Origin: a virus
Reading direction: 5' to 3' (one strand)
Virus record (IMG/VR): IMGVR_UViG_3300046002_010164
Location: 1-36,171 of that record
DNA: 36,171 bases
Shown here: one piece after another, positions 1 to 36,171 of the stretch
Layout of the letters: every line of letters starts with the position of its first letter
How positions within the stretch are numbered: position 1 is the stretch's first letter
Position numbers and translations under genes: made by a program
Notes under the pieces: model-generated
The model's input: the letters and a program-made list of their open reading frames with translations, nothing else
Told to the model about the DNA's origin: nothing
The model's database searches: none

Positions 1-218
1 GTGGCCCTCTTTTCGGTAGCCTGTACTGAATGCAAGTTGGCTTCAGGTAGATGGTCAAAGACGTCGCCATGTTCGTCGAAGAAAACAAATTCAACCGCGC
101 CAGCTGGGCCGTCTTCGATAACGCACCAGTTCTGTTGGCGCATCCCGAGCACTTTGACCCAAAGGCGTTGGCTTATTTGAGCCTCCTCGCAGATTTCGTC
201 GAGAGTTTGAATGAGCAT
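1..218 (-). CDS. Hypothetical protein, 3' end outside window
   Basis: Open reading frame on the minus strand starting with ATG at 218 and still open at base 1, giving 72 residues so far. An in-frame TAA lies four codons before the ATG and a purine-rich AAGG sits about 8 bases upstream, which fixes the start. The protein is acidic and looks genuine: an N-terminal helix (residues 1-15), then alternating hydrophobic stretches that suggest beta strands (WCVIEDG, AVEFVFFDEHGDVFDHLP). I do not recognise the family. It lies downstream of the DUF2779 nuclease gene in the same direction, with about 90 bases between, so it may be the next gene of the defence island. The plus-strand ORF at 51-275 over the same bases begins right after a stop and is judged its shadow. 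Confidence 0.55.
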   Translation of the reverse strand, partial: MLIQTLDEICEEAQISQRLWVKVLGMRQQNWCVIEDGPAGAVEFVFFDEHGDVFDHLPEANLHSVQATEKRA

Positions 219-310
219 GAATACGCCTTATGCAATCAATTCTGGACGAAAGCAACAATCATCCGGCGCGAATGAAAACTCAATTGGGTCAAGTAAGCAT
301 TCATAAGTCA

Positions 311-2254
311 TTACCGGATCTCCTGCTGCCAACCCTGCACCACCATCACCATCGCCAGGGTGTCCAATTCACAGTAACGCAACAGCGCCTCTTTGATTCG
401 TAATCTTTGCGCATCCTGCAGGTCTTCAAACTGGAGTCGCGAATAGGCCGTTGCGGCGGCACCACCTTCAGCGATAACTAGTTCATCCGGGTCTTGGCCC
501 GCTGGCAATGATTCACCTATCATCTCTTCACCCAATTCGCGCAGGATTTCATAGGGGTCATCGATGCTTTTACCGTTTTCATCGGTGGGAAGCCAAATGA
601 AATCCTTGAAATTCAAGCTGGGCATGCCACCATCCTCGCCATAGATCGGCTGGGCATAGTGCTGCCGCAGCCAGGCATTGCTGGCAAGCATGGCAGGCAG
701 CACCTTCTTGATGGAGACACTGCCCTTGGTAGCCACATGAAAGTAAGCGGCCTTGGCCAACTCACACAAGTCCACCATGGCACGCTCGCCTGACTTGGTG
801 AGCGACGCCAAAAACAAGCCCAACTCATCCGCATCAGCTGGCGTGCACAAGTTTTCATCTAGCTGCACCATGATCCGGTTCAAGATGGTGTTTTCATGGT
901 GGCTCCACATGAACACCGTGCCAGCGTCCCCTTCCAACTCCGCCTTAAGAGCACGGGCAAATTCAAAGTTTGGAAACACACCAGGATCGGCCAACAAGAA
1001 CTGGCCTTTGTGTTCGACGCGTCCATCTTCATGCATCACATGGTGAGAATACTGAAAAGCCACCTGCTCATAGGGCCGCATGCCTTGATGAAACGGAATG
1101 GCCACTGCGCTGGTCTCAAAGTCGATGAAATGGTACGGAAAGCGCCAAGATGCCATCTCTGTGCGCATGTGCCCCTCGGCTAGCCAATACCCACCCCGAT
1201 CTTCATCTGGAGGGATGCCTTTGGCCTGCATCCATTGGCGCTCACTGACCGAAAGGGTTTTGCCGCCATCTTTGACATCGATGTCACCTGGCTGCACGGC
1301 AGACAGGCGTATCCGCCCTTGCGAAATCAAGTCGTCTTTCTTCCGGAAATTCCACAGGTCCAAAACTGTCCCTTGGGCGAAATCCTCGGCAGTGAATTGA
1401 AAAGCCTGAGACCAGCATTCATGAAATCCGCTTCTGAGTTCGTCACCACTTGCTGCCTTGAATTCGCATCTGTTGCACTTTGCACCTGGCAAAGGATGAA
1501 TTTTTTGGTCCTCAGCATAGGCTTGAGCCCAGTCCTTGGCCGCCTGGTCCAGGTGCTGCAGAAAGCCGTTGGTCCCCACGCCATGTTTGTAAACCACCTC
1601 CACAAACTCATCCACGGGCACCTTGGCCAAAAGATCCGTCTGAGGGGTGAAGTGGGCTGCGTCGGCTGATCGGGTCACCCCCACCTTTTTGCCGTCTCTG
1701 ACGATTTTGAAAAGCTGGTTCAAGCGGTCTTGGATCGCCTTGACCGACTTGTCGGGCATCATCAAAAAAGTGCTGATCTGCGCGCCTGGATACGCCTGGC
1801 GCATGACCCACGCCTGAAAGGCGACGTCTTCAATATAGGGGCGCATGCCAGACTTGATGGGCACGCGGCTGCCAGCGATATCGGGGCGGGTGCTGTCATA
1901 CGACTTGGCCTTGACCTCGATCAGTTGGTATCGGTTGCCGTCTTTGACCAAAATGTCAACACGCACGAAGAAGTTGCCAAAGGCAATGGCGGCCTCAAAT
2001 ACAACCGCCCGATCTTGTTGCAACAACAGCGCCGTCTGGGCCAGAGCGCCCAAATGGTCGGTCGCTTCGACCTCAACCCCTTCAGGGTAATGGCACTTTG
2101 CCAGCTCGCCCACTTGGTAGCCCCCTTCGGCCAACATCTGCAAAAAGCTGTCCTCTTGCTTGGTGTCCCGGTAAATCTTGGGCTTGCCGGTGTAGAACAG
2201 CTTTGTAGGGCATTCCACTGCCAACTTGAAGCGTGATTTGGTGAGGTAACGCAT
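311..2254 (-). CDS. DUF2779-family nuclease: Cas4-like PD-(D/E)XK plus DEDD exonuclease-like domain
   Basis: About 647 residues from the ATG at 2254; a GTG at 2293 would add 13 residues, but proteins of this family typically begin near the 'LTKSRF' motif, so the ATG is preferred. The N-terminal half has a Cas4/RecB-like layout: a cysteine just after the start (ECPTKLF), a PD-(D/E)XK core (RVDILVKDGN followed by IEVKAK), then a Cys cluster (CNRCEF and a further Cys in FHECW). The C-terminal half resembles a DEDD/RNase H-fold exonuclease, with FIDFET as the first acidic motif and YCELDTLAM as the last. The family is known as a fusion of these two folds; its biological role is not established to my knowledge. 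It follows brxL by about 240 bases on the same strand, so it is probably an accessory nuclease of the BREX island rather than a core BREX gene. Confidence 0.8.
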   Translation of the reverse strand: MRYLTKSRFKLAVECPTKLFYTGKPKIYRDTKQEDSFLQMLAEGGYQVGELAKCHYPEGVEVEATDHLGALAQTALLLQQDRAVVFEAAIAFGNFFVRVDILVKDGNRYQLIEVKAKSYDSTRPDIAGSRVPIKSGMRPYIEDVAFQAWVMRQAYPGAQISTFLMMPDKSVKAIQDRLNQLFKIVRDGKKVGVTRSADAAHFTPQTDLLAKVPVDEFVEVVYKHGVGTNGFLQHLDQAAKDWAQAYAEDQKIHPLPGAKCNRCEFKAASGDELRSGFHECWSQAFQFTAEDFAQGTVLDLWNFRKKDDLISQGRIRLSAVQPGDIDVKDGGKTLSVSERQWMQAKGIPPDEDRGGYWLAEGHMRTEMASWRFPYHFIDFETSAVAIPFHQGMRPYEQVAFQYSHHVMHEDGRVEHKGQFLLADPGVFPNFEFARALKAELEGDAGTVFMWSHHENTILNRIMVQLDENLCTPADADELGLFLASLTKSGERAMVDLCELAKAAYFHVATKGSVSIKKVLPAMLASNAWLRQHYAQPIYGEDGGMPSLNFKDFIWLPTDENGKSIDDPYEILRELGEEMIGESLPAGQDPDELVIAEGGAAATAYSRLQFEDLQDAQRLRIKEALLRYCELDTLAMVMVVQGWQQEIR

Positions 2255-2276
2255 TGCAGCATTCAATCTATCAGCG

Positions 2277-2468
2277 TCAATTGATAGCCGCACCGGCAGT
2301 TGCCGCCGTGCTCATACCGCGCAACTGGCAGTGCCTGTCGATCATGTCGTCGACTTGAGATGGTTCGGCATTGATGGCCATCAGCATCATGGGTTCAGAC
2401 TTTGATGCGCCATCCCGGAGCAAGACAATGCCATGCTTGGCATCGGACTTGTTGGAATCCTTGACAGT
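2277..2468 (-). pseudogene. ORF fragment between brxL and the nuclease gene
   Basis: A 63-codon open stretch lies between an in-frame TAG (2469-2471) and a TGA at 2277. Its composition is protein-like (SDAKHGIVLLRDGASKSEP, then a helix around INAEPSQVDDMIDRHCQL). The first ATG is at 2390, giving only 37 residues, and the coding character clearly begins upstream of that, so this looks like the 3' remnant of a gene that lost its start. I do not recognise the family. It overlaps the alternative GTG start of the nuclease gene. Confidence 0.35.
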
Positions 2469-2496
2469 CTAAAACGCTGCAGGCCTTTAAATTGAG

Positions 2497-4542
2497 TCAT
2501 TCAGCCAACGACTTCAACAATGCATCCCGTCCATCTTGGTAGAACTCAATGTCCAGCTTTGTCGCCATTTCATCCGACAGATCAAATAATTGTTTGCGAC
2601 AAGATACCGGCAGCAATAAAGCCTTGGCCCCTTTCTCAACAGCAATTTCAGCCAGAGACACTGCGTTGTGAATCGGCTCAATAGTGCCACCAAGGGTGAC
2701 TTCACCGACTACAATCAAACCGCCTCGCACTGACTTTTTCAGCAGCGCGCCAGACAAAGCAATGAGGGCTGCAACGCCTGTTTTTGAACCCGACTTTGCA
2801 GCATCAAAGCCACGTAGCTGGACAGAAAATTCATGCGAGCGCGGATCGCGGTCACCGACCAGCTGCATGGCGCGGGCATAGAGGTTTTGCTCTGCACAGC
2901 GAATCGATTCTCTGAAAGCCTGAGGCACAGGGTTGTTAAGCACTCTCACACCACTGCCTGGCCCCTCATTCACCTCAAGTCTGAAAAGGCCCGGGTGCTC
3001 ATCTTGACCGCCAGGGGAAATGGTCCAAACTTGACCGCACTCCAACGGTTCGTCGCCAATTCCACCCTGGCTTTGCAGTTCAGGCGTAGATACAAATTTC
3101 TCAACACCCTCTGTGCCGATGGTGTAGCTGAAATGTGTGTTTCTGAACTCTGCAGCGCCAATGCGTTTTTGCTGCTCTTTGACGCGACGGCGAACTTCCA
3201 ATGCCAACCTTACTGCCCACTCCAAGTCTTCCGGCGAGACCTTGCTGTTGACGTCGGGGTACATCAGCTTTAACAAGCCGCTAACGGTTTTATTTACCCC
3301 ATTGATGTCACGCCCGGAAAGCGCACCACCCCAAAATACTTGCCCCTGAAGTGAAGAAACACGACTCTGGTTTCTCAGCTGCGTAAAGCATTCCGACAAA
3401 AAGTCGCTGACCAAGCCGAAATGTTCTGTAAACAACGAGGGGTTCAGCTTGGGTACATCCCAGCCTGGCAAGAAGCAGTGGATGCGGTCCATGAACGCTG
3501 TGTCATCACGCATTTCTGGTGGCAGTGGGCTAAACAGGTGACCTACCCGTTGCTGGTGCTCCACATCCACATCGAAGTTACCCACCAGCACTATGGAACC
3601 ATCAGCACGGATGCTTTCTTTGCCACGAGAGAATTCACCGCTCTCCATGTAGCCCTTCATGATGTTGACGCCATCCTTTTGGTCAAAGGAAACCCCGGAT
3701 ACCTCATCAAAACAAACCACGTCGTATTGGCAGACAAGACCACGTTGCCCATTGGAATTGTTCACAAACATCCGCGCTACTGTGGCTTTGCCGCCAGAGA
3801 TCAAATGAGCGTAGGGTGAAACCTGTTGAAACAAGTGAGATTTACCAGTGCCACGCGGCCCCAACTCCACCAGGTTGTAATTGCGCTCAACGAATGGAAC
3901 CATTCGCAGAAACAGCGCATCCTTGGCCCGTTCAGACAAAGTCGCAGGCTCAAAACCCACACTGCGCAACAACAAGTCGCGCCATTCAGCAGTGGTGAAG
4001 CTTTCACGGCCCTTAGCCAGCACATCCAACACTTCACGTTTCGACAGCTGGATCGCACGCAATGACTCGACGCCAAATGGACGACCACCTTTTTCTTGAG
4101 CTATGGAGGCGTCGTACTCCAAGGTGATTTCTGCATAAAAACCACCCGTCAGCATGCGCTCATTGTCTTTGACCATCTCTGGTGTCAAGCGCACATCGTT
4201 CAGACGTAAGCTGGGCAAGGTGGCAACGTAAGAGTCGGTTTTGGAATCCAAACGAGCCGTGATGATGTCAATGATCTTGACTGAACCAGATTCACGGGCC
4301 CGCGCCTTGAACAGCTCTTCCTCTCCGGCTTTGACAGTTCTGGAGCTCAACTGGCGCTGAACAATTTCAATGCCTTCTTGGATTTCAGCTTCATCCGTGG
4401 TCGCGCAGTAACGTCCGAGTAAAAACTCCACTACGTAGGTTGGTACCGGAAATTGTCGACTGAAGGTTCGAACCAAATCTTTCCTGACCACATAGCCCTC
4501 AAAAGCTTTGGTCGACTTGCTGTCCAGTTCATCGAGTTGCAT
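2497..4542 (-). CDS. brxL: BREX AAA+ protein with Lon-like C-terminal domain, BrxL
   Basis: 681 residues, the usual BrxL size. The N-terminal region is followed by an AAA+ core with a Walker A (GPRGTGKS, about residue 230) and Walker B (VVCFDEV, about 280). The last 140 residues form a Lon-protease-like fold (SGSKTGVAALIALSGALL, then GGLIVVGEVTLGG). The Lon catalytic lysine expected just after the GG turn is not apparent here, where GGTIEPIHN is read instead, so proteolysis is unlikely; this fits published views that BrxL is a DNA-binding ATPase required for phage restriction rather than for methylation. It starts 9 bases after the pglZ stop, with AAGGA formed at the pglZ stop codon serving as ribosome binding site. 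It is the last core gene of the BREX operon. Confidence 0.9.
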   Translation of the reverse strand: MQLDELDSKSTKAFEGYVVRKDLVRTFSRQFPVPTYVVEFLLGRYCATTDEAEIQEGIEIVQRQLSSRTVKAGEEELFKARARESGSVKIIDIITARLDSKTDSYVATLPSLRLNDVRLTPEMVKDNERMLTGGFYAEITLEYDASIAQEKGGRPFGVESLRAIQLSKREVLDVLAKGRESFTTAEWRDLLLRSVGFEPATLSERAKDALFLRMVPFVERNYNLVELGPRGTGKSHLFQQVSPYAHLISGGKATVARMFVNNSNGQRGLVCQYDVVCFDEVSGVSFDQKDGVNIMKGYMESGEFSRGKESIRADGSIVLVGNFDVDVEHQQRVGHLFSPLPPEMRDDTAFMDRIHCFLPGWDVPKLNPSLFTEHFGLVSDFLSECFTQLRNQSRVSSLQGQVFWGGALSGRDINGVNKTVSGLLKLMYPDVNSKVSPEDLEWAVRLALEVRRRVKEQQKRIGAAEFRNTHFSYTIGTEGVEKFVSTPELQSQGGIGDEPLECGQVWTISPGGQDEHPGLFRLEVNEGPGSGVRVLNNPVPQAFRESIRCAEQNLYARAMQLVGDRDPRSHEFSVQLRGFDAAKSGSKTGVAALIALSGALLKKSVRGGLIVVGEVTLGGTIEPIHNAVSLAEIAVEKGAKALLLPVSCRKQLFDLSDEMATKLDIEFYQDGRDALLKSLAE

Positions 4543-4551
4543 CTTTATTCC

Positions 4552-6882
4552 TTATCCGCCGACAGTCGTCGCCATTTTTTGAATCACATTGCCCTGCGCA
4601 TCAATGACCACCACCACGGCAGCAGCTCCCAATTGGTCATCGTCAATGATGGCCAAACTGGCCTTGCCATCCACCAGCAGCTTGGGTTGCGCCACAAGAC
4701 TGCTGGATGCCTGCGCGGGCTTGGTCCGAATATCCAAGCTCAAGTCAGCTGACTGTGACGACACCAATCCCGTACACCGCAGCCCCTTCCAGGTCACGGA
4801 ATCAATGGTGGCTTTGGCTTGGCCAACAGCGCTCGTGCTCGTTTCCAGGGTCAAAACAGGCACCCAACACTCTTGGAAGCTGATGCCCCCATGCGCGTAA
4901 TCGCTGCCTGCGACAAAGGATGAAACCCCAGGCGCATAAGCCACTTGGACGTCATTGCACCAATCCCAGCCAAAGGTCAGCGGCGTGCCATGGGCAGAAT
5001 CCTTCAACACAGCGCACCGCCCCCAGCGTGTTTCAGCTTGATGCTTTGGCAATTCTGACTTGGGCAAACCACCAGGCAGCAGCAACCAACCGTGATCGGT
5101 CACGATGCGAAACCTTTTCCACCCCGATTGCTCAAGCTCCATAATTCGCTCTACCACCTGGGCTAACTGAACCTCCATGTCACGGGCCAGTCTGATACCG
5201 TGTTGGTGACCATAGTGGTCCAAATCCCCAGTCTCGGTCCAAGCAGCACCAGCTGCATTTCCAGTCTCGTGCTTGTCTAAGAACTGCACACCATGGTCTG
5301 ACAACAATTTTCTGAAGTTGTGAGTTGAAAGCGGCTTGCCATCAGCAGATACACGCGGCTGGAACTCTGTGTCTGCTGGGTCACCGCTGATCCAACGTGC
5401 CACGGGAGAACACCACGCTTTGCCGGATGCCGTCACCGAAGGCATGCTGGTCCATGCAGCATCCAAAGTTGTCGTTCCAACACTTCCCAACAGCTCTTGC
5501 AATCGTGTGGCAACGTCATAGCGCAGACCATCCACAAAAACAGTGCAAACACCCGCAACGGGTTCTGCCCCATTGGCTTGAGCACCGACACGCAAACCGC
5601 CTGCCGTCTTGACGGCGTCTTGCAAACGCTTGGCCGACTCTTCAAGCCAAGGCAAATAGACCGCACGCAATGCCGATGAAACAGCGTCGACATCCACCTT
5701 AGTGGTGACTGCAGCCAAAGCGCGCATGGCGGCGGCATCTACTTGCCAGCCCGTTTGTTGGTAACTCAAAGCCAATGCATCGGGGGTCGCTCCCACGGGC
5801 AACTGTTTGCTTGCTGAAGCCACCTTGGCCAAAAACTCCAGGGCCGTGGCCAAAGGTGCTTGACCCATGCGCGCCCAAAGCCAACTGCGACGAACCCCAT
5901 GATCTCTTTCGATCTTGGCAATTTCATCTCTCGCCTGGTCCGGCATCATGGGGCCGCACGCTGCCAAGGCGTAACGCAAAGAAGACTCTCCACCTTCATT
6001 TGCCTGCGGATAACCCTCTTGTCCCTCAAAGCCATCAAACAAATTGCGCTGGGGCGGCTGAACCTGAGCCAACAAATCAAAAATCTTCGGAAAGCTTCCA
6101 AACGAATCTTTGTACAGCTCAGACACAGCAGCCCACTGGCCCTCTGCTTTGGCCAACTTCTCTGCAGCAACCAAAACACCATCTGCTTCAGGGTCAAAAC
6201 CAAAATCAGCTCTAGCCCGCTTATCAAAAATTATCCACTGCTGTTTCGACCACTTAGCATGGGCAGCCTCAGGGTCATTCATCCAAACCAACAAATCACG
6301 GGTCGGATTAGGGGCCAACAAACTGTTCAGCCAGGCAGCATTGATCGAACGCCCCATAAGTTCAGCCACTGGACGCTCCAACAAAACACCTGCTTCAACA
6401 GCTTGAATCAAGGCCTCTTGTGTTGCTCTATCTTGAGCCACATCCAAGCCCAGACCACCATTTTTCGAGGATAGAAAGGCCCCAATGGTCCAGTCTTTCG
6501 CACTAACCTGGCTCCAGAAAACACCACGGTATTGAAGTTCAGCAAGCGGTTGTAACTCGCGTGAGCAAGACTCTATGGCCCTCAGTTCAGAACGTCCAAC
6601 ACCGGGCAAATAAATCACCGGAATCCCAGTTCTAGTAGCGTCATCCAGAAAACCTGCTGTGGCACATTTCAACCAAATCGCCGGACCTGAGTGAAGTGCA
6701 GGATTAAACGGCCCCAATTTATATACATGGGGCATTAACGCCATCAATGGCGCAATGACTGATTCCCATTGTTTGTCTTTGTCAGGCCACAAAATAACCG
6801 CAGGCGGAACGGCAGCTTGACTGTTCACCGCCGCCGCTTTGTTTAAGGCCGATACAAGTCGGTCAAGTAACTTATCGCTCAT
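4552..6882 (-). CDS. pglZ: BREX alkaline-phosphatase-fold protein PglZ (type B-like)
   Basis: 776 residues. The C-terminal half carries the alkaline-phosphatase-superfamily pattern seen in PglZ: a metal/nucleophile segment (FVDGLRYDV, about residue 449), TDHGW at about 595 and AHGGISFQE at about 663. The N-terminal third has a strand-helix layout without recognised motifs. PglZ is essential for BREX in studied systems, but its substrate is unknown. The ATG at 6880-6882 overlaps the stop of the Hsp70-like gene as ATGA, so translation of PglZ should be coupled to that gene. The assignment to the 'type B' class rests on overall sequence style and is less certain than the family call. Confidence 0.9.
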   Translation of the reverse strand: MSDKLLDRLVSALNKAAAVNSQAAVPPAVILWPDKDKQWESVIAPLMALMPHVYKLGPFNPALHSGPAIWLKCATAGFLDDATRTGIPVIYLPGVGRSELRAIESCSRELQPLAELQYRGVFWSQVSAKDWTIGAFLSSKNGGLGLDVAQDRATQEALIQAVEAGVLLERPVAELMGRSINAAWLNSLLAPNPTRDLLVWMNDPEAAHAKWSKQQWIIFDKRARADFGFDPEADGVLVAAEKLAKAEGQWAAVSELYKDSFGSFPKIFDLLAQVQPPQRNLFDGFEGQEGYPQANEGGESSLRYALAACGPMMPDQARDEIAKIERDHGVRRSWLWARMGQAPLATALEFLAKVASASKQLPVGATPDALALSYQQTGWQVDAAAMRALAAVTTKVDVDAVSSALRAVYLPWLEESAKRLQDAVKTAGGLRVGAQANGAEPVAGVCTVFVDGLRYDVATRLQELLGSVGTTTLDAAWTSMPSVTASGKAWCSPVARWISGDPADTEFQPRVSADGKPLSTHNFRKLLSDHGVQFLDKHETGNAAGAAWTETGDLDHYGHQHGIRLARDMEVQLAQVVERIMELEQSGWKRFRIVTDHGWLLLPGGLPKSELPKHQAETRWGRCAVLKDSAHGTPLTFGWDWCNDVQVAYAPGVSSFVAGSDYAHGGISFQECWVPVLTLETSTSAVGQAKATIDSVTWKGLRCTGLVSSQSADLSLDIRTKPAQASSSLVAQPKLLVDGKASLAIIDDDQLGAAAVVVVIDAQGNVIQKMATTVGG

Positions 6883-8705
6883 ACTGAAGGGCTAGATGGA
6901 TGATTCGGCCTGTAAGCAGTGCCACTGGAGCAAATGCACAAAGGGTCGTTTGATGATCGGCCACACATGACACACGGCTCGTAATACAAACGTTCATCCT
7001 CTTGGATTTGAGGCGGCCGTTTTCCTGTGTGAGTCCAGAAATAGGTTGGATCTGCTCTGTACATCACCTCGCCCGGGACCAGGCTGTTGTCCTCGCGATT
7101 AGCAAGGTTTGAGCGAGCAACCAAGTCACCAGCTTCGTGCCCCCCACCTGATGAACCTTGGCCATCCATGATGGCTGAATTGATCCATCCTGAATGAGCG
7201 CCGGGTGTAGCCAAGGCGAACTCTAGATCATGTACCTGTGCAACAACCTGGCCTTTTTGGTTCATTGACCACGCATTTAAATTCAGGACCAAGTTCTCAT
7301 CAATGCTCAAGTCAAGTTCGATTCGTTCGCGGAAAGGGTTTGCTTTTGAATCAACTTTCAAAAGCATGTTGCATAGTGGCCTCCGCTTATCGTCGGGAAG
7401 AACACGTGGTCCAGGGCGATGCGGACTCACGACATTGAACTTACCAAACCCATCTGTTGGATCAACGCAATAAAGCGAAAAACGTTCTTTACGCTGCTCA
7501 CGCTCCAAGGGCATTTCTACCCCAGCAGTAAGAAGAGGCAAATAAGAGTTACGCGCAAGCGTCAACTCGATATTTTTAGCCAAGTGCAGCCTGGCTTCAT
7601 CATGAGCTACCCAAGCAGCCCCATCTGCAATCGCCGAAGCACTGTTTTTCGAAACATGCACACGGCCTGGACCAAAAAGTTCATCTAAACGATTTTTGAC
7701 CATTGGCATGTTGACCATACCGCCCGTAGCCAAACAAAGCTCGATAGAAGCGGTGGAATATCCTTCACGCTCAAGCAAACGTTCAATACGACCTACTCCG
7801 TTGCTTATCAGGCCACCCACGATGTCCTGCAAATCCTCCCTGGACAAAGTGACATCCAACGTAGATTTATTTTCACTTTGATAGTAAGGATCAACATAGA
7901 CAGTCCAATTGCTTTTGCCACTGAGCTGAATTTTTGCTTGCTCACACTCATGCAACAAACGTTTTCTTGCCTCAGGCAGGACATCAACGTCATCTCCTAG
8001 GCCTAATTGTCGAATTGATCTTTTTTCGACCTCATTGCGCAGTGCTTCATCGAAGATGTCCCCGCCAACGTCGTCAGTGCCATCGTTAGCAACTTGAACC
8101 AATAGACCATCCAGAACACGGCAAAGAGTCAAATCAAGTGTGCCGCCGCCCCAATCGAAAACCAGGAATAATTTTCCGTTGTAACGCCGAACCAAATCAT
8201 CGGTAGCTTGTGAATTACGCAAGTAGCCATAAAGAGCAGCCAGGGGCTCGTGAACAAATTGCACAACACTCATACCGGCCTGCCTGAACGCCTGGCGCAA
8301 CAGTGCACGTCGCCTACCCTCCATGTTTACAGGAATCGTCGCGACGACACGATTCATCTTCAAATTTTGGCCGACTCTGGTTTGCAACACGAACTGCCGA
8401 ACGTGCTCCAAGACGTGCTCGACCATCTTGACCGGATCTCTTCTGACGCCATCAATGATGAATTCTTCACGGCCCAACAAGGTTTTTGGCGAGCGTACGG
8501 TACTGCCCTGGACACCCAAACCTGCACTTGTCAGTTTGTCGTGAGCCTTACGACCGACCTCAACCTTACCCCCCTCAAAACTCACAACAGATGGTATGGG
8601 CTGTTCATTGTCTAGAAAAGTAATGACCGAATCACCCACGACCACTGAGGCGAGGCTGTTCGTTGTGCCAAAGTCGAATCCGAGAACAACTTCTTTATTA
8701 GGCAT
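6879..8705 (-). CDS. Hsp70/actin-fold ATPase with C-terminal Cys cluster, embedded in BREX operon
   Basis: 608 residues from the ATG at 8705. GTG (8714) and ATG (8711) are also in frame, but GGGAG lies 8 bases before the 8705 ATG and is too close to the others. The nucleotide-binding motifs of Hsp70 are clear: phosphate 1 (FDFGTTNS, about residues 10-17), phosphate 2 (FDWGGGTLDL, about 185) and the adenosine motif (LATGGMVNMP, about 328). After about residue 380 the protein does not resemble the DnaK substrate-binding domain or lid; it has a beta-rich segment and ends with a possible zinc ribbon (CVMCGRSSNDPLCIC, about 580-595). It overlaps the upstream coiled-coil gene and shares ATGA with pglZ. 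A housekeeping DnaK is excluded by these differences. It is probably a dedicated ATP-driven chaperone or switch for this BREX variant; that role is inference. Confidence 0.85.
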   Translation of the reverse strand: MPNKEVVLGFDFGTTNSLASVVVGDSVITFLDNEQPIPSVVSFEGGKVEVGRKAHDKLTSAGLGVQGSTVRSPKTLLGREEFIIDGVRRDPVKMVEHVLEHVRQFVLQTRVGQNLKMNRVVATIPVNMEGRRRALLRQAFRQAGMSVVQFVHEPLAALYGYLRNSQATDDLVRRYNGKLFLVFDWGGGTLDLTLCRVLDGLLVQVANDGTDDVGGDIFDEALRNEVEKRSIRQLGLGDDVDVLPEARKRLLHECEQAKIQLSGKSNWTVYVDPYYQSENKSTLDVTLSREDLQDIVGGLISNGVGRIERLLEREGYSTASIELCLATGGMVNMPMVKNRLDELFGPGRVHVSKNSASAIADGAAWVAHDEARLHLAKNIELTLARNSYLPLLTAGVEMPLEREQRKERFSLYCVDPTDGFGKFNVVSPHRPGPRVLPDDKRRPLCNMLLKVDSKANPFRERIELDLSIDENLVLNLNAWSMNQKGQVVAQVHDLEFALATPGAHSGWINSAIMDGQGSSGGGHEAGDLVARSNLANREDNSLVPGEVMYRADPTYFWTHTGKRPPQIQEDERLYYEPCVMCGRSSNDPLCICSSGTAYRPNHPSSPSV

Positions 8706-9942
8706 TTTCATCACTCCCTAAGCTTTTGAGTTCAGAACGCAAAGCATCAACCACTCGCTCAGCGCGTTGGACCATGACGTTGATGTTCGGCGTATTGCTA
8801 CGTAAAGCAGACAAGCCGACCTCCAGCATCTCCGTACTTTCATTCAATCGACGCACCAAACGACCACGCAACGATTCAATCTCGTGGCTCAAATGCATTG
8901 TTTCTGCAGCATGGCGTGTTGTCAGTTCGGTCAGGGCTTGGGTACTCTGCTCACGCGAATTGATCAACTGAGCATCACGATCTACAAGATCACTGCGCAA
9001 CTGAGTAATTTCAGCATTTAGTGCTTCGACTTGGACGCGAGTCGATTCCAGTTCCCTGACTGAATGGGCTTGAGCGTTGCGTGCATCCATCATTTGCTGA
9101 CGCCACCGCTGGCCAAGCCATCCAAGCACAGCAGAGTCGTCCAGGCTCGTCAATGCCCGAATCTTGTCGGCATCGGTTTCCAGTGTTCGCCCAGACTCCT
9201 GCCATGACACCTGCATCAACAGGCCAGCCAACTCCTCTAAATTCAAACTTCGGTGGCAATAAAACCATGTCACCAAAAGATTGACCGCGTTGCGTCGTCC
9301 CGCGTGGACTTCAGCAGGCTTGAAAGCGACCTCCTTGTCGTCTTCGGCTTTTTTCGGGACCGGCTGCCACGTTGACAGCATTGTTAGGGCCTCAAATGGG
9401 GACGGTGCGTCAGGTAGGTGACGCACTGTCGCTTGCAAACTCTCTGAAGAGAATGCTGGGTGCTTCAACATCACACCCATCACGAACGATGTGAACGCCT
9501 CTCTCAAGGCCGGAAAACCGACCACTTCACGACTGATAAGCAAAAGTTCACGCGGAACAGCCAACCATTCATCTGCTTGTGCTATGCCCAATAAACGCAA
9601 AACAGCTTCGTCATTGAGCCGAGGATTTTCAGCGATCTGACGCTCTACCTTTGATGACAGCGAGACACGCTGCCCCTTACGTGAATAGACATAAGAGATG
9701 AACTGTTCAAGCGTCTCAATTTCAGGCTTCGACTTCTTCGGGGTGGACTTCTTCTCATCAGGACTGCCAATCTCCTCCTGCTGGACCATCACAACGGGTG
9801 CAGACTCAGCGTCTTGTGACACAACAGAATCGATTTCTGCTTCTGTACGTGGACCTTGCACCGGCATTGGTTCTGAAAGTCTGGTTTGCCCAGTCGTTAC
9901 ATTGGTTATTTGAACTTGTCGTTTTTCGTGGTGTTTGCTCAT
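8698..9942 (-). CDS. Coiled-coil protein of the BREX-embedded Hsp70 cassette
   Basis: 414 residues, family not recognised. Residues 1-75 are polar and probably disordered, including a Lys/Ser/Pro-rich run (SPDEKKSTPKKSKPEIETL). Residues about 80-285 are helical with several conserved-looking hydrophobic segments and tryptophans. Residues about 290-370 form a long coiled coil rich in heptads (ELESTRVQVEALNAEITQL, then HEIESLRGRLVRRL), and a final amphipathic helix closes the protein. There is no signal peptide or membrane segment, so it should be cytoplasmic. Its ATG overlaps the stop of the zinc-finger gene as ATGA, and its own stop lies within the start region of the Hsp70-like gene, so the three proteins are likely made together. 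It could be an oligomerising scaffold or a nucleotide-exchange/J-like partner of the Hsp70 protein, although no HPD motif of DnaJ is visible. Confidence 0.75.
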   Translation of the reverse strand: MSKHHEKRQVQITNVTTGQTRLSEPMPVQGPRTEAEIDSVVSQDAESAPVVMVQQEEIGSPDEKKSTPKKSKPEIETLEQFISYVYSRKGQRVSLSSKVERQIAENPRLNDEAVLRLLGIAQADEWLAVPRELLLISREVVGFPALREAFTSFVMGVMLKHPAFSSESLQATVRHLPDAPSPFEALTMLSTWQPVPKKAEDDKEVAFKPAEVHAGRRNAVNLLVTWFYCHRSLNLEELAGLLMQVSWQESGRTLETDADKIRALTSLDDSAVLGWLGQRWRQQMMDARNAQAHSVRELESTRVQVEALNAEITQLRSDLVDRDAQLINSREQSTQALTELTTRHAAETMHLSHEIESLRGRLVRRLNESTEMLEVGLSALRSNTPNINVMVQRAERVVDALRSELKSLGSDENA

Positions 9943-11051
9943 GATTTACCTAATTTTTCTAGCATGGCTTGAGCCCAAGCGCTGGCATCAGCCGTACTCG
10001 ACCACCTGCGTGCTATTTGACGTGCTTGGCGCATCGATTCTTGATCACCACACAGCATCAGGGCCTCTGTAGCCAACAAGGATCGCTTGAGATGGTCATA
10101 GCCACCGGGGAATCTTTTGTATCTGCTCACAATATCCTGAGCGTGCTCTTTCAGCTGGACTTGCCCCAAGCTCGCGTCCTTGAGTAAATACAAGGTGTCT
10201 TGATCCGTCAGTAAATTTTCAACCGGCCCCAAGGTAATTTGAACTTGTTCAAAATGCCATGGGTCACACAGCAACAAACCTTTGAAAATAGCAGCCGTAT
10301 GGCGCAAAGCCCCCTCAGGGGCCAAGACTTGAGCATCGCCAAAATGGTTGAAATGGAATGCCACCAACGCTCTGATGCTGTTTGATAGTGGCCGATCAAA
10401 CCCCGATAAAACGTCATTTGCCTGAAGAAACTTTTCCGTGTACTGATCAATTGGAATGCCCGAATCTGGCGCACGCTCTTTAGCCATGACACCGTAGAGG
10501 TATTGGCTAACGCCATGTGCATACATGCCTGCGCTCGTAAAGGATTTGCAATCTTGATTGAATCCTGCAATCGCATCGATACTGAGACTCCTATCTCGCG
10601 CCATGCGCAAGAATGCGGCCTCAACCCCCTTTAAGTCAGAGACATCTGCAACGCAAAAATCCAAAGCACAGCGAGTCATTGCTCCCGAAATACCCAGTTC
10701 AACTTCGACAAATTCCCTTCTCAAAGATGCCAGTCTTTTACCCAATTCAGCTGGGTCAATTGACAGCCCATTGAATCGACATACAAGCGCGTCCTCAACT
10801 GCAACATCTTTCGACTGAAGAGGCATCATCACCTTCAAAGGCAATTGGCCAACAGATTGGCCACGTACCATCAATGTGGGCTGCCTTAAGGGATGAGACT
10901 CAAACCGGTGACGTCTTAGAGACTCCAAATCACCGAAATGCTTATTGCATTGTTCGCAATAAAAGCGTTTGGGTGGCGAAGGCGTAAAGACGACATCGTC
11001 CAAGCCCACGGGCTCATGAAACTCTTCGTAGCCAGTGTGCCAAAACCCCAT
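9939..11051 (-). CDS. Protein with N-terminal C2H2 zinc finger, BREX-embedded cassette
   Basis: 370 residues from the ATG at 11051. The frame is open further upstream to 11147, but that part overlaps the end of pglX and reads as non-protein, and GGGAGAAG lies just before 11051. Residues about 30-55 hold a single classical C2H2 finger (FYCEQCNKHFGDLESL followed by the two His of RRHRFESH, spacing C-x2-C-x12-H-x4-H), which is uncommon in bacteria. The rest (about 60-370) is mainly helical with a repeat-like feel (FHFNHFGDAQVLAPEGALRH, LLATEALMLCGDQESMRQA) that might be TPR-like, but I cannot show periodicity. It starts 2 bases after the pglX stop and ends in an ATGA overlap with the coiled-coil gene. 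It could bind DNA or act as a protein adaptor; function is unknown. Confidence 0.75.
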   Translation of the reverse strand: MGFWHTGYEEFHEPVGLDDVVFTPSPPKRFYCEQCNKHFGDLESLRRHRFESHPLRQPTLMVRGQSVGQLPLKVMMPLQSKDVAVEDALVCRFNGLSIDPAELGKRLASLRREFVEVELGISGAMTRCALDFCVADVSDLKGVEAAFLRMARDRSLSIDAIAGFNQDCKSFTSAGMYAHGVSQYLYGVMAKERAPDSGIPIDQYTEKFLQANDVLSGFDRPLSNSIRALVAFHFNHFGDAQVLAPEGALRHTAAIFKGLLLCDPWHFEQVQITLGPVENLLTDQDTLYLLKDASLGQVQLKEHAQDIVSRYKRFPGGYDHLKRSLLATEALMLCGDQESMRQARQIARRWSSTADASAWAQAMLEKLGKS

Positions 11052-11053
11052 GC

Positions 11054-14000
11054 TCAGCTTCTCCCAGCCTTGATATGAGCTTCTTGCTTCTCCGCCAAAG
11101 ATAAATGATGATCGTTGATACGCTCCCCTTTGTGCACATTGAACCAAGGCGCACTCTCCACATCCTTACCCCGGTCTTTGTCCCAGGTGATATTGAGCTT
11201 GGGTTTTTTGTTATGGCGCAGGACTTCAGCGGCCATGAAGGGGCGAATGTTCATGCGAACGCCGTCGTTCAAGTCGGGGTTCCAGCCGATGGGTTGTTCT
11301 GCCAGAGGCTTCCAGCGCACGAAGATGTCGTAGGGCTTTTCACCCTCCAAGATCAGTTCCAAACGACGCTTGAGGTCGAGTGCTGCCGCCAGTCGGGTTG
11401 GGGCTCCATCCACACCATCGCGCACGCCACCTTCTTGCTGGCGAATCCATTCACCTAGGTAAGTGTGGATCAGGCGCTCCAGATTTTTAGTGTCGAGCTT
11501 GTGGTAGTTGACCAGCGCAGCAAAGCCGTCTTTCAGGCCGTCCCACACATGCCAGATGAAGGGCCGGTGGTGGAAGCGTTTGGCGTGCTGCTCGAAGAAC
11601 TTTTCGCGCAACCAGGTGTCCAACCCCTTGCCGGCCCAGTCGGCGTCAGTCAGCAGCTTATCGAGAACTGCGGGCTTCCAGCTGCCGGGCTGCATTGTTT
11701 CCCATGCAGCAATCAAGAGCTTGAGCAAGCGGTCATGTGCTGCAGGCTCGCCGCGCACCGAGGGAAGGCAGACAATGCCGTCGTCGTCGGTGTGCTCAGC
11801 CAGTTTGTCGCACTGAGCAATCAATGAGCGGGCTTCGTCGGACAACTCCATGGACGCATCGGTTTCGGCGGGCCATAGGTAACCTGCCAAGCGGGAGACT
11901 GCAACTTGCAAAGGATCAGTCGAGTGCTGAGGGTGGCCATGGAACAACCACTGTGATGGGTCATCGGAATATGGTTTGGGAAGTCCATTTGGCAATTGCT
12001 CGTTAGCTATTCGACACCAACGTTCCTCATCAAAAACAACCTTCGTAAGACTGCCGGGAACCACTTTTACCGATTGATTTAGGCGCCTAACTTCTTCGGC
12101 GTATTCACTTGAGTGGGTGTAGCACCACAGAGCAGGCAACAATTCAGAGCGCGTTGGAATTAAGGGTGAAACGGAGTCATCAAAAGGCTGCCCAGTGTAA
12201 AGGGTCACGTTTAAAGCACGCATCCTCTGAATTGCTATTCCTCGTTTCCCAACAACTGATTTTGGAGGGAAGTTGTGTGCAGTTGGGCTCTTGTGAAGCG
12301 CACCTGATTCCTGTTCCCAACGAATAAAGTCTGTTCGACCCGTGTAAAAGTCCTGTGCTATTGGTGCTTGTTGCATGAGCTCCCAAACAGTGCCTTTCGA
12401 GGCCACCTCCCAATGACGAATAACATAGCGATTGTCATCAGCTGTAACAAGTCCCTGCCAAGCTCTGGCTTTCACTTGTAGCAGACTAGAAGAATCTACC
12501 AATTCAAAAGCAACAATTGAGTCTGGATTTTTTGACTGACCCTTTTGACTCACACTAACCAATGCACCATCTCGTAGTAATGCCGCTTTCTCCAACGCCA
12601 CCTTGGGTGCACTCGCATCCACACCACGCAACTCGAAACCTTCCACAGCTGGTGCATTGGTCTGGGTCAGCAAAATGATGAATGCCCCTGCCGCCTGCGG
12701 ACTGTCGAACCCTCCCTCGCCCAAGCGTGCCAGCAAGTTCCACTGCACTCGCTTTAGCAACGATTCCCGCTGTTTCTTGTAACTACCCAAAAACAACCAG
12801 TTCTGCGGCATCACAATTTGCACTACGCCCGCACCTTTCTCCTGGCCCAACTCCAGACACCGCTCCAAGAACACATTGGCCAAGTCGTTCTTGGCGTCTG
12901 CGTAATGCGTTTCGCAGTATTCCTTCAAGTTGTCGTTTTGCTTCCCACGCGCCAAGTAAGGCACGTTGGTGATGACCAAGTGATATCGGTCATCCAACAA
13001 GCTTGCCGCATCGAGCAAGCCGAGAGCTGTCAACGCGTTGTTCCAAGTGGCAGAGGCATCTTCCAACAAGTCAGGTTGCTGCTCGGCTTTTAGTGCCTGC
13101 TGCAACAAGTCGGACAGCAATTTGTAATCGGCCGTGAACAAGTCACCACTTGATTTACTTGTATCGAGCAAGCTTCCCAATATGGGCGCTTGCGTGAATG
13201 CTTTGTGCAGTTGCCGCAAGCCATTCTTCAGGTCATCGGCATTCTCAACATGGTCTGGCACCAGTGCCGTCCACTCAGCGGACTTAGCACCCACCTTCAA
13301 ACCGCAGCAGGCGATGTTGGGTGCAGGCATGTCTGCTCGCACACCCAGCGGGTCACCGTTTTCATCTGAGAAGCGCCAGGCAGCCAAGGCCAAGGCAAAC
13401 ACCGCAATCTCCACGCAACGTGCATCTAGCTCAAGGCCGTGCAAGTTGTCTTGCAGCACCAGGTCCACCGCATCCATAGCGGTCAGGCCTTCGGCAGCCA
13501 TGCGCATGGGCACCAGCAGCAAGAAGGCCGCTACCAAGAAGTGACCCGAGCCGCAGCAAGGGTCCAACAGCTTGAATTTTTCTAAGGTGTCGGGCCAGCC
13601 TTCGAACTTGCCCGCAGCGGGCGTGCCGTCGTCCAAGGTGCGCAAATAGGTCAGCGGCACCGGGCAAGTTTGGCCGGGGTGGCGTGTGGTCCACCAGGCA
13701 CCCAGCGAGTTGTGCAACAAGAAGTCCACCATGTAGGGCTCGGTGAAGAGCTGAGTCACGGCAGGCAGCTCGTCTGCGCCGATCTTGACCTCGGAGGCGT
13801 TGACTTCGTCTTTGCGTTTGGCTTGCCAGAACTGGTACACCCAGCCCAAACTGTCACTGGCTTTGAAAACTTCTTCGGGCAAGGCGGCCAGCAGCGTTTC
13901 CAATTTGCGCTGGTGTTCAATGGCAAAGGCCATGTCAAAAACGGGGTGCTGTGGCTTGAACACTTGCGGGAGCATGCGAGCGGCCAGCTTGCCTGCCAAG

Positions 14001-14413
14001 TCCCAGCCACTTTTAGCACCCAGGTTGGTGGCTGGATCTTGCGCCATTTCTTCGCATTCAGCCAGGGTCACAGGCGCACCGGGCTCCCAGAGCAGTAAAC
14101 CGTTTTCTGCCAAGAAGCGGGCAAACAGCATGCGGTGCCAGTGTTCGTAAGCGGTTTCCCACACCAGGTGGCGAATGCTTTGGCTGTCGTCTGCCGCTTT
14201 GACATCGCCCAGGGCTCGGCCGTGCGCGCGCAAGCGACGGCGCAGGGCTTTTTGTGGGTCAGTCAAATAGTCAGGGGCTTTTCCCTCACCCACTGCCAAC
14301 TGAGCAAGGGCAGCGGTAGCGGCCACCTCAGCCACGTCGCGGGCGGCTTTGACGGTGTTTTCTAGCTGCGTGCGCAGGGGTTTCGGCAAGGGCTGATTGT
14401 TGAGAGAACTCAT
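11054..14413 (-). CDS. pglX: BREX adenine-specific DNA methyltransferase PglX
   Basis: 1119 residues, the usual length for PglX of type-1-like systems. It carries N6-adenine methyltransferase motif I (LDPCCGSGHF, about residue 286) and a motif IV that reads ITNVPYL (about 481) in place of the standard NPPY. The C-terminal 500 residues would be the target-recognition region (RGIAIQRMRAL, then a helical tail with the RLELILEGEKPYDIFVRWKPL region). PglX methylates the host at a non-palindromic site so that the BREX complex ignores it. It lies 27 bases after brxC and 2 bases before the zinc-finger gene. The ATG at 14411-14413 has only a weak purine-rich site upstream, so translation may depend on read-through from brxC. 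Confidence 0.92.
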   Translation of the reverse strand: MSSLNNQPLPKPLRTQLENTVKAARDVAEVAATAALAQLAVGEGKAPDYLTDPQKALRRRLRAHGRALGDVKAADDSQSIRHLVWETAYEHWHRMLFARFLAENGLLLWEPGAPVTLAECEEMAQDPATNLGAKSGWDLAGKLAARMLPQVFKPQHPVFDMAFAIEHQRKLETLLAALPEEVFKASDSLGWVYQFWQAKRKDEVNASEVKIGADELPAVTQLFTEPYMVDFLLHNSLGAWWTTRHPGQTCPVPLTYLRTLDDGTPAAGKFEGWPDTLEKFKLLDPCCGSGHFLVAAFLLLVPMRMAAEGLTAMDAVDLVLQDNLHGLELDARCVEIAVFALALAAWRFSDENGDPLGVRADMPAPNIACCGLKVGAKSAEWTALVPDHVENADDLKNGLRQLHKAFTQAPILGSLLDTSKSSGDLFTADYKLLSDLLQQALKAEQQPDLLEDASATWNNALTALGLLDAASLLDDRYHLVITNVPYLARGKQNDNLKEYCETHYADAKNDLANVFLERCLELGQEKGAGVVQIVMPQNWLFLGSYKKQRESLLKRVQWNLLARLGEGGFDSPQAAGAFIILLTQTNAPAVEGFELRGVDASAPKVALEKAALLRDGALVSVSQKGQSKNPDSIVAFELVDSSSLLQVKARAWQGLVTADDNRYVIRHWEVASKGTVWELMQQAPIAQDFYTGRTDFIRWEQESGALHKSPTAHNFPPKSVVGKRGIAIQRMRALNVTLYTGQPFDDSVSPLIPTRSELLPALWCYTHSSEYAEEVRRLNQSVKVVPGSLTKVVFDEERWCRIANEQLPNGLPKPYSDDPSQWLFHGHPQHSTDPLQVAVSRLAGYLWPAETDASMELSDEARSLIAQCDKLAEHTDDDGIVCLPSVRGEPAAHDRLLKLLIAAWETMQPGSWKPAVLDKLLTDADWAGKGLDTWLREKFFEQHAKRFHHRPFIWHVWDGLKDGFAALVNYHKLDTKNLERLIHTYLGEWIRQQEGGVRDGVDGAPTRLAAALDLKRRLELILEGEKPYDIFVRWKPLAEQPIGWNPDLNDGVRMNIRPFMAAEVLRHNKKPKLNITWDKDRGKDVESAPWFNVHKGERINDHHLSLAEKQEAHIKAGRS

Positions 14414-14440
14414 ACTAGGACTTGTCTTTCACGTTCTTGA

Positions 14441-17400
14441 TCACAGCGACACGGGGCCTTGTGTGAGCTTTTCGCTCAACAAAGCTCCGACCTGGGTCAA
14501 CCAGGCCTTGAGTTCAGCTTCGTCGTTGAGGGTGCGCTTGGGCAGATCAACCCGGATCACATTAGGCTTGAGCAATTGCACTGCTGCATGGCGTGCAGCC
14601 TCAAAACGGCTGGGCAGAGCCTGGGTTTTTGACACCCAGTGGTCCAGATCGCAGTCATCTAGGGCATCTTGCAGTTGTTCTGGCGTGCCGAGCTGCACAG
14701 CATCTGGCGCAGTCAGGTGATGCTTGTTGCTCAGGTCTTCGCGCTGGGTGTCGGTCAGCTTGTTCCACTCGACATCGGCAAAGAGTTGGCTTTGCTGCTG
14801 GGCATAGGCCTGGCCGAAGGCGTCGAGCTTAGCATTTAGGGCTTGGCGCAACAAGTCAACCGTTTTATCAAGTAGCGGGCGAACGGCGTCAGGATCAGCC
14901 AGAAGACTGCGCTGCGAATCGATGGCGTCCAGCTCGGCCTTCAGGTAGGCATAAGGTCCCAGGGTTTGCGCGTGACGCAGCAATTCCTTGAGCTGACTCC
15001 AAACGGGCAGGCGCTTGGCAATGGCTTCTGCGGTTTGTCCCCATTCTTTGGAAAGAGTCAGCAACTCGTCGTATCGATTGAACAGTTCCAACAGCTGTGC
15101 GTTGCCAGACTGGGATTCAATGGCCTCAACAACGGTGAGCTTGGGTGACTCAGGTGCAGGAGCATTCCCCCCTGCTTTACTGGCCTGGTCACGCAGTTTG
15201 GCCAGCAGAGCAGGCACTTTGGCCTGTTCTTCTTTGGGTTGGCAGGGCACGCCAACTTGGCTGAAAAGCTGCCTGATTTTGATGAGCTGCGGCGGTGTAA
15301 TGGTGATGGATTCGCGCTGAAAACTGGCCTGGGTTAGGCGAGCACGATCCAAGCTTTTCACATCCACGGCCTTGCTCGTGGCATCAGTCGCTTTGATGTG
15401 GCCAGCGGCCAGCAAAGCATAGAGCGCACCGTCGATGGCATCACGGGGCCAGCCATAAGGAGGGCTTTCAAACTGCTCCCGTATGTCTGAGCCTTTTTTG
15501 TTCAGCCCAATGAAGGCCAGCAGCTTTTGGCACACGGGGTGTTTGTCTGCCTCTTGGTTGTGGCCTACCGCCTTCATGGCCTCCAGGTTGCCCTTACGGG
15601 CTTCGTCCAGAACTTTGCTCCACTGGTCGTGGTCAGCGGCGTCAAACTGGTTGTACAAACGAATCACAGACGACTTGGCTGCACGGTTGATGCGATCGGC
15701 CAGGTCTTGGCCGTCAGTGGCTTCTTGACCACCCGCCATGAACAAGCGCGCACCCACCATCAATTTGTCGAGCAGGTCAGCCAATTCTTTCTCGGCGTTG
15801 CGCTGACGGCTTTCCATGGAGCGCTGGGCGTCACGCCCCTCTTCGGTCGATGGACTGCCCTTCTTTTGCAATGTGTTGCGAGCAGCTTCCAGAGCAACAA
15901 TGGCGTTGGTCAACCCTGTTTTGTTTTCCGCTGGCAAAAAGGCGAACAGGGTGGGGTTGTCCGCGCCCTTGGCTTTGGCCTCTGCAATCAATGAGCGCTC
16001 TTCGGTTTGCCAGCCGTCTTGCACCCACAGGAAAAGGTTTTTGTCATTGTCACGCGGCAGGGTTTCGTCGTAGCTGGGCGTGAGCTTGCGCTCAACGTTG
16101 TCTTTGCCCTGCGTAACACGGACTTTTCTCAGGACTTCGCCATAACGGGCTTTCAGCAGTTCTGTCCGCTTTTGCTCTACACGCTGGGGCGAAGACTTGA
16201 AGTCAGCCTCTTGGGCTCGGTATTCGTCGTACCAAGCGCTGGATTCACGGGTTTGCAAGCGGTATTCGGTGCCCGTACCACCCGCCAAAGCCATGACCAG
16301 GCGGTCTTTGTTTTGCAGCTGGTCTAACAAGGTGGGCAGATTTTTTCTGAGTTCTGCGGAGCCAGCGGAAAGATCGGTCACCAACAAGTCGGCCAACACG
16401 TCTTCCGTGGCTTTGAGCCCCAAGTCCACTGCCGCATCTGCTGGCAGTTTGTTGATGAGGTAAATCAACTTGAGCAGTTTTGCTTTGAGTTGACTGTCTG
16501 CATCGCCCGCTGCGAATTTTTGAACGTTTTCAAAAACCTCTTTGGGCAACTGGGCGGTCGATACCAAGTTGGGGGCAATTTGATCGTACAAAAAGTCACC
16601 AGAAACCACATGACCCAAAGGCTCATTCGCGGTGGCCAAAACAGCCTCATGCACCACACGCAATTGGCTGCGCAACTGAGACACGGTACCCGTGGTGTCG
16701 ATGGTGCGCAGGACACGCTCCCAAAAACGACGGCGGACTGGCAGCAGCGGGTAATCCGACGTCATCTGTGACTCGTCTTCGGTCACATGTTCCAACTTGG
16801 TGCCCCGCAAATGGCGAGAAATCTCGCCAAGGTTAGCTCGCCAAATGGTCTCGATCTGAGGTTTTGCTGATGGCTTCTTCGCCAGGATGATTTGGCGGGT
16901 AACGTTCTCCACGTCCCAGTCGCCCAACATGACTTGCACTGGAAAGCGGCCCATGAGTCGCTGCAAATTAGGCATACCAGAAAGGGCCGATTGGCCCGTG
17001 CCCACAAACAACAACTGTCCGTTGAACTTCTTGGAAAGTGTCTCGGTCACTTCTTGGATTTGGAAAGCTTTTTCCGCGTCAGTGCCGATGTATTGCTGCA
17101 CCTCGTCCAAAACCACCAAGGTCAAGGGGAACTTGCCGTTATTCAACAAAGTGGCCTCAATGGCTGCGACCATTTGTTCGCTGGTGATGTCGGTGACCTG
17201 CGGAAATTGCGCTTTCAATAACTGCCGTACTTCCGCTTCGGAAGAGCCAAGACCTGGTTGGACCTTCAATAGCGCTTTGGCCAAGTGTCCTACATACATG
17301 TGAGGAAGTTCTTGCTCCAGGGTTTTACCTACTGTTTTCAGCTCTGCTTGTAATTTTTCGACCAGATGTTCTGTTTGCAACCAGAGCACAAACTGCGCTT

Positions 17401-17899
17401 GGTTGTATTGCCCAGGCAAACCTTTGGATTTGTAGATGATGCTCAGCAATGCCAAGCGCACTTTGTCGCCCGCACCTGCACCCAACTTGCCCGCAGCTGC
17501 ATGTAACCCACCCAGGCGCTTGCCCTGTGTCGTGAGTTCTTTCAGGTGTTCAATAACGCCGTCTGGCAATTTGGCAATGCTTCTGGCGGCTGCGCCATCC
17601 GCAAACGTGTAATCGGTCCACAAAGTTCGTAGCATTTTGGCCAAATGGGATTTACCGCTGCCGTAAAAGCCAGAGACCCAAACGCCGGGTTGCTCAGTCT
17701 TGGAGCTCAAGTTCATCAAGAACTTGTCCAAGATGGTCTCAATGCCTTTTTCGTACTGACCGTCACACACGAAGGTTTCAAGTTCATAGCGCAGAATCGA
17801 CTGAGCCGACTCGGAATGGTCCTCGGATACTTCAGCCACCCCGTTGTTCACCAAGCGGTTGTCTTGCGGTGCTTTGTTGTAAATGTCCCTGTTGATCAT
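14441..17899 (-). CDS. brxC: BREX large P-loop ATPase BrxC
   Basis: 1152 residues from the ATG at 17899. ATG at 17905 and TTG at 17926 are also in frame, but an AAAAGAG element is best spaced for 17899 and the protein then begins MINRDIYNK, as BrxC proteins commonly do. Walker A (SGFYGSGKSHLAKM) lies near residue 78 and Walker B (LVVLDEVQQY) near 263. A long C-terminal helical portion with possible coiled coils follows (around ESRQRNAEKELADLLDKL). BrxC is a core protein in all BREX types and is needed for both methylation and restriction. It directly follows brxB. Confidence 0.92.
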   Translation of the reverse strand: MINRDIYNKAPQDNRLVNNGVAEVSEDHSESAQSILRYELETFVCDGQYEKGIETILDKFLMNLSSKTEQPGVWVSGFYGSGKSHLAKMLRTLWTDYTFADGAAARSIAKLPDGVIEHLKELTTQGKRLGGLHAAAGKLGAGAGDKVRLALLSIIYKSKGLPGQYNQAQFVLWLQTEHLVEKLQAELKTVGKTLEQELPHMYVGHLAKALLKVQPGLGSSEAEVRQLLKAQFPQVTDITSEQMVAAIEATLLNNGKFPLTLVVLDEVQQYIGTDAEKAFQIQEVTETLSKKFNGQLLFVGTGQSALSGMPNLQRLMGRFPVQVMLGDWDVENVTRQIILAKKPSAKPQIETIWRANLGEISRHLRGTKLEHVTEDESQMTSDYPLLPVRRRFWERVLRTIDTTGTVSQLRSQLRVVHEAVLATANEPLGHVVSGDFLYDQIAPNLVSTAQLPKEVFENVQKFAAGDADSQLKAKLLKLIYLINKLPADAAVDLGLKATEDVLADLLVTDLSAGSAELRKNLPTLLDQLQNKDRLVMALAGGTGTEYRLQTRESSAWYDEYRAQEADFKSSPQRVEQKRTELLKARYGEVLRKVRVTQGKDNVERKLTPSYDETLPRDNDKNLFLWVQDGWQTEERSLIAEAKAKGADNPTLFAFLPAENKTGLTNAIVALEAARNTLQKKGSPSTEEGRDAQRSMESRQRNAEKELADLLDKLMVGARLFMAGGQEATDGQDLADRINRAAKSSVIRLYNQFDAADHDQWSKVLDEARKGNLEAMKAVGHNQEADKHPVCQKLLAFIGLNKKGSDIREQFESPPYGWPRDAIDGALYALLAAGHIKATDATSKAVDVKSLDRARLTQASFQRESITITPPQLIKIRQLFSQVGVPCQPKEEQAKVPALLAKLRDQASKAGGNAPAPESPKLTVVEAIESQSGNAQLLELFNRYDELLTLSKEWGQTAEAIAKRLPVWSQLKELLRHAQTLGPYAYLKAELDAIDSQRSLLADPDAVRPLLDKTVDLLRQALNAKLDAFGQAYAQQQSQLFADVEWNKLTDTQREDLSNKHHLTAPDAVQLGTPEQLQDALDDCDLDHWVSKTQALPSRFEAARHAAVQLLKPNVIRVDLPKRTLNDEAELKAWLTQVGALLSEKLTQGPVSL

Positions 17900-17922
17900 G
17901 GTCATTGCTCTTTTGGTTTTGT

Positions 17923-18492
17923 TCAATTCGAATCGTTGGCGGTCAACGGAATGGCCAGGTAATTCCAGCCGTCGCGTGCGTCCAGAAGTCTGTAGGTGTG
18001 GCTATCGGGGTGATGTTCACCCGGGAAAAAGACCAACAGCCGGCCTTGAATGACATCTTTGATGCCTTCTACAACGGTAGATACCCGTGCCAGCCCAAAC
18101 AGACTTCCAACCCCCAGCAACGCCACGACGGTGTTGTTGTCGGATGCATGTTGTATCTGCTGCTTGAGCTGATCAATCAACTCATTGACGAATAGCGTCA
18201 ATTCGCCTGTTTGGTAACCGGCTAAGTCTTCAGGGGATTCAAAGTAGGCGTCGCGGTACTCTTGCTTCGCCATCCATTCTGGAAAGGCGTTGGTCACATC
18301 AATCAACAACCATTTCTTTTGGGCTTGTTGAGTGGCCAGCTGGAATTCACCAACATTCGCTCGCAGGCGCAGTTCATCAGTCTTGTCATAGACCGCAAAG
18401 ATGACACGCTGAATGCCAGCTATACCCTCTTGCCAAGGCACGCTGAGGTGCTGTTTGTAGGTGGCGGCCAGCTTGCTGACTTTAGAGCTCAT
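17923..18492 (-). CDS. brxB: BREX protein BrxB (DUF1788)
   Basis: 189 residues. The C-terminal part matches the DUF1788/BrxB signature: GVGSLFGLARVS, then GRLLVFFPGEHH and YRLLDARDGWNYLAIP. It is a core cytoplasmic BREX protein without a known enzymatic activity. The ATG at 18492 overlaps the end of the upstream BrxA-like gene by 11 bases, with an AGGA ribosome binding site inside that gene. The protein length is normal and no defect is seen. Confidence 0.92.
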   Translation of the reverse strand: MSSKVSKLAATYKQHLSVPWQEGIAGIQRVIFAVYDKTDELRLRANVGEFQLATQQAQKKWLLIDVTNAFPEWMAKQEYRDAYFESPEDLAGYQTGELTLFVNELIDQLKQQIQHASDNNTVVALLGVGSLFGLARVSTVVEGIKDVIQGRLLVFFPGEHHPDSHTYRLLDARDGWNYLAIPLTANDSN

Positions 18493-19465
18493 GGGCTAGT
18501 TCCTGGCGAATTTGATCCTCTGTGGGGGTCAAGCTGTCTGAAAAACGCACTTCTTTGACGCCCCCAGCATTGAGAAAAACGATCAGCCCCCGGTGATAAG
18601 CAGCATTCGTCAGCGATTCAATGTCTTGTTCTGAGCCGGGAATGAGCTTGCACCAACTGGAAGTAAACAGGCGCTGACCAGACATACCTTGCAAGTGCCC
18701 CATGAATAAGCACATGGCCACGTTGGCTGGCGTGATGACTGGCTGAGAGCGTGTTTTGCGATTGCGACCTGCCAAATACCCAGCAAATGTCCAAGTGCCA
18801 TTGACGTTTTGAGCGAATGATTTCAAGGAAGCCGGGCTGAAGCGGTCTGGGTGGGTCTGCACCAAAAGCGCTTCAAGGTCTTCACGACTCACATGCTGGC
18901 CATCATGTTTTTGCAAAATGAATTCTTGAGTACCAGCCAACAATGGATCTCTGGCAAGGGCCACGGTCAATGCCAACACGGGCTGAGCTTGCTCGTCGGC
19001 TGCCCACAGGCGGCGAAACATTCGGAACAAAGGGAATTTGGGGTCCAGTCCATACAAGGTCACCAGATGCCTGTATGCGAGTTCTCTCGCCTTTTTGGTG
19101 GGTTTGCCCAGTACATTCAAATCGATAACTTGATGGGCGTACTCAGGTTCATTGGCCTCTTGCGGAACCGCGGCAAGCAGCACCTTCAAGTCGTCCAGCA
19201 TCATGGTCCGGGCAGCGTGCGGGCCATTTTTCCCAAACCGGAAACCGTATTGGGTGAGCAGATCATTGCGACGGTCAGACATGCGGCTATTGCTTATTCG
19301 TAGAAAACATAAATTGTCTGTGAGCTTACCTGAGGAAAATCCAATCTTGTAGGAAGAAATGCCCTTAACTTCAGAGGCTTCGACGGTTTGAGGCTGAGAC
19401 AATTTGCAAAACCCAAAGCATCTCAAGTTACTTCTTTCATATTGCTTTACCCCACCATCGCCCAC
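18482..19465 (-). CDS. BrxA-like first gene of the BREX operon (start uncertain)
   Basis: Frame open for 327 codons from a GTG at 19465. The first 33 or so residues read as non-protein (cysteine-rich, no pattern). Credible sequence begins near ISSYKIGFSSGKL, which resembles the start of DUF1819/BrxA proteins. Candidate starts are GTG 19465 (GGAG only 2 bases away), TTG 19402 (no good ribosome site), an ATT preceded by AAGGG just before SSYKIGF, and ATG 19282 at MSDRRNDLL. The body is helical and looks like a winged-helix protein (NVNGTWTFAGYLAGRNRKTR; ESLTNAAYHRGLIVFLNAGG). Position before brxB fits BrxA, a DNA-binding protein in studied systems, but it is longer than the roughly 200-residue E. 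coli type and the family match is partial. Confidence 0.7.
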   Translation of the reverse strand: MGDGGVKQYERSNLRCFGFCKLSQPQTVEASEVKGISSYKIGFSSGKLTDNLCFLRISNSRMSDRRNDLLTQYGFRFGKNGPHAARTMMLDDLKVLLAAVPQEANEPEYAHQVIDLNVLGKPTKKARELAYRHLVTLYGLDPKFPLFRMFRRLWAADEQAQPVLALTVALARDPLLAGTQEFILQKHDGQHVSREDLEALLVQTHPDRFSPASLKSFAQNVNGTWTFAGYLAGRNRKTRSQPVITPANVAMCLFMGHLQGMSGQRLFTSSWCKLIPGSEQDIESLTNAAYHRGLIVFLNAGGVKEVRFSDSLTPTEDQIRQELAHEL

Positions 19466-19665
19466 ATCTCCAACGGCGACACGCCAATTGCTCCTCTTGC
19501 CCGTGCCTGAGCGAGTAAGTCACGGTCTTCGGTGACAGCATCTTGACTCTGAGTGGGTATTCATCATGGGTTATGAGCAAGAGGGTGCTTTTTGATGGCT
19601 ATTTTGGCTGCGGTCTGATGTATATCCGGGAAACCGATTGAGGTGACGGTAAATCAAGCATTCAT
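19447..19665 (-). pseudogene. Remnant of a small gene, possibly a PIN-like toxin, just upstream of BREX
   Basis: From an ATG at 19665, preceded by AAAGGGA, one frame runs to a TAA at 19447 but is broken by TGA after codon 3 and by two adjacent TGA codons in the middle. The segment after those stops is convincingly protein-like (QDAVTEDRDLLAQARARGAI then SPLEMWAMVG) and resembles the C-terminus of PIN-domain toxins, where a T-E-D-R-D-L type motif carries an active-site acid. It overlaps the most upstream candidate start of the BrxA-like gene. The family assignment is tentative; decay of a toxin-antitoxin module next to a defence island would be ordinary. Confidence 0.35.
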
Positions 19666-20256
19666 GAGGATGTCCCTTTAAATCTCAGGAGAACTGAGCC
19701 CATGAACGTCGCTTAACCTTTGAGCTGAACTTCTTGGGAGAAATTCAAGCCCCCCAAGGGCCAACATGCTCCATCTCTGTTTTGTGCTGAGGGCACAACG
19801 GCTGGCCAAAGGTCAGGAATTTTTTGTACATGGGCACTTCAAAGCCGCAGCTTTTCCAACGTGCACGGGGTCGTGGGACAGAAATCTTTCGGACATGGTG
19901 GACCTTCAATTGACCATGCGGATAGGCAATTAAGCAATTGCACTGTTGCAAGCAGCCACGCCTCGCGGTTTGAGAAAGCAGTCATGGTGGTCTTCCAAAT
20001 AATCAAAAAACCATGGTGCAACATCAGAGGCTCGCGCCAAGAGCCCACCGAACTGTTCAAAAACCCAGGGACGTGGTCTATTCTCTTTCCACCAAACTCA
20101 ACACCCGTGCATGCAGCCCCATATGGCTTAAGAGTGCAATTTCTGCCATCTGAACAGTTGAGACAACTTTTCACTGTTCACCTGAACAGCCGCGCAGGCT
20201 CTCACCCTGAGCCTCGATCCTGACAACATCAGGGCCCTGACAAACCCAAGGAGCCC
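19666..20256. other. Intergenic stretch without a supported gene
   Basis: About 590 bases between the BREX operon (leftward) and the VWA gene (rightward). Overlapping ORFs of 68-120 codons exist on both strands, but none has a family motif or a good ribosome binding site. The most protein-like is a minus-strand frame ending at 19745 (RWKSCGFEVPMYKKFLTFG then CPQHKTEME), perhaps the tail of a decayed Cys/His-containing protein. The stretch should hold the promoters of both flanking transcription units; I could not pick out convincing -35/-10 pairs. Confidence 0.4.
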
Positions 20257-21579
20257 ATGATGACCCAACCGACGATTGTTTTTTCCCCGCTGCAAGCGGG
20301 TGTGCCTGCAGCAGGCGGTGCGCTGGAGGTGCTGGTTCGGGTGCAAGCGCCAGACCGGCCTGCGAATCTGGCGGCAACTCATTTGCCCAAACGCCTGGCT
20401 TTGGTGGTGGACCGCTCGGGCAGCATGAACGGCCAACCACTGCAAGAGGCTCTGCGCTGCGTGACGCACATTGCCAGCCACCTGACGCCGCAAGACGCTA
20501 TGGCGTTGGTGGTCTACGACGACAAGGTGGACACGCTGCTGCCTTTGCAGCCCATGCGTTCGGCCGATGCGGTGGCCAAGGCGTTAGCCGGTGTGCAAGC
20601 AGGGGGCATGACCGACCTGCATGGCGGCTGGCTGGCCGGTGCCCAGCAGCTGGAAGGCGGCACAGACCAGACGGTTTCGCGGGTGATTTTGTTGTCCGAT
20701 GGACAGGCCAACCACGGCGAGACCGATTTGTCGGTGATCGAGGCGCAGTGCCGCGAGTGGCTGGGCCGGGGCGTGAGTACCACCACGGTGGGTTTGGGGC
20801 GCGGTTTCAATGAAGATTTGATGATCGGCATGGCCCGTGCAGGCGGCGGGCAAAACTATTACGGCCAGACGGCCGCCGACCTGTACGACAGTTTTGACGA
20901 AGAACTGGCTTTGCTGCAGGCCATGTACCTGCGGCAAGTCGAGCTCAAACTGTTGCCCGCGCCGGGGGTGATTGTGGAGATGATCAGCCCTGCCCAGCAG
21001 CTGACCGATGGCAGTTGGCGCATGACCGATCTGGCTTGGGGGGCCGAGGCTTGGGTGGCGGTGCGCCTGCACTTGAGCCCCAGCTCTGCAGATACGACCA
21101 GGGACGTGTTGGCCGCCAACGTGAGCGGCACCGCACTGGATGGCAACCAGATGCAGGCCCATGCGCCTGTCCTGCAACTACCGGTACTGGATACAGCCGC
21201 GTTGCAAGCCATGCCACGCAACGAGACGACCTATACCCGGCTGGAAGAGCTGGCCTTTGCCAAAGCATCTGAGCACTTGCGCCAATTGGCCAAAGATGGC
21301 GACCGCAACGCCACGCACAGGGCATTGGATGTGCTGGAAAAGCGCTTTGGGCACCACCCCTGGCTCAACGCCAAGATTGAGCAACTGCGTCAGTTGGCTG
21401 ACCAAGATTCCGAAATGATGGCCAAAGAGGTGCGCTACTCCATGATGCGCATGTCACGTCGCTTGGCCTCCAAAGAAGAGATGGCCTTTGAAAGCGATGA
21501 GACCCACATCAGCGAGTCGGTCATGCCGTCTTTCTTGCGCAAGAAGGTCAGCGAGGGCAAGGGGAAAAAACAGGACTGA
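20257..21579 (+). CDS. VWA-domain protein
   Basis: 440 residues. The von Willebrand factor type A domain spans about residues 45-225, with an intact metal-ion-dependent adhesion site: DRSGSMNG (DxSxS), the threonine of GGMTDLHGG and the aspartate of LLSDGQANHG. The C-terminal half has a beta-rich segment followed by a helical, charged tail (YSMMRMSRRLASKEEM). There is no signal peptide or membrane segment, so it is probably cytoplasmic. AAGGAG lies a few bases before the paired ATG ATG start. VWA proteins of this layout usually act as metal-dependent protein-binding modules; no partner ATPase (for example MoxR) lies next to it. It is divergent from the BREX operon and not obviously part of it. 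Confidence 0.85.
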   Translation: MMTQPTIVFSPLQAGVPAAGGALEVLVRVQAPDRPANLAATHLPKRLALVVDRSGSMNGQPLQEALRCVTHIASHLTPQDAMALVVYDDKVDTLLPLQPMRSADAVAKALAGVQAGGMTDLHGGWLAGAQQLEGGTDQTVSRVILLSDGQANHGETDLSVIEAQCREWLGRGVSTTTVGLGRGFNEDLMIGMARAGGGQNYYGQTAADLYDSFDEELALLQAMYLRQVELKLLPAPGVIVEMISPAQQLTDGSWRMTDLAWGAEAWVAVRLHLSPSSADTTRDVLAANVSGTALDGNQMQAHAPVLQLPVLDTAALQAMPRNETTYTRLEELAFAKASEHLRQLAKDGDRNATHRALDVLEKRFGHHPWLNAKIEQLRQLADQDSEMMAKEVRYSMMRMSRRLASKEEMAFESDETHISESVMPSFLRKKVSEGKGKKQD

Positions 21580-21864
21580 GCAGGTTTAGTCATCCAGAGC
21601 CCGTGGTCATGTTGGATTTGCCAATCACGGTAAATGGACGTCCCGGGCCCTATCTCATTTGCTTAGTCATTTTTCGACACACCTGTTATTGAGAGAGACT
21701 TTGACGCGTGCCAAAAGAAAAAGTTGGAGGGGCTCCGGCAGACCTGATCGGCGAATTCAGTCGGGCAGCGATGCAGACAATGGATAGCAGCGAATAAGCC
21801 TGTGGCGCGTTTTTGAACTCCCGATTCAAAAATACTGGAAAAGGACAACAGTGATGGCCATCGG

Positions 21865-22356
21865 CTAATGCTGCCGCCTGAATGCCGATGGCTCCACGGG
21901 GTCTGTGTCTCTCCAAAGACCTAGGCGTTGGCTGCGTGCTTGTATTTCAGCGCGGTCATACAGATCTCTGTCCTCTGCTGATTGCTCCCCCTGGAAGTCC
22001 TTGTAATGCCAAGCCATGCCGCGCTTGACTTGCTCTAGGCATGCGTCCAAGCCGCCGACCATGACTTGTCCAACTGTTCTGCCGTAACGGTCCTTTTTGG
22101 CCCAAAGCACTTGAACGTTTTTCCTGTAGACCAATGCCGACAGGGACTCTTTGGACCTTTGGCCGTAAGCCTGAGCCTTTTCTGGGGCGTCAATGCCTTG
22201 GAGCCTGATCTTGTGCTGATGTTTGTCGGCGTCCAGCACCGTGATGCTGTCGCCGTCTGATACCCCAACGACCAGGGCTTGCAAAACTTCGGCGGCATTG
22301 GCGTTGCCTACAAACAAACACAACAGCAACAACATCAATGACAAAAATCTCTTCAT
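21865..22356 (-). CDS. Secreted thermonuclease (SNase fold)
   Basis: 163 residues with a cleavable signal peptide (MKRFLSLMLLLLCLFVGNANA, cut after NANA). The mature part is a staphylococcal-nuclease homologue: SDGDSITVL provides the first metal-ligand Asp, IRLQGIDAPE carries the catalytic Arg and Glu, and DRYGRTVG the second catalytic Arg. It should be an active calcium-dependent endonuclease for DNA and RNA in the periplasm or outside. GAAGA precedes the ATG. It stands alone and faces away from the neighbouring repeat-containing spacer. Confidence 0.92.
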   Translation of the reverse strand: MKRFLSLMLLLLCLFVGNANAAEVLQALVVGVSDGDSITVLDADKHQHKIRLQGIDAPEKAQAYGQRSKESLSALVYRKNVQVLWAKKDRYGRTVGQVMVGGLDACLEQVKRGMAWHYKDFQGEQSAEDRDLYDRAEIQARSQRLGLWRDTDPVEPSAFRRQH

Positions 22357-22672
22357 TCTTCGAGTTTGTCACAGGCATCGTCACTTTTGATAATTTTGAC
22401 TATTTGATCTATGGACTTTGGCTAAATCACTCTCCGCGTGAGCTTGGTGTGTCAGAACTAGATCTGGATCTTGCAAATGTTGGTACCCGAAGGAGCAATC
22501 CGTTGTACGGGTGGCACCCCGCGCTCGCGGCAATGTCGCCGCAACCGCAGACTCCAACGACAACGAATCAGCCAGCCAAACGCCCCGGATCAGGTCCGCA
22601 ATGACATGGCCAAGCTCAAGTCGTCCGGCGTGTCGTACTTCGCCACCGGGAACATCCACACCCATTGACGGT
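22357..22672. other. Spacer with gene debris
   Basis: About 316 bases upstream of the thermonuclease gene. It should hold that gene's promoter on the minus strand. Short competing ORFs on both strands (for example MAKLKSSGVSYFATGN reading rightward near 22605) have no recognisable family and run into the 57-base repeat copy, so I read this as degraded coding sequence from a relative of the large lipoprotein gene or its neighbour. Confidence 0.35.
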
Positions 22673-22729
22673 TATCTGTACTTTGTGCTGGGTAACGGGC
22701 TGTCGGTTTATTGAGTGGGGTTGTGATGG
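22673..22729 (+). repeat. 57-base direct repeat, copy 1 (3' end of a lipoprotein gene)
   Basis: This stretch matches 28434-28490, the last codons and stop of the 766-residue lipoprotein gene, with about six mismatches. Here it encodes YLYFVLGNGLSVY followed by TGA, against YLYFVLGNGQTVYRVGL in the intact gene. The match ends immediately before the stop codon of the next minus-strand gene. It is a fragment of a paralogous gene or of a rearranged copy. Confidence 0.75.
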
Positions 22730-23077
22730 TCAGACCTGAGTGCTCGCCGTCGTGACACGTTGACGGCATTCGAATTCTGGCTGCCCTATTCGCTCAAGTG
22801 CTGCCATGAATGCTGGAGCATCGGTGATGCGTGCTGCTAGCGGGGTTGCTCGTGTGACCCATTCTTTTGTTTTGGGGTTAATGCCCAATGGCAGCAAGCG
22901 TGGCAGCAAGCTGCGAACCGCTGAATCCACAGCACTTCGTGTGTCGTCTGACAACTTGATCGCGCCATAAGAAGCGGGTGCTCCCAGCGGTGATTGAAAC
23001 AGCGGTAGGCTGTAAGTCAGCCAACCCGTTTCAGACATCCACAGACTCAAAGTGCATCCATCGCAGTCAAACAACAT
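22730..23077 (-). CDS. Hypothetical protein divergent from umuC
   Basis: 115 residues from the ATG at 23077. A TTG at 23083 and an ATG at 23038 ([14 protein letters not shown]) are also possible, and none has a strong ribosome binding site. The composition is protein-like throughout, with an N-terminal cysteine-containing stretch ([12 protein letters not shown]) and a helical C-terminus ([15 protein letters not shown]). I do not recognise the family. Its start is about 50 bases from the LexA box upstream of umuC, so it may be co-regulated by the SOS response. Its stop abuts the 57-base repeat. Confidence 0.5.
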
Positions 23078-23128
23078 GCACAAAGAACACCATCAGGGCA
23101 ATCAAAGCCATTGATTTCGTCCGATATA

Positions 23129-23144
23129 CTGGTTTTTTGTACAG
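23129..23144 (+). promoter_or_regulatory. LexA (SOS) box
   Basis: The 16 bases CTGGTTTTTTGTACAG fit CTG-N10-CAG, with flanking TA on the left and TTTA on the right like the extended consensus. It ends 10 bases before the umuC ATG, so bound LexA would block transcription start or elongation at this gene, and perhaps also the divergent small gene. Confidence 0.85.
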
Positions 23145-23154
23145 TTTATTTCTC

Positions 23155-24453
23155 ATGCTCGCCCTCATCGACGGCAACAACTTCTACGTCTCCTGCGAAC
23201 GCGTCTTCCAGCCTTGGCTGCAAGGCCGGCCGGTGGTTGTGCTGTCCAACAACGACGGCTGCGCCATTGCCCGCAGTGACGAGGCCAAGGCCCTGGGCAT
23301 CAAGATGGGCGCGCCTTACTTCCAGCTGCGCGAGCTCGAGCGCGACGCCGGCCTGATCGCCCTGTCGGCCAACTTCGCCCTCTATGGCGACATGAGCCAC
23401 CGCATGATGAGCCTGGCCGCAGGCCTGGGCCACAAGCAAGAGGTCTACTCCATCGACGAAAGCTTTGTCGACCTGAGCGGCATCCGAGGCGACCTGGTGC
23501 GCCGCGCCCGCACCATCCGCAAACGCATCCACCAATGGATCGGCATCCCGACCTGCATCGGCATCGGCCCCACCAAAACCCTCGCCAAACTGGCCAACGC
23601 CATCGCCAAAAGCGCCGAACGCAAACCCGGCAGCTACCCGGCCCAACACGCCCAAATCTGCCACCTGGGCGCGTGCACCCCCGAAGAACTGCAGGCCCTG
23701 CTGCAGGCCACCGAAGTGGGCGACGTCTGGGGCGTGGGCCGCAAGATCGGGGCCCAGCTGCGCGAAAACGGCATCCACACCGCGCTCGATCTGCAACGCA
23801 TGAGCCCGGCCGCAGCGAAAGCGGGCTGGTCGGTGGTGCTGGAAAAAACCGTGCGCGAACTCAACGGCACGCCCTGCATCGAGTTCGAAGACGAGCCCCC
23901 GCCCAAACAACAAATCGCCTGCACCCGCAGCTTTGGCCACCCGGTGACCGAGCTGATCGAACTGCAAGAAGCCATCACCGAATTTGCCTGCCGCGCCGCC
24001 GAAAAACTGCGCAAACAAGGCAGCCACACGGGCCAAATCATGGCCTTCATCCGCACCAGCCCCTTCCGGCAACAAGACCCGCAATACAGCCGCAGCGCAA
24101 GCATCCCCCTGCCCAGCCCCACCAGCGACAGCGCCCACATCACCCAAGCGGCCAACGCCATCGTCAAACGCATCTACAAAGACGGCTACAAATACGCCAA
24201 AGCAGGCGTGATGCTGATGGACCTGCAGCCCGCCACCCGCGAACAACTGACGCTGGACTTTGACGAAACCATGCCCGAAAACCGCGTGCGCCTGATGCTG
24301 GCCATGGACCAGCTGAACCAGCGCTATGGGCGTGGGACGCTGAAGCTGGCCAGTGCGGGGGCACCGAAGGCGATGAAGCTGTGGGCGATGCGCCAGGAAC
24401 TTTTGTCGTCGGGGTTTACGACGGATTGGCGGGGGTTGGCGGTGGTGGGGTGA
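23155..24453 (+). CDS. umuC: Error-prone DNA polymerase V catalytic subunit UmuC
   Basis: 432 residues, standard for UmuC. The Y-family polymerase palm shows [16 protein letters not shown] at the start and [12 protein letters not shown] near residue 100, which together give the catalytic acids. Helix-hairpin-helix and little-finger regions follow, and the C-terminal DUF4113 tail is present ([24 protein letters not shown]). It performs translesion synthesis on damaged DNA. The frame is open upstream to 22978, but the ATG at 23155 starts the conserved domain. It has no Shine-Dalgarno and lies 10 bases after a LexA box. No umuD gene precedes or follows it, although UmuC normally needs UmuD'; that partner would have to come from elsewhere in the genome. 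Confidence 0.95.
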
Positions 24454-24533
24454 TACACTTTCTTCGTTGGATCAAACCAATCGCCCGATTTAAGAACTTG
24501 CGGGGGCGCAAAAAACCGCTAAACGTCTCCAGC

Positions 24534-24594
24534 ACTCCTGGCCTTGCGTGCAGAAACGGACGTTTTCACTGTATGCAAGGCGCAGGAGTTTTTT
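24534..24594 (+). terminator. Long hairpin plus U-tract after umuC, overlapping the next gene's ribosome binding site
   Basis: Arms ACTCCTG-GCCTTGC-GTGCAG (24534-24553, with one G-G mismatch to the other side) and CTGTAT-GCAAGGC-G-CAGGAGT (24569-24589) pair over about 20 positions, with a short AAAC/GTTT extension in the loop. Six T residues follow, as in a rho-independent terminator. The 3' arm contains AGGAG, correctly spaced for the ATG at 24596, so the same structure would hide the ribosome binding site of the following gene. Confidence 0.7.
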
Positions 24595-24595
24595 C

Positions 24596-24823
24596 ATGGC
24601 AAACGCCAACACACGCACCACCCTTTTCGACAACGGCGACTTCAGCCTGCATGCCCGGCTGAGCCCTGTCACTTCCCCCGAAGATGGCCATGCCCTGACC
24701 ATCACCAGCCAGCGTCAAGAGTCGCGCAATCCGCACGAAGAGCATGTCCGCTTTTTTGCCTGTCTGGATCGCGCAGGCCTGCAAAATCTGCAGCAACTGA
24801 TTGCTGTGGAGTTGGCGCGATGA
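24596..24823 (+). CDS. Small hypothetical protein
   Basis: 75 residues (MANANTRTTLFDNGDFSLHA to LIAVELAR). AGGAG lies 7 bases before the ATG, so this start is preferred over the upstream ATG at 24548. The pattern is beta-strand then helix, with no signal peptide, no membrane segment and no recognised family. Its ribosome binding site is in the 3' arm of a strong hairpin, which implies regulated or coupled translation. Its stop overlaps a 25-codon ORF as ATGA. Confidence 0.6.
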   Translation: MANANTRTTLFDNGDFSLHARLSPVTSPEDGHALTITSQRQESRNPHEEHVRFFACLDRAGLQNLQQLIAVELAR

Positions 24824-24897
24824 CACTTGAAATCAATCGCCAAAATTTATTGCAAGCGCTGATCCCCGCAGGGTCCAGCCTTGCCCAGCCCGCCTGA
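24820..24897 (+). CDS. Possible 25-residue coupled micro-ORF
   Basis: ATGA overlap with the preceding gene's stop, then MTLEINRQNLLQALIPAGSS and five more residues to TGA, 10 bases before the ADP-ribosylglycohydrolase start. It may only carry ribosomes towards the next gene. There is no family evidence. Confidence 0.25.
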   Translation: MTLEINRQNLLQALIPAGSSLAQPA

Positions 24898-24907
24898 AAG
24901 AACCACC

Positions 24908-25687
24908 ATGCTCGGCACCCTCATAGGCGATATCGTTGGCTCTGCCTACGAGTTCAGCCACTTCAAAGGCAAAGACTTTGCCCCGCTGTTTCACACCCAA
25001 GCCCGGTTCACGGATGACACGGTTTGCACGGTGGCGGTGGCCGATGCCCTGGTGAGGGGTGCTGACCCGCAAGCCACCCTGATCGACTGGTGCAAGCGCT
25101 ATGCCGAAAACGGCGGCTGGGGGAAACAATTCGCCTTCTGGTTTCTCGACGACAACCCCCAGCCCTACGGCAGCTGGGGCAACGGTGCTGCCATGCGCAT
25201 CGCACCCGTGGGCCTGATTGCCAGCACAGAAGCCGAAGTGCTCAACTGGTCTGACACCGTGAGCGCCATCACCCACAACCAACCCGACGCGATGCACAGT
25301 GCGCAAGCCGTGGCACTGGCCATCTTTTGGGCGCGGCGCAAAAACAGCGCCCAAAACATTGGCCAGCAATTGACCCAACGCTACGGCTACCCCCTGCACC
25401 TGACGCCCGACGACATCCGACCCAGCTACAAACGCACCGAAAAAGCCATCGACTCGGTGCCCCAAGCCATCAGCTGCGCGCTGCACTCGACCAGCTTTGA
25501 AGACGCGATTCGCAACGCTGTGTCACTGGGCGGCGACAGCGACACCATCGCTGCCATTGCGGGCGGCATTGCTGAAGCGCTGCACGGCATCCCGAACGAC
25601 ATCGCGGCGCAGGCTTGGGATTACCTGCCCAAAGACATGCAGGCGGTGATCAGTGCGCTTTACAAAGAAGTTGAAAGTCCAACATGA
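24908..25687 (+). CDS. ADP-ribosylglycohydrolase family protein (DraG fold)
   Basis: 259 residues from the ATG at 24908. The family's two magnesium-binding signatures are present: FTDDTV near residue 38 and GGDSDTIAAIAGG near 215, with GDIVGSAYEF at the N-terminus. Such enzymes remove ADP-ribose from proteins (arginine-linked in DraG) or nucleic acids, or cleave related compounds. No ADP-ribosyltransferase is seen nearby, so the substrate is open. GAAAGA lies 6 bases before the start. It overlaps the DUF3293 gene as ATGA, which indicates a two-gene unit. Confidence 0.92.
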   Translation: MLGTLIGDIVGSAYEFSHFKGKDFAPLFHTQARFTDDTVCTVAVADALVRGADPQATLIDWCKRYAENGGWGKQFAFWFLDDNPQPYGSWGNGAAMRIAPVGLIASTEAEVLNWSDTVSAITHNQPDAMHSAQAVALAIFWARRKNSAQNIGQQLTQRYGYPLHLTPDDIRPSYKRTEKAIDSVPQAISCALHSTSFEDAIRNAVSLGGDSDTIAAIAGGIAEALHGIPNDIAAQAWDYLPKDMQAVISALYKEVESPT

Positions 25688-26100
25688 ACGCCCTGCCTCT
25701 TGAATTGCTGCAAGCCTTTGCAGAGACCCACTACACCGTGCACCACGAACCTCCGTTCACCTTGCACATCGGCCAGCCCTGCCCGCCACTCAAAACCCTC
25801 ATGGCCGAGCACAACGCTTTGAGCGCGGCCTTCATCACTGCCTGGAACCCGTTCAGTCGCCAGCTGACAGACCCAGAAAACAAGACCCGCCAGGACGAGC
25901 TCAAAGCCACCCTCAAAAAACGTGGGCTGATCTGCATCGACGGTATTGGCCAACACCCCAGCAACAACTGGCCGGGCGAGGACAGCGTGTTGGTTTTGGG
26001 CTTGGATCTGGAAGCGGCCAAGTCACTGGCCAGGCATTACGAGCAACATGCGTTTGTGTGGGCTGGGGACTATGGCCCGCCCCAATTGGTGCAGCCCTGA
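25684..26100 (+). CDS. DUF3293 domain protein
   Basis: 138 residues. The family pattern is present: FITAWNPFSR near residue 56, then a glutamate/asparagine pair (PENKTRQDEL), and WPGEDSVLVLGLDLEAAKSL. The function of DUF3293 is unknown. The start codon overlaps the stop of the ADP-ribosylglycohydrolase gene (ATGA), so translation is coupled; a shared pathway is possible but unproven. It is cytoplasmic, with no signal peptide. Confidence 0.85.
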   Translation: MNALPLELLQAFAETHYTVHHEPPFTLHIGQPCPPLKTLMAEHNALSAAFITAWNPFSRQLTDPENKTRQDELKATLKKRGLICIDGIGQHPSNNWPGEDSVLVLGLDLEAAKSLARHYEQHAFVWAGDYGPPQLVQP

Positions 26101-26118
26101 AAGGATCAATCGGCCGAC

Positions 26119-26141
26119 CCAGGCTCATCCCTTGAGCCTGG
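26119..26141 (+). terminator. Nine-base-pair hairpin after the DUF3293 gene
   Basis: CCAGGCTCA and TGAGCCTGG form a perfect stem with a TCCCT loop, 18 bases after the stop codon. No U-run follows, so it may be a weak or factor-assisted terminator or an mRNA-stabilising stem. Confidence 0.5.
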
Positions 26142-26186
26142 CATGACCTACCATTACAAAATTGACAGGAATAACGGGGTCTTCAT

Positions 26187-28487
26187 ATGCGCCTTTTGAC
26201 TTGGATAGTGACTTGCGTGCTGACCGCCGTGGTCATGAGCGCATGCGGTGGCGGCGGTACCGGGACCACGTCAAACAACAGCAACGAAAAAACCGTCACC
26301 ACCTTGGCGACTGCAGCCCAGCTGACCGCCAGCTTTGCGCCCGAAACCCAGGTGGCCAGTCTCAGCTGGATAGACACCTTGCCCCAAGGCACTCAATACG
26401 CGGTGCAATCACAAAGTACAGGCGGTAGCTTCGCCACGGTGGAAACCGTCAGCGGTGCAGGCGGCAACAGCGCCGTTCTGAACTGGCAACGCCTGGTCAC
26501 GCAAACCACTACCTTCAGGGTGCAGGCCCTGCCCCCCACCGGTGATGCGGTCACATTGGCCACCACCCAAAAACAAACCAGCGTCACCGTCAGCGTGCCC
26601 AGTGCCACCCCGCAGATTGCACTGAACACCACCGAACCCGTATCGGACACGGTTCAACTGTCCATCGAAGGCGGCTACCAATACCCCGGCGTGAGCTGGT
26701 ACGTGGACACCCGGCTCATTGGACAAGGCACGGCCAGCGCAGGTAACCCGATCAACTGGAACACCAGTAGCGAAACGAACGAACAACACCTGGTCATTGC
26801 CCGCATCCAAACCAGCACCGATTCGTTCACCGATGTGCGGCGCACGGTGCAGGTGTCCAACGTGAACCTGGCCCTGACCGCCAGCGTCAGCGCCACCACC
26901 GGCACCATCAACGTGGACGTGAGTGCCAGTTCGGCCAACGGCATTGCACGCGTAGAAGCCAGCTTTGACGGCACTCCACAACCCAGTTTGAGTGAGCCCA
27001 ACGCCTGCAGCCGCTTTTGCTCAACCAACAACCTTTACCGCTTTACCGTGGACGCCGCTGCAGCGGGCTCTGGCAACCACAGCATGGTCATCAAGGCAGT
27101 GGATCGCCTGGGCGGTAGCAAGACCATCACCGTGGCCGTGCCCGTGAACAACAAACCTGGGCTGACGGTCAACGCACCGGTGGACGGTGCTTTGGTCAAC
27201 GGCAGCTTGCAGCTGAGCGGCACCGCCACCAGCGACAAGAGTGGCACGCTGACCACCACCGCCAGCCTGGGCGAACTGCAGTTCATGAACACCACTGCCG
27301 CCAACTTCAGCGGCACACTGGATCTGACGGGCCTGCCCGCCAAAACCTACACATTGACGGTCACCTCCAAAGACAGCAGCAACGCCACCACCGTCGTTCA
27401 ACGCAGCATCACCATCACATCCAGTTCTGCGCTCGCCTACACCCCGATCCTGAGCATGGGCACGGGCGGCCAATTGGTGGCAGCCGAAGGCCAGCAACTG
27501 CTCTACCGCACAGGCACTGAGAGCTACCGACTGCGCGATACCCAATCCAATACCGAAGTGAGCCTGACGGGTGCCAGCACGGTGGCCAACGCCACTGACT
27601 GGCAAGTGAGCGCCGGGCGCGTGTACGCCCAGGGCAAAGACACCGACTGCGTGGTCACCTGCATTTACCAATGGAGCGCCGACGGCACCCGACGTAACCT
27701 GACCCTGGCCAACCCTTATTCGACCACCAGCAGCGTGGGCGGCGGCTACTTTTACGACCTGAACCCGGTGGCCAAAGGCGACTTCGTCATCTGGGTGAAC
27801 TGGGCAGGCCTCAATGCGGGCCACTACACCCTGTACACCCGAAGCACCGACAGCTTCACCAAGATCACCATGCCCGCGGGCACCAACTATGTGGGCAACA
27901 CCGATTACGACGTCACCATCGAGGGGGGCGCGCTGCGCTTTTTCTTCTGGGGCCAAACCGGCGGAGACGGCATCAGCAGCATCTTTGACGTTTACCGCTG
28001 GGACGCTAGCAGCAACACCAGCACCAAGCTCAGCGGCGGAGGCGCGCGCAACATCTACCCGCAAACCGATGGCGTGACCGTGATCTGGCAACAGACCCCG
28101 ATTGGTGGCAGCATCGACAGCACCAGCACACTGGTGAGCCAGCCCATTGCGGGCGGCACATCGAGCACCCTGGCCACCAACGCCACCGGCCTTAAAACAG
28201 CCGACGGCGTAGCCGCATGGTTGGAGAGCACCAGCAGTAGCCGCACCCTGAAGGCCCGCTATGCCGACAGTGTCAAAACACTCTCAACATTGAGCACCGC
28301 CACCCTCTACGGCACCACCGGCGGCCAAGTGGTGTTTGGCGAACAAGGCAAAACCTACAGCTGGAACGCCAACACCAACAGCAGCACCCTGCGCCTGGAC
28401 ACCGCGCCCGGCCAAACCATCGTCAGCGGCAGCTACCTGTACTTTGTGCTGGGTAATGGGCAGACGGTTTATCGGGTGGGGTTGTGA
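26187..28487 (+). CDS. Large secreted lipoprotein with Ig/FnIII-like domains and a propeller-like C-terminus
   Basis: 766 residues. The signal peptide ends in a lipobox (VVMSAC) followed by a Gly-rich linker, so lipidation at Cys20 is expected. Residues about 45-420 form several beta-sandwich modules of FnIII or Ig type (for example VSWYVDTRLIGQG; VNAPVDGALVNGSLQLSGTA). Residues about 425-766 have repeating strands with aromatic/Gly turns (TYSWNANTNSSTLRLDTAPG) suggestive of a beta-propeller, but I cannot count the blades with confidence. It is probably anchored to the outer membrane, with a binding rather than enzymatic role. The last 54 bases recur at 22673-22729. It stands alone, with a hairpin upstream. 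Confidence 0.8.
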   Translation: MRLLTWIVTCVLTAVVMSACGGGGTGTTSNNSNEKTVTTLATAAQLTASFAPETQVASLSWIDTLPQGTQYAVQSQSTGGSFATVETVSGAGGNSAVLNWQRLVTQTTTFRVQALPPTGDAVTLATTQKQTSVTVSVPSATPQIALNTTEPVSDTVQLSIEGGYQYPGVSWYVDTRLIGQGTASAGNPINWNTSSETNEQHLVIARIQTSTDSFTDVRRTVQVSNVNLALTASVSATTGTINVDVSASSANGIARVEASFDGTPQPSLSEPNACSRFCSTNNLYRFTVDAAAAGSGNHSMVIKAVDRLGGSKTITVAVPVNNKPGLTVNAPVDGALVNGSLQLSGTATSDKSGTLTTTASLGELQFMNTTAANFSGTLDLTGLPAKTYTLTVTSKDSSNATTVVQRSITITSSSALAYTPILSMGTGGQLVAAEGQQLLYRTGTESYRLRDTQSNTEVSLTGASTVANATDWQVSAGRVYAQGKDTDCVVTCIYQWSADGTRRNLTLANPYSTTSSVGGGYFYDLNPVAKGDFVIWVNWAGLNAGHYTLYTRSTDSFTKITMPAGTNYVGNTDYDVTIEGGALRFFFWGQTGGDGISSIFDVYRWDASSNTSTKLSGGGARNIYPQTDGVTVIWQQTPIGGSIDSTSTLVSQPIAGGTSSTLATNATGLKTADGVAAWLESTSSSRTLKARYADSVKTLSTLSTATLYGTTGGQVVFGEQGKTYSWNANTNSSTLRLDTAPGQTIVSGSYLYFVLGNGQTVYRVGL

Positions 28488-28490
28488 TGG
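28434..28490 (+). repeat. 57-base direct repeat, copy 2 (end of the lipoprotein gene)
   Basis: Intact copy within the last codons and stop of the lipoprotein gene, matching 22673-22729 in the same orientation. The two copies bracket about 5.7 kb holding umuC, the ADP-ribosylglycohydrolase and DUF3293 genes. Confidence 0.75.
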
Positions 28491-28622
28491 GGATGATTTC
28501 GAGTGGGAATTCAGAGGTGGTGAAGGTGGGCATGATGCGACCGCCTCTTCAGTCACCCATTACCGGGTCCATCTGTTTTCGACTTTGTGCTTGAATCTGC
28601 CTCTAGAACTACAGATTCATTT

Positions 28623-28910
28623 ATGTTAATTATTCAAATTGCTCTTGGAATTGTCTTGGCAGTCATCGTGCTTATGTTCTTGCCTCAGATATTTTCACTT
28701 GGCATTTGGGTTGCTCTTTTGGCGCTGGGTATAGCAGTAGTTGTAGGAATATTTTTTTTGGCTATAGAACATTTGGCAGTGACATTAGCTTTAGCGATAG
28801 TCGTTGGGGCAGTAGCTTTTGGAGCATTTATTTCTGGATCCAAAGAAAAGTTGAAGGCCGATCATGATCAAGTGAAGAGGCGACGGAAGAGTCTTGGTTA
28901 TGACGAATGA
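28623..28910 (+). CDS. Small integral membrane protein, function unknown
   Basis: 95 residues from the ATG at 28623; the frame opens at 28587 but that part lacks protein character. There are three closely packed hydrophobic segments (about 3-25, 28-48 and 50-70), then a charged cytoplasmic tail rich in Lys/Arg (SKEKLKADHDQVKRRRKSLG). There is no recognised family. The local sequence is more AT-rich than the flanking lipoprotein gene, which hints at a separate origin. Confidence 0.6.
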   Translation: MLIIQIALGIVLAVIVLMFLPQIFSLGIWVALLALGIAVVVGIFFLAIEHLAVTLALAIVVGAVAFGAFISGSKEKLKADHDQVKRRRKSLGYDE

Positions 28911-28979
28911 CTCCTTGGTCGTTGCTCAAAAATTAGACTGCAGAAAATCAACCCGAGGCCGGGTGCAATCAGGATCAAA

Positions 28980-29345
28980 ATGAAAAACGCAGCTTTCGCA
29001 ATCATCACGGCAGCAGGTCTCACTGCATGCAGTGCACCACCGCAGATCACCGAACGGGCGTTGTCTGTTCAGGTTCAGCGTCAATATTCAAACCTGCTCG
29101 ATAAATGCCAGCGTCTCGGTCCGGTGACTACCCGTGGCGAAGGAAGTGCCACGTTTGCAGCGGCTAATTCAACCCCGAACGATCTCGCAACTTATGCGGC
29201 AGAGATCAAGGCACGTGAACGCGTGATTGACATGGGTGGTGACACCCTAGTTCTTTTGCAAGCGGACCTTGTGTCTGTTGTGAAGGGCATACCAGCAGCT
29301 GTCTTCACCATGCAGGTGCAAGGCATTGCTCTGCGTTGCAATTAG
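28980..29345 (+). CDS. Putative lipoprotein, RcsF/DUF4156-like
   Basis: 121 residues with a short signal peptide and lipobox (GLTACS). The core (YAAEIKARERVIDMGGDTLV then a terminal Cys in IALRCN, with another Cys near KCQRLG) resembles the small RcsF/DUF4156 lipoproteins, in which a conserved strand-helix-strand unit is joined by a disulfide. It would be envelope-located; a sensory role is possible only by analogy. The family link is weak. Confidence 0.6.
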   Translation: MKNAAFAIITAAGLTACSAPPQITERALSVQVQRQYSNLLDKCQRLGPVTTRGEGSATFAAANSTPNDLATYAAEIKARERVIDMGGDTLVLLQADLVSVVKGIPAAVFTMQVQGIALRCN

Positions 29346-29427
29346 TAAATTGGACCTGCAACCCGCCACCCGCCAACTTGGATATGGCAACCAGGTTTTG
29401 CGGTCTACATCAATCAAGTTAGGGCTT

Positions 29428-29667
29428 ATGACCATCGGCATCCTCCTCGAAAACTGTGTCGGCGTCGAGCTGATCGGGAACCGCTTTCACAATATCGATC
29501 AGCCGGTTGTCGCCCGTAGAGTTTCGGGGCTTACCGCTACCGGAAACGTCGCAACATACGGGATGCTCGCCGAGAGGCCGCAGCTCCAGAGCACGCGAGT
29601 GCTGGGAATTGGCGGGTTCCAATTGCATTCCCTCGCAGTAGCAATTTGGAGGATATACCGTGCCTGA
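29428..29667 (+). CDS. Tiny beta-helix-like protein A
   Basis: 79 residues from the ATG at 29428 (MTIGILLENCVGVELIGNRF). The sequence shows two turns of a right-handed parallel beta-helix: GILLENCVGVELIGNRFHNI then PVVARRVSGLTATGNVATYG, each ending in the G-N turn typical of such repeats. Real beta-helix proteins have many turns, so this is either a fragment or a minimal unit. The C-terminus overlaps the start of the next gene by 8 bases, and the GGAGG ribosome site of that gene lies within it. No signal peptide is seen. Confidence 0.5.
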   Translation: MTIGILLENCVGVELIGNRFHNIDQPVVARRVSGLTATGNVATYGMLAERPQLQSTRVLGIGGFQLHSLAVAIWRIYRA

Positions 29668-29929
29668 TAAGCCAATTGACAAACAGCCAATGTTTGACCT
29701 AAGCGACTGCGAGGATGTCTCTCTCCGTGGCAACGTGACTGCGGGCTCGAAATTGCTCAGGGCCGAGCGTACTCAAGGAATACAAGCAGACGGAAACAGC
29801 GCCGGGTGTGGATTGGATCAAACGCCGAACGAAAGCAGTGGTCTGATGAAGAGCGCGCTCAAGTGGATCGGTAGCGTTGTTACGACCTTGTTGATCGCCT
29901 ATATCGTTTACCGCCTAGGCTGGAACTGA
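29660..29929 (+). CDS. Tiny beta-helix-like protein B with C-terminal membrane anchor
   Basis: 89 residues from a GTG at 29660 with GGAGG 7 bases upstream. Residues about 10-50 carry the same G-N turns as the preceding protein (FDLSDCEDVSLRGNVTAG and RAERTQGIQADGNSAG). Residues about 65-87 form one hydrophobic span (KWIGSVVTTLLIAYIVYRLG), so it is probably a tail-anchored membrane protein. It overlaps the preceding gene, and the pair looks like a unit. I do not recognise the family; function is unknown. Confidence 0.55.
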   Translation: MPDKPIDKQPMFDLSDCEDVSLRGNVTAGSKLLRAERTQGIQADGNSAGCGLDQTPNESSGLMKSALKWIGSVVTTLLIAYIVYRLGWN

Positions 29930-30043
29930 GAGCGCTCGACATGAACCCCAACAAGTCAATCGAAACGGACGTCCTATCGGCCGGCTTCGCCAGCCTACGG
30001 TCTGTCGGTCATTTCCGACGGTAGGTCCCAGATTCCAAGAGCA

Positions 30044-30430
30044 TGAACTGAAGTGGACCCCGAATTCGGGACAGGTGTTTAAGTGGGACACTGTCTAAAG
30101 AAACCGGTTACCAATGACTGAATCAAAAAAGCGCAGGCTTCATCCACCCGAGCTCAAGGCCAAGCTTGGCTTGGAGGCGCTTGGTGGCATTAAGACCATC
30201 AACCAAATAGCCCAAGAGCACGGCGTCCATCCGATTCAAGTCGGCCAATGGAAGCGAGCGATCCAAGCCCAGGCCAAAAGTCTTTTTGAAGGCAAGCGCG
30301 GGCCTCAACCGGTTTCTGCCGAAAGTGCCCCCGACCGTCTCAACGGTGAGATCGGGCGCTTGAATATGGAGCTGGACTGGCTCAAAAAAAGTCCGGGATC
30401 AGCCAGCCATGATCCGTCATGCTTGGATAG
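30044..30430 (+). mobile_element. IS3-family insertion sequence remnant (left end and orfA)
   Basis: Begins with TGAACTGAAGTGGACCCC, resembling the terminal inverted repeat of IS3-family elements, followed by orfA. The sequence breaks off shortly after the expected frameshift region (run of seven A near 30385) and the first codons of orfB (MIRHAWIA). From about 30430 onward the bases belong to the prophage lysin gene on the other strand. The right end and almost all of orfB are missing, so the element is immobile. The exact right boundary is estimated. Confidence 0.7.
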
Positions 30431-30506
30431 CCCCATGACATATCCTCTGCCTGAAAGAGACAGAACAACATTGACCGCATTGATTGGCGATCTAGTGCTG
30501 ATGTGA
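30114..30506 (+). pseudogene. IS3-family transposase orfA, 3' end fused to prophage sequence
   Basis: The first 95 or so residues are typical IS3-family OrfA: a Lys/Arg-rich start (MTESKKRRLHPPELKAKLGL), a helix-turn-helix (INQIAQEHGVHPIQVGQWK) and a leucine-zipper-like end (RLNGEIGRLNMELDWLKK). After the oligo-A run the frame leaves the normal OrfA/OrfB path and continues into unrelated sequence to 30506. Without OrfB no transposase can be formed. Confidence 0.75.
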
Positions 30507-30871
30507 ACCCATGAGTGTTCGTAGATCATTTGACCAATGCCAAGCTGCTGCATACAAGGCAATAACGCATGGCAAATTTCTAAGGGCGTTCCAAAACCTG
30601 GTGCCTTAAAGTCCAGTGCCTCAGCCTTCACGTGATCTGAACTTGGACCGCTGCCAATTGCTTTGTTCAGCTCTGGGCAGCGATACCCAGAGCTGATCCA
30701 CATGGGGGTGCCAAGTACCTTGCGAACCAGTTCTAACATGACTCCAGTGAGCATTGCCGCTTCAAGGAGGTTTTCCGGAAGGCTGTTGTCATATCCCAAC
30801 CTGTCTGCAGTATCCGAATGGGTAAATTCATAAAGCGTCAAATGGGGCGAAAGCCGCTCGGTAATGTTCAT
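30305..30871 (-). CDS. Prophage endolysin, peptidase M15 family (C-terminus altered by IS remnant)
   Basis: 188 codons. Residues 1-147 are a peptidase M15 (D-Ala-D-Ala carboxypeptidase-like) domain: SSGYRCPELNKAIGS, then SSDHVKAEALDF with zinc-ligand His and Asp, then WVHIS with the third ligand. After about YVMGLS the reading frame enters the antisense strand of the IS3 remnant and adds about 40 unrelated residues before a stop at 30305. The catalytic residues are all present, so the enzyme might still work. It is the last gene of the prophage lysis block, following the holin gene with overlapping ends. Confidence 0.8.
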   Translation of the reverse strand: MNITERLSPHLTLYEFTHSDTADRLGYDNSLPENLLEAAMLTGVMLELVRKVLGTPMWISSGYRCPELNKAIGSGPSSDHVKAEALDFKAPGFGTPLEICHALLPCMQQLGIGQMIYEHSWVHISTRSPINAVNVVLSLSGRGYVMGLSKHDGSWLADPGLFLSQSSSIFKRPISPLRRSGALSAETG

Positions 30872-31362
30872 GGGGATGGGCTCGATTTATGGAGAAGTTC
30901 ATCTTTGGCCCGGCTTCCAGAGGAACTGCCAAAGTAAAAAGCGATGATCCCGGTCCAGGCGGTTCCCAAGCTTCCTAGCATGAGAAGGAGGGCCTCACTG
31001 GTCTTGAAGTGCTCAGTCATCAGGCCAATCAAGATGCCAAAGAATCCGAATGTCACCACGATGGCCATAGCACCTGGGATGAATGAGTTGCTTATGGACT
31101 GCATGTCCCGTGCTGACTTACGGTCATCCACGGCCAACTTTGCAAAGTCGAGCCCCATCTCTTGCGCCCTTTTGGCTAACTCAATCTCTGCTACTTTGAT
31201 CTGGGCAATCTGATCAGCTGAGAGCTTCCCCTCGGCGATGGTCTTGATCACATCTTTGGAATCAATGCCGATGGCCTTGCTCACGGCCTCCACGGCAAGG
31301 CCTGCAAGCGGTCCCCCAAGCGCTGATGCGATGGTTGGTGCAATCGTTTCAAGCCAGTTCAT
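30868..31362 (-). CDS. Phage holin-like protein
   Basis: 164 residues. The N-terminal half is amphipathic and soluble (QIAQIKVAEIELAKRAQEMG). Two transmembrane segments follow (AMAIVVTFGFFGILIGLM and ALLLMLGSLGTAWTGIIAFY), then the FYFGSSSGSRAK motif typical of a phage holin family, and a short charged tail. It would open the inner membrane to the endolysin encoded directly downstream; its stop overlaps the lysin start by 4 bases. Confidence 0.75.
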   Translation of the reverse strand: MNWLETIAPTIASALGGPLAGLAVEAVSKAIGIDSKDVIKTIAEGKLSADQIAQIKVAEIELAKRAQEMGLDFAKLAVDDRKSARDMQSISNSFIPGAMAIVVTFGFFGILIGLMTEHFKTSEALLLMLGSLGTAWTGIIAFYFGSSSGSRAKDELLHKSSPSP

Positions 31363-31364
31363 TC

Positions 31365-31559
31365 TTAAACCCCGATCAAATTTTTAATCAACTCAGCAGC
31401 AAAGCCTGGACCCAAAAGCACGGCTGCAGCAATGACCCAAAGGCCTACCTCAATGCGCCGCATTCTTGTCCTTCCGTGTTCTAGACTGTCATTGATCTCT
31501 TTGTATCTCTCAGCGCAAACGGCGGCATGAACCGCAAACTCTTTGTCAAGTTCGTACAT
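31365..31559 (-). CDS. Small phage membrane protein, holin-accessory (XhlA)-like
   Basis: 64 residues from the ATG at 31559 (MYELDKEFAVHAAVCAERYK); the 10 upstream codons lie in the terminator and are excluded. A polar helix is followed by one C-terminal membrane span (GLWVIAAAVLLGPGFAAELI). This size and layout resemble XhlA-type proteins that accompany holins. It ends 2 bases before the holin gene start. Confidence 0.6.
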   Translation of the reverse strand: MYELDKEFAVHAAVCAERYKEINDSLEHGRTRMRRIEVGLWVIAAAVLLGPGFAAELIKNLIGV

Positions 31560-31577
31560 AAAAACTTTCTTTGGGCG

Positions 31578-31601
31578 AAAAAAAACCACCTCAAAAGGTG
31601 G
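31578..31601 (-). terminator. Rho-independent terminator within the prophage late operon
   Basis: On the minus strand CCACCT-TTTG-AGGTGG is followed by eight T residues. It separates the tail genes on the right from the lysis genes on the left and lies just before the start of the small membrane protein gene. Confidence 0.8.
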
Positions 31602-31622
31602 CGTTGTGAATGTGGAAAAATA

Positions 31623-31835
31623 TCAGGGGGTGGTTGGCCAAGAAGCAGTGAGCTGGTCAGCCTGCTGCATGAAGTCGCGCAAGGCTTGGCGGTAAGGAAA
31701 CCATGCCGTTTGCGTTGCCTGTGGCACGTCGGGCAACTGAGTCCAGTCGCTCATCAAAAGCAAATAATTGCGCTGTATGCGGACATTTTCGATGGTCTGA
31801 ACTTGAAAGACTGGCGTCACGTTGTCCCGCCACAT
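31623..31835 (-). CDS. Phage tail fibre-assembly/chaperone-like protein
   Basis: 70 residues from the ATG at 31835 (MWRDNVTPVFQ), with GGGA about 8 bases before it. The C-terminal half has the common small tail-protein motif (LLLMSDWTQLPDVPQATQTA, then WFPYRQALRDF and a final WP). Such proteins sit beside tail fibre genes. The start overlaps the stop of the upstream ORF as TGATG. Confidence 0.6.
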   Translation of the reverse strand: MWRDNVTPVFQVQTIENVRIQRNYLLLMSDWTQLPDVPQATQTAWFPYRQALRDFMQQADQLTASWPTTP

Positions 31836-32005
31836 CAAAATATTCCCGTCGTAAATCCCTCGGGTAAATCCCTCGGGTAAAGCCCAAGCCCTGCCAAGAC
31901 AACTCTTACACCGCGCTCTGCGGCAAGGCTCAGCAACTCGCTGAAATCATCATTGCACATCAGCAACAAGTTTTCAACGAGAGCAGGATTGGCAGGATCG
32001 GTCAT
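31835..32005 (-). CDS. Small phage protein carrying a 13-base tandem duplication
   Basis: 56 residues from the ATG at 32005 (MTDPANPALVENLLLMCNDD), with GAGAG about 8 bases upstream. The helical body (FSELLSLAAERGVRVVLAGL) looks genuine. The last residues (YPRDLPEGFTTGIF) are encoded across two tandem copies of a 13-base unit, so the present C-terminus and stop were set by that duplication. The family is not recognised. Confidence 0.45.
   Translation of the reverse strand: MTDPANPALVENLLLMCNDDFSELLSLAAERGVRVVLAGLGLYPRDLPEGFTTGIF
31852..31877. repeat. Tandem 13-base direct repeat
   Basis: TAAATCCCTCGGG occurs twice head to tail, followed by TAAA of a partial third copy. A 13-base unit shifts the reading frame of the surrounding phage gene. 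Confidence 0.9.
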
Positions 32006-32029
32006 GTTGTGCTCTCAAAAGATTGACTC

Positions 32030-32248
32030 TTAAGTGCATGCCATCAGGATAGGCAAAGTGGCTGCAGGCGTGACTGCTATCAAGTCATGGATGACCTCTA
32101 CATAGAGATTGCGAATGGATGCGTTAGTGGGATCAGATGTGTGCGGCGCGATCACCTCGGCAAAGACCGAATTGATCTGGGCTGATTTGACCTTGTCCGT
32201 CCAATCGCTGATCACCTCACCGAACAGGTACGCGAACTGCACGGCCAC
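32030..32248 (-). CDS. Small phage protein, unknown function
   Basis: 72 residues from a GTG at 32248 with GGGGAA upstream. Mixed helix/strand pattern (FAEVIAPHTSDPTNASIRN; YVEVIHDLIAVTPAATLP). It starts 1 base after the stop of the lectin-like tail protein, so it belongs to the same late operon. The family is not recognised; these genes often encode small tail-associated proteins. Confidence 0.6.
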   Translation of the reverse strand: MAVQFAYLFGEVISDWTDKVKSAQINSVFAEVIAPHTSDPTNASIRNLYVEVIHDLIAVTPAATLPILMACT

Positions 32249-32249
32249 G

Positions 32250-33263
32250 TCAGTTCCCCATCCCTATTTGCATAGCGTTCACGGCTGCTGCAGTCCATGC
32301 CGTACCACCGGCATCGGTGAGAAACGGTGCCTGCGTGACGGTGTAGGTGCCAACTGAAAGTGTCTGCGTGGTACCGGAGATGGTTGTCCCGCCCGTCTTG
32401 AGTTTAGGCGTCAGGCTGGTCGAGCCCGACCCCGTATTCTGGCCGAATAAATACGCAACGACCAAATTAATGCTTGCCGGGGTGTAGGCCAGCGCCGGGA
32501 ATTTGAAAAGATCAACGTTTCCGGTCCCGGTATCGCTCACGTAGTTGGTCGACGAATACCCGCCATTGACCATGGCGAAGTGTGAGGTTCCAGTCTTTGG
32601 CGTGAATTGGGCAAGGTCACCATCTGCATTGGGCAGCAAAGTGGAAATTCGCCGTGGCCCCAATGGGTAGGTGTTGAAACTGCTGCCCTGGTCATCCCAA
32701 ACGATCGCATCATCAATCCAGCCGTTTCCAGAAATTACATATCCGATACCGAATGAAACCGAACTGATGGCCACCAGAGAACCGAGGTTGCCGGTGTAAG
32801 TGCCTTGGATCACACCATCAATGTAGAGCTGAGTATTCCCACTCGCCCCATTAAGGTAGTAGTCAAGTTCAATCCAATGGAAATTACCGTCATTGACCGT
32901 AACTGACGAGGTGAGCATGGCCGTACTGCCGCCATATCCAGTAACCACAATTAGCCCCAGGCTTGAGAATCCGCAGATGTGCTGTCCGTTGATGGCGAGC
33001 AACGGGTTTCCAGAGTTCAATCCGTAGGAAACGGTTCCTGATGTGTACTTCAGGCTCATGGCCAGTCGCACCCTGGAACCGATCGGGATCGCGACTGCTT
33101 TGGTGAGAACCAAGTTATACCCGGAACCGGAATTGGAGACAGCTCCGCCCCCAAATCGGCCTGTCGTCGCAGCAAAGCTTGCCCCGGCAAACGTTGACCA
33201 CTTTGCACTCAGGTTGGCAGAGGTGGTGTAGCTGTCAAAGCCATCACAAAATCGGAATGTCAT
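32250..33263 (-). CDS. Phage tail protein with LamG/concanavalin-like jelly roll
   Basis: 337 residues. The N-terminal two thirds read as a jelly-roll lectin fold (FCDGFDSYTTSANLSAKWS; ELDYYLNGASGNTQLYIDG; GWIDDAIVWDD), as found in receptor-binding tail proteins. The C-terminal part is a second beta-rich module. It probably contributes to host-surface binding. It lies between a tail fibre-like gene and small tail genes in a compact operon. Confidence 0.7.
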   Translation of the reverse strand: MTFRFCDGFDSYTTSANLSAKWSTFAGASFAATTGRFGGGAVSNSGSGYNLVLTKAVAIPIGSRVRLAMSLKYTSGTVSYGLNSGNPLLAINGQHICGFSSLGLIVVTGYGGSTAMLTSSVTVNDGNFHWIELDYYLNGASGNTQLYIDGVIQGTYTGNLGSLVAISSVSFGIGYVISGNGWIDDAIVWDDQGSSFNTYPLGPRRISTLLPNADGDLAQFTPKTGTSHFAMVNGGYSSTNYVSDTGTGNVDLFKFPALAYTPASINLVVAYLFGQNTGSGSTSLTPKLKTGGTTISGTTQTLSVGTYTVTQAPFLTDAGGTAWTAAAVNAMQIGMGN

Positions 33264-33283
33264 TTATTTATCCTTGTAAAACT

Positions 33284-33994
33284 TCAGCGTGACCCTGCCA
33301 ATGACAAAGAAATATTGGCCAGCGTCGAATCCGCCGTGGCCTGGTTTGTGAGCGTGAGCAATGAACCAGCAGCCAGCGTCACGGCTGCAGCGAACGTAAA
33401 TGTGGCGGTCGAGGCTCCAGCGGCAAAGTTCACCGTTCCAATGCTGGATCCGTTGCGGGACAACGTGAGGGTGACTGCTGCTGCAGCAAAGGTGATAGAC
33501 GACCCGTACGATCCGGCAAGATTCAGTGGCAATGTCACCGCACGCGGCACGATGATCCGGCCCATGGTCTGGTTGCCTGCAGGCGCACCCGGGAAGAACA
33601 TCAAAAGGTCATAAGGCTGACTTCCTGGAGCCAACAGGGCGGCAGGCACGTAGGAGCGCTGGTCGGTATAGCTGGTCACCGTGCTGGCACCCGTCACCAC
33701 GGTGTACAACGGAATCTTTCCGGCAACGAACCCCGTGGTGTTGACCGTCACCGCCCCGGTTGTAGCATCGGCCATCACATAGTTGGTGCTACTGGCCGTG
33801 AGGATTAGGGTCCCATTGGTGAGTTGGCCGTTGAACCAGCCGCCGTAGTAGCCCCAGGTGAGCCCTGCACAGGCGCTTGCGCGCCTGCCCCAGATCGTGG
33901 CCGGACTGGTCGCATCAAACAAGGCATTGGCCGTGACCTCCTTGCTGCTTTGGTTGGTGGCGATCGTGTCAAGTAGCGAGGTGCTGTTGGACAT
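33284..33994 (-). CDS. Phage tail fibre-like structural protein
   Basis: 236 residues. The N-terminus (LLDTIATNQSSKEVTANALF then WGRRASACAGLTWGYYGG) resembles phage proteins that attach to the tail tip. The C-terminal part is beta-rich and Ala/Thr-rich (AAAVTLTLSRNGSSIGTV). There are no membrane segments. It sits directly after the large tail-tip gene in the same orientation. Confidence 0.65.
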   Translation of the reverse strand: MSNSTSLLDTIATNQSSKEVTANALFDATSPATIWGRRASACAGLTWGYYGGWFNGQLTNGTLILTASSTNYVMADATTGAVTVNTTGFVAGKIPLYTVVTGASTVTSYTDQRSYVPAALLAPGSQPYDLLMFFPGAPAGNQTMGRIIVPRAVTLPLNLAGSYGSSITFAAAAVTLTLSRNGSSIGTVNFAAGASTATFTFAAAVTLAAGSLLTLTNQATADSTLANISLSLAGSR

Positions 33995-34045
33995 GGGTTA
34001 GGTCTTTATCCGTTTAAGTTCGCCGTGTAATTTCGCCGTTGAATT

Positions 34046-36171
34046 TCAGCGTTGAATCGTCGTGGTGGCTGCATGTCCCAAAACGCCCTGATCACTGTTT
34101 TGCGCAATAGAAAAGCCGATGCTCTGACCGACCGTGAATCCATCGGCGTCCATGCTTGCTGCCGAATAAATCCAGCTTTGCGCTGCACTCACCGTAGTCG
34201 TGCGCATCAACAGGTTGCCCTTGCGCACCACAAGCTGATAGGTCTCGGCACTCTCGTCCAGCGGGACATCGGTACCGTTCAACCAGCCCGCATTCAGGCG
34301 TGCGCGGCGTGTCCAGCTTAAGGTGATGTCCCCCGTTGCATCGCTTGATCCAGCCACAGCCGTGAAACCGGACGGCGCAAGTGGCCTGACACAGGCTTCG
34401 CTCACCGTGACCGAAACAGCCGAGGCAGTGCTGGTCACCTGCCCGAGTGTGGTGGGCATGAACTTGATGGTTGCGCCCAAATCGGCGATCTGCAGCGGTA
34501 CCTTGTACAGCGTTGAAGCGCTGAGCAGAACGAACACATCACTCGAGGTATGAGACACCATGGCCCACTCGGTGCCCTGCCGGGCTCTGAGAAAGCCCGT
34601 GAGCTTGTAGGTTCCAGTACCAGTCAAGATGGCATCCCGAAAGAACACCAATTCCTGGCCAATCAGGGCAAAGTTCACCCCAGCAATCAAGCCATTGTTG
34701 TCAGTTCCGCTCAGGGTTCCGCTGACCAATTTGACCGTGAGGCTGCTGGCTTCATCGGGCATGTTCGGACCTGCAAACGCAGGCAGTACGCCCTGGGTGA
34801 ACCCCACCGTTGTTTGTTTGGTCAGAGTCACCAGAGGCACAAAGGTCACGCCATCGTGGGAGAGCTGGATCGCTGCGCCAGGCCAGGTGCTGTCGTACCC
34901 GCAAGCTCCGATGTAAAGCGCCTGGCTGCCATCTACATCCCTCAAGGGTGGCATATCGATCACAACCAGCTTCGTGGGCCCTGCATAGCTGAGAACGGGT
35001 GGCTTGTACCCTTCAGCGGAGCCCCCAACGGTGGTCACATTCAGGTCATAAAGGGTTGGGTCTTCACTCACTGCCGTCCAGCGCAGCTGACCAAGCCCCG
35101 TGTTTTCACATTTGGTCAGGCGCACCACCAACTCGTAGCCCGAGTCTGGGTCAATCAGGGTCACCACATCGGATGGCTCGTACTTCAGATAGGCATAAGT
35201 CGTGGCAAAGGTGTAGTTGGTCCGGCAGATCCACTGCGACCAAAGCATCAGCTCGCAGCGCTGGCGCGCCTCGTCGTCCATGAAAACCACCGGCAATTGC
35301 AGGGCTGACTTATGCACCGAGGTGGTGACCGCTCTGAAAGCACGCTGGGTGGCGTTTTCATAGTCGTTTTGTGCGCCCAGGTACGTGATCTCCACCAACT
35401 GCGGCAAATCCGTCTCTTGCGTTCTGACACTGATCAGCGGATTGACCGCCTCCTCCGAGCCCGGAGTGTTCGATGCGCCCAGGTCTGCGCTTGGGATCGT
35501 CACGCAAGAAGAACCGCCTCGCTTAACGAATTTGAGCTTGCCATTGGTGTCACTCGCATCGAGCATGTAGGCGGCCATGAGGGGTTGCAAATTGCTCTTG
35601 GCGGCAGATCGACCCGTCAGGGCGTAGCCATAAACCGTATCGGTCAGTTGGGACACATCGATCTGACTGGCCTGCAGCCCGACCCTTTCGCAGATGTCGC
35701 TCACGATCGACGACAAGGCAACGCCTTGTTTGTCCAGCGATGCGTGAGCCACACTGAGTGAAATTTGATCAATGCTTAACGCATTGATGTAGAGGACCGT
35801 CGACTCGTTCACCACTTCCATGGCGTGCGGCGTGATCAGCGATGGAAAGTCAAAGACTCTTGTCTGGATGCCCGAGACGATGTCGAACTTCCACACACCC
35901 ACGCCATTGACCGCGCCATACATCAGGCCATCGCTCAGCACGTGACCTAAAACCAGGCCATGAGGTGCACCTGAAAAAGCTGTGCCAACCAAAGCCAGGG
36001 TGTTCTTGTCAAATTTCAGAATGTCCCCCGTTGCAACATCGGCCGCATACAGGTAGCTGGCAGTGACACCCAACAAACTCCACTGACCTGTCTGGGTGCT
36101 TTGCGTCATCACAGGGCCAACCATGTTGGAGCGGTAAATCCCATATCCAGAGTCAAAGTCACAGTAAGTCG
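34046..36171 (-). CDS. Large phage tail-tip protein, GTA-like (5' end outside window)
   Basis: At least 707 residues. The frame is open through the right edge: codons upstream of the ATG at 36124 still read as good protein (CDFDSGYGIYRSN), so that ATG is internal and the gene is partial. The central region (LPQLVEITYLGAQNDYENAT; CRTNYTFATTYAYLKYEPSD) resembles the Phage-tail_3 domain of gene-transfer-agent and siphovirus tail proteins. Beta-sandwich modules and a C-terminal FnIII-like unit (GDITLSWTRRARLNAGWLNG) follow. It would form the tail tip used for contact and DNA entry. Neighbouring tail fibre genes support this. Confidence 0.75.
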   Translation of the reverse strand, partial: TYCDFDSGYGIYRSNMVGPVMTQSTQTGQWSLLGVTASYLYAADVATGDILKFDKNTLALVGTAFSGAPHGLVLGHVLSDGLMYGAVNGVGVWKFDIVSGIQTRVFDFPSLITPHAMEVVNESTVLYINALSIDQISLSVAHASLDKQGVALSSIVSDICERVGLQASQIDVSQLTDTVYGYALTGRSAAKSNLQPLMAAYMLDASDTNGKLKFVKRGGSSCVTIPSADLGASNTPGSEEAVNPLISVRTQETDLPQLVEITYLGAQNDYENATQRAFRAVTTSVHKSALQLPVVFMDDEARQRCELMLWSQWICRTNYTFATTYAYLKYEPSDVVTLIDPDSGYELVVRLTKCENTGLGQLRWTAVSEDPTLYDLNVTTVGGSAEGYKPPVLSYAGPTKLVVIDMPPLRDVDGSQALYIGACGYDSTWPGAAIQLSHDGVTFVPLVTLTKQTTVGFTQGVLPAFAGPNMPDEASSLTVKLVSGTLSGTDNNGLIAGVNFALIGQELVFFRDAILTGTGTYKLTGFLRARQGTEWAMVSHTSSDVFVLLSASTLYKVPLQIADLGATIKFMPTTLGQVTSTASAVSVTVSEACVRPLAPSGFTAVAGSSDATGDITLSWTRRARLNAGWLNGTDVPLDESAETYQLVVRKGNLLMRTTTVSAAQSWIYSAASMDADGFTVGQSIGFSIAQNSDQGVLGHAATTTIQR

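Follow-up and report, generated by a model that had tools for sequence, protein, structure and literature searches.

The 36,171-nucleotide viral contig analysed here (IMG/VR record IMGVR_UViG_3300046002_010164; hereafter the window) encodes an Hsp70 protein together with a zinc-finger protein (ZnF) and a coiled-coil protein (CC) inside a type 1 BREX operon. This trio is an obligate three-gene unit that has been repeatedly exchanged between defence operons, and it appears to be a transferable, hitherto undescribed defence module that does not belong to BREX itself; no description of it was found in the literature searched.

The BREX operon and its additional genes

The window contains brxA, brxB, brxC, pglX, pglZ and brxL in a single intact operon with a type B PglZ (869 bits against the NCBIfam BREX-1 PglZ type B model), which assigns the host operon to BREX type 1 and agrees with the complete core order claimed in an initial annotation of this DNA. 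As that annotation had also stated, three extra genes occupy the pglX-pglZ slot (6879-11051, minus strand), encoding ZnF, CC and Hsp70. The features of the operon are:

2497..4542, minus strand: brxL
4552..6882, minus strand: pglZ type B, downstream boundary of the cassette; its ATG overlaps the Hsp70 stop codon
6879..8705, minus strand: Hsp70 gene, 608 aa from the ATG at 8705; nucleotide-binding domain and SBD-beta-like domain
6930..6974, minus strand: C-terminal Cys knuckle of Hsp70 (residues 578-592), in which C578 and C581 are invariant across the family
8698..9942, minus strand: CC gene, 414 aa; helical N-terminal domain, very long helix and C-terminal helix
8800..9135, minus strand: 112-residue CC helix (residues 270-381), from the predicted structure
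9939..11051, minus strand: ZnF gene, 370 aa; N-terminal C2H2 finger, beta-rich part (approximately residues 59-132) and helical C-terminal part
10893..10958, minus strand: C2H2 finger of ZnF (residues 32-53), from profile match and conservation
11054..14413, minus strand: pglX, upstream boundary of the cassette; PADLOC PglX 1574 bits
14441..17926, minus strand: brxC
17923..18492, minus strand: brxB
18482..19465, minus strand: brxA; models match residues 53-325

The real start of brxA probably lies within the ORF. Phage tail genes are present at the far end of the window.

Overlaps had been proposed for every junction of the cassette. ATGA overlaps join ZnF to CC and Hsp70 to pglZ, and CC and Hsp70 overlap by 8 nt, or by 14 nt with an alternative start (further in-frame Hsp70 starts are located at 8711 and 8714); the pglX/ZnF junction is instead a 2-nt gap (TGA GC ATG). 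A scan for promoters and terminators yielded signals at or below chance level.

The gap between pglX and pglZ is a general cargo slot for defence genes. Nine other BREX loci with a type B PglZ contain Septu, Gabija-like genes with GmrSD, NERD-kinase-helicase genes, SMC-like ATPases, DUF932 genes (in one instance accompanied by GmrSD) or no clear cargo at this position, which bears out the earlier suggestion that separate defence modules reside there. The brxU gene of an E. fergusonii plasmid, previously named as an occupant of the slot, sits between brxC and pglX (PMC8565348).

Distribution and conservation of the trio

A genome scan seeded on Hsp70 alone provided the best 80 loci, with 147 weaker Hsp70 matches outside this set, and loci from other searches enlarged it to 84. 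In all 81 of the listed loci in which the three genes were found, ZnF is followed by CC and then by Hsp70 on a single strand, and the intergenic spacings are mostly -4 or -8 nt; two exceptions lack only ZnF, one of which ends at a contig edge. Furthermore, pairwise homologue distances of the three proteins correlate with one another (0.80-0.86). The trio spans at least eight bacterial phyla and is patchily distributed (2 of 399 Burkholderiales genomes).

Searches of 50,697 phage records at E<=1e-40 and of 5,426 E. coli genomes in near mode gave no match, and neither did scans of viral contigs with single ZnF or CC proteins. Detection in viral contigs required an alignment of two Hsp70s, and a repeat with four Hsp70s returned the same two contigs. 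A plasmid search with CC only found nothing although a CC homologue is present there; single-sequence searches thus overlook this fast-changing protein. No PADLOC-DB 2.0 model matched ZnF, CC or Hsp70 significantly, the best match being partial and to one Hsp70 (PDC-M61B, E=6.5e-4, 16.5 bits).

Genomic context

BREX is present at about 16 of the 84 trio loci. Other loci contain type I restriction-modification (R-M) systems (8 loci), BREX-related DUF499/DUF1156/PLD-helicase systems (10), McrBC (6), GmrSD (5) or dynamin-PLD genes (7). In addition, MmeI, Septu and SIR2-Argonaute were found in or beside trio loci, including one locus on a viral contig that adjoins a SIR2-Argonaute protein gene, and further neighbours match models of Septu, Wadjet, DISARM and type III R-M. 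The trio is encoded within 150 nt of a defence-system gene on the same strand in 23/79 loci; it is located directly 3' of hsdS in two loci, 6 nt from DUF1156, and 23 nt from mcrB in two loci. Residence in BREX requires at least nine changes on the Hsp70 tree, and near neighbours on this tree differ in their associated system (L037 BREX and L047 PLD-helicase, L040 BREX and L038 type I, L074 McrBC and L066 PLD-helicase). At about 40 of the 84 loci, some of them on short contigs, no recognised system lies within 10 kb, and unclassified neighbours pooled and compared with Pfam represent scattered families only. As BREX is absent from most trio loci, close Hsp70 relatives are associated with different systems and the pglX-pglZ slot accepts varied cargo, the trio is best viewed as a separate defence module and not as a fixed-ratio component of BREX.

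Such a fixed ratio had been deduced from the tight coupling to pglZ. A dedicated BREX accessory, produced in proportion to PglX and PglZ, would fit the close spacing to pglX, the overlap with pglZ in the window and in loci L006 and L008, and the correlation between trio and BREX protein distances (0.57-0.80 in 10 loci), which is confounded by host relatedness. However, a check of co-occurrence with BREX went against it, the majority of homologues being located elsewhere, and coupling to hsdS, DUF1156 or mcrB is equally tight. Moreover, the window and L006 differ by a swap of the PglX recognition domain, yet their trios are 95% identical. Largely refuted already by the stand-alone and non-BREX loci, a dedicated accessory is highly improbable, and the role of a BREX assembly chaperone, also raised initially, is disfavoured. 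The trio was likewise rejected as a core component of BREX type 1, as it is optional within BREX and found mostly outside it; in the Burkholderiales sample of PglZ-B BREX loci, it lies beside pglZ only in the locus of the reference genome.

Defence families were identified in 42 of 77 trio loci and in none of 20 control regions, i.e., fixed positions in four of the trio-bearing genomes (p=2e-6, which is optimistic as the families were picked from the trio loci). From this genomic context we infer that the trio functions in defence. Alternatively, it might be a mobile stress or proteostasis operon riding islands that collect defence genes. The Hsp70 superfamily has housekeeping roles, 6 trio loci contain an integrase family, and the many loci without a recognised defence neighbour would be compatible with such an operon. 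Insertion within operons of four different restriction systems, whose families are absent from the control regions, and the repeated use of a slot otherwise holding known defence genes argue against this alternative, which we consider improbable.

We favour the interpretation that the trio is an autonomous, mobile chaperone-type defence module, which probably uses the pglX-pglZ gap as a berth and does not need BREX. This supports the distinct ATPase-centred module envisaged in the initial annotation; among the three roles suggested there (a sensor of phage proteins, an assembly chaperone for BREX or an independent defence system), the last one fits the genomic context best.

Predicted features of the three proteins

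Hsp70 matches the Pfam HSP70 family (E=4e-39) and contains a nucleotide-binding domain (NBD) with phosphate and adenosine motifs as well as an SBD, which places it in the Hsp70 superfamily. The ATPase motifs DxGTT, K74, E153, DWGGGT and GG....P are invariant among homologues. The family profile aligns with DnaK as far as SBD-beta, and a DnaK-type lid is not recognisable in the Hsp70 of the trio. Membership in the DnaK, HscA or YegD subfamilies was rejected based on scores below the NCBIfam cut-offs (DnaK 117.6 bits vs 648, HscA 124 vs 708).

The finger of ZnF alone scores weakly (zf-C2H2, E=0.01). Its residues C32, C35, H48 and H53 are invariant across 69 ZnF homologues, and the C-x2-C-x12-H-x3/4-H pattern is present in 78 of 79 ZnF proteins, which identifies it as a C2H2 zinc finger. 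The single-chain AlphaFold2 model of ZnF (pLDDT 93) has no fold match with E<=0.001 in the PDB or among viral structures. TPR-like helical repeats appear among the fold matches and are not reliable.

The single-chain model of CC (pLDDT 88) contains the long helix and a second helix (residues 387-413), which together with the end of the former constitutes the best conserved region; comparison with the PDB gave no fold match with E<=0.001. The C-terminus of CC, with its helix, NP-loop and helix, resembles GrpE by eye, and hhalign aligns the same region (P about 0.006-0.02 for a comparison picked after looking). With an hhalign probability of 2-7%, this similarity is not significant and the assignment was rejected. 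J-domains were identified neither in ZnF (HPD in 0/79 proteins) nor in CC (the letters HPD occur in 2/79 proteins), and no J-domain or GrpE proteins are encoded within the trio loci.

Proposed function and comparison with known systems

The division of labour among the three proteins, and their target, can be framed as a hypothesis. ZnF might recognise a nucleic acid or protein complex that is derived from or altered by a phage, and CC, probably dimeric or bridging via its long helix, would connect this sensor to Hsp70 and tune its nucleotide cycle in place of a J-protein and GrpE. Hsp70, which retains a complete ATPase site and a peptide-binding beta domain but ends in a short Cys-knuckle tail instead of a recognisable lid, could then pull on or dismantle the bound phage complex.

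Neither a nuclease nor a toxin was recognised among the trio proteins, which counts against phage arrest by the trio alone. A chaperone-type ATPase of this kind might instead act only with a partner, by assembling, disaggregating or protecting the large complexes that modify DNA (those of BREX, type I R-M, McrBC and DUF499 systems), for instance through the removal of phage-made inhibitors from restriction complexes. Its recognised neighbours are mostly multi-subunit modification-based systems, the trio often sits within the operons of these systems, overlapping adjacent genes or separated from them by a few nt, and a module embedded in BREX that works along such lines has a precedent in PARIS, which reacts to the inhibitor Ocr (PMC11341690; PMC12839542). 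This helper function appears rather unlikely, however, given the roughly 40 loci without such a partner nearby, the lack of a protein common to all partners that the trio could serve, and the absence of the trio from the majority of the Burkholderiales PglZ-B BREX loci that were examined. For the autonomous module that we favour, it is conceivable, albeit on balance doubtful, that Hsp70 with its ZnF and CC partners is itself the effector, which both recognises phage complexes and takes them apart mechanically, without nuclease or toxin. The trio would then represent a new family of autonomous anti-phage systems; across bacterial phyla, it would be traded as a plug-in among operons of the BREX, BREX-related, type I and McrBC kinds.

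If so, a full Hsp70 chaperone cycle would have become a portable immune module that unrelated restriction systems took up on many occasions, adding a defence class in which a protein-remodelling ATPase and not a nuclease or toxin is the working part. It would also account for the extra genes in the BREX locus of the window and its relatives, and would mark out the pglX-pglZ gap as a defined docking slot where further defence genes could be sought.

Similar to DnaK-DnaJ-GrpE, the trio combines a homologous Hsp70 NBD and SBD-beta with two partners in a three-part operon, including the weak, non-significant similarity of the CC end to GrpE. It differs from this machine, and was not assigned to it, in that no J-domain protein or GrpE is encoded with an Hsp70 that lacks a recognisable lid, carries a Cys-knuckle tail and is patchily present. 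Type III-B/III-C CoCoNuT systems encode CnuD, an Hsp70-like protein with NBD and SBD, beside McrBC-family genes and also contain coiled coils (PMC11090510). CnuD motifs are described as degenerate, whereas all ATPase residues are invariant in the trio, and the ZnF and CC families are absent from the CoCoNuT description (PMC11090510). Membership in CoCoNuT type III was rejected, as those McrB proteins beside the trio whose motif is legible contain the canonical NxxD (NTAD or NIAD) and not the CoCoNuT-marking NxD; the majority of trio loci lack McrB. The GAP1-N2 GTPase-centred conflict systems likewise feature Hsp70 with dedicated partners in predicted conflict operons, including GrpE and DnaJ-domain proteins (PMC7159879). 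In contrast, the annotated recurrent neighbours of the trio include no GTPase beyond the dynamin type, no GrpE or J-domain was detected in the trio loci, and the partner proteins are different.

Neither Hsp70 or DnaK nor chaperones are mentioned in a survey from 2026 that lists the nuclease effectors of BREX neighbourhoods (PMC12839542). Like the trio, BrxU (PMC8565348) and PARIS (PMC11341690) are extra defence modules within type 1 BREX operons, with proteins unrelated to those of the trio; BrxU can work beside BREX (PMC8565348), and PARIS has a known trigger in Ocr (PMC11341690).

Operon layout

Gene calls and family models place the operon on the minus strand of the window in the order brxA-brxB-brxC-pglX-[ZnF-CC-Hsp70]-pglZ-brxL, which agrees with the initial annotation of a complete BREX core (brxA-brxB-brxC-pglX-pglZ-brxL) with a three-gene cassette (trio) between pglX and pglZ:

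9939-11051, minus strand, C2H2 zinc-finger protein (ZnF), 370 aa with one C2H2 finger
8698-9942, minus strand, coiled-coil protein (CC), 414 aa
6879-8705, minus strand, heat-shock-type ATPase (Hsp70), 608 aa

The PglZ belongs to NCBIfam BREX-1 type B. Overlaps had been described at every junction; they are present at ZnF/CC and Hsp70/pglZ (both ATGA) and at CC/Hsp70 (8 nt, or 14), whereas pglX and ZnF are separated by a 2-nt gap. The product of the gene 3' of brxL (311-2293) is a DUF2779 protein that weakly matches PD-(D/E)XK; the nearest copy of the locus (L006, a Burkholderiales MAG) has a homologue downstream of BREX, with extra genes intervening. Beside the operon, positions 20257-36171 encode a VWA protein, a UmuC-like polymerase, an ADP-ribosylglycohydrolase and, towards the end of this IMG/VR contig away from BREX, an M15 peptidase/endolysin-like protein and phage tail proteins; this stretch has no match to the L006 contig sequence adjoining its BREX.

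Conservation and distribution of the trio

An alignment of four Hsp70s was scanned in a single pass against 84,980 species genomes; the seed contained no ZnF or CC information, and both genes were detected beside Hsp70 afterwards by iterated HMMs. Among the scan's best 80 of 227 loci plus those from other searches, all 81 loci having the three genes encode them in the order ZnF-CC-Hsp70 on one strand, with intergenic spacings peaking at -4 and -8 nt. ZnF was not recognisable in two further loci, one of them truncated by a contig end. The three genes form a single unit and are not adjacent by chance.

Hosts include Pseudomonadota, Actinomycetota, Acidobacteriota, Nitrospirota, Gemmatimonadota, Cyanobacteriota, Chloroflexota, Myxococcota, Binatota and Campylobacterota, some of these phyla being assigned from MAG titles alone. 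The trio is rare: among 399 Burkholderiales genomes two carry it, one being the reference genome, and both of these copies adjoin pglX or a pglX remnant. The first non-BREX relatives are on two Paenarthrobacter conjugative plasmids (identity 47% for Hsp70, 24% for CC and 30-33% for ZnF), where IS3 elements interrupt trio genes, followed by two viral contigs. Thirteen actinobacterial loci or plasmids carry a fourth gene 3' of Hsp70 (e.g. L002:15772-17112), encoding a coiled-coil protein of ~450 aa without matches in Pfam and PDB searches.

Protein features

Residues D11-G13-T14-T15, K74, E153, D184-W185-GGGT-L190-D191, G328-G329 and P334 are invariant in the Hsp70 family alignment and, by comparison with known DnaK motifs, correspond to its phosphate, catalytic Lys/Glu and adenosine motifs, suggesting a functional ATPase. 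The family profile aligns with DnaK structures through SBD-beta (positions 2-514 of 594 on residues 3-495 of 2v7y_A); where DnaK has its lid, the family has a variable stretch and a tail in which C578 and C581 are invariant, the pattern being PCxxC...CxC in most homologues.

The ZnF residues C32, C35, H48 and H53 are invariant in 69 of 69 sequences (C-x2-C-x12-H-x3/4-H in 78 of 79), and its AlphaFold2 model (pLDDT 93) comprises the finger, a beta domain and a helical solenoid-like C-terminus. CC, modelled (pLDDT 88) as a helical N-domain, a 112-residue helix and a short C-terminal helix, changes fastest (median identity 17%, versus 24% for ZnF and 43% for Hsp70) and is best conserved in its C-terminal 74 residues (29%). 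Fold searches with ZnF and CC returned no confident relatives. A DnaK-J-E-like division of labour within the trio would be attractive, but neither J-domain nor GrpE was found in the trio proteins or loci, and the likeness of CC to GrpE was not significant.

Genomic neighbourhoods

The trio had been proposed to be coupled to BREX, but its homologues occur mostly away from it: within 10 kb, BREX was found in 16 of 84 loci (the Hsp70 scan's best 80 of 227 plus other searches), two of these being remnants only. Other neighbours were DUF499/DUF1156/PLD-SNF2-helicase systems (10/84), whose DUF499 and DUF1156 are 'BREX-related' genes (PMC12839542), type I R-M (8/84), dynamin-PLD proteins (7/84), McrBC (6/84) and GmrSD (5/84); about 40 of the 84 had no recognised system within this distance. 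In 23 of 79 loci the trio abuts a gene of such a system on the same strand (≤150 nt). It lies within pglX-pglZ in L006, L008, L035 and others, immediately 3' of hsdS in L069 (where the gene run later includes hsdR) and L078, 6 nt ahead of DUF1156 in L019, and 23 nt upstream of mcrB in L074 and L077. Nearby genes also encode a SIR2-Argonaute protein (L004), MmeI and GmrSD (L002) and PtuB (L017), and further neighbours have hits to models of Wadjet, DISARM, Septu and type III R-M. The tested defence families were present in 42 of 77 trio loci versus none of 20 control regions (20 kb each, from fixed positions of four trio-bearing genomes), a contrast overstated by the choice of families from trio loci.

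In seven betaproteobacterial loci the trio is preceded by a gene for a dynamin-GTPase and MIT_C/PLD-like protein of 970 aa (L009:4108-7026; homologues in L007, L010-L013 and L015). In five of them this gene lies immediately 5' of ZnF, and its product may be another partner.

The pglX-pglZ gap and exchange between systems

The gap was surveyed in nine further PglZ-B BREX loci where it does not hold the trio, eight from Burkholderiales (one a Polaromonas plasmid) and one from a Pseudomonas plasmid.

Contents of the pglX-pglZ gap in BREX loci without the trio
L135: gene immediately 5' of pglZ, related to a neighbour from another trio locus
L136: DUF932 genes and GmrSD
L137: cargo not clear
L138: PtuA-PtuB (Septu)
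L139: NERD-kinase-helicase
L140: OLD-TOPRIM and UvrD (Gabija-like), GmrSD
L141: SMC-like ATPase
L142: cargo not clear; gap ~20 nt
L143: DUF932 genes

As initially suggested, other BREX loci thus carry separate defence modules here, among them Septu, Gabija-like and GmrSD, and the gap is a berth for defence cargo, with the trio one cargo among several.

BREX residence changes at least nine times on the Hsp70 tree, a quick tree with SH-aLRT support only. Close trios accompany different systems: BREX (L037) and PLD-helicase (L047), BREX (L040) and type I (L038), McrBC (L074) and PLD-helicase (L066), and BREX (L007) and PLD-helicase (L009). The window and L006 are collinear from brxL to brxB at 92-95% nucleotide identity, except for a ~730-bp block in pglX (11993-12718) without nucleotide similarity; PglX residues ~550-850 are 34-76% identical and the remainder about 90-100%. 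Apparently the DNA/target-recognition part of PglX was exchanged and the trio retained, which would be a natural change of BREX specificity.

Proposed function and novelty

The trio is a co-inherited unit with an invariant finger that defence operons have recruited repeatedly, and we infer an anti-phage function. It lacks a nuclease and often has no constant partner, which argues that it either acts as an effector by remodelling proteins or guards restriction complexes. An autonomous module is the reading we consider probable, while a guard or helper of restriction complexes seems rather unlikely. In the hypothetical mechanism, ZnF would recognise a trigger, CC would link this trigger to Hsp70, and Hsp70 would remodel the trigger at the expense of ATP.

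ZnF, CC and Hsp70 matched no PADLOC models, and no description of the trio was found in openly available papers; a 2026 BREX survey lists nuclease accessories but no Hsp70, DnaK or chaperone (PMC12839542). Hsp70s are already known in predicted conflict systems, namely CnuD of CoCoNuT (PMC11090510) and GAP1-N2 systems with HSP70 and GrpE (PMC7159879), and the trio is therefore not wholly without precedent.
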